Below are positions 1 to 64,000 of a DNA stretch of 64,000 nt, one piece after another. Under the pieces are notes generated by a model that ran no database searches, was not told the origin of the DNA, and worked only from the letters and a program-made list of their open reading frames with translations. The stretch comes from Thermoleophilaceae bacterium (lineage in GTDB: Bacteria; Actinomycetota; Thermoleophilia; Solirubrobacterales; Thermoleophilaceae). Every line of letters begins with the position of its first letter. Position 1 is the stretch's first letter. A program made the translations under genes and the position numbers. The DNA is taken from assembly GCA_030448005.1 (NCBI GenBank), contig JAUJNT010000001.1:414495-478494 (forward strand), written 5' to 3'.

Positions 1-25
1 CAAGAGAACCCCTGCTACTGACGGG

Positions 26-46
26 AAACTTGCAGCAGGCAAGTTT
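26..46. terminator. Small hairpin downstream of rpsG
   Basis: AAACTTGC and GCAAGTTT form an 8-bp stem around the loop AGCAG. It lies about 45 bp beyond the rpsG stop on the minus strand. A short T-run flanks it on the plus side only, so its direction and function as a terminator are uncertain. Confidence 0.35.
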
Positions 47-91
47 TGGTGCAGCCCAGACGCGCGCGGGCGGCGCTCTTAGGTACTGCGG

Positions 92-562
92 TTACCAGCG
101 GTAATGCGCAAACGCCTTATTGGCCTGAGCCATGCGGTAGATGTCGTCCTTGCGCTTGTAGGCAAGGCCCTGTTGGGATCCCGCGTCCAACAGCTCGTTG
201 GCCAGCCGCTCGGACATCGTCTTCTCGCGCCGGCGCCGGGCGAACTCGACGAGCCAGCGCACTGCCAGGGTGCGCGCACGACGTGAGGGGACCTCGACCG
301 GCACCTGGTAGGTCGCGCCTCCGACACGGCGGGAGCGAACCTCGAGCACCGGGGTGAGGCTCTTGATCGAGTTCTCGAGGGCGGTGACGGGCTCCTCGCT
401 CGTCTTGCGCGCGAGCACCTCGAGCGCGTCATAGACGATCTTCTCGGCAGTCGACTTCTTTCCGTCGACCATCACCTTGTTGATCACCTGCTGAACGAGC
501 TGGGACTGGTGAATGGCGTCCGGGTCGAGGGGGCGCGCCCCTGCTGCCGCGCGGCGTGGCAT
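92..562 (-). CDS. rpsG: 30S ribosomal protein S7
   Basis: S7 nucleates assembly of the 30S head and contacts 16S rRNA and tRNA at the decoding centre. The 156-residue product has the normal length and full-length S7 similarity: an N-terminal [20 protein letters not shown]-type segment, the central [11 protein letters not shown] motif, and a C-terminal helix ending near [14 protein letters not shown]. It starts 4 bp after the rpsL stop, so the two are certainly co-transcribed. In most bacteria fusA would follow; here the window edge is reached with about 90 bp of non-coding sequence. Confidence 0.97.
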
Positions 563-566
563 CCGG

Positions 567-962
567 CTACTTGGCCTTGGCCCCGTATTGGGACCGTGCC
601 TTCTTGCGTTCGGTGACGCCGGCGGCGTCTAGCGTGCCGCGAACCACCTTGTAGCGCACGCCCGGGAGGTCCTTGACGCGACCGCCACGGATCAGGACCA
701 CGGAGTGCTCCTGCAGGTTGTGGCCCTCACCCGGGATGTAGGAGGTGACCTCCATGCCGTTGGTCAGCCGAACGCGGGCGACCTTGCGAAGCGCGGAGTT
801 GGGCTTCTTGGGGGTCGTCGTATACACGCGCGTGCATACCCCACGGCGCTGCGGCGCGGCGATCCGCTTCTTGCGGCCCTGCCCGGACTTGAGGCCCGGA
901 GTGGCCACCTTCTTATTGGGCTTGGTACGCCCCTTGCGGATCAGCTGATTGATGCTCGGCAT
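567..962 (-). CDS. rpsL: 30S ribosomal protein S12
   Basis: S12 is a 30S decoding-centre protein that controls translational accuracy and is the target of streptomycin-resistance mutations. I chose the ATG at 962, which gives [12 protein letters not shown], the canonical S12 start. An in-frame start 12 bp upstream would add only MRGR. The product has 131 residues and contains the conserved [18 protein letters not shown] and [17 protein letters not shown] blocks. Lysines 43 and 88 (E. coli numbering region) look wild type. It precedes rpsG as in the usual str operon, but rpoC is about 30 kb away instead of immediately upstream. Confidence 0.96.
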
Positions 963-1010
963 GCGGCCGCGCATCCTAGCAGCGGCCGGCCGACCGAAGC
1001 GGAGAGGACC

Positions 1011-1601
1011 TTACCCCTCCGGGACCGACAGCGCCTCCGCTGGGAGTGCCTCCTCGCACGCACGCACGAAGAAGCCGTAGATCCAGGGACGCTTCAGCTC
1101 CGCCGGATCGTCGACAGGCCCCTGCTCCGGGTCGCGCTGCAGGTGCGAGCCGATCGACCTGCGGGCGAGGAAGTGGCGCACGTGGCCGCCGGGGCCCGGC
1201 ACGCGCCAGCTCCAGGCGTGCTCGTCGTCCACGTCCGGCTTGTCAAGCGGCTCCACCTTTGCGATCTCCGTGCAGACGCTCACGATGGCATCCGACCAAT
1301 CGGAGGTCTTCGAGAAGCGCTCCTCCAGGAGCTCGGGAATCCAGTCGGCAACACTCTGAGCCGGCTCGAAGATCTCGGCCTCTATTACGCGCGTGAAGTA
1401 ACCTGCCCGGCGCAGGCCTCGATCGACCGCCGGATACTTCGTAGCCACGACGAGCTGCTCGCGCGAGTCCAGCACCGGAAGGATCTCATCCGGTGGCTCG
1501 GTCAGGAGGCGTTCCTCCACAAGGTCGTGCACCCTCTCGACCAGCGTGTCCAGGATGACGTTGGTCTTGACGGGGAAGAGGCGGCTGCGATCGACGCTCA
1601 T
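1011..1601 (-). CDS. Hypothetical protein upstream of rpsL
   Basis: I do not recognise this 196-residue protein. It is acidic and soluble-looking, has no signal peptide or membrane segment, and has Trp/Pro-rich stretches (SWRVPGPGGH, RPWIYGFF). I used the ATG at 1601; a GTG at 1607 is in frame just before it and equally possible. The gene ends 48 bp before the rpsL start on the same strand, so it may be co-transcribed with rpsL-rpsG. It diverges from the hydrogenase operon. Its position between an accessory tract and the ribosomal block makes the function unguessable from context. Confidence 0.7.
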   Translation of the reverse strand: MSVDRSRLFPVKTNVILDTLVERVHDLVEERLLTEPPDEILPVLDSREQLVVATKYPAVDRGLRRAGYFTRVIEAEIFEPAQSVADWIPELLEERFSKTSDWSDAIVSVCTEIAKVEPLDKPDVDDEHAWSWRVPGPGGHVRHFLARRSIGSHLQRDPEQGPVDDPAELKRPWIYGFFVRACEEALPAEALSVPEG

Positions 1602-1607
1602 GGTCAC

Positions 1608-1731
1608 ACGCTACCCAGGCAGGGGTGGTTTAGCAGTTACGCGCCCATGTTCCCGTTTGGCACCGCAATGGAGGCCCGTATATGTACGATACACACAGCA
1701 GCCCACCAGACCGGGAGGAGACGCACAGCCC
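1608..1731. promoter_or_regulatory. Divergent intergenic region upstream of the hydrogenase operon
   Basis: This 124-bp gap separates a minus-strand gene from the hydrogenase small-subunit gene and must hold the hydrogenase promoter. It contains an A/T-rich imperfect palindrome, GTATATGTACGATAC (1678-1692), unusual in such GC-rich DNA. A GGGAGGAG ribosome-binding site (1713-1720) lies 11 nt before the ATG at 1732. I cannot assign -10/-35 elements with confidence. Confidence 0.45.
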
Positions 1732-3024
1732 ATGGCGTATCAACGTACGGGGTTCGGGGAGGACATGAAGCTTCAGACGGTCCCCAACGCGGGGGCGGTC
1801 TTCGGCGCCAATGCGCCCATCGGACTCGGAGGTCTGGGCGGTAGCCCGGACGGTCCCCTCAACATCGTCCACGTCTTCTGGATCGCGGGAATGAGCTGCG
1901 ACGGCTGCTCGATCGCCGCCACGGCCGCTACCAACCCCTCGGTCGAGGATCTGCTGCTCGGACGAATTCCGAACCTGCCGAAGGTGGTGCTCCACCACCC
2001 GGTGCTGAACCCCGGCGCGGGCACCGAGCTCATGCGCCCGATGAAGGCGGCCGTGAACGGCGAGCTCGGCGCTCCGTACGTCGTCGTGCTCGAGGGCTCG
2101 GTCCCCGATGATCAGGCGTTCCCCACGGACGACGGCTACTTCTCCGCGATGGGCGGGGGCGGGTTCGACCCGGACACGGAGACCGATCAGCCCAACCGCG
2201 TCACCGACTGGCTCTGGAAGCTCGCGCCCGGCGCGGCGGCCTACGTGGCGATCGGAACCTGCGCAACCTGGGGCGGGATTCCGGCGGCTGCCGGCAACAT
2301 CACCGGCTCGATGAGCCTGATGGACTATCTGGGCAAGGATTACCGCTCGGCCCTCGGCGTCCCGGTGGTCAACGTTCCTGGGTGCTCACCGGTGGGCGAC
2401 AACTTCATCGACGTCGTCCAGGCGGTGCTCCTGTTCCTCCAGGGGATCGCGCCGCTGCCGAAGTTCGACGATCTCGGTCGTCCGGCGTGGCTCTTCACCG
2501 AGACGGTGCACCGTCACTGTCCGAAGGCCGGCTACTACGAGGAGGGCGTCTTCGCCGAGGAGCCGGGTGACAACCAGTGCCTCGTCGAGATCGGCTGCTG
2601 GGGCCCGGTGGTGCAGTGCAACATCGTCGAGCGCGGCGCCATCAACCACATGGGCGGCTGCATGGTCGCCGGTGCGGCCTGCATCGGCTGCACGATGCCG
2701 GGATTCCCCGACAAGTACTCTCCGTTCTACAAGGCACCGCCAGGCTCGGCCATCTCCGGAGGCATGTCGAAGATGTACGGCGGTGCCATCCGCCGGCTTC
2801 GCAGGCTCTCGATGAGAAAGCTGAACCGCGAGCCGCTGTGGGACAAGACCGGAGAGGTCCCCAGTCCGTGGGCCGAGAAGCACAAGAAGCCCACCGGAAC
2901 CGACAAGACGATGAGCTTCTTCTACAAGAAGCTCCAGTACAACAACTCTGTGAACCAGGCCAAGCGCAACAAGAAGCAGCCGATTCCGCAGAGCCGCGAC
3001 ATCCTGAGCCAAAAGGGACTCTAG
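1732..3024 (+). CDS. hhyS: [NiFe]-hydrogenase small subunit, group 1h (actinobacterial high-affinity type)
   Basis: This is the electron-transfer subunit of an H2-uptake hydrogenase, carrying three Fe-S clusters from the active site to the surface. The 430-residue product has the N-terminal CDGC motif, GTCATWGG, PGCSP, and the cluster-binding CPKAGYYEEG, GCWGPVVQC and CIGCTMPGFPDKYSPF motifs. There is no Tat signal peptide, as expected for group 1h/5 enzymes. That family is known for an O2-tolerant enzyme with a 3Cys-1Asp proximal cluster; the Asp in CDGC is a candidate ligand, which is inference. The ATG at 1732 follows GGGAGGAG. An in-frame extension to 1546 would run into the divergent neighbour and is rejected. 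It is the first gene of a seven-gene operon. Confidence 0.95.
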   Translation: MAYQRTGFGEDMKLQTVPNAGAVFGANAPIGLGGLGGSPDGPLNIVHVFWIAGMSCDGCSIAATAATNPSVEDLLLGRIPNLPKVVLHHPVLNPGAGTELMRPMKAAVNGELGAPYVVVLEGSVPDDQAFPTDDGYFSAMGGGGFDPDTETDQPNRVTDWLWKLAPGAAAYVAIGTCATWGGIPAAAGNITGSMSLMDYLGKDYRSALGVPVVNVPGCSPVGDNFIDVVQAVLLFLQGIAPLPKFDDLGRPAWLFTETVHRHCPKAGYYEEGVFAEEPGDNQCLVEIGCWGPVVQCNIVERGAINHMGGCMVAGAACIGCTMPGFPDKYSPFYKAPPGSAISGGMSKMYGGAIRRLRRLSMRKLNREPLWDKTGEVPSPWAEKHKKPTGTDKTMSFFYKKLQYNNSVNQAKRNKKQPIPQSRDILSQKGL

Positions 3025-3083
3025 CCTTGTCCAAAATCGACATCTTGAGAGATCGGGTTAGATCCCGGGAGGAGCTGTAACCA

Positions 3084-5006
3084 ATGTGCTTCAAGAACCT
3101 GCCCATCGAGTTCGACAGTGCGGGTAACGCGACGCTGAAGCCCGGCGCCGCAGACCCGTACCTGTACACGGAGACGCCGGTCCAGACGCCGATCGAGGAC
3201 GACCCCGAGAAGATGCGGGAGTTGCTCGAGCGCAACGGTCACGTCCGTCGCGTCGACTTCGACCCCGTGACCCGTGTCGCGGGGGCGCTGGCCTTCCACA
3301 CGGTGGTCGACCTCGACAACCGCGAGGTGCTCGAGACGGCCTCGATGGCCACGCTCTTCCGTGGCTACGAGATCATCCTCCAGGGCCGGGATCCGCGTGA
3401 TGCGATCTTCATCTCGAGCCGCGCCTGCGGTGTGTGCGGTGGCGTCCACGCCAACGCCTCGGCGCTCGCGATCGAGATGGCCTTCGGCATCTCGCCGCCC
3501 CCGATGGGGGTCGTTGCCCGCAACCTGCTGCAGGCGATCGAGTACCTGTACGACCACCCGATCCACCTGTCGCTGCTGGCCGGCCCGGACTTCTCCGAGC
3601 CCGCGATGCGCGACACGAACCCGGAGATCTGGGAGAAGGCCCTGAGCACGCGCGTCAAGGGACGCGCCACGCACGGCTACGAGTTCATGTCGGAGATCAT
3701 GACCGACCTGACTCCGCTCACCGGCAAGCTCTACCTCGAGGGGCTGCACTACACCCGCGTCGCCCGTGAGGCCTACGTGCTGATCGGCGGCAAGTTCCCG
3801 CACCCCCAGACGGTGGTGCCGGGCGGGGTGAGCACCACGATTGACACCTCCGATCTCAACGAGATCATGCTGCGGATGGTGCAGTACTTCGATTACGGTC
3901 GGAAGACGATCGCGATCTGGAACGACATCTGCGACTTCTTCTACGAGGTCAACCCGAAGTACCGCGACATCGGCACGCGACCGAAGAGCATGCTCGAGCC
4001 GGGGCAGTGGGATGACCCCTACGCCTACGACGGCACCTACGAGAACGCCGATGACTGGGCCCGCGAGCGGTGGGCTCCCCCGGGAGTGATCGTCGACGGC
4101 GAGCTGGTCACCACGAGCGTGAAGATGCTCAATGCAGGCGTCGAGGAGTTCGTCGAGCACGCCTTCTACGAGGAGTGGGTCGGCACGACCGGCGGTCCCA
4201 GCGGAAGCTATCCGTTCCCGACCGACCCGTCGGGCAACCCGCTGTCGCCGTACCACCCCTGGAACAAGCAGACGATCCCGAAGCCGGGTGGGACCAGCTG
4301 GAAGGAGAAGTACTCCTGGTCCACGGCTCCGCGGTGGGATCGCCAGGCGATGGAGACCGGGGCCTATGCCCGCATCTGGGCAGCCGCGCAGGCACCGGAG
4401 TTCTCACACGCGCGTTTCATCGAGCCGACCGGGAAGAGCCTCAAGGTGGACCTCCCGAAGGCGGAGCTTCCCAACGACCTGGTCGAGTGGAAGGTTCCGG
4501 AGACGTGGGGCGCGTTCGAGCGCAACCGTGGTCGCGCCTACTGCATCATGTACACGGCCGCGATCGCCTATGACAACCTGCTCATCGCGTACGATCTGCT
4601 GCGAAAGGGCGGGCCGGACGCCAGGATGTCGGTGCCGTACAAGGTCCCGAAGGACCACCGCATCGGCGTCGGGCTCTGGAGCGCGGGACGCGGGTACCTC
4701 ACGCATCACCTCGAGATGGACAACGGCGTGCTGGAGAACTACCAGATCCTCACGCCCTCCACGTGGATGGCCTCGCCGAAGGATCCCTTCGGCAACCCTG
4801 GCCCCTACGAAGAGGCCGTGATGGCCACGCCGCTGCTCGAGAACTACGAGAAGCCGGAGGACTTCAAGGGCATCGACGTGCTCCGTGCCCTCCGCAGCTT
4901 CGACCCCTGCATGCCGTGCACCACGCACATCCACACGGACGAGCGCACCATCTCGCGCGAGGTCGTGACGTGTGCATGCGGGGCAGAGGGCAACCACGCA
5001 CACTGA
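3084..5006 (+). CDS. hhyL: [NiFe]-hydrogenase large (catalytic) subunit, group 1h
   Basis: This subunit carries the Ni-Fe(CN)2CO site that oxidises H2. Both cysteine pairs are present: the L1 motif RACGVCGGVH (Cys115, Cys118) and the L2 motif DPCMPCTTH (Cys609, Cys612, His615). The 640-residue protein continues 25 residues past His615 in a tail containing VTCACGAEGNHAH; by analogy a maturation endopeptidase would cleave after the histidine. The start ATG follows GGGAGGAG at about 3067. It lies 59 bp after the small-subunit gene. All four ligands are Cys, so this is not a NiFeSe enzyme. In relatives it scavenges atmospheric H2 during starvation. Confidence 0.95.
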   Translation: MCFKNLPIEFDSAGNATLKPGAADPYLYTETPVQTPIEDDPEKMRELLERNGHVRRVDFDPVTRVAGALAFHTVVDLDNREVLETASMATLFRGYEIILQGRDPRDAIFISSRACGVCGGVHANASALAIEMAFGISPPPMGVVARNLLQAIEYLYDHPIHLSLLAGPDFSEPAMRDTNPEIWEKALSTRVKGRATHGYEFMSEIMTDLTPLTGKLYLEGLHYTRVAREAYVLIGGKFPHPQTVVPGGVSTTIDTSDLNEIMLRMVQYFDYGRKTIAIWNDICDFFYEVNPKYRDIGTRPKSMLEPGQWDDPYAYDGTYENADDWARERWAPPGVIVDGELVTTSVKMLNAGVEEFVEHAFYEEWVGTTGGPSGSYPFPTDPSGNPLSPYHPWNKQTIPKPGGTSWKEKYSWSTAPRWDRQAMETGAYARIWAAAQAPEFSHARFIEPTGKSLKVDLPKAELPNDLVEWKVPETWGAFERNRGRAYCIMYTAAIAYDNLLIAYDLLRKGGPDARMSVPYKVPKDHRIGVGLWSAGRGYLTHHLEMDNGVLENYQILTPSTWMASPKDPFGNPGPYEEAVMATPLLENYEKPEDFKGIDVLRALRSFDPCMPCTTHIHTDERTISREVVTCACGAEGNHAH

Positions 5007-5053
5007 GCAGTTCGGAGAAGGTCACCGAGGCAGGAAGCGCCGCCGGCCAGGAC

Positions 5054-5527
5054 ATGCGTGTTCTGGTCGGCGGCGTGGGCTACCGCTTCCTGCGCGATAA
5101 CGCGCTCGGGGTGTATATATCCGACAGCTTCGCGGGGCGGGTCAGCAATGGCGTCGAAGTCGAGGATCTGGGCTACCACCCGATCGGTTTCACGCAGAAC
5201 CTGCAGGACCGCCCCACTTACGATCGCATCATCCTGGTAGCGGCGATTGCCAGGGGGCGGGAGCCGGGCACCGTGAAGGCGTATCGTTGGGACCATGAAC
5301 TGCCACCTGCCGAAGAGATTCAGGATCGGGTCTCCGAGTCGGTGACGGGCGTGATCTCCCTGGACAACCTGCTGATCGTGACCGAGGCCTTCGGGGCCTT
5401 CCCGGAGGACGTCTGGGTGGTCGAGGTAGAGCCGGCGGACGAGAGCTGGGGCGATGGCTTCAGCCCCGAGATACAAGCAAGACTTCCCGAGATCGAAGAG
5501 ACTGTATGGAATTTGACCAAGCCATAA
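5054..5527 (+). CDS. HybD-like hydrogenase maturation protease homologue lacking metal ligands
   Basis: The 157-residue protein has the M52/HybD fold signature at both ends: N-terminal VLVGGVGYRFLRDNALGV, then LGYHPIG, YDRIILVAAI and a C-terminal FSPEIQ segment. The three residues that bind nickel in HybD (Glu16, Asp62, His93) appear replaced. Glu16 becomes Asn in DNALG, Asp62 becomes Ala in LVAAI, and no His occupies the third position. It is therefore probably not a peptidase and may be a scaffold or carrier for hydrogenase maturation. The start at ATG 5054 is the only plausible one between the hhyL stop and the conserved glycine motif. It overlaps the next gene by 22 bp. A true protease follows two genes downstream. 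Confidence 0.75.
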   Translation: MRVLVGGVGYRFLRDNALGVYISDSFAGRVSNGVEVEDLGYHPIGFTQNLQDRPTYDRIILVAAIARGREPGTVKAYRWDHELPPAEEIQDRVSESVTGVISLDNLLIVTEAFGAFPEDVWVVEVEPADESWGDGFSPEIQARLPEIEETVWNLTKP

Positions 5528-6348
5528 AGGAGCTCGAGACCCTCATCGGGACGCTCGAACGCGACGAGGACGACCGTGCTTTGCTTCTGCTCCAGCTCGT
5601 CGATGCGATTCACCGCCCCGGGCTCGAGTTGATCGCCTCTGGAGACCTCGAGCATCCGATGGCACAGGCACTCTTGGGGATGTACGACCTTGCCCCCGTC
5701 GAGGAGCACATCCAGGTCGAGGAGATACTCGACGAGGTGCGCCCCTACATCGAGTCCCACGGCGGCGACCTGGAGTTGCTCGACGTGGACGACGGAGTGG
5801 TGCACGTGCGGTTGAGCGGCTCGTGCAGCGGGTGTGCCGCATCGGCGATCACCCTGCGGCGCGGTGTCGAGGACGCCCTGCGCGAGAAGTATGAGAACTT
5901 CAAGGAGGTCGTGCCCCACGAGGCGGAGGGCGCCGAGGCCGAGACCAGTGGAGCCAACGGCGGTCCACAGCTGCTTCAGATCGAGGGCCTTAATGACCAG
6001 CAGCCGAAGCGCAAGCTAAATCGGCCTGTCTTCGAGGACGCCGGCTCCATCGAGGACCTCGCGTCCGGCGAGATGAAGCCCGTCGAGGTCGACGGTGCAT
6101 CGGTGCTCATCGTGAACATCGACGGTGAGCCCTACGCCTTCAAGAACAGCTGCCCGATGGACGACCGCGGGCTGCCTCTCGACGGCGGCCGTCTCTCCGG
6201 CAAGGTGCTGGTGTGCCCGTGGCACAACTGCGGCTATGACGCGCGCTCCGGCAAGCGGGCGGACGACGAGCCCGACAAGCCGGATCTGGCCGTCGTGCCG
6301 ATCGCGCTGAGGGACGGCAAACTCCAGGTCGCGGTGAACGTAGCGTGA
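5506..6348 (+). CDS. hhyE: NifU-domain/Rieske-domain iron-sulfur protein of the hydrogenase cluster (HhyE-like)
   Basis: This is a probable electron-transfer partner linking the hydrogenase to the respiratory chain; HhyE is the name used for the mycobacterial counterpart. The 280 residues comprise an N-terminal helical region (1-65), a NifU C-terminal-type domain (about 66-125, with SCSGCAAS as the CxxC Fe-S motif), an acidic linker, and a Rieske-like domain (about 165-280). The Rieske domain has CPWH (Cys237, His240), but the first motif reads CPM, so the usual first histidine is Met218. An extra Cys242 follows. It overlaps both neighbours, by 22 bp upstream and by GTGA downstream. Gene symbol by context, not by search. 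Confidence 0.85.
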   Translation: MEFDQAIKELETLIGTLERDEDDRALLLLQLVDAIHRPGLELIASGDLEHPMAQALLGMYDLAPVEEHIQVEEILDEVRPYIESHGGDLELLDVDDGVVHVRLSGSCSGCAASAITLRRGVEDALREKYENFKEVVPHEAEGAEAETSGANGGPQLLQIEGLNDQQPKRKLNRPVFEDAGSIEDLASGEMKPVEVDGASVLIVNIDGEPYAFKNSCPMDDRGLPLDGGRLSGKVLVCPWHNCGYDARSGKRADDEPDKPDLAVVPIALRDGKLQVAVNVA

Positions 6349-6833
6349 GCCTTGCCGCCCCCGAGCCGATCGTTCGGTCCCAGCGCATTCTCGTGGCCGG
6401 GGTCGGCAACGTGCTCCGGGGCGACGACGGTTTCGGGCCCGCCGTTACCGAGCTCTTGAAAGATCTGCCGGAGGGAGCCGAGGTCATCGAGACGGGAATC
6501 GGCGGCGTGGCGCTGCTTCAGGAGCTGATGGCGGGCTGCACCGGGCTTATCCTGATTGACGCGGTGGAGCGCAATGCCCCCCCGGGTACCGTCTTCCTCA
6601 TCACGCCGGAGGTCATGGAGGGTGAGCACGTTCCCGACGTCCACCTGGCAAACCCCGACCGTGTTCTGTCGATGGCCAAGACGATGGGTGTGCTGCCCGA
6701 CCGGGTGATGATCGTCGGCTGCCAGCCGGCCGACAACATGGAGGAGCTCGACCAAGGGCTGTCCCCTCAGGTCCAGCGGGCGCTAGCGGTTGCCGTAGCT
6801 AAGATCGAGGAGACGGTCAATGCCTGGCTTTGA
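6345..6833 (+). CDS. Hydrogenase maturation endopeptidase (HybD/HyaD family, M52)
   Basis: This nickel-dependent endopeptidase removes the C-terminal tail of the hydrogenase large subunit after Ni insertion. The 162-residue protein has the family motifs with metal ligands intact: GVGNVLRGDDGFGP (acidic residue at the Glu16 position), LILIDAVE (Asp62 equivalent) and a histidine in PDVHLANPD (His93 equivalent). The GTG start at 6345 overlaps the upstream TGA as GTGA, and the gene overlaps the next one by 14 bp. Its substrate is presumably the tail of the 3084-5006 product. It is the catalytically competent partner of the degenerate homologue at 5054. Confidence 0.92.
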   Translation: MSLAAPEPIVRSQRILVAGVGNVLRGDDGFGPAVTELLKDLPEGAEVIETGIGGVALLQELMAGCTGLILIDAVERNAPPGTVFLITPEVMEGEHVPDVHLANPDRVLSMAKTMGVLPDRVMIVGCQPADNMEELDQGLSPQVQRALAVAVAKIEETVNAWL

Positions 6834-7719
6834 CAGCATCGACACCCTACGCACCGGCCTCACCCGTGAGCGCTACTTGGTGGATGAGGGCCTTGCCACG
6901 GTCGTGTTCCTGGCCCTGCGCCTGAAGAAGCCGCTGCTGGTCGAGGGCGAGCCCGGCGTAGGCAAGACTGAGCTGGCCAAGACGCTTGCCTCCGCCCTGG
7001 GTGCCCCCCTTATCCGACTTCAGTGCTACGAGGGCATCGACGTTCACCACGCCCTCTATGATTGGGACTACCCGCGCCAGCTCCTACAGCTCCGCGCGGG
7101 CGGCTCGGCACCTCTGTACTCGGAGGAGTTCCTGGTTCGCAGGCCTCTCCTCGAGGCGCTCGCACAACCCGGGGCCGTGCTCCTCATCGATGAGCTCGAC
7201 CGCGCAGACGACGAGTTCGAGGCGTTCCTGCTCGAGTTCCTCTCCGACTTCCAAGTCACCATTCCCGAAGTCGGAGTGATGCGGGCGGAGGAGCCGCCCA
7301 CGGTGATTATCACCTCCAACCGCACGCGCGATCTTCATGAGGCGCTCAAGCGCCGCTGCCTCTACCACTGGATCGACCACCCCGGGCTCAAGCGCGAGGT
7401 GGCGATCGCCCAGGCCCGGCTCCCCCATGTGAGCGAGCGGCTCGCTGGACAGGTGTGCGCCTTCGTTCAGGATCTGCGCTGGCTCGACCTCTACCGCTCA
7501 CCGGGCGTGGGCGAGACCCTGGATTGGGCAGAGGCCTTCCATGTGCTCGGTCGCGACAGCATCGACTCCGCCACGGCCGAAAGGACGCTGGGGACGCTCC
7601 TCAAGGAGCGCGACGACCTCGAGCGCGTCCGCCAGCAAGGGCTCGACGCCCGCATCCAGCAGGCAGAGGACCTGGCCGGGAAGCTCCGCGACCACGGGGG
7701 GGCCGATGGAGCCCGTTGA
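6820..7719 (+). CDS. MoxR-family AAA+ ATPase (CoxD-like)
   Basis: This is a chaperone-type AAA+ ATPase that works with VWA-domain partners to mature metal cofactor or multi-subunit enzymes. The 299-residue protein has Walker A GEPGVGKTE (about residue 45), Walker B AVLLIDELDRAD and sensor 1 TSNRTRDLHEALKRRC. It overlaps the protease gene upstream and the VWA gene downstream by 14 bp each, so it is translated as part of the hydrogenase operon. MoxR-VWA pairs (CoxD-CoxE) are known from aerobic CO dehydrogenase clusters. No cox structural genes lie here, so I infer a role in hydrogenase assembly. Confidence 0.88.
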   Translation: MPGFDSIDTLRTGLTRERYLVDEGLATVVFLALRLKKPLLVEGEPGVGKTELAKTLASALGAPLIRLQCYEGIDVHHALYDWDYPRQLLQLRAGGSAPLYSEEFLVRRPLLEALAQPGAVLLIDELDRADDEFEAFLLEFLSDFQVTIPEVGVMRAEEPPTVIITSNRTRDLHEALKRRCLYHWIDHPGLKREVAIAQARLPHVSERLAGQVCAFVQDLRWLDLYRSPGVGETLDWAEAFHVLGRDSIDSATAERTLGTLLKERDDLERVRQQGLDARIQQAEDLAGKLRDHGGADGAR

Positions 7720-9106
7720 CGGGGGAACCCCGACGGGCCCGCTCGGGCGGCCGGATCGCCCGCCCGACCAGCAGATCCTCTCTGCCGCCGTCGCCTTCGC
7801 ACGCTCCTTGCGTTCGTTCGGGATGGCGGCGAGCGTGGACGCCGAACTGGTCTTCATCCGGACGCTGCCGGAGCTCGACCTTCGCGATCGCCGCCAGGTC
7901 TACTGGGCCGCTCACGCCACATTCGTGCACAGTCCCGATGAACGTCCGGTGTTCGACAGCATCTTCGAGCGGTTCTGGGAGGGCAGGGAGCTTCAACTCG
8001 AGGCACGCGCATCTGAGCACGGCGAATCCGACCCGCGCATGATCGGCCCGGCGCACGGCGGCGAAGCGCTTCCCCAGTTCCGCCAGGATGGCAAGGAGAC
8101 CAAGAAGGCGGCGATGGACGGCGCGCCGGCGAAGGCCACGCGCGATCTCAACACCGCCGAAGGCGACGACGGGGCGGCCAACAACGACCAGCGCGGAATC
8201 CTTGCCGCCTACAGCCCGGCCGAGCAAGAGGCCAAGAAGGAGAAGCTCGAGTACGCCGACGATGAGCTGGCCGCTGTTCGCCGGCTGGGCGAGGAGATCA
8301 AGCGAGCCGCTCCTCGGCGACGCTCCCGCCGCATGCGCCCGAATCCTAGAGGTGACCGGCTCGACATCCGACGGACCGTGCGCAACTGCCTCGCGACCGA
8401 CGGCGAGGCGCTGCGTTTGGCCTATACCGCTCCCCGGGAGCGCCCCCGGCGGCTGCTATTCCTCTGCGACGTATCGGGGTCCATGGAACGCTACTCGAGG
8501 GTCCTGCTCGGCTCGCTGAAGGCGATCGTGGGAGCCAACACGAAGGCCGAGGCGTTCGTCTTCGCCACGAAGCTCACGCGGTTGACCAAGGCACTCGACG
8601 GCCGCGATCTCGACCGGGCACTCGAGGTGGCGCGGGGCGCGGTATCGGACTGGTCGGGCGGCACGCGGATCGGAAGCTCCTTCGCGGAGTTCAACCACAC
8701 GTACGGGCGGCGCGGGTTCGCGCGCGGCGCGATCGTCATGGTGGTGAGTGACGGGTGGGACCGCGGCGATCCCGCCGTCCTGTCCGCCGAGGTGCGCCGT
8801 CTCCAGCTTCAGGCCTGGCGACTGGTCTGGATCAACCCGCGACCGATGCTCGTCGATCAGCAACCACTTGCCATCGGCATGCGGGCGGCGATGCCCTACA
8901 TCGACGACTTCGTCCCCGGACACGATCCGCGTGCGGTGGCGGGACTCGCCCCCCTCGTCGGTGGACTGGGTACACAGCGCCCGCGCCGGAAGCTAGTTGG
9001 CGGCGAGGAGCTGAAGGTCCGGCCCCTACCGATGCACGGCAACGAGGCCCTTCCGAAGGACAGGCCCCTGCCGGCAAACCAGTGGCCCTCAGCCGCTAAC
9101 TACTAA
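7706..9106 (+). CDS. VWA-domain protein, CoxE-like
   Basis: This is the probable partner of the MoxR ATPase. The 466-residue protein has an N-terminal helical part, a charged middle region (about 115-215), and a C-terminal von Willebrand A domain with an intact MIDAS: DVSGS at residues 255-259, then GGTRIG and VVSDGWDRGD. It belongs to the CoxE group (PF05762-type) by overall layout. The ATG at 7706 lies inside the moxR stop region (14-bp overlap). An in-frame upstream extension to 7541 would sit inside moxR and is rejected. It is the last gene of the hydrogenase operon; a GC hairpin follows 8 bp after the stop. Confidence 0.87.
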   Translation: MEPVDGGTPTGPLGRPDRPPDQQILSAAVAFARSLRSFGMAASVDAELVFIRTLPELDLRDRRQVYWAAHATFVHSPDERPVFDSIFERFWEGRELQLEARASEHGESDPRMIGPAHGGEALPQFRQDGKETKKAAMDGAPAKATRDLNTAEGDDGAANNDQRGILAAYSPAEQEAKKEKLEYADDELAAVRRLGEEIKRAAPRRRSRRMRPNPRGDRLDIRRTVRNCLATDGEALRLAYTAPRERPRRLLFLCDVSGSMERYSRVLLGSLKAIVGANTKAEAFVFATKLTRLTKALDGRDLDRALEVARGAVSDWSGGTRIGSSFAEFNHTYGRRGFARGAIVMVVSDGWDRGDPAVLSAEVRRLQLQAWRLVWINPRPMLVDQQPLAIGMRAAMPYIDDFVPGHDPRAVAGLAPLVGGLGTQRPRRKLVGGEELKVRPLPMHGNEALPKDRPLPANQWPSAANY

Positions 9107-9416
9107 CTACTAGCGGCGGGTCAATCCCGCCAGTAACCTCGGCGCGACTCGCCGAGACGGACCACCGACCACCGGACGGCCCCCGCGGCATGCAGGCCCG
9201 TGGGAGGAGATGCACGGCCCCCGCCCCGGAGGGATGGATGGACGACCGTGGTATGCGCTGCACCCACAGGGGCCAGGCCGGGCCGCCCGCCCGGTGCCCC
9301 GGAGGGAGATGCACAACGGAGCCAGGGCGGGCTAGACCTTCCCCCTACAACGCGCCCTCTCCACGCGGCCTGGGGGAAGAACTTAACCCAGGAGGAGAGC
9401 CTCCAAGGGCTCGGCC
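9107..9416. other. Non-coding gap after the hydrogenase operon
   Basis: I see no gene in these 310 bp. The region begins with CTAACTA repeated twice and a hairpin, then is GC-rich with short purine-rich repeats (GGAGGGAGATGCAC-like, twice). It also holds the 16-mer CTGCACCCACAGGGGC at 9258-9273, which recurs exactly at 38904-38919 in the gap upstream of rpoB. Confidence 0.6.
9115..9131 (+). terminator. Hairpin after the hydrogenase operon
   Basis: GGCGGG and CCCGCC form a 6-bp stem around TCAAT, starting 8 bp after the VWA gene stop. There is no T-run, so it is a weak or factor-dependent terminator at best. Confidence 0.45.
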
Positions 9417-9749
9417 TCAGGAGCCCCAGTGGCTCCAGCTGGGGCTGACCGTCTCCGCGGCCTCGGGCTCGGGCTCCTTGCGCTCCTCGAGCCGCTTGAC
9501 GGCCGCCTCGAAGCGCTCGCGCCCGCGGCCAAGCTCCTTGTTGATGTCATCAATGAGAGGGCCCATCGGGCGGGCCTCCTCCGCGACGCCGTTGACGGCG
9601 CCGAGGATGGTTACGAGCCGGTCGATGACGTGCCAGAGGATGAGTGCGATCCTGATGAGGTACGCAGCGATGACCGCCACGATGAACGCCGTGGCGATCA
9701 GCGTGACCACCGCGTGCACTCCCATGTTGAGAACTGCGAGCGAGAGCAT
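9417..9749 (-). CDS. Small single-pass membrane protein
   Basis: I do not recognise a named family. The 110-residue protein has a long N-terminal hydrophobic helix (about residues 10-42), then a charged predicted coiled coil (INKELGRGRERFEAAVKRLEE) and a short acidic tail. It is the last of five minus-strand genes for small membrane proteins, separated from the preceding one by 9 bp. The N-terminal anchor plus helical tail resembles its four neighbours, suggesting co-function as a membrane complex; that is inference. Confidence 0.75.
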   Translation of the reverse strand: MLSLAVLNMGVHAVVTLIATAFIVAVIAAYLIRIALILWHVIDRLVTILGAVNGVAEEARPMGPLIDDINKELGRGRERFEAAVKRLEERKEPEPEAAETVSPSWSHWGS

Positions 9750-9758
9750 CAGGCCTCC

Positions 9759-10007
9759 CTAGCGGATGTCATCGAGCGCTCTGCTGTACCGCTCGAGATC
9801 GACGTTGACTTGCCTGGCGAGGTCGCGCGTCCGGGTGAGCTCCCTGAGGGCCTGCAGGTGGCCGGGGAACTGGGAGCCGCTGTCGAGGATGTCATCTGCG
9901 TAGTACTCGATCTGCCTCGCGGGCTCGAGGACCCGGTTGAGGATCCAGATCACCAGCGGAATGATCGCCACCACGAAGAGGAGGTTGCCGATCCACCACA
10001 GGGTCAT
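9759..10007 (-). CDS. Small single-pass membrane protein
   Basis: The 82-residue protein has an N-terminal transmembrane helix (WWIGNLLFVVAIIPLVIWIL, about residues 4-23) followed by an amphipathic helical region rich in Arg, Glu and Leu. The start codon overlaps the stop of the upstream gene as ATGA, the classic sign of translational coupling. No family is recognised. It is part of the 9.4-10.8 kb cluster. Confidence 0.78.
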   Translation of the reverse strand: MTLWWIGNLLFVVAIIPLVIWILNRVLEPARQIEYYADDILDSGSQFPGHLQALRELTRTRDLARQVNVDLERYSRALDDIR

Positions 10008-10279
10008 GACCTAACCGCCCCGCGGCCGGCCCGCTCCGCAGAATCAGCCACGCGCGGGAGCGTCGCGGCGATCTCCTCCATCGCCCAGTTGGTCTGGTCG
10101 ATGTTGGAGCGGACGGCGCGAAGCTGCTTCTCTACGGCCCGGGCGCCCCAGCCGACCTCTTGGAGCGTCCTCGCGATCGAGCGCAGCTGCCCCGCGACGA
10201 CCAGGAGGTAGATGGCGAGGATGACCACGAGGGCGACGATCTCGACGACCGTGATGACCGTCAGCAGTCCTTGGCTCAT
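10004..10279 (-). CDS. Small single-pass membrane protein
   Basis: The 91-residue protein starts MSQGLLTVITVVEIVAL and has one N-terminal transmembrane helix (about 5-30), then a predicted coiled coil with LRSIARTLQEVG and VEKQLRAVRSNIDQ. I chose the ATG at 10279, which overlaps the upstream stop as ATGA. The frame stays open for another 360 bp upstream, but that would overlap neighbouring genes and gives an Arg/Pro-rich non-protein sequence. Confidence 0.78.
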   Translation of the reverse strand: MSQGLLTVITVVEIVALVVILAIYLLVVAGQLRSIARTLQEVGWGARAVEKQLRAVRSNIDQTNWAMEEIAATLPRVADSAERAGRGAVRS

Positions 10280-10554
10280 CGGCTCGCCCACAGCTTGTCG
10301 TGGCGGATCAACTCTTCGCGCAGAGCCCGGAGGATCGACGCGGTGCCCGCGAACTGGTACATGCCGGTGGTGTTCTGGGCGACTCGCTCGGTGACCGTCC
10401 ACAGGTTGGCAACATTCACGTCGATGTCGTCGACGAGGCGACTCAGCAGGGTCAGGAGCGCGATGACCACGAGGATCACCACGAACCCGAGCCCGAGCGC
10501 CACGTACCAGAACACCTTCTCCTGCGAGTCGACCTGCGTCGCGAGGAAAGTCAT
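10276..10554 (-). CDS. Small single-pass membrane protein
   Basis: The 92-residue protein has a transmembrane helix at about residues 14-37 and a helical tail with DDIDVNVANLWTVTERVAQN. The start immediately follows the stop of the upstream gene (no gap), and the stop overlaps the next start as ATGA. No family is recognised. Membership in the same tightly packed cluster is the main clue to function. Confidence 0.78.
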   Translation of the reverse strand: MTFLATQVDSQEKVFWYVALGLGFVVILVVIALLTLLSRLVDDIDVNVANLWTVTERVAQNTTGMYQFAGTASILRALREELIRHDKLWASR

Positions 10555-10827
10555 CTACCGCCCTCCGGAGATTGTTTTGCGGGCCCGCTCGGCTGCCTTC
10601 CAGATGGAGGTGGCCGACACGTTGATCAGCTGCAGGTCCCACACCGGCAGAGTGGCGTCGCGCGCCTCGTCCATGAGCTCGATCCCGTCGAGCGCCTGGT
10701 GACCGATACGGGACGCCTGGGCCAAGATCATTCCAACGAGGATGACCACTACGACGACGATGAGGAAACCGATCCCAAGGCCGACATACCAGCCCGTGTA
10801 CGTCTCAGAGTTGATGGCAATTAGCAT
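10555..10827 (-). CDS. Small single-pass membrane protein, first gene of cluster
   Basis: The 90-residue protein begins MLIAINSETYTGWYVGLGIG. It has one long hydrophobic helix (about 13-38), then a helical tail with GIELMDEARDATLPVWDLQL. A GGGAGGG ribosome-binding site lies 6 nt before the ATG at 10827. It heads a five-gene unit in which every downstream junction is coupled or within 9 bp. No named family is recognised. Confidence 0.8.
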   Translation of the reverse strand: MLIAINSETYTGWYVGLGIGFLIVVVVVILVGMILAQASRIGHQALDGIELMDEARDATLPVWDLQLINVSATSIWKAAERARKTISGGR

Positions 10828-10978
10828 GTAAGTCCCTCCCTCGGCGCCAATCTATCACGTCCGCGGGCGCTGTGGGTCAAACACATATACTTGGCGCGAG
10901 CGGGTGGTTGACGAGCCATATACTGGCTCCGGGCGGGGTTTCCGCCGGGGTCGAACAGGTAGGGGAGGATGGATAGAG
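10828..10978. promoter_or_regulatory. Divergent promoter region
   Basis: This gap lies between the small membrane protein cluster (minus) and the DUF4383-like gene (plus). It contains two near-identical A/T-rich elements, CATATACTTGGC (from 10884) and CATATACTGGC (from 10916), which could be paired operators or -10 regions. On the minus strand TTGACC (10875-10880) with TAGATT (10849-10854) is a candidate promoter with a long 20-nt spacer. These assignments are tentative. Confidence 0.35.
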
Positions 10979-11413
10979 ATGGGAAATAGCAACGCGGCAC
11001 AAGTGTTCGCCTTGGTCGCCGGCGTGGTATACGCGCTGGTCGGAGTTGTCGGCTTCGCGGTGACCGGGTTCGAGGGCGTCGTCCAGAACGGGCCCGACGC
11101 CCTCCTGGGATTCGACCTCAACCCGTTCCACAACGTCGTCCACTTCGCCATAGGCCTTGGCTTCATCGTGGCCTCCAGGCTCGACGCGACACTCACCCAG
11201 GGCATCGTGATCGGTGCCGGGCTCGTCTACCTGCTGGCCGCGGTGCTCGGGTTCCTCAACGAGCTCCAGATCCTTTCGATAAACGACGAAGTGGCGCCTG
11301 ACAACTTCCTGCATCTCCTCTCGGGATCCGCAGCGGTGCTCTTCGGACTGATCGGCGCGCGGCAGACCGACGCACTTGTCGAGAGCCGTGGCCCGCGCGC
11401 ACGAGGAGCCTGA
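10979..11413 (+). CDS. DUF4383-family membrane protein
   Basis: The 144-residue integral membrane protein has four hydrophobic helices and the family-like segment FDLNPFHNVVHFAIGLGF, with later NFLHLLSGSAAVLFG. This pattern matches the DUF4383 group found in actinobacteria, whose function is unknown. I chose the ATG at 10979, preceded by GGGGAGG. A longer frame from 10904 adds only a Gly/Arg-rich stretch across the promoter region. Confidence 0.82.
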   Translation: MGNSNAAQVFALVAGVVYALVGVVGFAVTGFEGVVQNGPDALLGFDLNPFHNVVHFAIGLGFIVASRLDATLTQGIVIGAGLVYLLAAVLGFLNELQILSINDEVAPDNFLHLLSGSAAVLFGLIGARQTDALVESRGPRARGA

Positions 11414-11460
11414 CGCTACCTATCAAGTTCTCAGATGTACCTCGCCGGCGGCTGATAGCC

Positions 11461-12045
11461 GTGGGCGTGGGTGCCCTCGTCCTCGCCGTCGCTGCCGCGG
11501 CGCTCGGGCGCAGCTTCGTCGATGACCCTCCGAAGCCCACCACGACGACAAGGCAAGAAGGGGAGTTCACGCGCTTCGTGGATGCACGGAGGAAGCTCTC
11601 GATCACCTATCCGTCAAGCTGGCAAAGGATCTCCTCCCCGGACCCGGAGGTAGTGCTCGTAGCGGCAACCGTCGACGCCTCGATGCTGATCAGAACCACA
11701 TCGCTCCCCACACCGGTAGGGGCGGAGAGCATAGGCAGCGCGAAGAAGCTCACCGACAAGCTCGTCATGGCCGGGAGAGGCGTGAAGAACCTGCGCCCGC
11801 CCCGCAGGATCGACGACCTGGGGGGACTGCCCGGTTGGCTCTACATCTACTCGTTTCGGGACGCCGCCGGCAAGCGGGGCGTTCACGCGCACTACTTCCT
11901 CTTTCGGGGCAAGACCATGATCACCCTGGTCTTCCAAACCGTGCCGTCGGAGCGCTTCGCCACCTACGCACCACTCTTCGACCGACTGGCCGGGACCTTC
12001 AGGGCGAAGTCGCCGGACAAGGAATCGTCCGGCTCAGGCGCGTAG
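11461..12045 (+). CDS. Hypothetical membrane-anchored or secreted protein
   Basis: The product has an N-terminal hydrophobic segment (GVGALVLAVAAAALG), a Thr-rich linker, then a globular domain with a PsbP/LpqN-like layout (RRKLSITYPSSWQRI, and later LVFQTVPSERFATYAPLFDRLAGTF). It is probably exported. The GTG at 11461 leaves no positive residues before the hydrophobic stretch. The frame is open upstream and would add VPRRRLIA directly before it, so a non-canonical start near 11410 overlapping the previous stop is possible. No enzymatic motif is visible. Confidence 0.7.
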   Translation: MGVGALVLAVAAAALGRSFVDDPPKPTTTTRQEGEFTRFVDARRKLSITYPSSWQRISSPDPEVVLVAATVDASMLIRTTSLPTPVGAESIGSAKKLTDKLVMAGRGVKNLRPPRRIDDLGGLPGWLYIYSFRDAAGKRGVHAHYFLFRGKTMITLVFQTVPSERFATYAPLFDRLAGTFRAKSPDKESSGSGA

Positions 12046-12236
12046 CCGGCTGCACTGGCATTCATGGATCGATCCCCGCCCCGTCGCGATCAGACGGTTG
12101 GGTTGGGCACTCGCCGAGCTCCTCGACCCGGGTCGGCCTTCTCGCGCTCGACGACGCAACGGTGACGCCAGTCAACCGACGGCCCAAGGACGGGGATCCG
12201 TCCCGCGGCGTCCTCTCCAACGTCGGCGGCTTCAGG

Positions 12237-12250
12237 CGGTCATCGCAACA
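12237..12250 (+). repeat. IS30 left terminal inverted repeat
   Basis: CGGTCATCGCAACA pairs with the right end at 13450-13463 with one mismatch. It overlaps the last codons of the transposase. Confidence 0.8.
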
Positions 12251-13412
12251 GCAGTTCGGTCATCTTCTCAGCTGGGGTTCTCCAGTCGAGCGTTTGCCTT
12301 GGTCGGCTGTTGAGCTCGGCTGCGACTCGGTCGAGGTCGACCTGGCCGTGCACGGCCAGGTCGGTGCCCTTGGGGAAGTACTGGCGCAGCAGCCCGTTGG
12401 TGTTCTCGTTTGAGCCCCGCTGCCACGGTGAGTGGGGATCGCAGAAGTAGACCGGGGCCCCGGTGGCGATGGTGAACTCGAGATGGCGTGCATCTCGCGG
12501 CCTTGGTCCCAGGTCAGCGAGCGCCGCAGCTGCTCTGGCAGCCGCATGATCTGCTCGGCGATCTTGTTGGTGACGGTCTCGGTGCGCGCGTCGCTTCCGA
12601 GGTAGCTGAGCATCACGTAGCGGGTATGGCGCTCGACGAGCGTGCCGATATAGGAGCGGTTTTGCTTGCCGACGATCAGATCGCCCTCCCAGTGGCCGGG
12701 GACGGCGCGGTCTGCGACCTCCGCCGGGCGCTGGGAGATCGAGACCATGTGCTTGATCTTGCCTGCGCCGCCCGAGCTGCTGCCGCGCGGCTTGCGAGCA
12801 GCACGACCGCTTCGCAGGTAGCCGGTCAGGTCCTTGCGAAGGCGGCCTCTGGACTGGACATAGAGCGACTGGTAGATCGTCTCGGGGGCGATGCGCATCT
12901 CCCGGTCGGCGGGATAGTCGAGCTTCAGTCTGGCTGAGATCTGCTGCGGTGAGAGGCGGCGCTCGAGCATCTCGCAGACCGCTCGGCGCAGCCTCGCGTG
13001 CGAGGCGAGCTTCGAGCGCTTGGGTCTCAAGCGCCGCCAGGCAGGCGCGATCCTCTGCGCGCGTCGCGCGATAGCGCCCGCGCCCCGCGACGCCGCCGAC
13101 CTCGCGGCTGACAGTCGACGGCGCCCTGCCGATCCGCCGCGCGATCACCCGAAACGAATCACCGGCGGCGATCCCCGCCCGGATCTCCTCGCGCTCGACC
13201 AGCGACAGCCTCAGCGGCGAGCGCCGCCGCCGGCGCGACCGCCGCGACGGGCTACCCCCAGCTGCCGCCAGCACCCTCCTGACGCTGCGGTCGGTGCTCC
13301 CCAAAGCACGCGCGACCTGGCGCTGGCTCTCACCACGAGAGACCCGCTCCAGGATCTCCAGCCGCTCCCCATAACCAAAGCGATTGCCAAACGGGCTGAT
13401 GCCCTCTCTCAC
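12240..13412 (-). pseudogene. IS30-family transposase with two frameshifts
   Basis: The N-terminal part (from 13412) has the IS30 helix-turn-helix region, including [20 protein letters not shown] and [10 protein letters not shown]. Near 13025 the reading frame shifts, and the central part continues in another frame with [27 protein letters not shown] (first catalytic Asp) and LTWDQGREM (second Asp). Near 12485 it returns to the first frame, giving [19 protein letters not shown] and [18 protein letters not shown] (catalytic Glu). All DDE residues survive, but two compensating indels are needed. IS30 normally uses one continuous frame, so this is a pseudogene or contains assembly errors. Confidence 0.88.
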
Positions 13413-13449
13413 AGTACATCTCCAATCCGGTCAACACAAACAACGTCCA

Positions 13450-13463
13450 TGTTGCGTTGACCG
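13450..13463 (-). repeat. IS30 right terminal inverted repeat
   Basis: TGTTGCGTTGACCG is the inverted partner of 12237-12250. It lies about 40 bp upstream of the transposase start. Confidence 0.8.
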
Positions 13464-13646
13464 GTGGACACCACCGTAGTGACTGCCACGAGCTCAATAG
13501 ACGGCCGCCAGAGGCGGCATCTGTCGCCATGTACAAGACGAGGTCGGCACTCTGCAGACCTCGATTCAGCGACCAAGCGAGAGTACCGTGTCAAGACGGC
13601 CGGTGGTCATCGCCGGGCCCGCCGGCCACCAATCCGAGCCGCCGGC

Positions 13647-13684
13647 CCGCCCCCCTGCTCGCGCTGACTGGCGAGCAGGGGCGG
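13647..13684 (-). terminator. Strong GC hairpin downstream of heptad-repeat gene
   Basis: CTGCTCGC pairs with GCGAGCAG, extended by CCGCCC/GGGCGG after a 2-nt bulge, around an 8-nt loop. It lies 15 bp beyond the stop of the minus-strand gene ending at 13699. There is no U-tract, typical of actinobacterial terminators. Confidence 0.6.
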
Positions 13685-13698
13685 CGGCCTAACGAGAA

Positions 13699-14535
13699 CT
13701 ACCTGTTACAGGACTGCGTGCGCCCGATGATGTTGAGCAGCCGTGCGCAGTCGATCGAGTTGGCGTGCTCGTCGATCTCCGTGACGTTGCCAAGGACATT
13801 CCCGAGGTCACCCTTGATCAGGCGGGCGCCTCCGATGGCATCGTCACCACGCCTGTTGATGCCCGCGGCGCCGGTATCATTGGGCCCCTCGGGACCGGAG
13901 TCGATGGACCGGGTAACGGGGTCCAACGCCCGCAGCTCACCGAGGATCCGGTTCACGGACGCCTTGATGGACCTTGGGTCGGTCGCTCCGCGGGGACCCA
14001 CGGAGGCGAAGATCGACCGGGCCAGCCGGTTGATCGATGAGACGTTCCCGCCGATCGAGCCGACCCTCTGGTTGATCTGGACGACGCTGCCCCCGATCGA
14101 GCCGACCGTCGTATTGATCGACCGCGCCGTCTCGTTGATCGAACCGGCCGTCTGATTGATCGATCCCGCGGTGCCGAGGATCGACCGCGCACTCCGGTTG
14201 ATCGCACCCGCCTGCGTGAGGATCTGGTCGGCCTGTCCTGACAGCGGCTGGGCCGCGTCGCGGATGCTCGCCACGTCGCGCTCCACCGAGACGAGCTCCT
14301 TGACGTTGTTCAGGTCCTTGTCGATCCCATCGGTGGAGGAGACCTGGGTGTTGATCACCTCCACCGTGTCCTCGATCTCTCTGGCGTTGATCAGCGTGCC
14401 TGTGAGCATCAGCACGGCCGCCAGCGCCCAGAAGATGACGACGACCAGCACCAGCCCTGGCAGCATCGTCGCCAACCCCAGGGTGGCGCCCCGGCTCCTT
14501 ACTCCACCTCGCGGATCGCGCGTTGTAGGCCTCAT
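13699..14535 (-). CDS. Single-pass membrane protein with heptad repeats (copy 3)
   Basis: The 278-residue protein has a transmembrane helix at about 24-46 and a linker ending in AQPLSGQADQIL. About eleven 7-residue repeats of the form SINxTAG/SIGGxVx follow (about 104-178), then a C-terminal region with IKGDLGNVLGNV and two cysteines (Cys262 and Cys276 area). Regular I/L at one heptad position and A/V three to four residues later predicts a long coiled coil outside the membrane. Two adjacent genes share the same layout and flanking motifs. No known family or function is recognised; extracellular coiled-coil tether or sensor is one guess. Confidence 0.8.
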   Translation of the reverse strand: MRPTTRDPRGGVRSRGATLGLATMLPGLVLVVVIFWALAAVLMLTGTLINAREIEDTVEVINTQVSSTDGIDKDLNNVKELVSVERDVASIRDAAQPLSGQADQILTQAGAINRSARSILGTAGSINQTAGSINETARSINTTVGSIGGSVVQINQRVGSIGGNVSSINRLARSIFASVGPRGATDPRSIKASVNRILGELRALDPVTRSIDSGPEGPNDTGAAGINRRGDDAIGGARLIKGDLGNVLGNVTEIDEHANSIDCARLLNIIGRTQSCNR

Positions 14536-14577
14536 AGGTCCCCTTCTCCTCTTGTCCGCCTCACCGGTCCCTCCTCA

Positions 14578-15417
14578 CTAGCAGGGACCGGGTGAGATGA
14601 GGCCGGGCAGCGGGATGGTGAGCACGGGCGCCTGACAGACACTCGTCAGGTGCTTGTTCACCTCTCGGAGACCGGCGAGGATGTTGTCGGCATCCGTCAG
14701 GGCCGGCTGGAGGCCGTTCCTGTTGTTACCGGGGCCGCGGAGGCTGTTGTCGTTGTCGTTGGCGTCACCGGGCCGACGGAACGGTCCACCGTTGAGGAAC
14801 CGCACCCGCCTCCAGATCGCGTTCGTACCGAGGCTTCTCACGCTCTGTGCAGCTTCCAGCGTGCCGTCGATCCGGTCCGCGAGCGTCCGGATGCTCACCA
14901 GCTCACGCGATGTATCGACGAGCGATGGCGCGATCCGCCCGAGCAGACCCGTGGTGCTGACGAGCGAGCCCGAGATGGTCCCGAGCGTGCCCGACGTGTT
15001 CACGAGCAACCCGGTGATGTTCCCGAGCTGTCCGGACGTGTCCGTGAGCGAGCCCGAGGTGTTCACGAGCGAGCCCGAGGTGTCCTCGAGCGAGCTGTCG
15101 ACGCTCACCAGGGAGCCCCTGATGGAACGCAGCGCGCTGAGGATCTCGTCCGCCTGGCCCGTGATCGGCTTCAGTGACCTGTCGATCCTGGTGAGGTTCC
15201 CGTTGATGTTCTGGATGTGCTGAGGGAGCGGCGTGACGTCCTTGCCCGCGCCAGACACCGCGTTGTCGGCCTCGAACAGACCGTCATCGATGTCCGACAG
15301 GGCGCCGACGATTCCGAGTAGGAACCCGACCACGACCACCACGACCAGAGCCAGGATCGTGATCCAGATCCAGAGCCATCTTACGAATGTCGGAGCTGTC
15401 TGATGCATTCCGGCCAC
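14578..15417 (-). CDS. Single-pass membrane protein with heptad repeats (copy 2)
   Basis: The 279-residue protein has a transmembrane helix at about 14-38 and the shared motif LKPITGQADEIL at about 82-93. About eleven heptads of the form SLVNTSG/TLGTISG follow (about 98-175), then a low-complexity Asn/Asp/Arg/Gly stretch (about 212-236) and a C-terminus with cysteines near HLTSVCQAP and at the final residue. It is the same architecture as the genes on either side, with Leu in place of Ile in the repeats. The gaps are 42 bp to the downstream gene and 3 bp from the upstream gene. Confidence 0.8.
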   Translation of the reverse strand: MAGMHQTAPTFVRWLWIWITILALVVVVVVGFLLGIVGALSDIDDGLFEADNAVSGAGKDVTPLPQHIQNINGNLTRIDRSLKPITGQADEILSALRSIRGSLVSVDSSLEDTSGSLVNTSGSLTDTSGQLGNITGLLVNTSGTLGTISGSLVSTTGLLGRIAPSLVDTSRELVSIRTLADRIDGTLEAAQSVRSLGTNAIWRRVRFLNGGPFRRPGDANDNDNSLRGPGNNRNGLQPALTDADNILAGLREVNKHLTSVCQAPVLTIPLPGLISPGPC

Positions 15418-15420
15418 CCC

Positions 15421-16464
15421 CTACTTTCCGGACCTGGCTTGGCCCAGGAGACCTGGGAGCAAGCTATCGATGATGTTGTCGCTTGGCCCGTTGCCGGCAC
15501 CGTTCTCTGGAGCAGCTCCCGAGCCGCCCTGACCGCCTGGACCGTCGCCGTTGCCCGCCTCGGGCTCGTCAACAGGATCCGGGACACCCGCATCGGAGTC
15601 GTCCGGAACCTTGATGCCATCGCCGGCTGCGTTCTGCTCGCGCAGCTGAGACTTGTCGCGAAGCAGCTTCCTGAAGCCGTCCGTCGTGCGGGCGTCGGAT
15701 GGAAGCAGCTTCAGACCATCCTTGCGAGAGGCGGCAGCGGCTTGCCCCCTGCAGTCGCCGTCCCTACCTGCCTGACCTATGAGCTTCCGGTCGATGCACG
15801 CCGCGGTGTCGTGAGCGGAGCCCGCCTGCGCGAGGATGTTCCCGGTGTCCCCCTTGATGCCCCTCACGATGCGCAGGGACACGTCGAGGTTCCGGTTGAT
15901 CAGGCTCACGTCCACGTCGACGTCCCGGGCGGTGCCGAGAATCGAGCCCGCCAGGTTGTCGATCCTGTTGGCGCTCACATTGATGCTCTGCGCGCTCCTG
16001 TTGATCGAGACGGCGCGCTGGTTGATCGATCCGGCGCTGCCACCGATGCTGCCCGCGCTGGCGTTGATGCTCGTGGCAGCCGAGTTGATGTCGCCGGCGC
16101 TCGCGTTGATGTCCGTGGCCGTGGAATTGATGTCCGTGGCGCTGTTGTTGATGTCGCCTGCCGTCTGGTTGATCGACCCGGCGAGCCCGTTGATGGACCT
16201 CGCGGTGCCGACGATGCCGGCAAGCTGCTGCTCCAGCGGATCCGCGGAACCGAGGATCGATGTCGCAAGCTTGTTGGTACGCGTCAGTTGGACGACCGAG
16301 TCGGTGTCCTCGTTGATCCCAGTTCCCACCCTTGCGATGTTCTGGGCCTTGTCGTTGATGCTTTGCGCGTTCTGAACCGTCTTCGCCAATAGAACAGCGG
16401 CTATTCCGACAACCGCTACAACAATGACGAGCACGATTACGCTCGCGATCGTAAAACCCCTCAT
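15421..16464 (-). CDS. Single-pass membrane protein with heptad repeats (copy 1)
   Basis: The 347-residue protein has an N-terminal transmembrane helix (about 5-27) and the motif ADPLEQQLAGIV (about 74-85). About thirteen heptads of the form SINxSAx/DINxSAT follow (about 87-178), then VRGIKGDTGNILAQAG (the shared C-terminal motif) and CID. A long disordered acidic Gly/Asp/Pro tail ends the protein. It is the first gene of the three-gene unit. The serine/asparagine-rich heptads are unusually regular. Function is unknown. Confidence 0.8.
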   Translation of the reverse strand: MRGFTIASVIVLVIVVAVVGIAAVLLAKTVQNAQSINDKAQNIARVGTGINEDTDSVVQLTRTNKLATSILGSADPLEQQLAGIVGTARSINGLAGSINQTAGDINNSATDINSTATDINASAGDINSAATSINASAGSIGGSAGSINQRAVSINRSAQSINVSANRIDNLAGSILGTARDVDVDVSLINRNLDVSLRIVRGIKGDTGNILAQAGSAHDTAACIDRKLIGQAGRDGDCRGQAAAASRKDGLKLLPSDARTTDGFRKLLRDKSQLREQNAAGDGIKVPDDSDAGVPDPVDEPEAGNGDGPGGQGGSGAAPENGAGNGPSDNIIDSLLPGLLGQARSGK

Positions 16465-16708
16465 GGCCTCCCCTGTGGGCGGATTGCAAAGCTACTCATG
16501 GCACTCTCCCCGTCGTTACTCTCCCCTTCGAGTGGCATCATAAGCGTATGTGTCGGCTACACACAACCCCCAACCGCAGAGGACGTTCCCGGCCAACGCC
16601 GGGAGACGCGCCCAGCCGACGGATCGTCGCATCGAACGCGATGTCGGGGCAGACCGTGAGCGGCGCACCGACCCGCTCGCGCGGCCGGTCGGCCACGGGG
16701 CTTTCCCT

Positions 16709-18139
16709 GTGAGCCGCCGACTTGCCGGGCTGGCCGGGCCGTTGGTCCTCGCCGGCCTGCTCTTCGCCGGATGCGGCAAGGACATAAAGGTCGAGACCTA
16801 CGATCCGCCGGCGGAGCGCTCGGCCGGAGAGTGGCGGACGTGGGTGATCGGGGATCCGGCAAAGCTCGCGGTGCCGGCTCCGCCCGCCGCCGGGTCCCAG
16901 AAGACCAAGGCGGAAACCCGCGAGCTGGAGCGACTCGCGGATCGTCGTGACCTCGCCCAGGAGCGAGAGGCCCGGTTCTGGGCCCTCGAGCCGACGGTCC
17001 GGCCCTGGATCGCCACCGCGCTGAACGGGTGGACCCACCGCGGCAAGCAGGATCCCGTGGCGGCTGCCCGTGCCTACGCCCTCCTCTCCGTGGCGATGTA
17101 TGACGCGACGGTGGCCACCTGGCACTGGAAGTACAGGTATCGCAGGAAGCCGCCCCCCGGAAAGCCGCTCTTCCCGGAGGGAAAGGTGCCGTCCTACCCC
17201 TCGGAGCACGCAGCCATCGCCGGGGCCGCCGCGCGCGTCCTCGCCTACGCCTTCCCGGGGCGCCGGCGGGCGGAGTTCGAGGGACTTGCGCGCGAGGCGG
17301 GTCGATCGCGGGTAGTAGCGGGGGCGAACTACCCGAGCGACGTCAAGGCCGGCCTAGCTCTGGGCCGAAGGGTCGGCGACGCGGTCGTGCGGCGCGGCAT
17401 GGCCGACGGCTCGAGCCGCACGGGCGACGGCGAGCGGCCAACCGGCAAGGGCTTCTGGGAGCCGCCACCGGGGTCCCGGGCCGGGCCGGTCCAGCCGCTG
17501 GCAGGATCATGGCGACCATGGGTCCTGAGCTCGGGAAGCCAGTTCCGGCCGCCGGCTCCTCCCGGGTTCGACTCCCCGGAGGTGAGAAGCCAGGCGCGGC
17601 GGGTGCTGGAGGCAGGGAAGGGCCTTTCGGCCAGGCAGAAGGCGCTCGCGGAGCGCTTCGAGGGCGGTGCGGACACGCCGCAGCTGCCAGGAACCTGGAA
17701 CCAGATCGCGCTCGAGCGGGTCCATCGCCGAAACCTGAGCATCCCCAGGACCGCGCGCATGTTCGCACTGCTCAACGTGGCCATGGCAGATGCGGGCATC
17801 GCGGCCTGGGACTCGAAGTACACCTATTGGTTTCCTCGACCCCAGAATGCGATTCGGGACCTGGGCCTGGACAAGAACTTCAGGCCGTTCCTTGCCACGC
17901 CCGCTTCGCCGTCCTTCGTCTCCGGCCGATCGGCGTTCTCAACCGCCGCCGCCCAGGTGCTCGGGCATGTCTTCCCGGACAGCTCGAAGCGGTTTCGCCG
18001 CACCGCGATCCAGGCAGGCAGGTCGGGCGTCTACGGCGGCGTCCAGTTTCCATTCGGAGATCAGGCCGGTCGCAGCCTGGGTGGCAAGGTCGGCAGGCGA
18101 GTGGTGGCGCGGGCGCGTAGCGACGGAGCCGCGCGCTGA
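16709..18139 (+). CDS. Lipoprotein related to PAP2/vanadium haloperoxidase family
   Basis: The protein is about 476 residues. It starts at GTG 16709, giving VSRRLAGLAGPLVLAGLLFA with a lipobox LFAGC; the frame stays open upstream to 16550 but that part is Arg-rich and unconvincing. Two PAP2-like halves are visible. The N-terminal half has PSYPSEHAAIAG and RSRVVAGANYPSD, which keeps the first His but has Asn where the second active His is expected. The C-terminal half has YWFPRPQNAIRD, SFVSGRSAFSTAAAQVLG and GRSGVYGGVQFPF, where both His positions are replaced (Arg and Gln). Catalysis is therefore doubtful. It is likely anchored to the outer face of the membrane. Confidence 0.75.
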   Translation: MSRRLAGLAGPLVLAGLLFAGCGKDIKVETYDPPAERSAGEWRTWVIGDPAKLAVPAPPAAGSQKTKAETRELERLADRRDLAQEREARFWALEPTVRPWIATALNGWTHRGKQDPVAAARAYALLSVAMYDATVATWHWKYRYRRKPPPGKPLFPEGKVPSYPSEHAAIAGAAARVLAYAFPGRRRAEFEGLAREAGRSRVVAGANYPSDVKAGLALGRRVGDAVVRRGMADGSSRTGDGERPTGKGFWEPPPGSRAGPVQPLAGSWRPWVLSSGSQFRPPAPPGFDSPEVRSQARRVLEAGKGLSARQKALAERFEGGADTPQLPGTWNQIALERVHRRNLSIPRTARMFALLNVAMADAGIAAWDSKYTYWFPRPQNAIRDLGLDKNFRPFLATPASPSFVSGRSAFSTAAAQVLGHVFPDSSKRFRRTAIQAGRSGVYGGVQFPFGDQAGRSLGGKVGRRVVARARSDGAAR

Positions 18140-18216
18140 GCGCACGGCGGCGCGGGCAGCTGGCACCCGTCCTCACGGCATTGCGCTGTGCCCTTTCGCG
18201 GTAGGTTGGCCTCCAA

Positions 18217-19350
18217 GTGCTGGTCGACCTGCTCATCATCGGCGCCACCATCGCGGTGGCCATCTTGGGCTATCAGCGGGGCTTCAGCGCCGATGGCCTT
18301 GCCCTGATCGGGTTCGGCGGAGGGGCCCTGCTCGGGTCCCGGGTCGCGCCGCTCATCCTCGACGACGGGCTGAGTGACCCCTTCGCGCCCGTCCTGGCGC
18401 TGCCCGGGGCGCTGCTCTTCGGCGCCCTCTTGGGGGCAGCGGTCGAGCGGATCGCCCTACGCGCGCGGCGTCTGAGGCTCCGCAGCAGCTTGTTCGACGG
18501 GCTCGCGGGCGCGGCAGTGGCCGTGTGCCTCGGCCTGATCGCCGTCTGGATCCTCGGAGCCGCCGCCACGAATGTGGACCGTTTCCAGGACTCCGTGAGG
18601 GACTCCGATGTGATCGACGGCCTGAACGCGGTGCTCCCGCCTCCCGGGCCACTGGTGCCCGCGAAGACGCGGTCCGACCCGCTCCCGCTCCCCAGCATCG
18701 CCGGGCCGCCGCCACGCGTCGGCCCCGCCCCCCAGGGAATCAAGCGCGAACCGGGGGTGAGGGCGGCGGCGGACAGCGTCGCGAAGATCGTGTCGCTGGC
18801 GTGCGGCCACAGCGGGTCTGGCAGCGGATGGGTGGCCGCGGACGGCCTGGTTGTCACGAATGCCCACGTCGTGCGGGGCTCGGACGAGATCCGGGTCCAG
18901 ATGGAGGGCCGCGGACGGCTGCACGATGCCGACTCCATCTGGTACGACGCAAGGAACGACGTCGCGATCCTGAGGGCCAAGGGGGTGCGGGGAACCCCTC
19001 CCCTTCCGATCGTCCCGAAGCCCAGGTCCAGAACACCGTCCGCGGTCCTGGGATTTCCGGGCGGAGGCCCCTACACGGTGAAGCCGGCTCGGCTCGGCCC
19101 CACGGCCAAGATTCCGGGCCGGCGGGTGGAGCGAGAGTTCCTCAGGCGGGAGGTCACCTCACTGCTCGCCAAGGTGCGTCCGGGCAACTCGGGTGGCCCG
19201 GTCGTGGACCGGCGCGGCCGCGTGGTCACGATGGTCTTCGCCGGCGGGAGCGGGTCACACAGCGCGTACGGAGTGCCCATGCCCATCGTGAGGAACGCTC
19301 TCCGGCGGGCGGGTCCGCCCGTGGACACGGGCGAATGCCGGGAGGAATGA
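18217..19350 (+). CDS. MarP-like membrane serine protease (CvpA + trypsin-like domains)
   Basis: The 377-residue protein has an N-terminal CvpA-like membrane domain with about four helices (1-125), a Pro-rich linker, and a chymotrypsin-fold protease domain facing outward. The catalytic triad is visible: His in VVTNAHVV, Asp in ARNDVAIL and Ser in RPGNSGGPV. MarP (Rv3671c in mycobacteria) has the same layout and protects against acid and oxidative stress; it uses a disulfide, and Cys residues are present here too (SLACGHSG). It starts at GTG 18217 and converges with the M50 protease gene, leaving a 17-bp gap. Confidence 0.88.
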   Translation: MLVDLLIIGATIAVAILGYQRGFSADGLALIGFGGGALLGSRVAPLILDDGLSDPFAPVLALPGALLFGALLGAAVERIALRARRLRLRSSLFDGLAGAAVAVCLGLIAVWILGAAATNVDRFQDSVRDSDVIDGLNAVLPPPGPLVPAKTRSDPLPLPSIAGPPPRVGPAPQGIKREPGVRAAADSVAKIVSLACGHSGSGSGWVAADGLVVTNAHVVRGSDEIRVQMEGRGRLHDADSIWYDARNDVAILRAKGVRGTPPLPIVPKPRSRTPSAVLGFPGGGPYTVKPARLGPTAKIPGRRVEREFLRREVTSLLAKVRPGNSGGPVVDRRGRVVTMVFAGGSGSHSAYGVPMPIVRNALRRAGPPVDTGECREE

Positions 19351-19367
19351 CCGAGCGCCGGGGCTGA

Positions 19368-20585
19368 CTACCAGTCGACGCGCGCGGACGGAGGCGCCGC
19401 AGAAATGATCGAGCCGTGCAGGGCATCCGTTTCCTCGATGAGCGCGCCGGCAAGGTCTGACTTGCGCAGGATGCCGACGACGAGATCGCCCGAGATGACC
19501 ACGGCCGGCCTGGAGTCGTCCCGGAACGCAGCGAAGGCGTCCGCTATCGACATCTCTGGCGTCAGGACCATGTCCTCCTTGCGGACCATCACCTCGGCCA
19601 CATCCGTGGCGGGGTCGCCATCGAGCGCGTCGGCCGCCACGCCCGGGGAGATCACGCCGACCACCCGGCCGTCATCGACAACGGGATAGGCCGCCGCCGC
19701 CTGTCCCCCGTCGCGGGTGAGACGACCGAGGAAATCGGAGACCGGAGTGCCAGGCGCCGGCATTACCGGCGTCGGCTGCAGCAGATCGCCCACCTGCCGC
19801 CCCCGCAGCGTCAGCTGGCGCAGCTCGGAGGGCGGACGGATCGTGTACGCGACGGTGGCGAGTATGGCTCCTACCATCATGACGCTGAGAGCGTCGGGAC
19901 GCCGTTCGAACCCGCCGGTCCAGGGGGCGGCCAGGAGGTCGAGGAACGGACCGACCACGCCGAACGCGATCAAGGACATTCCCACCGCAACGCCCACCGG
20001 CGTGGTCCACCTGGCGGCGACTGAGAAACCGCGCCGATGCCACAACGTCGCGTGCAGGATGCGGCCGCCGTCGAGGGGATAGGCCGGTGCAAGGTTGAAC
20101 GCGAAGCCCAGCGCGTTGTCGACGAACACGATCGCCAGAAGAGCGACCAGCCAGTCCGCAGAACCTCCGCTCTCGGCCACCCACAGCAGCCCGCCGAAGA
20201 TCACGGCGAGCACCAGGCTCACGAGCGGCCCCGCCGCAGTGATCCGGAGGTCCGCGGCCGGGGACCGGGCAAAACCGCCGGTGAAGGCCAGTCCGCCGAA
20301 AGCCCACAGGATCGTGCGCTCGGCGGGCATGCCTTCGCGCCGCGCCTGGAAGATGTGGCCCAGCTCGTGAAGCACCGTCGAGATGAACAGCACCGGAACC
20401 GTTGCAAGGGACAGCGCCGTTATCGCGCCACTCGACAGCTCCGGAAACCACGGTCGAAGCAGGGACGGCATCACGATCGGCACGTAGATGGCGAGCAACA
20501 CGAACGACCAGTGGACGTCGATCGCCACGCCCCTCACCCGCAACAGGTGGACGCTCGTCGACCATGCACCCAGGCGCTTGAACAC
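19368..20585 (-). CDS. Site-2 protease family (M50) with C-terminal CBS pair
   Basis: This 405-residue intramembrane metalloprotease has a hydrophobic N-terminal domain with the zinc motif HELGH (in VLHELGHIFQARREGM), the second metal motif NLAPAYPLDGGR, and about six membrane helices. Two CBS modules follow (about 280-400, including AYPVVDDGRVVGVISPG and AVVISGDLVVGILRKSDL), which usually sense adenine nucleotides. It belongs to the SpoIVFB-like subgroup with CBS domains. Substrates are unknown; an anti-sigma factor is a typical guess. It diverges from the ftsH-like gene across about 100 bp. Confidence 0.92.
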   Translation of the reverse strand: MFKRLGAWSTSVHLLRVRGVAIDVHWSFVLLAIYVPIVMPSLLRPWFPELSSGAITALSLATVPVLFISTVLHELGHIFQARREGMPAERTILWAFGGLAFTGGFARSPAADLRITAAGPLVSLVLAVIFGGLLWVAESGGSADWLVALLAIVFVDNALGFAFNLAPAYPLDGGRILHATLWHRRGFSVAARWTTPVGVAVGMSLIAFGVVGPFLDLLAAPWTGGFERRPDALSVMMVGAILATVAYTIRPPSELRQLTLRGRQVGDLLQPTPVMPAPGTPVSDFLGRLTRDGGQAAAAYPVVDDGRVVGVISPGVAADALDGDPATDVAEVMVRKEDMVLTPEMSIADAFAAFRDDSRPAVVISGDLVVGILRKSDLAGALIEETDALHGSIISAAPPSARVDW

Positions 20586-20687
20586 CGCTCTGCACTCTAA
20601 CCCGAGTGGCCAGCCTTCGCGGCGACAATGGGTGATCCCCCGCCGTGTCCTAGTAGGCTCTCACGTGCTAAGCCGGAAAGGACCCGC

Positions 20688-23396
20688 GTGAGCGTACCCG
20701 AGCGAGAGAAGGACAAGGAGAAGATCAAGCGCCCGCGGCGACCTCCCAAGCCGCGAGAGGGCAAGCGCCGCTTCGGCACGCTCGGCTTCTTCACCACCCT
20801 CGCGGTCATCATCCTCGCGGTCGCACTCGTGCAGGCGGTGGCCGCCTCCCGGCCGCAGGTGACCGGAGAGGAACTCCACTACAAGCGCTTCGTCGACCTT
20901 GCGGAGGCGGGACGCGTCGAGAGCGGAACCATCCTCAACGCCGACGCATACGTCGTGGGGCGCTACCAGCGCGCCGACCGCACCCTCGCTGAATACAACG
21001 TGCCTTACCTGAGGACGGAGCTCCAGCAGGATCTCCTCGACATGCTGCTCGAGAACGGCATCCCGGTCCGGATCGAGCAGCAGTTCGGAAAGACCCTGGT
21101 TCCGTTCGCCATCACTGGGATCCCGACGCTGATCCTCGTCGTCCTCCTCTTCTATGGCTTCATGTCGTATCGCCGCGGGACCGGGCTGTTCGCCACTGGC
21201 AGCGGCGCGCAACTCGCCGGCCGCGAGGACAGCAAGACACGCTTCGATGACGTCGCCGCGCAGGAGGAGGCCACCACCGAGCTGAAGGAGCTCGCGCAGT
21301 TCCTGTCCGATCCCAAGCGGTTCACCTCGCTGGGCGCCCGGATACCGAGTGGAGTCCTGCTCTACGGTCCGCCGGGCTGCGGCAAGACGCTGCTGGCCAA
21401 GGCCCTTGCGGGGGAGTCGGGGGCCGCGTTCTACTCCATCTCCGGCTCGGACTTCGTGGAGATGTATGTCGGCTTGGGCGCCGCCCGCGTCCGGGAGCTC
21501 TTCAATAGGGCGCGCGAGAACGCGCCGTCGATCGTCTTCATCGACGAGATCGACGCCGTGGGGCGCAGGCGCAAGGCCACCTCCTCCGAGGGCTCCGGCG
21601 AGGAGCAGACCCAGGCCCTCAACCAGATCCTGACCGAGATGGACGGCTTCGTCTCGGGGCAGGGAACGATCGTGGTGGCCGCCACCAACCGCCCGGACGA
21701 CCTCGACCCGGCGCTGCTTCGCCCCGGCCGCTTCGACCGCGCCATCTCCGTCGACCGGCCCGACGAGAAGGGCCGCGTCGCGATCCTCGGCGTTCACGCG
21801 AGGGGCAAGCCGCTGGCCGCCGACGTGGACCTTCAGGCGATCGCCCACCGGGCCATCGGCCTGACGGGGGCGGATCTCGAGAGCGTGATCAACGAGGCGG
21901 CGCTGCTCACGGCCCGCGCCGGGACAACCGAGATCTCGCAGCAACTGCTCGATGAGGCGCTGACACGGATCCTCGAGGCCCCCGAGCGCCAGCGCCGGCT
22001 GTCGGTGAAAGACCGCAGCCTCGGTCAGCAGGCACTCTCCGACGAGCGGGTGACCTTTGCCGACGTGGCGGGCATCGAGGAGGCGCTCGAGGAACTGAAC
22101 GAGGTCAAGGATTTCCTGAGCAACCCCGAGCGGTTCGTGGAGATCGGTGCCCGCTTCCCGCGCGGGTTCCTGGTGGTCGGCCCCCCCGGCACCGGAAAGA
22201 CCCTGCTGGCGAGGGCCGTGGCGGGTGAGGCCAATGCGGCATTCGTCACGGTGGCGGCCACGGAGTTCACCGAGATCTTCGTGGGGGAGGGAGCCGCGCG
22301 AGTGCGCGACCTCTTCGGCCAGGCCCGCTCGGTGGCCCCGACCATCCTGTTCATCGACGAGATCGACGCCATCGGATCCAAGCGGGGGGCCGCGATGGAC
22401 GGCCACCGGGAGCGGGAGCAGACCCTCAACCAGATCCTGATCGAGCTGGACGGCTTCCGTCAGCGCGACACCGTGATCGTGATGGCCGCAACCAACCGTC
22501 CGGAGATCCTCGACCCGGCCCTGGTACGACCGGGCCGCTTTGACCGCACGATCACCCTCGGCCTCCCCGACCGCGCCGGCCGCCACGCGATACTCGAGGT
22601 GCACGCCGCCGGCAAGAAGCTCGGCTCCGACGTCGACCTGGACGCCCTCGCAGGCGTAACCCGGGGGCTGTCTGGCGCGGAGCTGGCAAACGTGATGAAC
22701 GAGGCCACGCTCCTGGCAGCCCGCCGCGATCAGCAGGAGGTCACCATGGACTTGCTGGACGAGGCGGTCGGCAGGGTGAGCCTCGGCATCTCGCGCGCTC
22801 ACATCCTCTCGGACGAGGAGCGGCGGGTCGTTGCCTACCATGAGGCTGGCCACGCCGTGGTGGCGCTGTCGCTGCCGGATGAAAGGCTGCCGCACAAGGT
22901 GAGCATCATTCCGGCGGGCACTGCTCTCGGACAGGCATGGCTCACCGAATCCCACGATCGGCTGCTGCACTCGCGCTCGGCGCTGATCGACGAGATGGCG
23001 ATGCTGCTCGGCGGGCGCCTGGCCGAGGACATCATCTTCGGGCAGCCGACGACGGGGGCCTCGAACGACCTCGAGCGGGTGGGCTCGATCGCGCGCAACA
23101 TGGTGCGAAGGCTGGGCATGAGCCAGGCGGTGGGCGCGCTTGGCTACCCCGACGGCGCGGACGGGAACGGAGGAGGGTCGGTCGAGCCCTACTCGGAGGA
23201 GACCGCCCGCATGATCGACGTCGAGGCGCGCGCGCTGGTCGACCAAGCGGAGGAGCGCGCCCGTCAGCTTCTCGAGAGCTCAGGGGACCGGCTCGAGCGA
23301 GTGGCCCAGGCGCTGCTCGACCGGGAGATCCTTTCCTCGAAGGAGATCGAGGAGATAGCCGGTGCCGCCGTCCGGGTCGACACCCGCACCGGTTAG
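20688..23396 (+). CDS. FtsH-type membrane protease with two AAA+ modules (copy 1)
   Basis: This ATP-dependent zinc metalloprotease has about 902 residues, far more than the usual 600-700. The order is N-terminal TM (about 28-50), an extracytoplasmic FtsH_ext-like region, TM2 (about 145-165), and AAA module 1 (Walker A GPPGCGKT at 227, Walker B FIDEIDAVG near 283). AAA module 2 follows (GPPGTGKT at 498, FIDEIDAIG), then an M41 peptidase with HEAGH at 718-722 and the third ligand in SNDLERVGSIARNMV. Both AAA modules keep Walker A/B, pore loops (FVEMYVG, FTEIFVG) and Arg fingers. The GTG at 20688 follows a GGAAAGGA site; an in-frame ATG at 20628 overlaps the divergent promoter region. A paralogue lies at 48449. 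Confidence 0.9.
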   Translation: MSVPEREKDKEKIKRPRRPPKPREGKRRFGTLGFFTTLAVIILAVALVQAVAASRPQVTGEELHYKRFVDLAEAGRVESGTILNADAYVVGRYQRADRTLAEYNVPYLRTELQQDLLDMLLENGIPVRIEQQFGKTLVPFAITGIPTLILVVLLFYGFMSYRRGTGLFATGSGAQLAGREDSKTRFDDVAAQEEATTELKELAQFLSDPKRFTSLGARIPSGVLLYGPPGCGKTLLAKALAGESGAAFYSISGSDFVEMYVGLGAARVRELFNRARENAPSIVFIDEIDAVGRRRKATSSEGSGEEQTQALNQILTEMDGFVSGQGTIVVAATNRPDDLDPALLRPGRFDRAISVDRPDEKGRVAILGVHARGKPLAADVDLQAIAHRAIGLTGADLESVINEAALLTARAGTTEISQQLLDEALTRILEAPERQRRLSVKDRSLGQQALSDERVTFADVAGIEEALEELNEVKDFLSNPERFVEIGARFPRGFLVVGPPGTGKTLLARAVAGEANAAFVTVAATEFTEIFVGEGAARVRDLFGQARSVAPTILFIDEIDAIGSKRGAAMDGHREREQTLNQILIELDGFRQRDTVIVMAATNRPEILDPALVRPGRFDRTITLGLPDRAGRHAILEVHAAGKKLGSDVDLDALAGVTRGLSGAELANVMNEATLLAARRDQQEVTMDLLDEAVGRVSLGISRAHILSDEERRVVAYHEAGHAVVALSLPDERLPHKVSIIPAGTALGQAWLTESHDRLLHSRSALIDEMAMLLGGRLAEDIIFGQPTTGASNDLERVGSIARNMVRRLGMSQAVGALGYPDGADGNGGGSVEPYSEETARMIDVEARALVDQAEERARQLLESSGDRLERVAQALLDREILSSKEIEEIAGAAVRVDTRTG

Positions 23397-23461
23397 CTTT
23401 TCGCGCCCGCTACCTCATAGATGTCGCCCGCACACACCGGCACGCTAAGCTCCCTATTGCG

Positions 23462-24244
23462 ATGAAGCTCGCGGTGGCAGGCAAGGGTGGATCGGGCAAG
23501 ACCTCGATATCGGGGACCTTGGCTCGCTTGTTCGCGCGCCGTGGCCACGACGTGCTCGCCATCGACGGCGACTCGAACCCCAACCTGGCGCTCACGCTGG
23601 GCGTGGACCCCGACCTCATGGATGCGGTGCCGACGCTTCCAGCGGACCTGCTGCGGCGCACCGGCGATGGCGGAATCGAGCTCACCCGGTCCTTCGACGA
23701 GGTCGCGGCCACCCACTCGCTCGAGGCGCCAGACGGCGTCCGCCTGCTGGTCATGGCGCTGCCCAAGTACGCGGGCACGGGCTGCCTGTGCAGCATGCAC
23801 GCCGTCGTGAAGACGCTGATCCAGGCCGCTCCGACCGGGGAGCACGACGTCACGATCCTCGACACCGAGGCCTCGCCCGAGCAGTTCTCGCGCGGCACCA
23901 CTCAGCACGCCGACGGTGTGCTCACCGTGGTCGAGCCCTACTACAAGTCGATGGAGACCGGCCGTCGGATGGCGGCGCTGGCACTCGACCTGGGCATCCC
24001 GGAGATCGGCATCGTGGCCAACAAGGTGCGCGACGAGCATGAGCTCGAGGCGGTGCAGGAGTTCGCCGAGGCCAACGGGCTTCGAATCGCGGGGGTCGTT
24101 CCTTTCGACGGCAACATGCAGGACGCGGAGCGCGAGCGGCGCTCACCCTTCGACTTCAACGCGGAGGCGCCCGCGGTCGGCGCCATCAACGATCTGATCG
24201 ACGGGGTGCTTGCGAATGGGAACCTCAACAAGGTGCCTTCGTGA
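23462..24244 (+). CDS. CooC-type nickel-insertion ATPase (Cys form)
   Basis: This 260-residue protein is a SIMIBI/MinD-class ATPase related to CooC, which delivers Ni to carbon monoxide dehydrogenase. It has a deviant Walker A GKGGSGKTS (residues 7-15), DGDSNPN at switch I, and the metal-binding CxC motif at Cys108 and Cys110 (AGTGCLCSMHA), which in CooC dimers binds Ni/Zn at the interface. ILDTEASPEQFSRGT and ANKVRDEHE also fit. The ATG at 23462 has no obvious Shine-Dalgarno, so it may be leaderless. It is followed by a Cys-rich winged-helix gene after 34 bp. A close paralogue with TGA at the first Cys codon is at 28361. No CODH gene is in the window, so the client is unknown. Confidence 0.88.
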   Translation: MKLAVAGKGGSGKTSISGTLARLFARRGHDVLAIDGDSNPNLALTLGVDPDLMDAVPTLPADLLRRTGDGGIELTRSFDEVAATHSLEAPDGVRLLVMALPKYAGTGCLCSMHAVVKTLIQAAPTGEHDVTILDTEASPEQFSRGTTQHADGVLTVVEPYYKSMETGRRMAALALDLGIPEIGIVANKVRDEHELEAVQEFAEANGLRIAGVVPFDGNMQDAERERRSPFDFNAEAPAVGAINDLIDGVLANGNLNKVPS

Positions 24245-24278
24245 GGGGACCTCGGCCAACGAGACTGGAGGAGCAGCG

Positions 24279-24647
24279 ATGAGCGAGCTGGCGGTGTTGA
24301 AAGTGCGCGAGGAGGTGCTCCAGGCCATGTACTGGATGCGCGCGGAAGGGATCGCTGATGAGCCGTCGGCGCGCAACCTATCGAGCTTCCTCGCCATGCC
24401 CCCGGACTCGCTGTCGGCCTACCTCGATCGCTTCGTCGCCGAGGGTCACCTGGAGGAGACGGCGACGGGCTTCCGGCTGACCGAGACCGGCACGGTGGCC
24501 GGCAAGCGAAGCTTTGCCGACGAGTTCTCCGACATGACCAACTCCGGGCACGGCGAATGCGGCGCGGACTGCACCTTCTGCAACAGCGATCCAAACGCTG
24601 CGGCGAGCTGCCTCGAGCAGAACGGACAGCATGTCCACCAGCACTGA
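24279..24647 (+). CDS. Winged-helix protein with Cys/His-rich C-terminal tail
   Basis: The 122-residue protein has an N-terminal helix-turn-helix-like region (about 1-75: VREEVLQAMYWMRAEGI, then FLAMPPDSLSAYLDRFVAEGH). The C-terminal tail has HGECGADCTFC, a later Cys and the ending QHVHQH. Four Cys and several His in 35 residues suggest bound metal or an Fe-S cluster, so a metal- or redox-responsive regulator is likely (inference). The ATG at 24279 follows GGAGGAG. It overlaps the PadR gene by 17 bp and lies 34 bp after the CooC-type gene, forming one operon. Confidence 0.8.
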   Translation: MSELAVLKVREEVLQAMYWMRAEGIADEPSARNLSSFLAMPPDSLSAYLDRFVAEGHLEETATGFRLTETGTVAGKRSFADEFSDMTNSGHGECGADCTFCNSDPNAAASCLEQNGQHVHQH

Positions 24648-25041
24648 CCTGGCGCAGCCTGCGCTGCCCAAGAACTTCCTGAGGCCGTGTCTGCTGCTCC
24701 TGCTGCGGGAGGCACCCGCGCACGGCTACGAGTTGCTCGATCGCCTGCGTGCCTTCGGCTTCGAGGGCTCCGATCCCGGCGGGCTCTACCGCGCGCTTCG
24801 CAAGCTCGAGGGGGAGGGGCTGGTGGCCTCTGCATGGCAGCGCTCCGGCGCCGGGCCCGATCGGCGCATCTACGAGCTCACCCGGGCGGGCCGGAAGGAG
24901 CTTCACCGGCGCGCAAAGGCGCTCGCGGAGACCCGCCAGACACTCGCTTCCTTCCTCGGTCGCTACGAGGAGTTCGTCGCGCTCGACCGGCCGAAGGAGC
25001 CGGCTGGAGAGGCGCGCGAGCGGGCCACCGCAGGGGGATAG
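24631..25041 (+). CDS. PadR-family transcriptional regulator
   Basis: The 136-residue PadR-type regulator has a winged helix (LRPCLLLLLREAPAHGYELL, GGLYRALRKLEGEGLV, RRIYELTRAGRKEL) and a short C-terminal helix for dimerisation. PadR proteins usually repress adjacent genes in response to small ligands. Its ATG lies inside the preceding gene (17-bp overlap), so the CooC-type ATPase, the Cys/His protein and PadR are probably one transcription unit. It ends before a bidirectional hairpin shared with the convergent DM13 gene. Confidence 0.88.
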   Translation: MSTSTDLAQPALPKNFLRPCLLLLLREAPAHGYELLDRLRAFGFEGSDPGGLYRALRKLEGEGLVASAWQRSGAGPDRRIYELTRAGRKELHRRAKALAETRQTLASFLGRYEEFVALDRPKEPAGEARERATAGG

Positions 25042-25091
25042 AGCTCCGGGCTCTCCTGCCGCGACTGCCTCTCGACTGCCTCCCCCAGCCT

Positions 25092-25114
25092 CTCCCCTGC
25101 CTCGAGGCGGGGAG
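25092..25114. terminator. Bidirectional hairpin between convergent genes
   Basis: CTCCCC and GGGGAG flank the inner palindrome GCCTCGAGGC with one bulged T. It sits between the PadR gene (plus) and the DM13 lipoprotein gene (minus), the expected place for a shared terminator. Confidence 0.55.
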
Positions 25115-25149
25115 CACTAGCGGCGCGGACCCGCCGTCCGGCGACAGCG

Positions 25150-25953
25150 TCAGCGCCTTAGCCGGGCCGCCGTGTAGACGATCCGAACCGGCTCACACCA
25201 GATCACGACCGAGCGAACCGCGTCCGCGTCCACCGATCGCGGAAGCACGTAGTTCTGGTTCCCGAGCGTCGACTTCAGCACCGCCACCTGATCGTGGGGC
25301 GCCTTGACCGCGGCGCTCGTGGTCTTGGGGCGGGCGGCCTCGCTCAACCAGACGAAGAGGTCGGTGTTCGAGGAGGTGTTGAAATCCTCGAAGCGCAGCG
25401 CCAGACGACCGGTCGGCAGCCGGTAGAGCGCGACCCGGCCCTTCCCGCGGCGCTCGACCTCGTAGAACCTCCCACGGGCGAGCACCTCCGCCCGCGGTGA
25501 GCGCATCGCGCGCAAGGGCGGTTCATCGAGGGGCGTGTCCACCTGCTGCTCCACGATGACTCGCCAGCGTCCCGTGGCGTTCACCTTCAGCGTCTGCTTG
25601 CCGCTCTGGATCCACTCCGCCGCCCCCTTGCCCTTGCCCTCGCAGCTGCCACCCGGCCGCTCCGGCGCCGAGCGTGGCTCCGGCGTGACGGACATGGCCA
25701 GCTCGCCCTCCGTGCAGCGCCAGCGCGCGCGCCACTGAATCGCGCGCTTGGACACCACGATGCTGCGCTCCTTGGGGCCTGAGCCCTTCATGGTTGCGAT
25801 CGGCTCCCACCGCGGCGCGGCACGGTCACGCACCTTAGTGATCTGTGGATCGACCTTCGCGAAGGGATCGGCGCGCTTCTCCTCATCATCGCTGCCGCAT
25901 CCCGCCGCTGCCACGAGCAGCGAGACCAGGAGGGAGCCGCCAAAGAGCTTCAT
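25150..25953 (-). CDS. DM13-domain lipoprotein
   Basis: The 267-residue protein has a signal peptide and lipobox (LLVAAAGC, Cys19) and a middle region without a clear family. Its C-terminal domain (about 160-265) matches the DM13 layout: ARGRFYEVERRGKG, LRFEDFNTSSNTDLFVWLSE, NQNYVLPRSVDADAVRSVVIWCEP. DM13 domains have been proposed to carry redox functions through a conserved Cys, present here in IWCEP. It is probably on the outer face of the membrane. It converges with the PadR gene; the SBP gene upstream (ending 26044) is on the same strand. Confidence 0.83.
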   Translation of the reverse strand: MKLFGGSLLVSLLVAAAGCGSDDEEKRADPFAKVDPQITKVRDRAAPRWEPIATMKGSGPKERSIVVSKRAIQWRARWRCTEGELAMSVTPEPRSAPERPGGSCEGKGKGAAEWIQSGKQTLKVNATGRWRVIVEQQVDTPLDEPPLRAMRSPRAEVLARGRFYEVERRGKGRVALYRLPTGRLALRFEDFNTSSNTDLFVWLSEAARPKTTSAAVKAPHDQVAVLKSTLGNQNYVLPRSVDADAVRSVVIWCEPVRIVYTAARLRR

Positions 25954-26043
25954 CGCTCTGCACCGTCCTGCCCATCGCGACGGCGAGGAAGAGGGCCAGA
26001 GTGAGCGTCGCGAGCCTGCAATATCTCAACATCGAACCCAAGG

Positions 26044-27768
26044 TTATCTGCGCCGAGCCTTGCGCCGCTCGGCAAGCCCGACTCCGCCAAGAGCCAGGGC
26101 GATCAGCAGCACCGCCAGTGAGGCGACCCTCAAGATGTCGAGGAAAGAGCTCGATTCATCGGCATCGGTTTCCTCGCCGCCGTTCGTTGCCGCTCGCGCA
26201 CCTGGAGAGGGCCCTGTCCGCAAGAAGGAGCGCTTGTCGAGGATGCCCGTCCCTTTCACGAAGAGCCAGCCGTCATGGATGGCGGGGCGGTAGGCAAAGC
26301 TGCCCTCCGGGAAGAACAGCGGCAGCGCCGGCAGGTCCTTCGCCAGCAGCCTGAGCTCGGCAGTTACCGCCCGTTGCCGCGTCCTGCGGTTCGGTGCGGA
26401 GGCCACGCGGTCGGCCAGCGCTTCGAAGGACCGGCTCCGGTAGCCGCTGTAGTTCAGGGGCGAGCTGCCAGTCTCCGATCCGAACACGCGTTGCAGGAAG
26501 TCAGGGTCGTAGGAGGCAAGCGGCGGCATGCTCACTATCGCGGCGTCGAAGTCGGCGGCCGAGCCGTCCTCGCCTATCGCGCGGCCGAGCCTCGAACGCG
26601 TGGTCTCGATCGCCTCCGCATCGAGGCCCCCTCGCCGCATGGCGAGGGCCACCTGCCGGCCAGCTTCGCGCCGGACGGGGTCGTTGTCGGGCGCCAGGAC
26701 ACGGATCGCCGGAAGCCTCAGCCTTCTGAACGCCCGCCGCGCAGCGGGCAGGTCGAACCTGTGGAGGGTAGTGTCCGGGGCCCAGCGCGACGCCGGATGG
26801 AGATATCCCCGCTCGGCCGCCACCCCTGAGCCGACGGTGCGCACGATCCGTTCGAGCTCGATCGACCTGGCGACGGCCCTGCGAGCGCTCGGGCGGTTGA
26901 ACGGAGCCCGCCTGAGGTTGAACAGCAGTGCCGTGCCGGAGTAGGAAGGCCCGCTGGCGATGTTGATGCCAAAGGAGCCGCCGAGGCGTTCGACGGCCCT
27001 CTCGGGCAGGCTCACGGGAAGCATGTCCACCTTTCTGCGCCTGATCGCGCTGTAGGTGCGCGACTCCTGCCGGATGATCGGCACCTGGATCCGCTCCACG
27101 CGCGGGCGCCCCTTGAAGTAGGCGCGGTTGGCACGGAAGCGGTAACCGGTGCGCCGCCGCGCCTCCACGAGGCGGTAGGGCCCGCTTCCGATGGCCGGCC
27201 CGGCGGGGGCGCCCCCCGCCGCAAGCCCCTGCCAGAGGTGGCGCGGGAGGATGGGCAGGTCGGCCAGCGGCTGGTCATCGAAGCCCAGGGAAGGCCGGCG
27301 TAGGTCGATCGTCACCGTCCGCCGGTCTGGCGCCCGGACCCGCTCGACGTCCGCGAGCTGCGGAGTGAAGCGCGGGTGGAAGCGATCGGCGACGAAGTCG
27401 AAGGTGAAGGCGACGTCCGCGGAGGTGAGCGGCCTGCCGTCGTGCCAGCGAACGCCATTCCTGAGCCGGATCGTCAAGCGCCGTCGATTTCCGCTGCGCG
27501 TCACCGACCGCGCCAGCCAGGGACGGGCCACGCCCTTCGAGTCGCGCCAGAGAAGCGTGTCGTAGACCAGCGTGACGAGCGGATATCCGAGCTCGAAGGT
27601 GTAGGGGGTGAGCGTGCCGTCGTACACGGGCAACGGCAGGCGTACCACCTTCGCCGGGCCTTGCGCTTCCGCCTCGGGCACGCGGGCGCCGGCCACCGAC
27701 GCGGTCAAGGCAAGCGCGGCCAGCACGGTCATCCGTAGCCTCATTGCGCGCAGGTTAGGGATCCTCAT
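26044..27768 (-). CDS. Family 5 solute-binding protein with C-terminal membrane anchor (copy 1)
   Basis: This protein of about 574 residues has an N-terminal signal peptide (MRLRMTVLAALALTASVAGA), an oligopeptide/nickel-type SBP_bac_5 domain (DGTLTPYTFELGYPLVTLVY, WHDGRPLTSADVAFTFDFV, and later SYDPDFLQRVFGSETG). At the C-terminus is a transmembrane helix followed by RRKARRR. Normal binding proteins end without such an anchor. No ABC permease or ATPase gene is nearby. The start at 27768 (MRIPNL) or 27744 (MRLRM) is open to choice; longer frames upstream overlap other genes. A paralogue with the same anchor is at 51124. Confidence 0.87.
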   Translation of the reverse strand: MRIPNLRAMRLRMTVLAALALTASVAGARVPEAEAQGPAKVVRLPLPVYDGTLTPYTFELGYPLVTLVYDTLLWRDSKGVARPWLARSVTRSGNRRRLTIRLRNGVRWHDGRPLTSADVAFTFDFVADRFHPRFTPQLADVERVRAPDRRTVTIDLRRPSLGFDDQPLADLPILPRHLWQGLAAGGAPAGPAIGSGPYRLVEARRRTGYRFRANRAYFKGRPRVERIQVPIIRQESRTYSAIRRRKVDMLPVSLPERAVERLGGSFGINIASGPSYSGTALLFNLRRAPFNRPSARRAVARSIELERIVRTVGSGVAAERGYLHPASRWAPDTTLHRFDLPAARRAFRRLRLPAIRVLAPDNDPVRREAGRQVALAMRRGGLDAEAIETTRSRLGRAIGEDGSAADFDAAIVSMPPLASYDPDFLQRVFGSETGSSPLNYSGYRSRSFEALADRVASAPNRRTRQRAVTAELRLLAKDLPALPLFFPEGSFAYRPAIHDGWLFVKGTGILDKRSFLRTGPSPGARAATNGGEETDADESSSFLDILRVASLAVLLIALALGGVGLAERRKARRR

Positions 27769-27854
27769 GCGGTGGAGATTGAGATCGAAGCCTCCAGGGC
27801 GGACAGCCGCGCGGGACGGCAGACCACGCCGCGTCTGCCGCCCTGCCCTCTCGG

Positions 27855-28277
27855 CTAAGGCGTCGTCCGACCGTCCTCGGCCGGCTCCACCTGAAGCACG
27901 CGGATGACGAGCCACAGTGAGAGAGCTGCGACGACCGGACCGAGCGCCGAGTGCAGGATGACCGCGCCCCATGGACTCTCCGGCCGGCCCCCGTCGAGTA
28001 TCAGCGGAATGTGGCTGCTCGTCTCCCAGACCCCGGCCAGCATGCAAACTGCAACTGCAATTGCCAGCATCAGGCTGTCTAGCCCGATTCGCCCCGCGCG
28101 CAGGAGCAGAAAACACGCTCCCGCGGCCAGGAAGGTCAGCAGTCCGGGCACGACGTGGTCCACGACCTCGACGGTGTCGTCGATGTACCCGAGCTCGAGC
28201 CCGATCACCGGGCCCAGGTAGGGAGGCACGGCCGACAGCGCTCCGATCATGGCCAGGGAGCCCAGTGCACGGGTCAT
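27855..28277 (-). CDS. Hypothetical four-helix membrane protein
   Basis: The 140-residue protein has four hydrophobic segments and no recognised domain. A His lies near the first helices (VDHVVPGLLTFLAAG) and another in SSHIPLIL, so metal or haem binding cannot be excluded. It is divergent from the UGA-containing CooC-type gene, with 83 bp between the two starts. Function is unknown. Confidence 0.72.
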   Translation of the reverse strand: MTRALGSLAMIGALSAVPPYLGPVIGLELGYIDDTVEVVDHVVPGLLTFLAAGACFLLLRAGRIGLDSLMLAIAVAVCMLAGVWETSSHIPLILDGGRPESPWGAVILHSALGPVVAALSLWLVIRVLQVEPAEDGRTTP

Positions 28278-28360
28278 CGAGGAGCAGTCTAGTCCGAGGC
28301 ACCGCCGCCGCCACAGGATCGATCGGGTGCCGGGCCGGCTCTCCCTGTACTCTATGAGGG

Positions 28361-29161
28361 GTGAAGCTAGCTATCGCAGGCAAGGGTGGTTCCGGCAAGA
28401 CCACGTTCTCGGGCACGATGGCGCGCCTGCTTGCACGGCGCGGCCATCGTGTGATCGCGATCGATGGCGACTCCAACCCCAACCTGGCGGTCACGCTGGG
28501 CATCCCGCTCGCGCGTATGCGCGACATGCCCACGCTTCCCAACAATCTGCTGCGGCGTACCGACAGCGGCGTCGAGCTCTCCAAGTCGCTCGAGGAGGTC
28601 GTCGACTCACATTCGCTCGCGGGGCCGGACGGCGTCACCTTGCTGGTGATGGCCAACCCCCAGCACGCGGGCACCGGCTGACTGTGCAGCATGCACGCTA
28701 CGGTTCGTAGCGTGATCGAGATGGCCTCCGAGAGACAGGAGGATGTCTGCATCCTCGACACGGAGGCGTCCCCCGAGCACCTCTCGCGCGGCACCGCCCA
28801 GTACGCGGACGTAATGCTCGTGGTGGTCGAGCCCTACTTCAAGTCGCTCGAGACGGGACGGCGTATGGCCGCACTGGCCAAGGACCTCGGTCTCGAGCGA
28901 GTGGCGCTGATCGCCAACAAGATGCGGGAAGATCGGGATCTCGAGGCGGTGCGCGAGTTCGCCCAGCGAAACGAGCTGGAGATCGGTGGGATCATCCCGC
29001 ACGATGACTCGATGCAGGGCGCCGAGCGAGCAGGCAAGTCGCCGTTCGACTTCGCCCCGGACACGCCCGCCGTCCTGGCGATCGAGGCCGTGGCGCGTCG
29101 CTTCGTGGAAGGCGCCGCGCAGACGAACGGCGCCGGCGCGAGCAACGGTCACCAGCAGTAG
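28361..29161 (+). CDS. CooC-type ATPase with in-frame UGA, predicted selenoprotein (UxC)
   Basis: The frame encodes a 266-residue CooC-like ATPase if the TGA at 28679-28681 is read as selenocysteine. Both halves are intact and align along their length with the paralogue at 23462: Walker A GKGGSGKTT, DGDSNPN, AGTG-U-LCSMHA, ILDTEASPEHLSRGT, ANKMREDRD. U107 falls exactly on Cys108 of the paralogue, the first Cys of the CxC metal motif; the second (Cys109) is kept. A 9-bp stem with a GTT loop follows at the spacing expected of a bacterial SECIS. The start at GTG 28361 has no good Shine-Dalgarno. Alternatives are a nonsense-mutated pseudogene or a base error (TGC to TGA). No sel genes are in the window, so this remains a prediction. 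Confidence 0.82.
28694..28714 (+). promoter_or_regulatory. Candidate bacterial SECIS element
   Basis: CACGCTACG (28694-28702) and CGTAGCGTG (28706-28714) form a perfect 9-bp stem closed by the loop GTT. The loop G is 22 nt after the UGA, within the known bacterial spacing of about 16-37 nt, and a G at the first loop position fits the family rule. The stem also encodes protein (His-Ala-Thr-Val-Arg-Ser-Val) and uses GCT and CGT, which are uncommon codons in this GC-rich DNA. The same region of the Cys paralogue (about 23798-23818) cannot form it. Confidence 0.75.
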
Positions 29162-29318
29162 CAGGCCGGGGGCTCGCGCCCCCGGAACCCCCCGCGCCTC
29201 TTGCCCTACGGCCACCCGTGACCGTTTCCACCCTCGCGGCTCGGCGCTGCTGGCGGCGCCCCGCCCTGCTGCGGAATGTAGCTCTTAGAGGGTTCCGGGG
29301 GCGGAGCCCCAGGCCTGC
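29161..29318. repeat. Long inverted repeat between convergent genes
   Basis: A 30-nt arm at 29161-29190 (beginning GCAGGCCGGGGGCTCGC) is mirrored at 29290-29318 with about 27 of 30 positions matching; about 100 bp separate them. The left arm also folds on itself as GGGGGC/GCCCCC. The repeat fills the gap between the CooC-type gene and the convergent EamA-like gene. It may act as a two-way terminator or be a small palindromic element. Confidence 0.7.
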
Positions 29319-29327
29319 TTATCTATT

Positions 29328-30197
29328 CTATGCGCGGGCTTCGGCCGCGCGGACCGGCGCCGGGGTGAGCGTGGCGGCCACGATCACCAGGATGAAGGCA
29401 AAGCTCTGGACGACGATCCCGAGCGCGTCTCCTGGCATCGGATCTCCGAACACCGCGATTCCCCCCGTAATCGCCGATACGTTTGCGGCCGCGCTCGTGA
29501 CGGTGATGACCGCCACCGCCTCGCCCGTCTGAAGACCTCGTGCGGAGGCGTAGAAGGCGACCACCGACGCCAGCATGCAGGTAAGAAGCCAGGGCGAGAG
29601 CAGGCCGAACATGCCCTCGCTCCCGACGCTCCCCGTCAGCGCCTTGATGGCGACGTCGGAGACACCGAAGAGGATGCCGGCGGCAGCGCCGAGCAGAACA
29701 CCGTGATGCTCGTTCGGGGCTCCGAGCTTCGGGGACAGCACGAGCAGCATGCCGATCGCCAGCAGCCCGGTCTCGAATGCGATCATGCCGACCACCGAGT
29801 AGCCCGAGTTCGGATCGGCGCCCGCGGGCAGCGTGACCGCCAGGAGCGAGAGACCGACAGCGGTAAGCCCGACGCCGATCCACTGCCGCCGGCCTACCTC
29901 GAACCCGAACACCCGGTCTGCGAGGACCGTGAGAAAGACCAGGCCGCCCGAGATGACGGCCTGGACGAGGGACAGCGGCGCGAGCGCGAGAGCTCCGACG
30001 TGAAGGGCGAAGGCGCCCGCCGCCACCAACATGCCGATGGCAAACCAGCGGGAGCGCCAGAGGCCGACGGCGCTTCGGATGGGCCGGCGGAAGTCCACGT
30101 CCGGCGCCGCGCACGCCCCGCGGTGCTTCAGCAGGAAGCCCGCGTTGGTCGCGAAGGCGCAGAGGAGCGCGAGCAGTATGCCGATTTCGAGTGTCAT
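29328..30197 (-). CDS. EamA/DMT-superfamily transporter
   Basis: The 289-residue integral membrane protein has about nine to ten hydrophobic helices and internal duplication typical of drug/metabolite transporters. Visible features are the N-terminal GILLALLCAFATNAGFLLKH, PLSLVQAVISGGLVFLTVLADRV and GILFGVSDVAIKALTG. The layout is closest to DMT/NIPA-like proteins, so metabolite export or Mg2+ transport are both possible. The ATG at 30197 lies close to the divergent HAD gene. Substrate is unknown. Confidence 0.82.
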   Translation of the reverse strand: MTLEIGILLALLCAFATNAGFLLKHRGACAAPDVDFRRPIRSAVGLWRSRWFAIGMLVAAGAFALHVGALALAPLSLVQAVISGGLVFLTVLADRVFGFEVGRRQWIGVGLTAVGLSLLAVTLPAGADPNSGYSVVGMIAFETGLLAIGMLLVLSPKLGAPNEHHGVLLGAAAGILFGVSDVAIKALTGSVGSEGMFGLLSPWLLTCMLASVVAFYASARGLQTGEAVAVITVTSAAANVSAITGGIAVFGDPMPGDALGIVVQSFAFILVIVAATLTPAPVRAAEARA

Positions 30198-30329
30198 TGG
30201 AGAGGAGCGGCGATGTCGCGGCCTCCCATGCCGCTGAGCCGGCTATCGACTCGAGTCACCGTCCGCTTAACTACCTTGAGTCAGCCTAGCTGGATTTCTA
30301 TACCCCTCCCACACAATTCCTCTACCTCT

Positions 30330-30857
30330 GTGACAATCGACACACAGAAGCCGATCCTCTTCGTGGACGTGGATGGCGTGATCAGCCTGTTCGGCTTCCC
30401 CTCCTCGCAGAGCGACCTCCCCGGTCGCTTCCACTGGGTCGACGGGATCGCCCACTGCATTCCCGAGGAGGTGGGCGGACGCCTGGAACGGCTGGCCGAG
30501 CGGTTCGAGCTGGTGTGGGCGACAGGCTGGGAGGAGAAGGCAAACGAGTACTTGCCGTTCATCCTCAAGCTGTCCGTCTCCGCGCTGCCCGTGCTGACCT
30601 TTGGAGGCCGGGCCGTCTTCGGGTCCTCCCACTGGAAGCTCGAGGCCATCGAGGAGTACGCGGACTGCCGCCCCGCAGCCTGGATCGACGACAACATCGA
30701 CGACCAGTGCGAACGCTGGGCCAAGCGCCGGGAGGCGCCGACCCTGCTGGTGCGGACCGAGTCACCGACGGGGCTGACCGACAAGCACGTCAAGCAACTG
30801 CTTCGGTGGGCCGACGAGGTGGCCGCCGACCAGGAGCATGCGGCTGCCGAGACCTGA
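30330..30857 (+). CDS. HAD-superfamily protein
   Basis: The 175-residue protein has HAD motif I (ILFVDVDGVIS) and a late acidic motif (AAWIDDNIDDQC), with ATGWEEKANEYL between them. It resembles the small HAD domains associated with RNA-repair proteins (PF18143-type), so a phosphatase or polynucleotide 3' phosphatase-like role is possible. I chose the GTG at 30330; the frame stays open far upstream but there runs antisense through the EamA-like gene. It converges with rpoC, with only 23 bp between them. Confidence 0.82.
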   Translation: MTIDTQKPILFVDVDGVISLFGFPSSQSDLPGRFHWVDGIAHCIPEEVGGRLERLAERFELVWATGWEEKANEYLPFILKLSVSALPVLTFGGRAVFGSSHWKLEAIEEYADCRPAAWIDDNIDDQCERWAKRREAPTLLVRTESPTGLTDKHVKQLLRWADEVAADQEHAAAET

Positions 30858-30880
30858 AGGCCGCGCAGGATACGCGCCGG

Positions 30881-34960
<4,080 letters not shown>

Positions 34961-35012
34961 GTGGGGGCTCCTGGGTAACGAGAGAGTGGGAAACGCTGGA
35001 CCGAGCGGCGGC

Positions 35013-38594
<3,582 letters not shown>

Positions 38595-39022
38595 GGCGAC
38601 AACTCCTTAGAGGTTCGGCGGGAAGCGAGAGGGGCGCAACGCGACCGCTCAGAATAGCACAGTGAGACCCGCCCCCCTCTCCAGGGGCGGATGCCGACCA
38701 TCCCGGTCGGCCAGGCCATCACGGACCCCGTCCCGAGGCTCCGCGATATGTGGGCGGAGCGCTCGATGCCTGTCCGCGCGCACCCGGCAGAGCCAGGTGC
38801 TTGCGGCAAAGGGACGGCTACGGCTATAGACCAAGTGCCAGGGTAGCGCACGGACAGCCGCCCGGGGGCCTCGCCTGCGCGCCGCTCCCGTCCTGAGGGG
38901 CCCCTGCACCCACAGGGGCAGGCCAAGCACGACCCTTCGACGGGACGATGCCCCTCGGCGATTGCCTGGAGGCCGATAGCGGCTGCCGGAGGTCGCGCGG
39001 GCGTTAAGTATGATCTCGGGCG
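38595..39022. other. rpoB 5' region, probable rpoBC promoter
   Basis: I see no gene in these 428 bp. The region must contain the rpoBC promoter. On the minus strand a TATTCT hexamer near 38650 is a possible -10 element without a convincing -35. It also contains a GC hairpin, GCCCCTG/CAGGGGC, around 38902-38920, whose right part is the 16-mer shared with the gap after the hydrogenase operon. Confidence 0.5.
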
Positions 39023-39376
39023 ATGGAGCAACACGGGGGTCTTCCCGAAGCTGGCAAGCTCGGCGCGGCGTTCGATCCGCGATCGCGGCTGTATCGCGAC
39101 CCGTTCAACGAGCTCGTCGTCTTCGTGATCTCTGCCGTGGGGGCCGGCGTGCTCGTGCCTACGCTGCTGACGGTCCTGAGCGCGATCCTCGGCTGGAAGC
39201 TCGACTTCGTGCCGTTCGTCCTCCTCAGTGTGGCGCTCGAGCTCGGGCTCATCTTCGGGCACCTGCGGCCGGTCATGCGTCCGGCCGAGCGGCTTGGCTG
39301 GGCGCTTCTGTGGGGCTTCACCGCCGCAGCCCTCGGCGCGGCGTTCTGGGAGCTCACCTACATCCAACTGCTATGA
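39023..39376 (+). CDS. Small membrane protein, unknown
   Basis: The 117-residue protein has a soluble N-terminus (about 1-28) and three hydrophobic helices (about 30-55, 62-80, 92-115), ending FWELTYIQLL. No family is recognised. It is divergent from rpoB. The ATG at 39023 lacks a clear Shine-Dalgarno; TATGAT about 12 bp upstream could be a -10 element for a leaderless transcript. A strong hairpin follows the stop. Confidence 0.72.
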   Translation: MEQHGGLPEAGKLGAAFDPRSRLYRDPFNELVVFVISAVGAGVLVPTLLTVLSAILGWKLDFVPFVLLSVALELGLIFGHLRPVMRPAERLGWALLWGFTAAALGAAFWELTYIQLL

Positions 39377-39383
39377 GCCGCCT

Positions 39384-39399
39384 GGGGGCGAGCGCCCCC
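39384..39399 (+). terminator. GC hairpin terminator
   Basis: GGGGGC and GCCCCC pair around a 4-nt loop, 7 bp after the stop of the small membrane protein gene. There is no T-run. Confidence 0.55.
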
Positions 39400-39526
39400 G
39401 GCTGTCAGTCGCCCCTCGAACGCCCGGGTCCCGGGAGGTAGTCGTCCGCCGGCCACCGCACGAACAACCCTAGGCTCGCCACACCTCTGCTGCGCCGTCG
39501 CTGGGTGGACCCGTGCCCGGCGGAGC

Positions 39527-40447
39527 CTACGCGGGGGAGTACGCCATAGCCGGTGCCAGGAGCTCTGGGCGGTAGAGGCGCTCGCCCGGGAACCCCGACA
39601 GGCCGTGCGTGGCGGCGGTGTAGTCGATGGTCTCCTGCCACTTCTCCGCATCCATCGAGCCTGGCGCTACCAGGTCGAATGCATACCGCTCAAAGAGCGC
39701 CCAGTTCGCGCGGATGTGCTCCTCGGAGACATCCGGATACTGGCGCCTGAACGCGGCAATGCCGAGCTCGGGACGCGCGACCTGCAGCTGATACCCCGCC
39801 GCCCACGCATCGCGGAACCGCGACACCAGCTCCAGCGGCACACGATCAGCCGCTACCAGCCCGGTGGTGTACACCTCGATGTCAAGCGGCACGGTGCGGA
39901 TCGGGAAATCGGCCTTGCGGTGATAGAGGGTCATGTCCATCCAGGTCGGGATCACATCGATCTCCCCCCGACCGAGCGCCCCGTCGAGATCCTTGGACAA
40001 CTCGACGATCTCCGGCGACCCCAGGCCCACATGCGCGAGCGCACCCGCGTACTCCTGGGCAAACCACGGGATGCTCCACCTGGCCGCGCGTGCACCCGGC
40101 AGATCCTCCGGGTCCTCCAAGCCCGAATCGTCACGGACGATCCCGACGATCGGGTTGCGCTGATGAGCGACCGCCGCAAACCGAACCGGCAGCCGGCCCC
40201 CGAGCTCGGTTTGAGCGGCCAGCAGATATGCGACCGAGCTGAGCGCGAAATCAGCATCCCCCGCGGCAACCGCCTTCGGCCTGGCGGTGAACCCCTGGAG
40301 CGAGTAGTCGGGCGCCCGAGCGCAGCCGACGAACTCGACCTCGATCCCCTGCTCGGCGAACAGGCCGCCCTCCGCTGCCGCAAAAGCGGGCAGGTGCATG
40401 CCGCTCACGCATGTGCGGCACCAGCCCATCAAACGTACGCGTTCCAT
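39527..40447 (-). CDS. NMT1/ThiY-like substrate-binding protein
   Basis: The 306-residue protein resembles SsuA/THI5-type periplasmic-binding proteins: FAAAEGGLFAEQGIEVEFV, ALSSVAYLLAA, WSIPWFAQEYAGALAHVG, IDVIPTWMDMTLYH. It starts MERVRLMGWCRTC without a signal peptide, at an ATG (40447) preceded by GGAGG, so it may be cytoplasmic or anchored by partners. No permease or ATPase is nearby. Its first codons and ribosome-binding site are duplicated in front of the RTX gene at 45821. A copy of the shared 46-bp motif lies about 100 bp upstream. Confidence 0.82.
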   Translation of the reverse strand: MERVRLMGWCRTCVSGMHLPAFAAAEGGLFAEQGIEVEFVGCARAPDYSLQGFTARPKAVAAGDADFALSSVAYLLAAQTELGGRLPVRFAAVAHQRNPIVGIVRDDSGLEDPEDLPGARAARWSIPWFAQEYAGALAHVGLGSPEIVELSKDLDGALGRGEIDVIPTWMDMTLYHRKADFPIRTVPLDIEVYTTGLVAADRVPLELVSRFRDAWAAGYQLQVARPELGIAAFRRQYPDVSEEHIRANWALFERYAFDLVAPGSMDAEKWQETIDYTAATHGLSGFPGERLYRPELLAPAMAYSPA

Positions 40448-40458
40448 ACCGGGACCTC
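40392..40458 (-). repeat. Gene-start segment duplicated at 45768-45833
   Basis: These 67 bp cover the ribosome-binding site and first 18 or so codons of the NMT1-like gene. About 55 of 66 positions match 45768-45833 in the same orientation, including an identical GGTATGGAACGC start context. Confidence 0.78.
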
Positions 40459-40549
40459 CAGGCGGTCGGATGCTGCTCGGCTGCTCCCAGCCGGTAGCCA
40501 CAGGTAAGTGTCTTCCGCGTCGCAGCGTGACGAAGAACGAGGTGCCTAT

Positions 40550-40596
40550 CAATTCGTAGAACTACGCATCTTTTCGCTGCGGTTACCTAGTTTTCG
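40550..40596 (-). promoter_or_regulatory. Shared 46-bp motif, copy A
   Basis: Read on the minus strand, the site contains AAAACTAGGTAAC, then GAAAAGATGCGTAG, then CTACGAATTG. It aligns end to end with copies at 48304-48349 and 52860-52904 with at most one 1-nt gap. It lies about 100 bp upstream of the NMT1-like gene. A further half-like piece (CCTACGTACTTTTCGG, 40637-40652) sits at the end of the LuxR-type gene. Probable operator or promoter. Confidence 0.68.
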
Positions 40597-40637
40597 CCAG
40601 CCCCCCACATCGCGCGTGCGCGGGTCGTTGCCGCGAC

Positions 40638-43571
40638 CTACGTACTTTTCGGCTGAGCTTCGCCCCCCGCCACCGACGCGAGCTCCTGCCGGGACTCGAT
40701 GCCGAGCTTGCGAATGGCGGAGGCCACGTGTGCCTCAACGGTGCGTGGTGATATGAACAAGGCCTCTGCGATCTCCCGGTTCTTGCGACCGCTACCGGCC
40801 AAGCGGGCGACCTCAGCTTCGCGCGGCGACAGTTCCTCCCCATAGCCCCTGCGTCCGCCGCGCGATCGTGAAGGCAGCGGGAGGTCGTGGGCCCTGAGCG
40901 CGGCACGTGTCCGCGTGGCGTCCCAGCCCGCCCCCAGATCTTCGAAACCGTCAAGCGCGGAAACGAGGAGATCGGCTCCTCCGTCGTCGTCCTGGGCAAG
41001 CAGGCACCGAGCCCGTGCTTCACGCGACTTTGCCACCTCGTAAGGACAGGGCAGGTCAGTCCACCGCCGCTCTGCGGTCTCAAGGAAATCGGCTGCGGCT
41101 CGATAGCTGCCCTCCGCCTCGGCCACTGTGCCCTGGCAGAAGTAGCTGGCCGCGAGGGCAGCCGGCGCATCCTTCCCGCGAATCCCCGCCGCGAACCGTC
41201 CGGCCAGCTCGCGCGCCTCCACCGGTTGCCCGCATCCGAGAAATGCCTGAACCGCCGCCGGAATCACCTCCCTGCCCCAGATCCAGATCCTCTTGTGCCT
41301 GACGACATCCAGGCCGAGCGCTGCCACTTGACGGGCCGCTTGGGCATTGCCTTGCGAGAGGCGAATCCGCGCAAGCCAGGCCGACGCCGCCACCCGCGCT
41401 CCCAGCCATCCTCTGCGCCGCGACTCTTGCAGAATCGACTGGAAGGTCGCCTCCGCATCCTCCACATCGCCACGAGCGAGTAGCAGCGAGCCCAGAACCA
41501 ACTCGCTGCCGACTGCCAGTGTGGCCGTTCCCGTCCCGCTCTCAGCGAGCCTTCGGGCGCGCGGCTCGAGCCCCTCCCATCGTCCGACACACCAGTCAAT
41601 CGACACCCTTGCGCTCTCACGCCAGGGACCCCACCAGACGTGGTCGAGCTCCTTGTTGATACGGGCGACCTCCGCAAGGAAGCCTTCGGCGCGCCGGTAG
41701 TAACCGAGGCCGCGCACGACCCCCGAAAGACTGTGGTAGCCCCGCAGCAGTTCCAGCTTCTCGTCTAGCGACCTCCCTTCGGAAGGAAGGTTCTCAAGCG
41801 CGCTCCAGCCTGCCGGATCGCCGACGCAGAGCAAGACCGCCGCCCGCGTCGCGCGAATGCCCGTCTTGGTCACCGGGTCACCGCTCTGTTCCGCTGCCTG
41901 CACCGCGCGGTCAAGCCAAGTCAGGTCATCCTCCACGTCTCCTTCCCTCAGCATGGGCCAGGCGAGCTGGCCCATCGAACGCGCGGCGAGGCCTGGTCGT
42001 CGCCGAAGCTCGCCGACGGCACGAACCATCTCCTCGTACCAGAGACCCCCCTCGCCGACGCAGTAGCGCAACTGGGAGAGGCGGAACCGCAGCTCGCCGC
42101 GGACACCGACGGGCGTGGGGTTTCCATCCAGGACCTGTTGGAGCAGGTGGATGGCCCTCTCGGGGCAATCGCTGTGGCGAGCCGTGGAGCCAAGCCTGAT
42201 CGCCATCCGAACCCTGGCCGCTTCGGAGAGCCCCGGGGCGGAGAGTGCCTGCTCGAGGAGGCGGGCCGCAGCCCGAGCGTCCCCTACTGAGCCGGCGTCC
42301 TCGGCAGCTGCCTCGGAGTAGCGCGCCCATTGCTTCGGACGATCGGCCTCCTTGAAGTGGTGGGCGAGCTGGGTATGCGCAAGCGCTTGGTCCGATTCCA
42401 GAGCCTCTCCGGCGCGCTGATGTAACCGTCGTCGCTCTGGAGTGGGGATCTCGTCGTATACGGCCTGCGCAGCGAGCGCGTGACGGAAGCCGTACGAACC
42501 CTTGCCCTGATCCTGGAGCAGAGCCGACGAAAGGGCCTTGGCAAGCCCCCGTAGAGTCCGTTGAGGCGGCAGGCCGGCCACGCCGGCGATGAGATCCTCG
42601 GAGGCCGGGACCGCGAGGACCGCAGCGGCGCGGGCGACCAACCGCGCGTCGGCAGTCAAGAGCTGCATCCGCTCCTTGATCGACTGCCTGATCGCCGGAG
42701 GGACATCGATCTGCTGCAGATCGGCAACTGTCTGCCCCGCTTCCGTGACGGTGAGCTGCTCGCGGTCTCGCAGCAGGCGGATGACCTCTTCCAGTGCGAA
42801 CGGGATCCCCGCCGTCCGTTCGTGCAGGTGCTTGACCAGCTCGTCTGAGACTTCCTCCGTCTCGAGGATGGCGCATATGAGCCGCCGCACTTCCTCGACC
42901 CGGAGCGGAGAGAGCTCGATCGTGACATTGAGCATCTCTGTCGGGAGGCGCGCGGCCAGCCCGAGCAGGCGTGACGAGGCGGGCAGATCCTCGCCGCGAT
43001 AGGTAAGCACGAGAGCAAGCTCCTGTGGCGGCTGGGACAGGAGGAATGCGAGGAACTCGAGCGTGCCCTCATCCGCCCAGTGGAGGTCCTCCAGTACGCA
43101 GACGGTCGGGCCGAAGGCGCCGATCAGCTCCCGGAGAGCCCGGAAGACCCGGTGGCGTTCCGCCCTCGGGTCGCCTACGGACGGGGGTTCTGGTGGTAGG
43201 AAGTCTGCCAACTCGGGCAGGAGCGGTTGAAGTACCCCGACCACCGGGCTGAGAGGTCGACTGGGCGGTTCTGAGGCTGCACCTCTGAGCGCCTCGACGA
43301 CAGGGCCCATCAGAAACGGCTCGCTCAGCCGATGACAGGTTCCGACGAGGACCCGGCGGCGCTGGATCGCCGAGTCGGAGACCGTCTCGTGGACGAGCCT
43401 ACTCTTGCCGAGGCCCGCCTCGCCCTCGACCAGGATCAGCGCGGGAGGGCTTACGGACGCTTCTAGAAGGAGCTCCAGCTCACGCTCGCGCCCAACCAGG
43501 ATCGGTGAGGACAGCCGTCCCAAGTTGTGACGGTCCAACAGGCCGGAACCGGCCTTCCCGGCTTTTCCCAT
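40638..43571 (-). CDS. LuxR-family transcriptional regulator with N-terminal AAA domain (LAL type)
   Basis: The protein has about 977 residues, starting at ATG 43571 (MGKAGKAGSG) after GGAGAGAG; the frame is open to 43685. An N-terminal AAA_16/NTPase domain has Walker A GEAGLGKS and Walker B VCVLEDLHWAD. A long tetratricopeptide-like helical middle (about 330-880) follows. The C-terminal LuxR helix-turn-helix has LSPREAEVARLAGSGRKN and the recognition segment FISPRTVEAHVASAIRKLGI. LAL regulators integrate small-molecule signals and activate neighbouring clusters. It lies among secreted-protein genes carrying the shared 46-bp motif and is the obvious candidate regulator (inference). Confidence 0.92.
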   Translation of the reverse strand: MGKAGKAGSGLLDRHNLGRLSSPILVGRERELELLLEASVSPPALILVEGEAGLGKSRLVHETVSDSAIQRRRVLVGTCHRLSEPFLMGPVVEALRGAASEPPSRPLSPVVGVLQPLLPELADFLPPEPPSVGDPRAERHRVFRALRELIGAFGPTVCVLEDLHWADEGTLEFLAFLLSQPPQELALVLTYRGEDLPASSRLLGLAARLPTEMLNVTIELSPLRVEEVRRLICAILETEEVSDELVKHLHERTAGIPFALEEVIRLLRDREQLTVTEAGQTVADLQQIDVPPAIRQSIKERMQLLTADARLVARAAAVLAVPASEDLIAGVAGLPPQRTLRGLAKALSSALLQDQGKGSYGFRHALAAQAVYDEIPTPERRRLHQRAGEALESDQALAHTQLAHHFKEADRPKQWARYSEAAAEDAGSVGDARAAARLLEQALSAPGLSEAARVRMAIRLGSTARHSDCPERAIHLLQQVLDGNPTPVGVRGELRFRLSQLRYCVGEGGLWYEEMVRAVGELRRRPGLAARSMGQLAWPMLREGDVEDDLTWLDRAVQAAEQSGDPVTKTGIRATRAAVLLCVGDPAGWSALENLPSEGRSLDEKLELLRGYHSLSGVVRGLGYYRRAEGFLAEVARINKELDHVWWGPWRESARVSIDWCVGRWEGLEPRARRLAESGTGTATLAVGSELVLGSLLLARGDVEDAEATFQSILQESRRRGWLGARVAASAWLARIRLSQGNAQAARQVAALGLDVVRHKRIWIWGREVIPAAVQAFLGCGQPVEARELAGRFAAGIRGKDAPAALAASYFCQGTVAEAEGSYRAAADFLETAERRWTDLPCPYEVAKSREARARCLLAQDDDGGADLLVSALDGFEDLGAGWDATRTRAALRAHDLPLPSRSRGGRRGYGEELSPREAEVARLAGSGRKNREIAEALFISPRTVEAHVASAIRKLGIESRQELASVAGGEAQPKST

Positions 43572-43817
43572 CGAGACTCTCTCCGCGGCGGGAGTAGCGC
43601 CGCCTTGGTCAGCCACCTGGCCTCCGCCCGTTGATGGCCGGACCGTAGAACAGAGCTGCGCCGTGCGTAAGGGGGTTGGACACATAGCGGCCTTCCGGGC
43701 ATGGTGGTCGGTCCCCGGGGCGCCTGGACAGCCGACGACCTCGAGTCCCTACTTCGTTCGAGCCCTGCCAGGCCCGCCACTGAGCCGGTTGTCGGGTCGC
43801 CGCTGCTGCGTGGGGCG

Positions 43818-44400
43818 TTAGCGCCGCCTGACCCGCTCGCAGCTGCGGGTGACCCGGTCGCCGCGGTCGGCGACCACGCCGTCGCGTCCGATACCACACG
43901 AGATCCGGTCGCCGCCACGCCCGTCGCGTGCGTCGACGCGGTCCTTGCCCCCGCGGCCGCCGATCCGGTCCCTGCCGGTGGAGCCCTTGATCCGGTCGTT
44001 GCCGGAGTTGCCCTTCAGCACGTCGTTGCCCGAGTTGCCGTTGATGCGGTCGTTGCCCTGATCGCCCGCTACGCGGTCGTTCGAGCTGCCGCCCGAGATC
44101 GCGTCGTTCGACGAGCCGCCGTTGATGCGGTCGCGCCCGCGGCTGCCCGCGATGCGGTCCTTGCCTGACTGGCCGTGCAGGCGATCGTTCCCAAAGCCGC
44201 CGTTGATGCGGTCATCGCCCGGCCCACTGCGGATCCGGTCGTTGCCCGAGTCGCCCGCCATGCGGTCCTCCCCGAGTCCGCCGAGCATCACGTCGTTGCC
44301 GAGGCCGCCCTGGCCGCGATCGGTCCCCGTCCCGAGGTCGACGACGTCGTCGCCCGCGAGGCCCGCGACCACGTCGTTGCCCGTGCCACCGAAGATCCGA
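43818..44400 (-). repeat. RTX-coding segment duplicated at 45898-46480
   Basis: About 580 bp encoding the C-terminal RTX repeats is nearly identical in DNA and register to the 3' part of the next gene. Differences are scattered single bases, which points to recent duplication or gene conversion. Confidence 0.85.
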
Positions 44401-45821
44401 TCGTTGCCGCTGCCACCATTGGTGATGTCGTTGCCGCTGTCACCGCTCACCTGATCGTCGCCCGGGCCACCCACGACACGGTCGTTGCCGGCCTCGCCGT
44501 CCACCAAGTCGTTACCGGTGCCGGCATCGATGGTGTCGCCGCCCGCGCCGCAGCGAATCTCATCGTCGCCACTGCCTGTCCTGACGACATCATCGCCGGT
44601 GCCACAGGTGACCACGTCACGCAAACCTTGGGCGCCAACGATCGTGTCGTTGCCCGCCGTGCCAGTAATCCTCACGGTGTCTCCCATCCTCTCGCAGATC
44701 ACCCCGGCCGAAGTTCCCACCGGGCACTGGAGGCCTGAAGGCGGCGGCGACGCGCACGAGGGCAACGCCGGGGTAAGGGGCGTTGTGGCCCGCACCCCCC
44801 AGTCGACGTCCCTCTTGACGCCCGGGCTGCTGGTGAGCTGCGTGATGTCAGTGCCGTCCGAATTCACGGTGTGGATCTGGTCGGTTCCGCTCCGGTTGCT
44901 CCTGAAGGCCACCTTCGTCCCGTCGGGGGAGAAGGCCGGGTCCCGGTCGATGGTTCGAACGTTGGGGCCGGGACGCCTCGAGGTCAGCGGTGCCTGGGAA
45001 GAGCCATCAGCGTTCATCGTCCAGATCTCGTAGCTGAAGTCGGGGAAGCCCCGCGCGAATACGATCTTGGAACCGTCCGGGGAGAAGGCCGGTTCGGCGC
45101 TACCCTCCAGACCTTCGGTGAGTCGGGTCTGGCCCGTGCCGTCGGGGTTCATCGTGTAGATCTCAGGCTGCTGCGCGGCGGCGTCGAAATCGCGAAAGCT
45201 CGAGAAGACGATCTTCGACCCGTCGGGTGAGAAGGCAGGGTCGCCGTCCGGGGCGGGATCGCTGGTGAGCCGGGTTTGCCCGCAACCGTTGGCGCTCATC
45301 GAGTAGATCTCGCCGTTGCCGTCGCGGAAGCTCGTGAACGCGATTCGAGATCCGTCATGCGAGTAAGACGGCTCCAGGTCGCCCAACGGCTGGCTGGTAA
45401 GACGTATCAGGCCGCTGCCGTCCAGGTTCATCGTGAAGATCGACTGCGGCCCGTCGCGGAAGCTCGAGAAGGCAATCTTCGACCCGTCCGGCGAGAACGC
45501 CGGGTCGCCGTCGACAGCCGGGTCATTCGTGTGCTGCACCTGGTCGGAGCCGTCGGGCGCGATCGTGTAGATCTCGGTCCCGATCACAAAGGCGATCCTG
45601 CCGTTCTCACCGGGGAAGGCGGCCTGACTCGAACCCGCCGCGGCGCCTGCGCCGGCGACGAGCAATGCGACCGCCAACGCCATCCTCGCCCGCCGGCCGA
45701 CGGTTCGAGGGCGCGGCGGGTTCACCTTGAGTATGGCCGAGGTTCTCTTCATCACACGCCGGCCGGGGTGCACGCCGCTGGCACATGTTCGACACCAGCC
45801 GATCAACCGTAGGCGTTCCAT
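43818..45821 (-). CDS. Secreted TolB-like propeller / RTX-repeat protein
   Basis: The 667-residue protein comprises a leader and signal peptide (MALAVALLVAGAGAAAGSSQA), about six PD40/WD40-like beta-propeller repeats (DPAFSPDGSKIAFSSFRDG type, about 70-345), and a Ca-binding RTX domain of about twenty GGxGNDxI-type nonapeptides (about 370-655), ending RSCERVRRR. ATG 45821 has a good GGAGG site and yields the leader MERLRLIGWCRTC, a copy of the NMT1-like gene start; MKRTSA at 45752 is the alternative without a ribosome-binding site. It is exported, perhaps by type I or Sec. The RTX part is nearly identical to that of the upstream gene. Confidence 0.86.
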   Translation of the reverse strand: MERLRLIGWCRTCASGVHPGRRVMKRTSAILKVNPPRPRTVGRRARMALAVALLVAGAGAAAGSSQAAFPGENGRIAFVIGTEIYTIAPDGSDQVQHTNDPAVDGDPAFSPDGSKIAFSSFRDGPQSIFTMNLDGSGLIRLTSQPLGDLEPSYSHDGSRIAFTSFRDGNGEIYSMSANGCGQTRLTSDPAPDGDPAFSPDGSKIVFSSFRDFDAAAQQPEIYTMNPDGTGQTRLTEGLEGSAEPAFSPDGSKIVFARGFPDFSYEIWTMNADGSSQAPLTSRRPGPNVRTIDRDPAFSPDGTKVAFRSNRSGTDQIHTVNSDGTDITQLTSSPGVKRDVDWGVRATTPLTPALPSCASPPPSGLQCPVGTSAGVICERMGDTVRITGTAGNDTIVGAQGLRDVVTCGTGDDVVRTGSGDDEIRCGAGGDTIDAGTGNDLVDGEAGNDRVVGGPGDDQVSGDSGNDITNGGSGNDRIFGGTGNDVVAGLAGDDVVDLGTGTDRGQGGLGNDVMLGGLGEDRMAGDSGNDRIRSGPGDDRINGGFGNDRLHGQSGKDRIAGSRGRDRINGGSSNDAISGGSSNDRVAGDQGNDRINGNSGNDVLKGNSGNDRIKGSTGRDRIGGRGGKDRVDARDGRGGDRISCGIGRDGVVADRGDRVTRSCERVRRR

Positions 45822-45833
45822 ACCGGGCCTCCT
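45768..45833 (-). repeat. Captured NMT1-like gene start in front of RTX gene
   Basis: This is a partner of 40392-40458. It supplies the ribosome-binding site, start codon and first residues (MERLRLIGWCRTC) in frame with the RTX protein signal peptide. Confidence 0.78.
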
Positions 45834-45839
45834 CCGTAC

Positions 45840-45867
45840 AGCTCAGCCACGGGCAGCTGGCTGAGCT
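45840..45867 (-). terminator. Hairpin after the FG-GAP/RTX gene
   Basis: AGCTCAGCCA and TGGCTGAGCT form a perfect 10-bp stem with an 8-nt loop. It lies about 30 bp past the stop of the minus-strand gene ending at 45898 and just upstream of the next gene. Confidence 0.65.
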
Positions 45868-45897
45868 CGTTGGGTCCTGCCGCTCTCCGTGGGCCTG

Positions 45898-48198
45898 CTA
45901 CCGCCGCCTGACCCGCTCGCAGTCGCGCGCGACCCGGTCGCCACGGTCGGCCACCACGCTGTCGCGCCCGATTCCACACGAGATCCGGTCGCCGCCGCGC
46001 CCGTCGTAGGCGTCGACGCGGTCCTTGCCCCCGCCGCCCGAGATCCGGTCCCTGCCGGTCGAGCCCTTGATCCGGTCGTTGCCGGAGTTGCCCTTCAGCA
46101 CGTCGCTGCCGGAGTTGCCACTGATGCGGTCATTGCCCTGATCGCCCGCGACGCGGTCGTCCGAGCTGCCGCCGGAGATCACGTCGTTCGCCGAGCCGCC
46201 GTTGATGCGGTCGCGCCCGCGGCTTCCTGAGACGCTGTCCTTGCCCGACTGGCCGTGCAGGCGATCGTCGCCAAAGCCGCCGTTGATGCGGTCATCGCTC
46301 GCTCCGCCGCGGATGCGGTCGTTGCCAGAGCTGCCGACCATGCGGTCCTCGCCGAGGCCGCCGAGCATCAGGTCGTTGCCGAGGCCGCCCTGGCCGCGGT
46401 CGGCCCCCGTCCCGAGGTCGATGCAGTCGTTGCCCGCGAGGCCGTCCACGGTGTCGTTGCCCGTGCCACCGAAGATCCGGTCTCCGCGCACCGTGCCGGT
46501 GATCCGGCCGCCCGCTGCGCTGCCGCGGATGACGTTGGCGGTGAGCGCCGGGCAGCCGGCGAAGGCCGCCGATCCCGCGCCGGGGCCCGGAGGAGGCGGA
46601 GGTGGAGGCGGAGGTGCGCTCGGGCAGGCGGTCGGCCCGTTCGAGAGGAAGAAGTACACCTTGCCCTGATCCGTCTGGCCGCCGACATCCTGGTACGGGG
46701 CTCCAGCGACGTAGTCGGGCTCGCAGTCCCCGTTCAGGTCGCCGGGCGCCCGCGAGCTCCAGCCGAGGGCACCAGTGGGATCTTCGGCCACGTCCGCGGC
46801 CGGCGTGTTGAACCTCTTCAGCTCTGAGCCGTCCCTGCCGTCGAAGACGTAAACGGAGGTGTTCCGGGCTGACAGGTTGCTGACGAAGAGGTCGGGCCTT
46901 GCGTCCTTGTTGTAATCGGTCTTGCTGTTGGCCCACCCGAACGCCCTTCGTTCGCCGAGAAGGGGGTCGATCAGCTCGTAGAGCACCCGACCGGTGCCCG
47001 CGGCGACCGTGGCCTTCCCGTCGAAGGTCCACGCTCGGCCGGCACCGCCGTGCCCACCGGTTGAGCCGGCGCCGAACGCATCGAAATAGAGGTCGTTCGT
47101 CCCGTCGGCGTTCAGGTCCCCCGGCGCGTAGCGGTCGGGGTCCTCAAGTGAGAAGAACCCGTTACCAACAGCCACTGGCGGATCGATCTTCGCGAGGACC
47201 CGGCCGGCGGTCGGGCCGCCGCCGCTGAACAGGTATGCGCGACCGACGAAGCGAAGACCCGATCCGGGGGGGTTGTAGGCGTAAGCGGAGACCATGTGGT
47301 CAGGCCAGCCGTCGTCGTTCACGTCGCCCGGGCTCTGGACGGTGCCACCGAAGCTGCACCTGCCGGGCACAACCGCGGAGGTGCAACCGTCCACGTCTTC
47401 TTGCGGTACGTTGAGCTTGCGGACCAGAGATCCCGTGGCGCCGTTGAAGATGTAGGCCTGCCCCACGTCCTTCAGGCAGCCTGCGGGAACCGGATCCTGG
47501 TTGCCGCACCCTGCCGGAAGGTCGTTGCCGTTGGCTCCGAGGATGATGTCACCCACCCTGTCGCCCGTGATGTCTCCGGCCGCCCCGATGCGCGTTCCGA
47601 ACAGACCGCCGGCCTGGGGGTCGGGGTTGTCGAGCTCGTGGATTACCGCGCCGGTCGGGCCGTCGAGCACATACGCCTTGCCCTGGTCCACGTTGCCGTC
47701 GACGTCGCGATAGCCCCCCGACACCGTTACATCCTCCTTGCCGTCCCCGTTGACATCACCGGGAACCGAGACATAGAAGCCGACGCCGGAGTCGGACGTG
47801 GGGTTTGCCTGCGCTCCCGGACTGACGTTCCACACCACCTGCTGGGTGGCACCGTTGATCAGGGTCACCCTTCCTGCGTTGTTGTCCGCGGCTCCGCCCG
47901 GGCCCGGGGTTCCGCCCGTGACCTGCGCCGGCGGAAGATCCTGGGCATATGAGCCGACCACGATGTCCTGGACCCCGTCGCCCGTCAAGTCGCCGGCAGT
48001 GAGGCGCGTGCCGAAATTGGAGCGGACCCGGTCCTGCGTGGTGTCCACGGGGTCCGGAGAATCGACAGCCACCGTACGATAGGGCGTAGCCGGCGCCGCG
48101 CCGAAGCTGGTCGCGACGCCGAGGATAAGCGCTCCGCTCGCCACGGCCGCGAAGACCAAGACCTTGAAAGTCCTTGCTGCCATGCCGAAACGCTTCAC
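45898..48198 (-). CDS. Secreted FG-GAP / RTX-repeat protein
   Basis: The protein has about 766 residues, with signal peptide VKRFGMAARTFKVLVFAAVA and GTG start at 48198 after GGGAGGG. It has seven or so integrin-type FG-GAP repeats forming a propeller, each with a Ca loop (GDLTGDGVQDIVVGS, GDVNGDGKEDVTVSGG, GDITGDRVGDIILG). After a Pro-rich spacer (about 540-550) comes an RTX domain to the C-terminus RDCERVRRR. Probable surface adhesin or Ca-binding exoprotein. The shared 46-bp motif lies about 105 bp upstream. Confidence 0.87.
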   Translation of the reverse strand: MKRFGMAARTFKVLVFAAVASGALILGVATSFGAAPATPYRTVAVDSPDPVDTTQDRVRSNFGTRLTAGDLTGDGVQDIVVGSYAQDLPPAQVTGGTPGPGGAADNNAGRVTLINGATQQVVWNVSPGAQANPTSDSGVGFYVSVPGDVNGDGKEDVTVSGGYRDVDGNVDQGKAYVLDGPTGAVIHELDNPDPQAGGLFGTRIGAAGDITGDRVGDIILGANGNDLPAGCGNQDPVPAGCLKDVGQAYIFNGATGSLVRKLNVPQEDVDGCTSAVVPGRCSFGGTVQSPGDVNDDGWPDHMVSAYAYNPPGSGLRFVGRAYLFSGGGPTAGRVLAKIDPPVAVGNGFFSLEDPDRYAPGDLNADGTNDLYFDAFGAGSTGGHGGAGRAWTFDGKATVAAGTGRVLYELIDPLLGERRAFGWANSKTDYNKDARPDLFVSNLSARNTSVYVFDGRDGSELKRFNTPAADVAEDPTGALGWSSRAPGDLNGDCEPDYVAGAPYQDVGGQTDQGKVYFFLSNGPTACPSAPPPPPPPPPGPGAGSAAFAGCPALTANVIRGSAAGGRITGTVRGDRIFGGTGNDTVDGLAGNDCIDLGTGADRGQGGLGNDLMLGGLGEDRMVGSSGNDRIRGGASDDRINGGFGDDRLHGQSGKDSVSGSRGRDRINGGSANDVISGGSSDDRVAGDQGNDRISGNSGSDVLKGNSGNDRIKGSTGRDRISGGGGKDRVDAYDGRGGDRISCGIGRDSVVADRGDRVARDCERVRRR

Positions 48199-48303
48199 GC
48201 GGAGTGCCCTCCCTGGATTGAACCGAGCCACCAAGCGTTATCCCTGCGGTGACCCCAATGTGCCCGTTACGAGCCACAGGCTTGCGAAAGGGGACAAGGT
48301 TTT

Positions 48304-48349
48304 CAATCCGTAGAGCTACGTAATTTTCGTCGGAGCTACGTAGTTTTGA
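48304..48349 (-). promoter_or_regulatory. Shared 46-bp motif, copy B
   Basis: On the minus strand it reads CAAAACTACGTAGCT, then GAAAATTACGTAG, then CTACGGATTG. The 11-mer AAAACTACGTAG is identical to copy C. It faces the FG-GAP/RTX gene; the ftsH-like gene starts about 100 bp away in the other direction and could also be influenced. Confidence 0.7.
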
Positions 48350-48448
48350 CCTCACAAGGCCCGGAAGGCCAGTCTGGTTGCAGAGTCAGGTGTGTCAGCC
48401 ACTATCGTCACCCGGTGAGTCTGCCTAGTGCGGCGACCCGTGGGAGCC

Positions 48449-51121
48449 ATGGCTAACGATTCGGGCAAGGGAGACAGGACGCGGGCGCGGGGCTCGCCGG
48501 GCCTGTGGTGCTCGATTGCGATCATCGTCATGTTCGCCGCCTTCTTCGCCCTGCTGGAGGCGTCTCGCCCACACGCGTCGGGCGAAAAGCTCCGCTTCGA
48601 CCAGTTCACTCGCCTGGTCCAGTCGCGTGACATAAAGGACGCCCGCATTCTCGTCGAGGACGGCGTCGTCGTGGGCAGCTACAGACGAAACGACGGCTCC
48701 ACCGCCAGCTACAACGCTCCTTACCTGAAGGGCGGGCTGGCCGAGCGAGACCTCACCTACCTGCTGGTCCGCAACCGGATCCCTACCACGATCGATCAGC
48801 AGTTCGCGAAGAGCCTGATCGAACCCCTCACCTACCTGCTCCCCGCCCTGATCCTCGTGGTGGTGTTCATATACGTGATCTTGGCATCCCGCAGCGGAAC
48901 CGGCCTGTTTGCCACCCGCAGCGGCGCTCGCCGGGTCGAGCAACAGCAGGGCGGCGCGACGTTCGCCGACGTCGCCGGCCAGGATCAGGCGATTGCCGAG
49001 CTGCGCGACATCACCGAGTTCCTCTCAGAGCCGGCGCGGTTCCGCGAGCTCGGCGCCCGCCACCCGAAGGGCGTCCTGCTCTACGGCCCGCCGGGCTGTG
49101 GCAAGACCCTGCTCGCGCGCGCCCTGGCGGGGGAGACGGGCGCTTCCTTCTATTACATCTCAGGCTCGGATTTCGTCGACATGTACACGGGCGTGGGCGC
49201 GGCGCGCGTGCGCAATCTCTTCCGGGAGGCGCGCGAGAACGTGCCCGCGATCGTGTTCATCGACGAGCTCGACTCGGTCGGCAGGCACCGGACGGGCGGG
49301 GGCGCCGGGGCCGAGACCGGAGGAGGCGAGGAGCAAGAGCAGGCGCTCAACCAGATCCTCACCGAGATGGACGGCTTCTCGGTGACCGACGAGGTCATCC
49401 TCGTCGGAGCGACCAACCGGCCCGACGTGCTCGACCCCGCCCTGCTGCGACCCGGCCGGTTCGACCGCACCGTCGGTCTCGAGCAGCCGACCGAGGAGGG
49501 GCGCTTTGCCATCCTCTCGCTCCACGCCCGGAGCACCCGGCTGGATCCCGAGGTCGACCTGCGCGACATCGCCAACCGCGCCATCGGCCTCACGGGCGCG
49601 GACCTGGCGAACGTGATCAACGAGGCCGCGCTCCTCGCCGGGCGCGCCCACCGGTCCACGATCTCGAGCACCGAGCTCGAGCAGGGGCTGCAGAGGATCC
49701 TCGAGGCCCCCGAGCGCCAGCGGCGCCTGTCGATGCGCGACCGCAGCGTCGGGCGCCGCGCGACCGGCGCGGAAGCGCGGGTGACATTTGCCGACGTCGC
49801 CGGCGTCGACGACGCCCTCGAGGAGCTCGGGGACATACGGGACTACCTCGCCCTGCCGGAGCGCTTCATGAAGCTGGGAGCTCGCGCGCCGCGAGGCATC
49901 CTCCTGGCCGGGCCCCCTGGATGCGGGAAGACCCTCCTCGCACGGGCGCTCGCCGGTGAGGCCAACGCAGCCTTCTTTCAGGCGGCGGCCACGGAGTTCG
50001 TCGAGGAGATGCAAGGCCGCGGGGCCGCACGCGTGCGGGACCTGTTCGCCGAGGCCAAGAGCGCCGCGCCCGCGATCCTGTTCATCGACGAGATCGACGC
50101 CGTCGGGACGCGTCGAGGAGCGACGGCCGACGCCAGCGAGAGCGAGCACACGCTCAACCAGATCCTCGTGGAGCTCGACGGCTTCCAGCAGGGCTCCGGA
50201 ATGATCGTGATGGCGGCCACCAACAGACCGGACATCCTCGACCCCGCACTCATGCGGGCGGGGCGGTTCGACCGCCAGGTCACAATCGACCTGCCAGACC
50301 GGGCCGGCAGGCGCGCCATCCTTGAAATCCACTCCAGGGCCACGCCGCTTGCCCCAGATGTGGATCTCGATGCGGTGGCCGGGGCGACAGCCGGCTTCTC
50401 CGGAGCCGACCTGGCCACCGTCATGAACGAGGCGGGACTGCTCGCCGCCCGCAAGGACCTCTACGAGCTGACCGCCCAGACCATCGACGACGCGATCTCG
50501 AGGGCGGTGCTCGGCATCTCCTCGCGCCGGCATGTGATGTCCGAGGAAGAGCGCCGGGTGACGGCCTACCACGAGGCCGGACACGCGCTGGTCGGACGCA
50601 CGCTGCCCGGCGTGACGGTGCCGCACAAGCTCAGCATCATCCCGCACAGCCTGGCCCTGGGGTTCGTCTGGCAGGCGGACGAGGCCGAGCGCTCGACCCA
50701 TTCACGCTCGATGCTCCTCAACCAGATGGCGATGGGCCTGGCGGGAAGAGCCGCCGAGGAGCTGGTGTTCGGCGAGTCTGGCTCCGGGGCGGGCCCCGAC
50801 CTGCGGGAGGTCAACGCCGTCGCGCGCAGGATGGTGTGCGAGCTCGGCATGAGCGAGGCGCTCGGAGGCATGAGCTTCAGCCCGGACGGCGAAGGCGATC
50901 CGGGCGAGGGCTTGGCCCTACGCTACTCCGAGAAGGAGGCCCAAATGGTCGGGGACGAGGTGCGCCGGCTGGTGGACGAGGCAGACCGGCGCGCGCTGGA
51001 GGTTCTGCGCGAGTCCCGTGCGACCCTCGACCGCCTCGCCGAACTGCTGCTGGAGCGCGAGACGCTGTCCGGGCCGGAGCTCGAGGCGATCCTGGACGAT
51101 TCGCTGGTCCCCTCGCCCTAG
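48449..51121 (+). CDS. FtsH-type membrane protease with two AAA+ modules (copy 2)
   Basis: The protein is about 890 residues long and matches the 20688 paralogue in layout. N-terminal TM (about 20-40), an extracytoplasmic FtsH_ext region and TM2 (about 130-150) are followed by AAA1 (GPPGCGKT at 213), AAA2 (GPPGCGKT at 488, FIDEIDAVG) and M41 peptidase (HEAGH at 708-712; GPDLREVNAVARRMV). The second pore loop is altered (FVEEMQG where FVEMFVG is typical). ATG 48449 is preceded by GGGAG; a GTG at 48428 is also in frame. It converges on a solute-binding protein gene with only 2 bp between stops. Confidence 0.9.
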   Translation: MANDSGKGDRTRARGSPGLWCSIAIIVMFAAFFALLEASRPHASGEKLRFDQFTRLVQSRDIKDARILVEDGVVVGSYRRNDGSTASYNAPYLKGGLAERDLTYLLVRNRIPTTIDQQFAKSLIEPLTYLLPALILVVVFIYVILASRSGTGLFATRSGARRVEQQQGGATFADVAGQDQAIAELRDITEFLSEPARFRELGARHPKGVLLYGPPGCGKTLLARALAGETGASFYYISGSDFVDMYTGVGAARVRNLFREARENVPAIVFIDELDSVGRHRTGGGAGAETGGGEEQEQALNQILTEMDGFSVTDEVILVGATNRPDVLDPALLRPGRFDRTVGLEQPTEEGRFAILSLHARSTRLDPEVDLRDIANRAIGLTGADLANVINEAALLAGRAHRSTISSTELEQGLQRILEAPERQRRLSMRDRSVGRRATGAEARVTFADVAGVDDALEELGDIRDYLALPERFMKLGARAPRGILLAGPPGCGKTLLARALAGEANAAFFQAAATEFVEEMQGRGAARVRDLFAEAKSAAPAILFIDEIDAVGTRRGATADASESEHTLNQILVELDGFQQGSGMIVMAATNRPDILDPALMRAGRFDRQVTIDLPDRAGRRAILEIHSRATPLAPDVDLDAVAGATAGFSGADLATVMNEAGLLAARKDLYELTAQTIDDAISRAVLGISSRRHVMSEEERRVTAYHEAGHALVGRTLPGVTVPHKLSIIPHSLALGFVWQADEAERSTHSRSMLLNQMAMGLAGRAAEELVFGESGSGAGPDLREVNAVARRMVCELGMSEALGGMSFSPDGEGDPGEGLALRYSEKEAQMVGDEVRRLVDEADRRALEVLRESRATLDRLAELLLERETLSGPELEAILDDSLVPSP

Positions 51122-51123
51122 CT

Positions 51124-52800
51124 TCAGCGTTGGTGAGCGCGCCAGCGCCGGAGCGCCGCCGCGGACAGTGCGATCGCCAAGAGCAACAGTCCGACGGACG
51201 CGAGTCCGGGGGCGCCGAGCGGAAGGCCGCCGGAGGGATCGCCGGACGGCGTCACCGCGGGCGCTTGACGCGCCGAGCGGGGCTCGTCCGGCGCCAGGAA
51301 GCTGCGCTTGTCGAGAATGCCCACCCCCTTCACGGAGACCCAGCCGTCATAGACGGCGGGGCGGTACGCAGACGCGCCCGGCGAGAAGAGAAGCGGGATG
51401 GAGGGAACGTTGCGCGCGAGCCGGCGCAGCTCCGCCGCGGCAGCTCTGAGCCGCGTCCGCCGGTCCGGTGCCCGCGCGACCCGCTCGGCGAGCCGGTCGA
51501 ACGCGACACTCTTGTAGCCGGTCCGGTTGAGGCGTGCCCCGGAAGCGAAGTAGCTGCTGAGGTAGTCAGGGTCGTAGGAGGCAAGCGGTGAGATGCCGGT
51601 GATCGCCGCCTGAAAGTCGGGGGAGCCGTCGGCACCGAGGGCCCGATCGAGGGCCCGCCTGGAAACCGCGGTCAGCTTGGCCCTGGCGCCGGCCCGCCGG
51701 AGAGCCGCCACCACCTGCCGGCCGACTACCAGCCTCAGCATGTTGTCCTTGGACGCCAGCACCTCGATCGCGGGGTTTCCGAGCCGGGTCATCGCGCGTC
51801 GAGCGGCGGACTCGTCCGCGCGGTGAAGCCGTGAGTCGGCCGCCCAGGGCGACTCCGGATGGAGGAAGCCCCGGTTCGCAGGGAGCCCCTCGAGCGCGTC
51901 TGCGATTCGGTCGAGGTCGAGCGCGCGAGCCACCGCGCGTCGGGCCTCGATGCGGTCGAGTGGCGCACGTCTCAGGTTGAGGGCAAGGGCCGTGCCCGTG
52001 TAGTTGACACCCGGTCGAGCCTCGATTGCCGGTTCGTTGCCGAGCCGTTCCAGGGTTGCCGGGCCAAGACCCGTCGGGATGACGTCCACATCGCCTCGTT
52101 CGAGGGCATCGACCGCGCGCCGGCCGCCACGCGTGAAGTCGACCTCGATCCGGTCCACCCGCGGCCTTCCGCGGAAGTATGCGCGGTTGGCGCTGAACAT
52201 GTACCCCTTTCCGGGATCGTGGGAGGTCAGGCGGTACGGACCGCTCCCGACGGGCAGCCCGGGGGGGACCACCCCGCTCCCCCCGCGCGCCCATAGGTGT
52301 CGGGGGAGGATCGGAAGGTCGGCCAGCGGCTGGTCGAGGAAGCCGGGTGCCCACCGGCGGAGGTGGATCGCGACGGTGTGCGCATTCACGGCCCGCACGC
52401 GGTCGACCACCCTGACCTGGGTCGTGAACCGCAGGTGAAGATGACTCTTGACGAATTCGAAGGTGAACGCCACGTCCGCGGCGGTGAGCGGGCGGCCGTC
52501 GTGCCATCGCACGCCTCTTCGCAGGCGAAGCACCAGCCGGCGCCCCCCGGCACTGCGCGCCACCGAACGCGCAAGCCAGGGCTTTGGCTTGCCGTCACGG
52601 TCGCGCCAGAGGAGCGTGTCGTAGATCAGCGTGACCAAGGGGTAACCGAGCTCGAAGCTGTAGGGAGTCAGGGTGCCCTCGTGCCGCGGGAACGGGACGC
52701 GGACCAGCGGCGCCGAGGTCCGCGCGCTCACGGGCACAGGCGAGCACACGGTCGCAGCCGCGCAGGTGAGGGAGGCGACGATGAGCGCCACACGCCTCAT
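51124..52800 (-). CDS. Family 5 solute-binding protein with C-terminal membrane anchor (copy 2)
   Basis: This 558-residue paralogue of the 26044-27768 protein has a signal peptide (MRRVALIVASLTCAAATVCS), an SBP_bac_5 domain (EGTLTPYSFELGYPLVTLIY, WHDGRPLTAADVAFTFEFV, SYDPDYLSSYFASG) and a conserved YDGWVSVKGVGILDKRSFL segment near the end. A C-terminal TM helix (about 530-550) and basic tail RRWRAHQR follow. Copy 1 has the near-identical DGWLFVKGTGILDKRSFL. No transporter genes accompany it. Ligand is unknown; peptides or metal chelates are typical for the family. Confidence 0.88.
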   Translation of the reverse strand: MRRVALIVASLTCAAATVCSPVPVSARTSAPLVRVPFPRHEGTLTPYSFELGYPLVTLIYDTLLWRDRDGKPKPWLARSVARSAGGRRLVLRLRRGVRWHDGRPLTAADVAFTFEFVKSHLHLRFTTQVRVVDRVRAVNAHTVAIHLRRWAPGFLDQPLADLPILPRHLWARGGSGVVPPGLPVGSGPYRLTSHDPGKGYMFSANRAYFRGRPRVDRIEVDFTRGGRRAVDALERGDVDVIPTGLGPATLERLGNEPAIEARPGVNYTGTALALNLRRAPLDRIEARRAVARALDLDRIADALEGLPANRGFLHPESPWAADSRLHRADESAARRAMTRLGNPAIEVLASKDNMLRLVVGRQVVAALRRAGARAKLTAVSRRALDRALGADGSPDFQAAITGISPLASYDPDYLSSYFASGARLNRTGYKSVAFDRLAERVARAPDRRTRLRAAAAELRRLARNVPSIPLLFSPGASAYRPAVYDGWVSVKGVGILDKRSFLAPDEPRSARQAPAVTPSGDPSGGLPLGAPGLASVGLLLLAIALSAAALRRWRAHQR

Positions 52801-52859
52801 GAGGAGCGTTCCATGCAGCGTTCACCCTAGAGACCGACCCTCGACATTTCGGTGACTGG

Positions 52860-52904
52860 GAAAACTACGTAGCCGCCCAGAAAAATAGGTAGCACTACGA
52901 ATTG
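52860..52904 (+). promoter_or_regulatory. Shared 46-bp motif, copy C
   Basis: On the plus strand it reads GAAAACTACGTAGCCG, then AGAAAAATAGGTAG, then CTACGAATTG. It lies about 95 bp upstream of the GTG of the Pro/Ala-rich protein gene, in the same relative orientation and at nearly the same distance as copies A and B to their genes. Confidence 0.7.
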
Positions 52905-52999
52905 ATGCGCCGCCGATCGTGGGCTTTACTCGTTTGTGGTACGGGAGGCACAGTGCGTGGCGCGCTGGCTCCGACAGCAGAGAACTTCTGGAGGAAACC

Positions 53000-53728
53000 G
53001 TGAACCTACGTATTCGCCGCCTTTCGTCGGCAGCCGTCCTGTCCGTTCTGTGCGCCTGCACGGCGGGGGCGAGTCTCGCTTGGGCATGTGCCCCCGGCAA
53101 TTGGGGATGGACTCCGCCCGCGACTCCTGAGTCGACTCCGACGAGTGGTGGGCACACGCCGCCTGCCTCCCCCGCACCGTCTAGCAGCCTTGCCCCCGCT
53201 GAGGCGTCACCTTCCGAGCCGGCGCAGAGCCAGCCGCGCCAGCCGGCCAGGAGCCCCGCCCAGAGCCCGGCCAGGCAGCCGGCCAGGAGCCCCGCAAACG
53301 CGCCAAGCCGAGCGTTCGCCCCGCGCCGCTCGACCGGCGGCTCCCCCGGTGTCGCCGCGGCGCCTCGCGGTGCCCAGAGCTCCGGCGCGGCTGCCGGAAC
53401 GCAGTCGCGGGCAGCTCGATCGGCCGCACGAGGCCGTGCAGCCGCCGCTCGCTCCGGTGCGGCCAAGAAGTCGAAGCAGGCCACCTCTCCGTCCCGTGCC
53501 CGTTCCAATGCCACCGTGCAGGCCGCGACCGACGGCGATGCGTGGAGCGGAGCAGGGAGCAAGAGCCCGTCGCTCCTGCCGAGCGCAAGCGACCCGGCCG
53601 CTCCGGCCACCAATGCCGGGGGTGCGCTGGGCGTGGGTGCAGCGTTGCTGGGACTTGGCTTGGTGGGACTCTTCGGAGGACTCGCCGTTGCCGAGACGCG
53701 CAGGCGGCGCTCCCTGGCTCGGAGGTAG
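53000..53728 (+). CDS. Secreted Pro/Ala/Ser-rich membrane-anchored protein
   Basis: The protein has about 242 residues: signal peptide (VNLRIRRLSSAAVLSVLCAC), a short CAPGNWGW motif, a long disordered region of Pro, Ala, Ser, Arg and Gln (about 40-205), then a C-terminal TM helix (GVGAALLGLGLVGLFGGLAV) with a TRRRRSLARR tail. The GTG at 53000 follows CTGGAGGA. It looks like a cell-wall-spanning surface protein rather than an enzyme. A strong terminator follows the gene. Confidence 0.8.
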   Translation: MNLRIRRLSSAAVLSVLCACTAGASLAWACAPGNWGWTPPATPESTPTSGGHTPPASPAPSSSLAPAEASPSEPAQSQPRQPARSPAQSPARQPARSPANAPSRAFAPRRSTGGSPGVAAAPRGAQSSGAAAGTQSRAARSAARGRAAAARSGAAKKSKQATSPSRARSNATVQAATDGDAWSGAGSKSPSLLPSASDPAAPATNAGGALGVGAALLGLGLVGLFGGLAVAETRRRRSLARR

Positions 53729-53772
53729 ACAGGCAGCCTGACGAAAAGCAATCTTAAGGTCCTTGGCAGCAG

Positions 53773-53805
53773 GCGCAGGGCGCGGATTCATTCCGCGCCC
53801 TGCGC
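53773..53805 (+). terminator. Strong terminator hairpin
   Basis: GCGCAGGGCGCGGA and TCCGCGCCCTGCGC form a perfect 14-bp stem with the loop TTCAT, 45 bp after the upstream stop. Confidence 0.75.
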
Positions 53806-53878
53806 TTCCAGTTGAGGCCTCAGACATCATGCTCTGAGCGTCGGATCAGATGGGGTCACGGAAGGAAGCGGGGGAGCA

Positions 53879-55432
53879 ATGCTGAAGCGGTTGCCATCGG
53901 GCCGGCTGTTGCGGGTCATCATCGGCGTGTCGCTTCTGGTACTGGGTGCCGGGGCGGTGCTCGTGTCAACCGCCTACGAGGATCCTCCGACCGCGAGCGT
54001 GCTCTGGGGCGATGCCCCCGTGAACGCGGGAGCCGGCAACCTCTCCGACATCAGGTCCCACAACTCGCCGACGCTTGTGCGCAACCCGGTTCGAGCCGGC
54101 AACTTGGTCATCTCCAACCGGGTCGACACGCCGCGGTTCGCCTGCGTGCTTCACGCCTCCTTCGACGGCGGATCGAGATGGACCCAGACGCCGATCCCGG
54201 TTCCGAGGGGCGAGGAGCGCAAGTGCTTCGCTCCCGATGCCGCCTTCGCACCCGACGGGACGCTCTACCTGTCCTTCGCCACGCTGAAGGGGCGCGGGAA
54301 CGTTCCGAACGCCGTCTGGACCGCCAGCTCCACGGACGGTGGCCGCACCATCTCGAAGCCTGTCAGGGCTGGCGGGCGGCTTCGGTTCCAGGTGCGGCTG
54401 GCCGTCGACCGGGTGAACTCGCGCCGGATCCACCTGACCTGGGTGAAGGCCGACGACGTCGGCTTCCTGAAGTTCACGGAGACTGGAAACCCGATCCAGT
54501 CGGTCCGCTCAGACGACGGCGGGCTCACCTGGCAGAAGCCCGTGCGCGTCAGCGACCCTTCCCACGCGCGCGCCGTTGCGCCGGTCCCGACGGTCGGGTC
54601 GAAGGGCGATCTATACGTGCTCTACCTCGACCTGGGAGCCGACCGGCTCGACTACGAGGGAGGCCATCGGGGCAGGGGCGGGGCGCCATATCAGGGTCGC
54701 TTCTCACTCGTGCTCGCCCGCTCGCGCGACCTGGGGAGGAGCTGGGCGGAGTCCCTGGTCTCTCGGCAAATCAAGCCGATCAATCGTTTCGTCGTCCTCT
54801 TCCCCCCCTATCCGTCCCTGGCGATCGACAGGCGCAACGGCCGCATCTACGCCGCCTTCCACGACGCACGCCTCGGAGACCCCGACGTCTCAGTCTGGTC
54901 TCTACCGCCCGGAAGCAGCAAGTGGGAAGGACCAACGCGCGTCAACGACACACCCGAGCGCGACGGCACCTGGCAGTACCTGCCACAGCTCGCGGTCGCC
55001 CCCAACGGACGCCTTGACGTCGTCTACTACGACCGGCGCTCCGACAGGGAGAACGTCATGAACCAGGTGTCGCTTCAGTCCTCGTTCGACTCGGGCGACA
55101 GCTTCATCTCTTCGACGCGCCTCTCGAGCCGGCCGTTTGACTCCAGGATCGGCTTCGGCGGCAAGAACGGCCTCCCGGATCTCGGCAGCCGTCTCGCCCT
55201 GCTGTCTGACACGGAGCGGGCGCTTGCGGTCTGGACCGACACCCGGGCGGGAACCCGGGCAACCAACAAGCAGGACCTCTCGCGCGCCGTGGTGGCCTTC
55301 TCGGATCCTCCGCGCCTGTCCAAGGCGGTGAAGTACGGCCTTCGCTACGGGGGGCTGGCGCTCGCGCTCCTGGGCGTGGTGACCCTGGCCTCGGCGCTGC
55401 CGAAGGTGCGCTCGACAGTCGCCCGGGCGTAG
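53879..55432 (+). CDS. Sialidase-like (BNR repeat) membrane-anchored exoprotein
   Basis: The 517-residue protein has an N-terminal hydrophobic segment (about 12-32), a six-bladed propeller-like region with Asp-box/BNR motifs (SFDGGSRW, STDGGRTI, SDDGGLTW), and a C-terminal TM helix (YGGLALALLGVVTLASAL). The catalytic Arg triad and Tyr/Glu pair of true sialidases cannot be assigned, so substrate and activity are uncertain. ATG 53879 is preceded by GGGGGAGCA. It follows the anchored Pro/Ala-rich protein gene but is separated by a terminator. Confidence 0.8.
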   Translation: MLKRLPSGRLLRVIIGVSLLVLGAGAVLVSTAYEDPPTASVLWGDAPVNAGAGNLSDIRSHNSPTLVRNPVRAGNLVISNRVDTPRFACVLHASFDGGSRWTQTPIPVPRGEERKCFAPDAAFAPDGTLYLSFATLKGRGNVPNAVWTASSTDGGRTISKPVRAGGRLRFQVRLAVDRVNSRRIHLTWVKADDVGFLKFTETGNPIQSVRSDDGGLTWQKPVRVSDPSHARAVAPVPTVGSKGDLYVLYLDLGADRLDYEGGHRGRGGAPYQGRFSLVLARSRDLGRSWAESLVSRQIKPINRFVVLFPPYPSLAIDRRNGRIYAAFHDARLGDPDVSVWSLPPGSSKWEGPTRVNDTPERDGTWQYLPQLAVAPNGRLDVVYYDRRSDRENVMNQVSLQSSFDSGDSFISSTRLSSRPFDSRIGFGGKNGLPDLGSRLALLSDTERALAVWTDTRAGTRATNKQDLSRAVVAFSDPPRLSKAVKYGLRYGGLALALLGVVTLASALPKVRSTVARA

Positions 55433-55562
55433 CGCTGCGGGGCTCGGCGACACGTCGGAAGCTTGTCAACGCAGGATAGGAACCTGGACCGGGCGATCGA
55501 CTGTTGGGTTCCCCCTTCGCCAGCGGGGCCTCGGTTAAACGGTCGTCGTAGAGTTCTCGGCG

Positions 55563-55983
55563 TTGGACACACGGTGGGAAATTTCCCCGTATGAGCGCTT
55601 CGGCCCGGTGGCATTCGGTATGTCTCGCGAAGACGTCATGAAGGCACTCGGGTCCGCCTGAAAGCGCCGACATCGACTTCTTCCATTACGGCGCGCTCGC
55701 AACCGTGGGCTTTGATCGGCAAGGTCAGTGCAACTGGGTCGCGACATCTCCCGGTCGGCCGGTGACGGCAAGCGTCGCAGGCATCGATCTCACCGGCGAC
55801 CATGACGAGGTGACCGGCCGTTTGGCCGACCACGGCCACCAGACCAGGCAGGGGCTCGTAGAGGAGGGTGACTCGGGGTCCACCTACGTCGATGACCTTG
55901 GCATCTACCTGGGGCGAGAAGACCCAGACGAGCGCACCCTCGATACCGTCGCTGCTTACCGCAGAGGGTACTGGGACCAGTGA
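55563..55983 (+). pseudogene. Small FGMS-motif protein, frameshifted
   Basis: From TTG 55563 the frame gives WEISPYERFGPVAFGMSRED and VMKALG, then stops at TGA 55659. The next frame continues without interruption from about 55657 as ESADIDFFHYGALATVGFD to a stop at 55983 (ending YRRGYWDQ). Joining the two with one base added or removed yields a protein of about 139 residues of a kind often seen as small immunity-like or housekeeping proteins with an FGMSREEV motif. I cannot assign a function. Selenocysteine is not an explanation here, because the frame after the TGA is nonsense. Confidence 0.6.
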
Positions 55984-56200
55984 GGACCCTGTGCGGCTCA
56001 ATCCAATGTCGCCCAGCGGCGCACACACTCCGTCAGGGACCCGTTAACCGTTGTCCTCGCGCTGGCTCACATCCGGTTCGCTCGCAGCCGAAGAGGGAGT
56101 GCTCCGTTCCACGGCGACGACATCCCGTTCGGTGGGGGTCGGGCCTTGCGGGGACTGCTCAAGTAGCGGCTGGGCGGCGGTTCGGGCGGACTTGGCGGAG

Positions 56201-57992
56201 ATGACGGCAGCTCACGACGCGCTGCGTGCGCGGCTCATGGAGGCGGGGCTCAAGCGCCATGCCGATGCGCTGCTCGCGCTGGCGGTCCCGTCGGTCCGGC
56301 TGCGCTCGGGCGAGGCGGTGTGGCGGCCTCCCGCGCCGCCGCGTCACGTCGCGGCGCCGGTGCCCCGGATCGACTCGGCGATCGCTATCGGCAGCTCCGC
56401 CAGGCATCGCGTCGCGCTGCTCGCAGACGGCACTGTGCGCGCCTGGGGTTACAACGCCGCCGGCCAGGTCGGGGATGGCACGAAGGTCGACCGGCCTGCG
56501 CCGGTCGTCGTGAGCGATCTCGCAGATGTGCGGGCGATCGCGGTCGGCGGCGGTCACGCGCTCGCACTCACCGCTGGCGGCACGCTGCATGCGTGGGGCT
56601 TCAACGGCAAGGGGCAGATTGGCGACGGCACAATCGAGAACCGGCGTCGGCCGGTCGTGGTGCCGGGGCTCGAGCGAGGCGTCCGCGCCGTCGTGGCGGG
56701 CATCAGCTCGAGCTTCGCGTGGCTTGAGGACGGGACCGTGCTCGGCTGGGGCGGCTGTGTACTGCCTGGGTCCGTGGATCCCGAGCAACACCGGGCGCGC
56801 CCGGTCCCGATCGACGCGCTGCGCGGCGTCGTCGCGATAGCGGGAGGTGGGACGCATCATCTTGTGCTCCGCGGCGACGGGGTCGTCCTCGCGTGGGGCC
56901 TCGAAGTATTCCCTTGGCGTGCACATCGACGAGTACACCGTGCGGCACCCGGACCGGTGCCGGGATTGCCGCCGATCGCGGCCGTCGCGGCCGGGGCAGA
57001 CCACAGCCTCGCGCTCGACGAGGCGGGCACGATCCACGCGTGGGGCAGCAACTGGTTCGGCGAGCGTGGCGACGCGGAGCTCGGGGACGCGGGCCGGGTG
57101 GAGCCTCGGGCCGTCGACGGCCTGCGTGGGGTGCGCGCGATCGCCGCCGACCGCAACGTGAGCTTCGCACTGGCCCACGACGGGCGGGCCGTCGCCTGGG
57201 GATTCAACTACGAACGGCTCGGTGACGCGGAGGAGAATTGCAGCAGGCACACCTCCGCACCTGTTGCGGGCCTCGGCGATGACGTCGTCGCGATCGCGGT
57301 CGGGCTCGCCTTGCGGGCCGATGGCACGGTCATGCAATGGGGCGAGGGGCTGCCCACCGGCGTGCCCCCCTGGGATGACGGGCTGCCAGTGAGCAGGACC
57401 AAGCTCGGTGGCCGGCCAGACCTCCCGAAGGGCGCGCGCTGGCCGCGCGCCGAGGGCCGGCCGATGACCTTCCTCGCGCAGGTCGCGCTCGCCGCGGTCG
57501 CGCCCCACGATGCGACCGCGAGCCTGCCGGCCGGCGGCCATCTCGTGGCCTTCTGTGACCTCGAGGACCCGGAGATGACGACCGCGCGCGTGCTCTACGC
57601 GGACGCGGCCGAGCTCGTGCGCCCGCCGCCCCCCCCGCGCGGCGGCGCCCGGGCTGGGCGGTACCGTCGCCCTGAATCCCGAGTCCGAGCTGACGCTATG
57701 TCCGGCCGACTCCGAGCCCGTCCGCCAGCTTGCCCTGTCGCCGCAGGAGCGCTCCGCCTACGAGGACCTCATCGAGCTCGAGCGGGAGCCGCGGCACCGG
57801 ATGCTCGGCCATCCCGACGTCGTCCAAGAGGATCCGCGCGCCGACCGGGGCGAGGTGCTGCTGCTGCAGGTTGATTTCGCCGAGGAGACGGTATTCGAGC
57901 TCGGCGAGGGCCGGATGTTTTGGTTCGTCGCGGCGAGCGACCTCGCGGAGGGCAAGCTCGACCGCACGCGAGTCGTCTTTCAGCAGACCTAG
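56201..57992 (+). pseudogene. RCC1-repeat / DUF1963 (YwqG-like) fusion, frameshifted at a C8 tract
   Basis: An N-terminal RCC1-like propeller has seven or so repeats (ADGTVRAWGYNAAGQVGDGT, LDEAGTIHAWGSNWFGERGD; about 60-400). A DUF1963 domain begins with KLGGRPDLPKGARWP and TFLAQVALAAV. At 57629-57636 there is a run of eight C. In the frame read so far the sequence degenerates into Arg/Pro-rich nonsense to 57874. With seven C the frame continues sensibly (LGGTVALNPESELTL, HRMLGHPDVVQED, GRMFWFVAASDLAEGKLD) to a stop at 57992. Intact, it would be about 596 residues. The break is a polymerase-slippage site, sequencing error or phase-variable tract. Confidence 0.78.
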
Positions 57993-58161
57993 CAGCGGTT
58001 GAGTGCCTTCGGACCAGTGCCAGCACAACAGCAGCGCGACCGTCCCGGCGTCACGGAGCGCCGCTCATTCTGCCCAAGGGAGCAGCGAGCCAAGCCCGCT
58101 GCCGCATCCGTCGGTCGAGAAGCAGTAGTGGGGCAGCTCGGGAGCGATGGTCGACGAGGCG

Positions 58162-58862
58162 CTACTGGTCCGCCAAGGCCAACGCGCGCCGCACGTAGAC
58201 TTCGAAGTCGTTCAACGAACAGTTGAACCACGCGAGTTCGTCGTCGAAGTCGAAGCTGTACGAGGCTCCCTCTGGGAGGACGTCTGGCAAGAATCGCAGG
58301 AGCGGCGCGAGATCGTCCTCGGGGACGTACAGGGGCCGCGATGGCCTGATCTCTTCCGGTGGCTCGTCTCCCGTCATCTCGCGGTAGACGTCTTCGAAGG
58401 TGACTCCCAACTGCCTGAATACCTTGCTCTCGGGCTTGTCGTACAGGAAGGTCCCTAGCAGCAGATGCTCGGTGTCCGCAGCAGCGGCCCGAAGATAGAT
58501 GGCAAGCCAGCGCGTGTGGGTAACGATCTGTCCGACCTCCGGCCCGGCACCCACTACGTCATGCCCCTCCGTACTGCGCGGGCAGTGACGGTCCATGAGC
58601 TCTCGCAGGAAGCCCTCGCTGACGCCTAGCCGGTTTAGGATCTCCGAGCCGCGCCCCCTTCCTCGCTGCCGAGCCCGCTGAGAGCAAGCATAGTGTGCTC
58701 GCTGCCCCAAACCGAATGCCCAAGCTTGCGCGCTTCCGCGCTGGCCCGCTTCAGCGCGGTGGTCGTCTTGTGGGTTCGTCGTAGACCGATTTGGCTAGCG
58801 CTCCCCTTTCGGTTCGGCAGCACGCTGCTGAGGTTCCGGCATTTGCACCACAGCGAGGTCAC
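58162..58862 (-). pseudogene. Clp N-domain-like protein, frameshifted
   Basis: The first part (from GTG 58862) has KRASAEARKLGHSVWGSEHT and MLALSGLGSE, the Clp_N repeat pattern. It then meets a stop at 58635. The frame ending at 58162 continues the domain as SEILNRLGVSEGFLREL and LRAAAADTEHLLLGTFLYD, a second Clp_N-like repeat, and ends in an acidic tail. The break lies near the G-run at about 58648-58654. Without it the protein would be about 230 residues: a Clp N-domain without AAA domain, which in other bacteria can act as an adaptor. Confidence 0.72.
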
Positions 58863-58924
58863 TCAAGGCATCCGCCGGGGACTGAGGACCGGAGGGCGCG
58901 CTCCCAGAGGGCTTCGCCGGCAGC

Positions 58925-59308
58925 CTACTTCAGCTCGACGAGCCCGCCTGCCTCCTCGATCTCGCCCTTGAGCTTCTCTGCCTCGTCGCGCTCGATGCCC
59001 TCCTTGATCGGCTTCGGCGCCTCGTCCACGAGAGCCTTGGCCTCCTTGAGCCCGAGACCGGTCGCCGCGCGCACCACCTTGATCACCTGGATCTTCTTGT
59101 CACCCGGGCCGGTCAGCACGACGTCGACCGTGCTGCTCTCCTCCTCGGCGGCGGCGCCGTCAGCAGCCCCCGGGGCAGCCGGAGCAGGGGCAGCCACCGC
59201 CGTCGCCGAGACGCCGAAGGCCTCCTCCAGCGCCTTGATCCGCTCGGACAGCTCGAGCACGGAGATGCCCTTCAGCTCGTCGATCCACTCTTCGGTAGTA
59301 GTGGCCAT
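58925..59308 (-). CDS. rplL: 50S ribosomal protein L7/L12
   Basis: This 127-residue stalk protein recruits translation GTPases. The N-terminal dimerisation domain, Ala-rich hinge ([18 protein letters not shown]) and C-terminal globular domain ([34 protein letters not shown]) are all standard. It ends the secE-rplL block here. The start follows directly from the rplJ stop (0 bp gap). The next gene downstream on this strand is the Clp-N-like pseudogene, not rpoB. Confidence 0.98.
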
Positions 59309-60136
59309 CTAGCCCTCCTTCTCTTCATCGTCGCCCGCGGGGGGCGTGTCGGTTTCATCCTCTGCGGGCGATTCGCCCGAAGCTTCTTGTGCGGGGGCCT
59401 CCTCGGCCGCCGGGCTCTCATCTGCGGGCGGGGCATCCTCGGCGGCGGCCGGCGCTTCGTCTTCGGTCGCCTGAGCTTCCTCCTCGGTGGCAGTGGGCGC
59501 CTCCCCCGCAGCGGGTGGGGCCTCCTCCTCGGCAGCGGCCGGGGCCTCCTCCTCGGCAGCAGGGGCGGCGTCCGCCTCCGGCGGGGCGGCCTCGGCCTCG
59601 GCCACCGGGGCCTCTCCGCTCACGAGCCCCTGGTCGGCGATCTGGCCCAGCTGCAGCGCTAGGCCCTGGATCAAAGCGTTCAGTCCGCGGACGAGACCCG
59701 TGACGGGTGAGGCCAGCATGCCTACCATCTGGCCGTGCAGGACCTCGCGGGAGGGCAGGAGCGAGATCGCCTCGAGGTCCGGGACCGACAGTGGCTTGCC
59801 GGCCATCGTGCCGCCCTTGAACTCGGGCACCGCGTGCTGCCGGCGGAAGGTGGCGATCGCCTTGGCCGCCAGGGCGGCGTCGCCGCGGACGAAGGTGAAG
59901 GCGGTCGGCCCCTCCAGCAGCACCTTGAGGTCCTGAGCCCCGGCCTGGTCGGCGGCCCGCTCGGTGAGCGTGTTCTTGACCACGCGCAGGCTGGCATCGG
60001 CCTCGCCCAGGCGCTGGCGCAGCTCGGCGACCTGCTGCACGGTGATCCCGCGGTAGTCGATGGCGAAGATGGCCTCGGACTCCTGGATCTGCGTGGCCAC
60101 CTCTTGGACGACCGCTGCCTTCTGCTCTCGGTTCAT
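59309..60136 (-). CDS. rplJ: 50S ribosomal protein L10 with long acidic C-terminal extension
   Basis: L10 anchors L7/L12 dimers to the ribosome. Residues 1-175 are normal L10 (AIFAIDYRGITVQQVAELRQ, EFKGGTMAGKPLS, SPVTGLVRGLNALIQGLA). The remaining 100 residues are a low-complexity Ala/Glu/Pro tail after the L12-binding helix, making 275 residues against about 170 in most bacteria. The tail is a true in-frame continuation with no stop. Translation of rplJ is probably controlled by the L10 leader upstream. Confidence 0.96.
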   Translation of the reverse strand: MNREQKAAVVQEVATQIQESEAIFAIDYRGITVQQVAELRQRLGEADASLRVVKNTLTERAADQAGAQDLKVLLEGPTAFTFVRGDAALAAKAIATFRRQHAVPEFKGGTMAGKPLSVPDLEAISLLPSREVLHGQMVGMLASPVTGLVRGLNALIQGLALQLGQIADQGLVSGEAPVAEAEAAPPEADAAPAAEEEAPAAAEEEAPPAAGEAPTATEEEAQATEDEAPAAAEDAPPADESPAAEEAPAQEASGESPAEDETDTPPAGDDEEKEG

Positions 60137-60287
60137 CTTGTCTCGGCGGCCATTGCCAACCGCTCCTCCGTATGGCGTTTCATTGAAGAAAAGAGCCCGC
60201 CGGCAGGCAGGCTCGAAGGGACGGCTTCGGCCTCGCCTGCACCGGTCTTACTGCTTGCCGGTGGTCTGGGGCAAGAAAGTGGTGTGA
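60137..60287 (-). ncRNA. Ribosomal protein L10 leader
   Basis: The 151-nt gap between rplA and rplJ is in the usual place of the L10 leader, which binds L10(L12)4 to repress translation. On the minus strand it has ACCGG elements separated by GCAAGCAGTAAG that can form the characteristic stem, then an attenuator hairpin, then GGAGGAGC near the rplJ start. The match is by context and partial structure; I have not run a covariance model. Confidence 0.55.
60185..60214 (-). terminator. Attenuator-like intrinsic terminator in L10 leader
   Basis: On the minus strand GAGCCTGCC pairs with GGCGGGCTC around TGCC, followed at once by TTTTCTTC. This is the only textbook hairpin plus U-tract I saw in the window. 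It suggests partial termination between rplA and rplJ. Confidence 0.7.
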
Positions 60288-61007
60288 TCAGGCTACAGCG
60301 GCGGCGTCCTCCGCGGCTCCACGTGCCGCCGGGTCGACCCGCACGCCAGGCCCCATCGACGTGGAGAGGGTGACCGTGTGGATGTAGCGCCCCTTGGCCG
60401 AAGCCGGCTTCGCGCGGTTGATCTCCTCCATCAGCGCCCGGTAGTTCTCGAGCAGTGCGGCCTGGTCGAAGTCAGCCTTGCCGATCGGCAGGTGCACGAT
60501 CGCGTGGCGGTCGGTGCGGTACTCGATCTTGCCGGCCTTCGACTCCGAGACGGCCCGGGCGACGTCGGGGGTCACCGTGCCCACCTTGGGATTGGGCATC
60601 TTGCCCTGGGGCCCGAGCACACGGCCGAGGCGGCCTACGACGGGCATCATGTCGGGCGTCGCGATCGCCACGTCGAAGTCGGTGAAGCCCTCCTCGACCC
60701 GCTTGGCAAGGTCCTCATCGCCGACGTGGTCGGCGCCGGCCTCCTCGGCCTCGCGTGCCTTGTCGCCTCTGGCGAACACGGCCACCGTCATCTCCTTGCC
60801 CAGTCCGTTGGGAAAAGAGATCGTGCCCCGCAACTGCTCCTCGGCATGGCGAACGTTGAGCCCGGTCCGGATGTGGCACTCGACCGTCTCGTTGAACTTC
60901 GGCTGGTCGAATCCCTTGATCAGGGAGACGGCCTCGGCGGGCGGATAGTGGCGCTCGCGGTCGACCTTTGCCAGGTTGTCGCGGTAACGCTTGCCGTGCT
61001 TGGCCAT
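60288..61007 (-). CDS. rplA: 50S ribosomal protein L1
   Basis: This 239-residue L1-stalk protein has the conserved segments FNETVECHIRTGLNVRHAEE, VLGPQGKMPNPKVGTVT and YIHTVTLSTSMGPGVRVDP. It starts 2 bp after the rplK stop. L1 also represses its own operon in many bacteria. Confidence 0.98.
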   Translation of the reverse strand: MAKHGKRYRDNLAKVDRERHYPPAEAVSLIKGFDQPKFNETVECHIRTGLNVRHAEEQLRGTISFPNGLGKEMTVAVFARGDKAREAEEAGADHVGDEDLAKRVEEGFTDFDVAIATPDMMPVVGRLGRVLGPQGKMPNPKVGTVTPDVARAVSESKAGKIEYRTDRHAIVHLPIGKADFDQAALLENYRALMEEINRAKPASAKGRYIHTVTLSTSMGPGVRVDPAARGAAEDAAAVA

Positions 61008-61009
61008 GG

Positions 61010-61432
61010 CTATGCCACCTCCACGCCCATCGAGCGGGCGGTGCCCTCGATGATCTTCGCTGCCTGGTCCAGGTCGTTGGCGTTCAGATCGGCCATCTTC
61101 CTCTCGGCGATCTCGCGTACCTGCGCCTGGCTGATCTTGCCAACCTTGTTCCGGTTGGGCTCCCCCGAGCCCTTCTCGATGCCGATGGCCTGCTTGATCA
61201 GCACAGCGGCCGGGGGGGTCTTCGTGATGAAGGTGAACGACCGGTCCTCGAAGACCGTGATGACAACGGGGATGGTCGTGCCGTTCTCGCCCTGGGTCTG
61301 GGCGTTGAAGGACTTGCAGAACTCCATGATGTTCACGCCGTGCTGGCCCAGCGCAGGACCTACCGGCGGAGCGGGGTTGGCGGCGCCACCGGGGACCTGC
61401 AGCTTGATCTGTGTAAGGACTTTCTTGGCCAT
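61010..61432 (-). CDS. rplK: 50S ribosomal protein L11
   Basis: This 140-residue protein of the GTPase-associated centre is the target of thiostrepton-type antibiotics. It has [20 protein letters not shown] with the conserved proline-rich region and a C-terminal rRNA-binding domain ([20 protein letters not shown]). The start immediately follows the nusG stop. Confidence 0.98.
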
Positions 61433-61954
61433 CTAGATTTTTTTCACCTGGTCGAAGCCGACCTCGACGGGTGTCTCCCGGCCGAAGATGGATACCAGCA
61501 CCTTGAGCTTGACGGCATCCTCGTTGATCTCGGAGATCTCACCGGAGAAGTCCGACAGCGGGCCCGAGACCACCTTGACCGACTCCCCGATCGCGAACTG
61601 AGCCCGGGCCCGGGGGCGCTCGGCGGTCTCCCGGTTGAGCAGGCGGTCGATCTCGACCTGGCTGAGCGGCACGGGCTTCTGCGAGGAGCCGACGAACCCG
61701 GTGACGCCCGGGGTGTTCTTCACGAGCACCCACGAGTCGTCGGTGAGGTTCATGTTCACCAGCAGGTAGCCCGGCATCGTGCGCTGTTCCTTGGTCACCT
61801 TCTGGCCGTCCTTCATCTCCTGCACCTGCTCGGTGGGGATGACGACCTGCCGGACTGCGGTCTGCTGGCCCAGGGTCTGCACCCTGTGCTCGAGGTTCTG
61901 CTTGACCTTCTTCTCGTGGCCTGAGTAGGTGTTTACCGCGTACCAGCGAAACAT
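61433..61954 (-). CDS. nusG: Transcription termination/antitermination factor NusG
   Basis: This 173-residue protein has the NGN domain (MFRWYAVNTYSGHEKKVKQN) and a C-terminal KOW motif (FAIGESVKVVSGPLSDFSGE). It links RNA polymerase to Rho or the ribosome. It lies between secE and rplK as in nearly all bacteria. Confidence 0.98.
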   Translation of the reverse strand: MFRWYAVNTYSGHEKKVKQNLEHRVQTLGQQTAVRQVVIPTEQVQEMKDGQKVTKEQRTMPGYLLVNMNLTDDSWVLVKNTPGVTGFVGSSQKPVPLSQVEIDRLLNRETAERPRARAQFAIGESVKVVSGPLSDFSGEISEINEDAVKLKVLVSIFGRETPVEVGFDQVKKI

Positions 61955-61975
61955 GGTGAAAGTAGGCGCTCTCGC

Positions 61976-62551
61976 TTAGAGGATGGCTTGGATGATGCGG
62001 GAGAAGATCGCGTCCAGAAGGCCCAGATAGCCCCCCGCAAGCAACACGAAGCCGAGGACGACGCCGGTCAGCGTGGTGAGGGCCTGGCGGTCAGGCCATT
62101 GGACACGCTTTAGCTCCGCCCAGACGGCAAACAGGAACTGTACGAAACGCGGGCGGTCCTTGTGGCGCTCGGCGGCGGCGCGCTGGCCGCTGCGCTCCGG
62201 TGTGAGGTCTTCTTCGGGCTCGTCCTCGGCCAGGTCGAAGTGCTCCTCCTCCCGGCTCGAGTCGAGGTCCTGCTCGTAGTCGAGCACCTCGTCCGAGCGC
62301 CCGGCTTCCTCTGGCGGGGCGTTTGCGCGGAGATGCGGATCGAGGACGGGCTCTTCCTCACGGCCGTTCTCCTTTGCCTCGGGCTGAGGGGGTGACTTGC
62401 CATCCCTCGTGAGATCGCGAGAGTCCGGCTCGGCCGGCGGCTCGGTACGGGCAGGCGGCCTCGGCCGAGGGGCACCCTGGCCGTCGGTCGAACGGCCCTG
62501 GGCCTTGCGACGGGCTTGACGCTCCTTCGCCCTCTGACGGTTTCGAGCCAT
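61976..62551 (-). CDS. secE: Preprotein translocase subunit SecE with long N-terminal extension
   Basis: The C-terminal 65 residues are SecE: an amphipathic helix (FVQFLFAVWAELKRVQWPDR) and one TM helix (TLTGVVLGFVLLAGGYLGLL). They are preceded by about 125 charged residues, basic at first (MARNRQRAKERQARRKAQ) and then acidic, giving 191 residues against 60-80 in most bacteria. The ATG at 62551 is the likely start; the frame runs further upstream through rpmG and is rejected there. Confidence 0.92.
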   Translation of the reverse strand: MARNRQRAKERQARRKAQGRSTDGQGAPRPRPPARTEPPAEPDSRDLTRDGKSPPQPEAKENGREEEPVLDPHLRANAPPEEAGRSDEVLDYEQDLDSSREEEHFDLAEDEPEEDLTPERSGQRAAAERHKDRPRFVQFLFAVWAELKRVQWPDRQALTTLTGVVLGFVLLAGGYLGLLDAIFSRIIQAIL

Positions 62552-62579
62552 TTGCTGCGCACGCCGAGCGTGGCTACGC

Positions 62580-62744
62580 TCAGCGTGTCTCCTTGTGGGC
62601 CGTATGGCTGCTGCACCAGCGACAGTACTTGCGCAGCTCAATCCGATCCGGATTGTTCCGCTTGGACTTCTGGGTCTGGTAGTTACGCCGCTTGCAATCC
62701 TGACACTCCAGGGTGACGGCGATTCGAACGTCTCCGCGAGCCAT
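62580..62744 (-). CDS. rpmG: 50S ribosomal protein L33 (zinc-binding type)
   Basis: This small gene encodes 54 residues starting [20 protein letters not shown]. Two CxxC pairs (CQDC and CRWC) mark the zinc-binding form, and [17 protein letters not shown] is the family core. It lies 28 bp upstream of secE, its normal position. No tRNA gene accompanies it here. Confidence 0.95.
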
Positions 62745-62821
62745 GGCTCCTGCTCAATCGTTGCTGTCGGGACAAAGGAAAACCCCGCCGCCGCGAGGTT
62801 CGCCACTGAGGATAGCGCGGG

Positions 62822-63730
62822 TCAGATCCCTTGGTTGCGCGCCTCGTCGAGGTGCTCCAGCGCGCGCGGGTCGAGCGCCTCGTCGAACTTGCGGGCAAAG
62901 TGCTTGCCCGAGGAGAGCAGGCCTTCCACATCCTCCGCTCGGAAGGTGCGGGGGTGCGGTGAGCCCTCCTCGAAGCCGAGCAGTCGCGGCGCCGGTCCCA
63001 CGCTGATCGAGGGGTCGTTGACGAGCACCGTGGCGAACAGCGACTCGCTCGGAATGATCGTGCGGCGGTAGTGGCTCATCACGGATGTGCGCGTGCGGGC
63101 GAAGTCGAGTACCGCCCTCACGGCCCGGCGCTCTAGTGTCAGCCAGTCCGAGGACACGTAGCAGCGCAGGCCGGGACCGAACGGATGCCGCGGTGGCTTG
63201 ACGCCCAGGCGCATGCCGAGGCCCATTGGCAGCTCGCGGAGATAGGCGCGGGATCCGAGAGCGCGCCCGAGGACCGTCGCGAGCGGCCGAGGTGGCGCGT
63301 AGTGGCGGTAGCGGTAGCGCAGGTAGAACTCCCGTTGAGGGGGCGGCGGCTCCGCGGACAGGTCGAGCTGCCAGTGGTCTCCGAGCAGCGCTCGGTGAGG
63401 GCTTTCTCGCAGGTGGCGCTCGAAATCCGGAAGCGGGCGCAGCGGATAGTCCTGCCCGGAGAGCAGCGCCACCCAGTCGGGGTCGACCTCCTCGGACAGC
63501 TCGGACAGGGCTCGCAAGAGCATCTCGGTGTATGCCACGTTGCCCCATTCCACGACGAGCCCGTAGCTAACGAAGTGACCGCCAGCCTCCTCGAGCGCCG
63601 CCACGTCAAGCGGCTCGCGACGCTGATCGTGATGCACGAGGACGTACGTCTCGTCACCTTCCCGCAGCGCCCGCACCAGCCGGAGCACCTGGCCGGGGCT
63701 TCGGTGGGAGACGACCAGGAAGGCGATCAC
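62822..63730 (-). CDS. Core-2/I-branching-type glycosyltransferase (GT14-like)
   Basis: The 302-residue protein has the family pattern MIAFLVVSHRSPGQVLRLVR, HHDQRREPLD, VEWGNVAYTEMLLRAL, WVALLSGQDYPLRPL, GPGLRCYVSSDWLTL and IPSESLFATVLVND. This matches beta-1,6-N-acetylglucosaminyl/xylosyltransferase-like enzymes that act in surface polysaccharide or glycoconjugate synthesis. There is no signal peptide, so it is probably cytoplasmic. It lies upstream of rpmG on the same strand. Confidence 0.85.
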   Translation of the reverse strand: MIAFLVVSHRSPGQVLRLVRALREGDETYVLVHHDQRREPLDVAALEEAGGHFVSYGLVVEWGNVAYTEMLLRALSELSEEVDPDWVALLSGQDYPLRPLPDFERHLRESPHRALLGDHWQLDLSAEPPPPQREFYLRYRYRHYAPPRPLATVLGRALGSRAYLRELPMGLGMRLGVKPPRHPFGPGLRCYVSSDWLTLERRAVRAVLDFARTRTSVMSHYRRTIIPSESLFATVLVNDPSISVGPAPRLLGFEEGSPHPRTFRAEDVEGLLSSGKHFARKFDEALDPRALEHLDEARNQGI

Positions 63731-63853
63731 GTGCGCGGCCAGGCTAGCGCGGTCCCGGCGCCCACGGCGCGCCGGAAGGTCGCAAAGTTACGCGCCCTCG
63801 GTGAGCCCTCCGCCCGAGCTCTGTTCCTGGTGGGCCCCCCGGGCGCCCGCCGC

Positions 63854-64000
63854 TCAGGCGAGCGGCAGGTCCCGATGCTTCTCGGCCACCATCGCCACGT
63901 AGTGCAGCGGCTCACCGTCGATCGACAGCCGGTGGCGATAGCGATGCTTTGCTCCGAGCTCCATCGTGCCGTCATCGAGCGCGCGGCGAACCAGCCGGGA
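63854..64000 (-). CDS. 3' end of an unidentified gene (partial)
   Basis: An open frame enters from the right edge and encodes 48 residues to a TGA at 63854 (SRLVRRALDDGTMELG, LSIDGEPLHYVAMVAEKHRD). Codon use is normal for this genome. The family cannot be identified from the C-terminus alone. The start lies outside the window. Confidence 0.6.
   Translation of the reverse strand, partial: SRLVRRALDDGTMELGAKHRYRHRLSIDGEPLHYVAMVAEKHRDLPLA

What the first reader, a model, noticed from the sequence alone, without database searches (positions are those of the whole stretch)
28361..29161. Predicted selenocysteine-containing CooC-type ATPase (UxC in place of CxC)
The gene is intact on both sides of a single in-frame TGA (28679). 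Its paralogue at 23462 has Cys at that exact residue (AGTGCLCSMHA), and in CooC proteins this CxC motif binds the metal at the dimer interface. Cys-to-UGA replacement at a metal-ligand Cys is the usual signature of a selenoprotein, and the sequence after the TGA keeps all ATPase motifs. I do not know of a described selenocysteine CooC, so this may be a new selenoprotein family with a tuned Ni-binding site.
Basis: partly seen in the sequence, partly recalled or inferred. Interest (0 to 1): 0.95.

Follow-up and report, generated by a model that had tools for sequence, protein, structure and literature searches.

The report
Selenocysteine-containing CooC-type nickel-insertion ATPase
A bacterial ATPase that probably loads nickel into a hydrogen-eating enzyme carries selenium (selenocysteine) in place of one of its metal-binding cysteines; the same recoded stop codon sits at the same spot in relatives from at least three bacterial phyla, and this selenoprotein family appears to be undescribed.

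Summary
The genome has tRNA-Sec(UCA), selA-selB and selD. A hairpin matching the bacterial SECIS consensus starts 12 nt after the UGA. UGA occupies this single column in homologues from 28 genomes (Actinomycetota, SAR324, Verrucomicrobiota, one unclassified bacterium), with Cys in the others; the tree needs about nine Sec/Cys switches. A second CooC-like subfamily (PGCxCCG) independently carries CxUC and double UxUC, including in the cultured Pseudonocardia nigra DSM 104088. Sequence, fold and motif match CooC1, whose corresponding Cys112 binds metal at the dimer interface. These genes track a particular group-1 [NiFe]-hydrogenase (14 of 14 genomes) and hypCDEF, while HypA/HypB are missing here and in many relatives. 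Most likely mechanism: an ATP-driven nickel insertase for that hydrogenase, with selenolate tuning Ni binding and release. Sec insertion is close to certain by inference; the nickel/hydrogenase role is inferred. The 2026 catalogue of 119 prokaryotic selenoprotein families holds no CooC-type ATPase. No protein-level proof exists here.

The parts
28361..29161 (+). Sec-containing CooC-type ATPase, 266 aa, motif AGTG-U-L-C-SMHATVR
   Evidence: best PDB match CooC1
28679..28681 (+). UGA codon read as selenocysteine (residue 107, first position of C-x-C)
28694..28714 (+). bacterial SECIS hairpin CACGCUAC-GGUUC-GUAGCGUG; apical loop 20 nt after the UGA
   Evidence: consensus from PMC13188914
23462..24244 (+). 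Cys paralogue (C-L-C) of the same subfamily, no SECIS hairpin
24279..24647 (+). small Cys-rich protein (..GECGADCTFC..) that follows CooC genes in other genomes too; start inferred
24631..25041 (+). PadR-family regulator, also conserved next to CooC in other genomes
1546..3024 (+). [NiFe]-hydrogenase small subunit (start uncertain)
3084..5006 (+). [NiFe]-hydrogenase large subunit, Cys ligands RACGVCGGVH and DPCMPC (no Sec)
5506..6348 (+). NifU-type Fe-S assembly / Rieske-like fusion
6345..6833 (+). HyaD/HybD-type hydrogenase maturation protease
   Evidence: TIGR00072, 114 bits
20628..23396 (+). FtsH-like double AAA protease immediately upstream of the Cys paralogue; an FtsH-like gene also occurs near CooC genes on C1 and in G005
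26044..27756 (-). ABC substrate-binding protein of the peptide/nickel (NikA-like) class, weak match only
   Evidence: 62 bits, cut-off 393

Best explanation
The gene makes a selenoprotein. Ribosomes read UGA 28679 as selenocysteine, using SelB, tRNA-Sec and the hairpin just downstream (inferred from sequence; strongly supported). The product is a CooC-type P-loop ATPase. As in CooC1, two subunits should pair, so that U107 and C109 of each subunit form a four-ligand metal site at the dimer interface (inferred by homology). It probably binds Ni2+ in the apo/ADP state and releases it on ATP-driven rearrangement, into a group-1 [NiFe]-hydrogenase whose HypCDEF-built Fe(CN)2CO site is waiting for nickel. 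It would thus take over the job of HypA/HypB, which this genome lacks (inferred from co-occurrence and gene absence). Selenolate is a softer and more nucleophilic ligand than thiolate, and its oxidised forms are easier to reduce; this would tune Ni affinity and exchange and keep the site reversible in an aerobic organism (hypothesis). My split: Sec insertion about 0.97, nickel insertase for the hydrogenase about 0.7 given Sec.
For: Machinery: tRNA-Sec 68 bits with anticodon UCA, selA 497 bits and selB 348 bits side by side, selD 384 bits. Position: UGA in exactly one column in homologues from 28 genomes. SelA matches in 14 of 14 UGA genomes at least 90% complete, two of them only as fragments. 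Tree: 9 Sec/Cys changes, at least 4 forced by starred branches. SECIS: 8-bp stem, loop GGUUC, spacing 20 nt; isolated hairpin z = -4.2, 0 of 200 shuffles. The stem is 86% paired in Sec genes against 48% in Cys genes, with two-sided changes. Best consensus-hairpin energy averages -9.9 against -4.7 kcal/mol. Codons in the hairpin are conserved beyond the protein in Sec genes (0.87 against 0.65) but not in Cys genes. G124a looks like a Sec-to-Cys revertant in a genome where selA was not found, with the 3' arm intact and the 5' arm decayed. Family: CooC1 is the best sequence match (132 bits, next 61) with C112-Y-C114 aligned to U-L-C, and Foldseek rank 1. Client: the hydrogenase (at least 53% identity) occurs in 14 genomes, all with CooC; Fisher p = 6e-18, relatedness ignored. 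No HypB over the cut-off and no HypA in G000, G002, G259, G167, G230, G225, G277 and others; in five relatives that have HypB it lies beside a different, ~40%-identical hydrogenase. CooC genes lie with hypCDEF and hydrogenase genes.
Against: No protein-level evidence. The SECIS signal is modest outside the main lineage: only 7 of 28 hairpins beat synonymous shuffles at p <= 0.05, and SAR324 has no convincing hairpin. Four incomplete UGA genomes (G004, G030, G486, G524; 68-79%) and two MAGs (L098, L102) show no selA. G009 and G124 have CooC but no matching hydrogenase. The subfamily U-x-G lacks the second ligand, so not all members can form a four-ligand CxC site. Nickel binding, dimerisation and client are untested. 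The presence of a CODH (cooS) in the genome was not searched. Genomes are related, so the statistics are not independent.
Confidence: 0.85

Rival explanations
1. Pseudogene or sequencing error: the TGA is a real stop or a miscalled TGC and the gene is dead or ordinary.
For: Raw reads are not available here. One relative (G011b/c) does carry frameshifts in this gene.
Against: The same TGA recurs in one column in 28 genomes from several phyla, with flanks conserved. dN/dS downstream is 0.05-0.24. UGA tracks selA. The SECIS stem goes with UGA and is mostly absent from Cys genes.
Confidence: 0.01
2. UGA is a genuine, regulated stop: a 106-residue N-terminal domain is made, with reinitiation at the ATG four codons downstream giving a split ATPase.
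For: An ATG (28691) lies just after the UGA and opens a 156-codon frame.
Against: That Met is not conserved: Leu in G005, G058b and G022, Ser in f10, Ala in f20. A split would part the Walker A half from the rest of the fold. It does not explain why the position is Cys in all non-UGA homologues, nor the tie to selA.
Confidence: 0.02
3. UGA is read as Cys or Trp by a general code change or leaky suppression rather than as Sec.
For: Some bacteria reassign UGA; the aligned residue is Cys.
Against: TGA is an ordinary terminator in this genome, e.g. of hydrogenase, hypD, hypE and hypF genes. A dedicated tRNA-Sec(UCA), selA, selB and selD are present. UGA genes carry a SECIS hairpin and most Cys genes do not.
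Confidence: 0.01
4. A true selenoprotein, but its client is not the hydrogenase: it serves a Ni-CODH (as classical CooC), or acts as a redox or metal-storage ATPase.
For: CooC1 is a CODH factor (PMC6006190). The U-x-G paralogue lacks the second Cys. Two CooC genomes lack the close hydrogenase. Sec is usually redox-active.
Against: 14 of 14 co-occurrence with the hydrogenase. Shared loci with hydrogenase and hypCDEF genes, and absence of HypA/HypB. A CooC-type ATPase was already reported in group 1m hydrogenase clusters (PMC9561532). No cooS was seen in the neighbourhoods read (not searched genome-wide).
Confidence: 0.2

Closest known systems
CooC1 of Carboxydothermus hydrogenoformans (PDB 3KJE/3KJG/3KJH/3KJI), CODH nickel insertion ATPase
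   Same: Best PDB match by sequence (132 bits) and Foldseek rank 1; deviant Walker A GKGGxGKT; C-x-C aligned with U/C-x-C, which binds Zn/Ni at the dimer interface
   Different: Cys112 is Sec here; gene context is a [NiFe]-hydrogenase with hypCDEF, no CODH seen nearby
CooC-type ATPase of the group 1m [NiFe]-hydrogenase clusters (Ray et al. 2022, PMC9561532)
   Same: Same kind of cluster in Actinobacteriota: adjacent small and large subunits, HybD peptidase, Fe-S assembly protein, CooC-type ATPase, small one-helix proteins
   Different: No mention of selenocysteine in the section read; whether the window's hydrogenase is 1m or 1h was not determined here
HypB/HypA nickel delivery pair of [NiFe]-hydrogenases
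   Same: Same proposed job (NTP-driven Ni delivery after HypCDEF); HypB is also a SIMIBI NTPase
   Different: HypB is a G3E GTPase, not a MinD/ParA-like ATPase; HypA and HypB are not found in this genome
CobW-related selenoprotein (NF041053, UxxC) in the 2026 catalogue (PMC13188914)
   Same: A predicted Sec-containing NTPase metallochaperone-like protein
   Different: G3E GTPase family (own knowledge), different motif; NCBIfam gave no match of the window protein to it

Membership tests
Bacterial selenoprotein | In-frame UGA with conserved coding sequence on both sides | tested here: met
Bacterial selenoprotein | Cys homologues aligned at the UGA | tested here: met
Bacterial selenoprotein | selA, selB, selD and tRNA-Sec(UCA) in the genome | tested here: met
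Bacterial selenoprotein | bSECIS hairpin: G in first two loop positions, spacing 16-37 nt, energy <= -7.5 kcal/mol (PMC13188914) | tested here: met
   Window gene: loop GGUUC at +20, about -13 to -14 kcal/mol; 26 of 28 UGA genes reach -7.5 against 14 of 68 Cys genes
Bacterial selenoprotein | Selenium actually incorporated | not testable with these tools
   Needs 75Se labelling or mass spectrometry
CooC-type ATPase | Deviant Walker A GKGGxGKT and SIMIBI MinD/ParA fold | tested here: met
   Invariant residues G7-T14; model pLDDT 91.8 matches CooC1, MinD and NifH folds
CooC-type ATPase | C-x-C metal-binding motif at the CooC1 position | tested here: met
   Met as U-x-C for the window gene, aligned to C112-Y-C114 of CooC1. 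Paralogue G000c has U-x-G
CooC-type ATPase | Closest to CooC among solved SIMIBI proteins | tested here: met
   Sequence: 132 bits against 61 for the next. By structure alone the Z-scores (about 23-25) do not separate CooC1 from MinD/NifH
CooC-type ATPase | Nucleotide-dependent dimer binding one Ni | not testable with these tools
   Inferred from CooC1 (PMC6006190)
CooC-type ATPase | Genomic association with Ni-CODH | not tested
   No cooS seen in neighbourhoods read; no genome-wide search made
HypA/HypB-independent [NiFe]-hydrogenase maturation factor | Co-occurrence with the hydrogenase; HypA/HypB absent | tested here: met
Group 1m [NiFe]-hydrogenase cluster | Phylogenetic placement of the large subunit in 1m | not tested
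   Only gene content compared

The most novel reading that the evidence does not exclude
A new, multi-phylum selenoprotein superfamily of ATP-driven nickel insertases that replaces HypA/HypB in the maturation of high-affinity-type [NiFe]-hydrogenases. Two paralogous subfamilies carry Sec separately (UxC/UxG and CxUC/UxUC), up to two Sec per subunit, so the interface metal site could hold up to four selenolate ligands.
Probability: 0.6. Interest if true: 0.92.

Novelty: new variant of a known kind. Interest (0 to 1): 0.88.

Why it matters
Most known selenoproteins are redox enzymes or carry Sec at a catalytic metal. A Sec residue as the metal ligand of an ATP-driven chaperone would widen what selenium is used for. 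It would also point to a nickel insertion route without HypA/HypB in Actinobacteria with high-affinity-type hydrogenases. These genes are probably truncated or missed in annotation, because UGA is read as stop, so hydrogenase gene clusters in these organisms have likely been read incompletely. A cultured strain (Pseudonocardia nigra DSM 104088) makes the claim testable now.

Tried and rejected
UAG as a second Sec codon: the TAG hits in G116 and G082 are terminal stops. [NiFeSe]-type hydrogenase: the TGA seen in hydrogenase hits is the normal terminator after DPCMPC..., no Sec in the large subunits read. Split gene with reinitiation: the downstream Met is not conserved. Fixed-register pairing test over all lineages: too strict, since f20 and Verrucomicrobia hairpins sit in another register. 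Whole 43-nt stretch against shuffles is not significant (z = -0.7), because the short GC-rich stretch always folds; only the isolated 26-nt hairpin is (z = -4.2). Rfam scan of the window: nothing. A read-through scan of 153 kb found other TGA-joined frames but, apart from the two CooC genes, these look like adjacent or antisense frames and were not pursued. Structural Z-scores do not by themselves single out CooC1. Literature searches for a Sec-containing CooC found none; only open-licence papers are held.

Full report
Observation. The frame 28361-29161 (+) starts with GTG, has one internal stop, TGA at codon 107 (28679-28681), and ends with TAG. The paralogue at 23462 (63% identical) has Cys at that residue. 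A third copy elsewhere in the genome (C1:684804) has TGA at the same residue, followed by L-G instead of L-C.

Sec machinery. The same genome (3.23 Mb, 96% complete) has tRNA-Sec with anticodon UCA, selA and selB adjacent and selD.

Recurrence. Among 150 relatives and 396 genomes of the phylum, plus a scan of genome contigs, homologues from 28 genomes have UGA in this single column: Solirubrobacterales and another family of the class (AGTG-U-LC/LG), two further actinobacterial families (AGTG-U-MCSSH and AGAG-U-LCAAH), SAR324, a Verrucomicrobium and an unclassified bacterium. Others have Cys: Saprospiraceae, Chloroflexi, Pseudonocardia, and several Solirubrobacterales. A tree with the residue masked needs 9 Sec/Cys changes, at least 4 of them forced by well-supported branches.

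SelA linkage. All 14 UGA genomes of 90% completeness or more have a selA match; in G345 it is a short fragment and in G469 a partial one. The four UGA genomes without selA are 68-79% complete. SelA is also found for the SAR324 (L101), Verrucomicrobium, Pseudonocardia, Pseudonocardiaceae and Acidimicrobiia genomes, but not for two MAGs, L098 and L102. Cys-only G050 (97% complete) and G124 (89%) show no selA.

SECIS. Twelve nt after the UGA begins CACGCUAC-GGUUC-GUAGCGUG. The loop lies 20 nt from the UGA and fits the published bacterial consensus (PMC13188914). The isolated 26-nt hairpin folds at -14.0 kcal/mol against -5.3 +/- 2.1 for shuffles. In 16 Sec genes 86% of stem cells pair, with changes on both sides of three pairs; in 16 Cys genes 48%. 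Hairpin codons in Sec genes are identical in 87% of same-residue comparisons against 65% elsewhere; in Cys genes 64% against 65%. G124a, a Cys gene in a genome where selA was not found, keeps the 3' arm GGTTCGTAGCGTG but has lost the 5' arm: it looks like the remains of a SECIS after reversion. Weak points: only 7 of 28 Sec hairpins beat synonymous shuffling at 0.05, f20 uses a different hairpin at +36, and SAR324 shows none.

Second subfamily. Beside hyp genes lies another CooC-like group with P-G-C-x-C-C-G. In five genomes it has UGA at the second Cys (PGCxUCG: G005, a Pseudonocardiaceae bin, Pseudonocardia nigra DSM 104088) or at both (PGUxUCG: G004, an Acidimicrobiia bin), again with a strong hairpin, e.g. 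CCCGAGC-AGUU-GCUCGGG. Sec is therefore found in two paralogous lines at the same metal motif.

What the protein is. Sequence search of solved structures gives CooC1 far ahead (132 bits; MinD 61), with C112-Y-C114 aligned to U/C-L-C. The AlphaFold model (pLDDT 91.8) has CooC1 as Foldseek rank 1, although structural Z-scores alone also fit MinD and NifH. In CooC1 these two cysteines of each subunit bind Zn at the dimer interface, and Ni (one per dimer, Kd 0.4 uM) competes for the same site (PMC6006190).

What it serves. The window encodes a [NiFe]-hydrogenase with a NifU-like protein and a maturation protease. Its close relatives (at least 53% identity) occur in 14 of 151 genomes; all 14 have the CooC family and only two further genomes have CooC without it (p = 6e-18 ignoring relatedness). 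In Haloechinothrix, Pseudonocardia and Pseudonocardiaceae loci the CooC genes lie near hydrogenase genes, and in Haloechinothrix also between hypCDEF and the hydrogenase. In this genome hypC, hypD, hypE and hypF are present near CooC-like genes, but HypA and HypB are not found. In five relatives that do have HypB it lies about 5-6 kb from a different, ~40%-identical hydrogenase. Ray et al. had noted a CooC-type ATPase in group 1m hydrogenase clusters (PMC9561532). The inference is that CooC-type ATPases do the HypA/HypB step for this hydrogenase.

Shown and inferred. Shown by computation: the UGA, its recurrence, machinery, hairpin, family and genomic linkage. Inferred: Sec insertion, Ni at a U2C2 interface site, ATP-driven release to the hydrogenase, and the benefit of selenium.

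Novelty. The 2026 catalogue (119 families/subfamilies, PMC13188914 Table 1) lists no CooC-type selenoprotein, and NCBIfam gave no selenoprotein model for the window protein; the nearest idea is a CobW-related GTPase. Literature outside the open library could not be checked.

Noticed in passing
L108:7389-8111 (+), L100:5692-6414 (+), L073 around 16904, L097:5661-6383 (+), L090 around 4801: A second CooC-like subfamily (PGCxCCG motif, next to hyp genes) also has in-frame UGA at one or both motif cysteines (CxUC, UxUC) with its own hairpin.
   Followed up: yes
window 20628-23396 / 26044-27756 and 48428-51121 / 51124-52800; L028 10043-12757 / 12770-14512: Pairs of an FtsH-like gene and a peptide/nickel-class substrate-binding protein recur near CooC genes.
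   Followed up: partly
window 3084-5006: The hydrogenase large subunit has a C-terminal Cys/His extension (TCACGAEGNHAH) after DPCMPC, also seen in relatives; a second copy 87% identical lies on contig C7.
   Followed up: no
L077:1303-2070 (G124): Apparent fossil SECIS: Cys codon TGT with the 3' hairpin arm intact and the 5' arm decayed, in a genome where selA was not found.
   Followed up: yes
L086 and L087 (G011): Two contigs carry the same Sec-CooC copy broken by frameshifts downstream; probably assembly error or a decaying duplicate.
   Followed up: no
window 12260-13030 (-): IS30-like transposase fragment, recognised by eye only.
   Followed up: no
L003:1501-2274 (C1:684804) and G011a, G022a, G030b: U-x-G paralogues keep Sec but have lost the second Cys of the metal motif, so they cannot form the classical four-ligand site.
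   Followed up: partly
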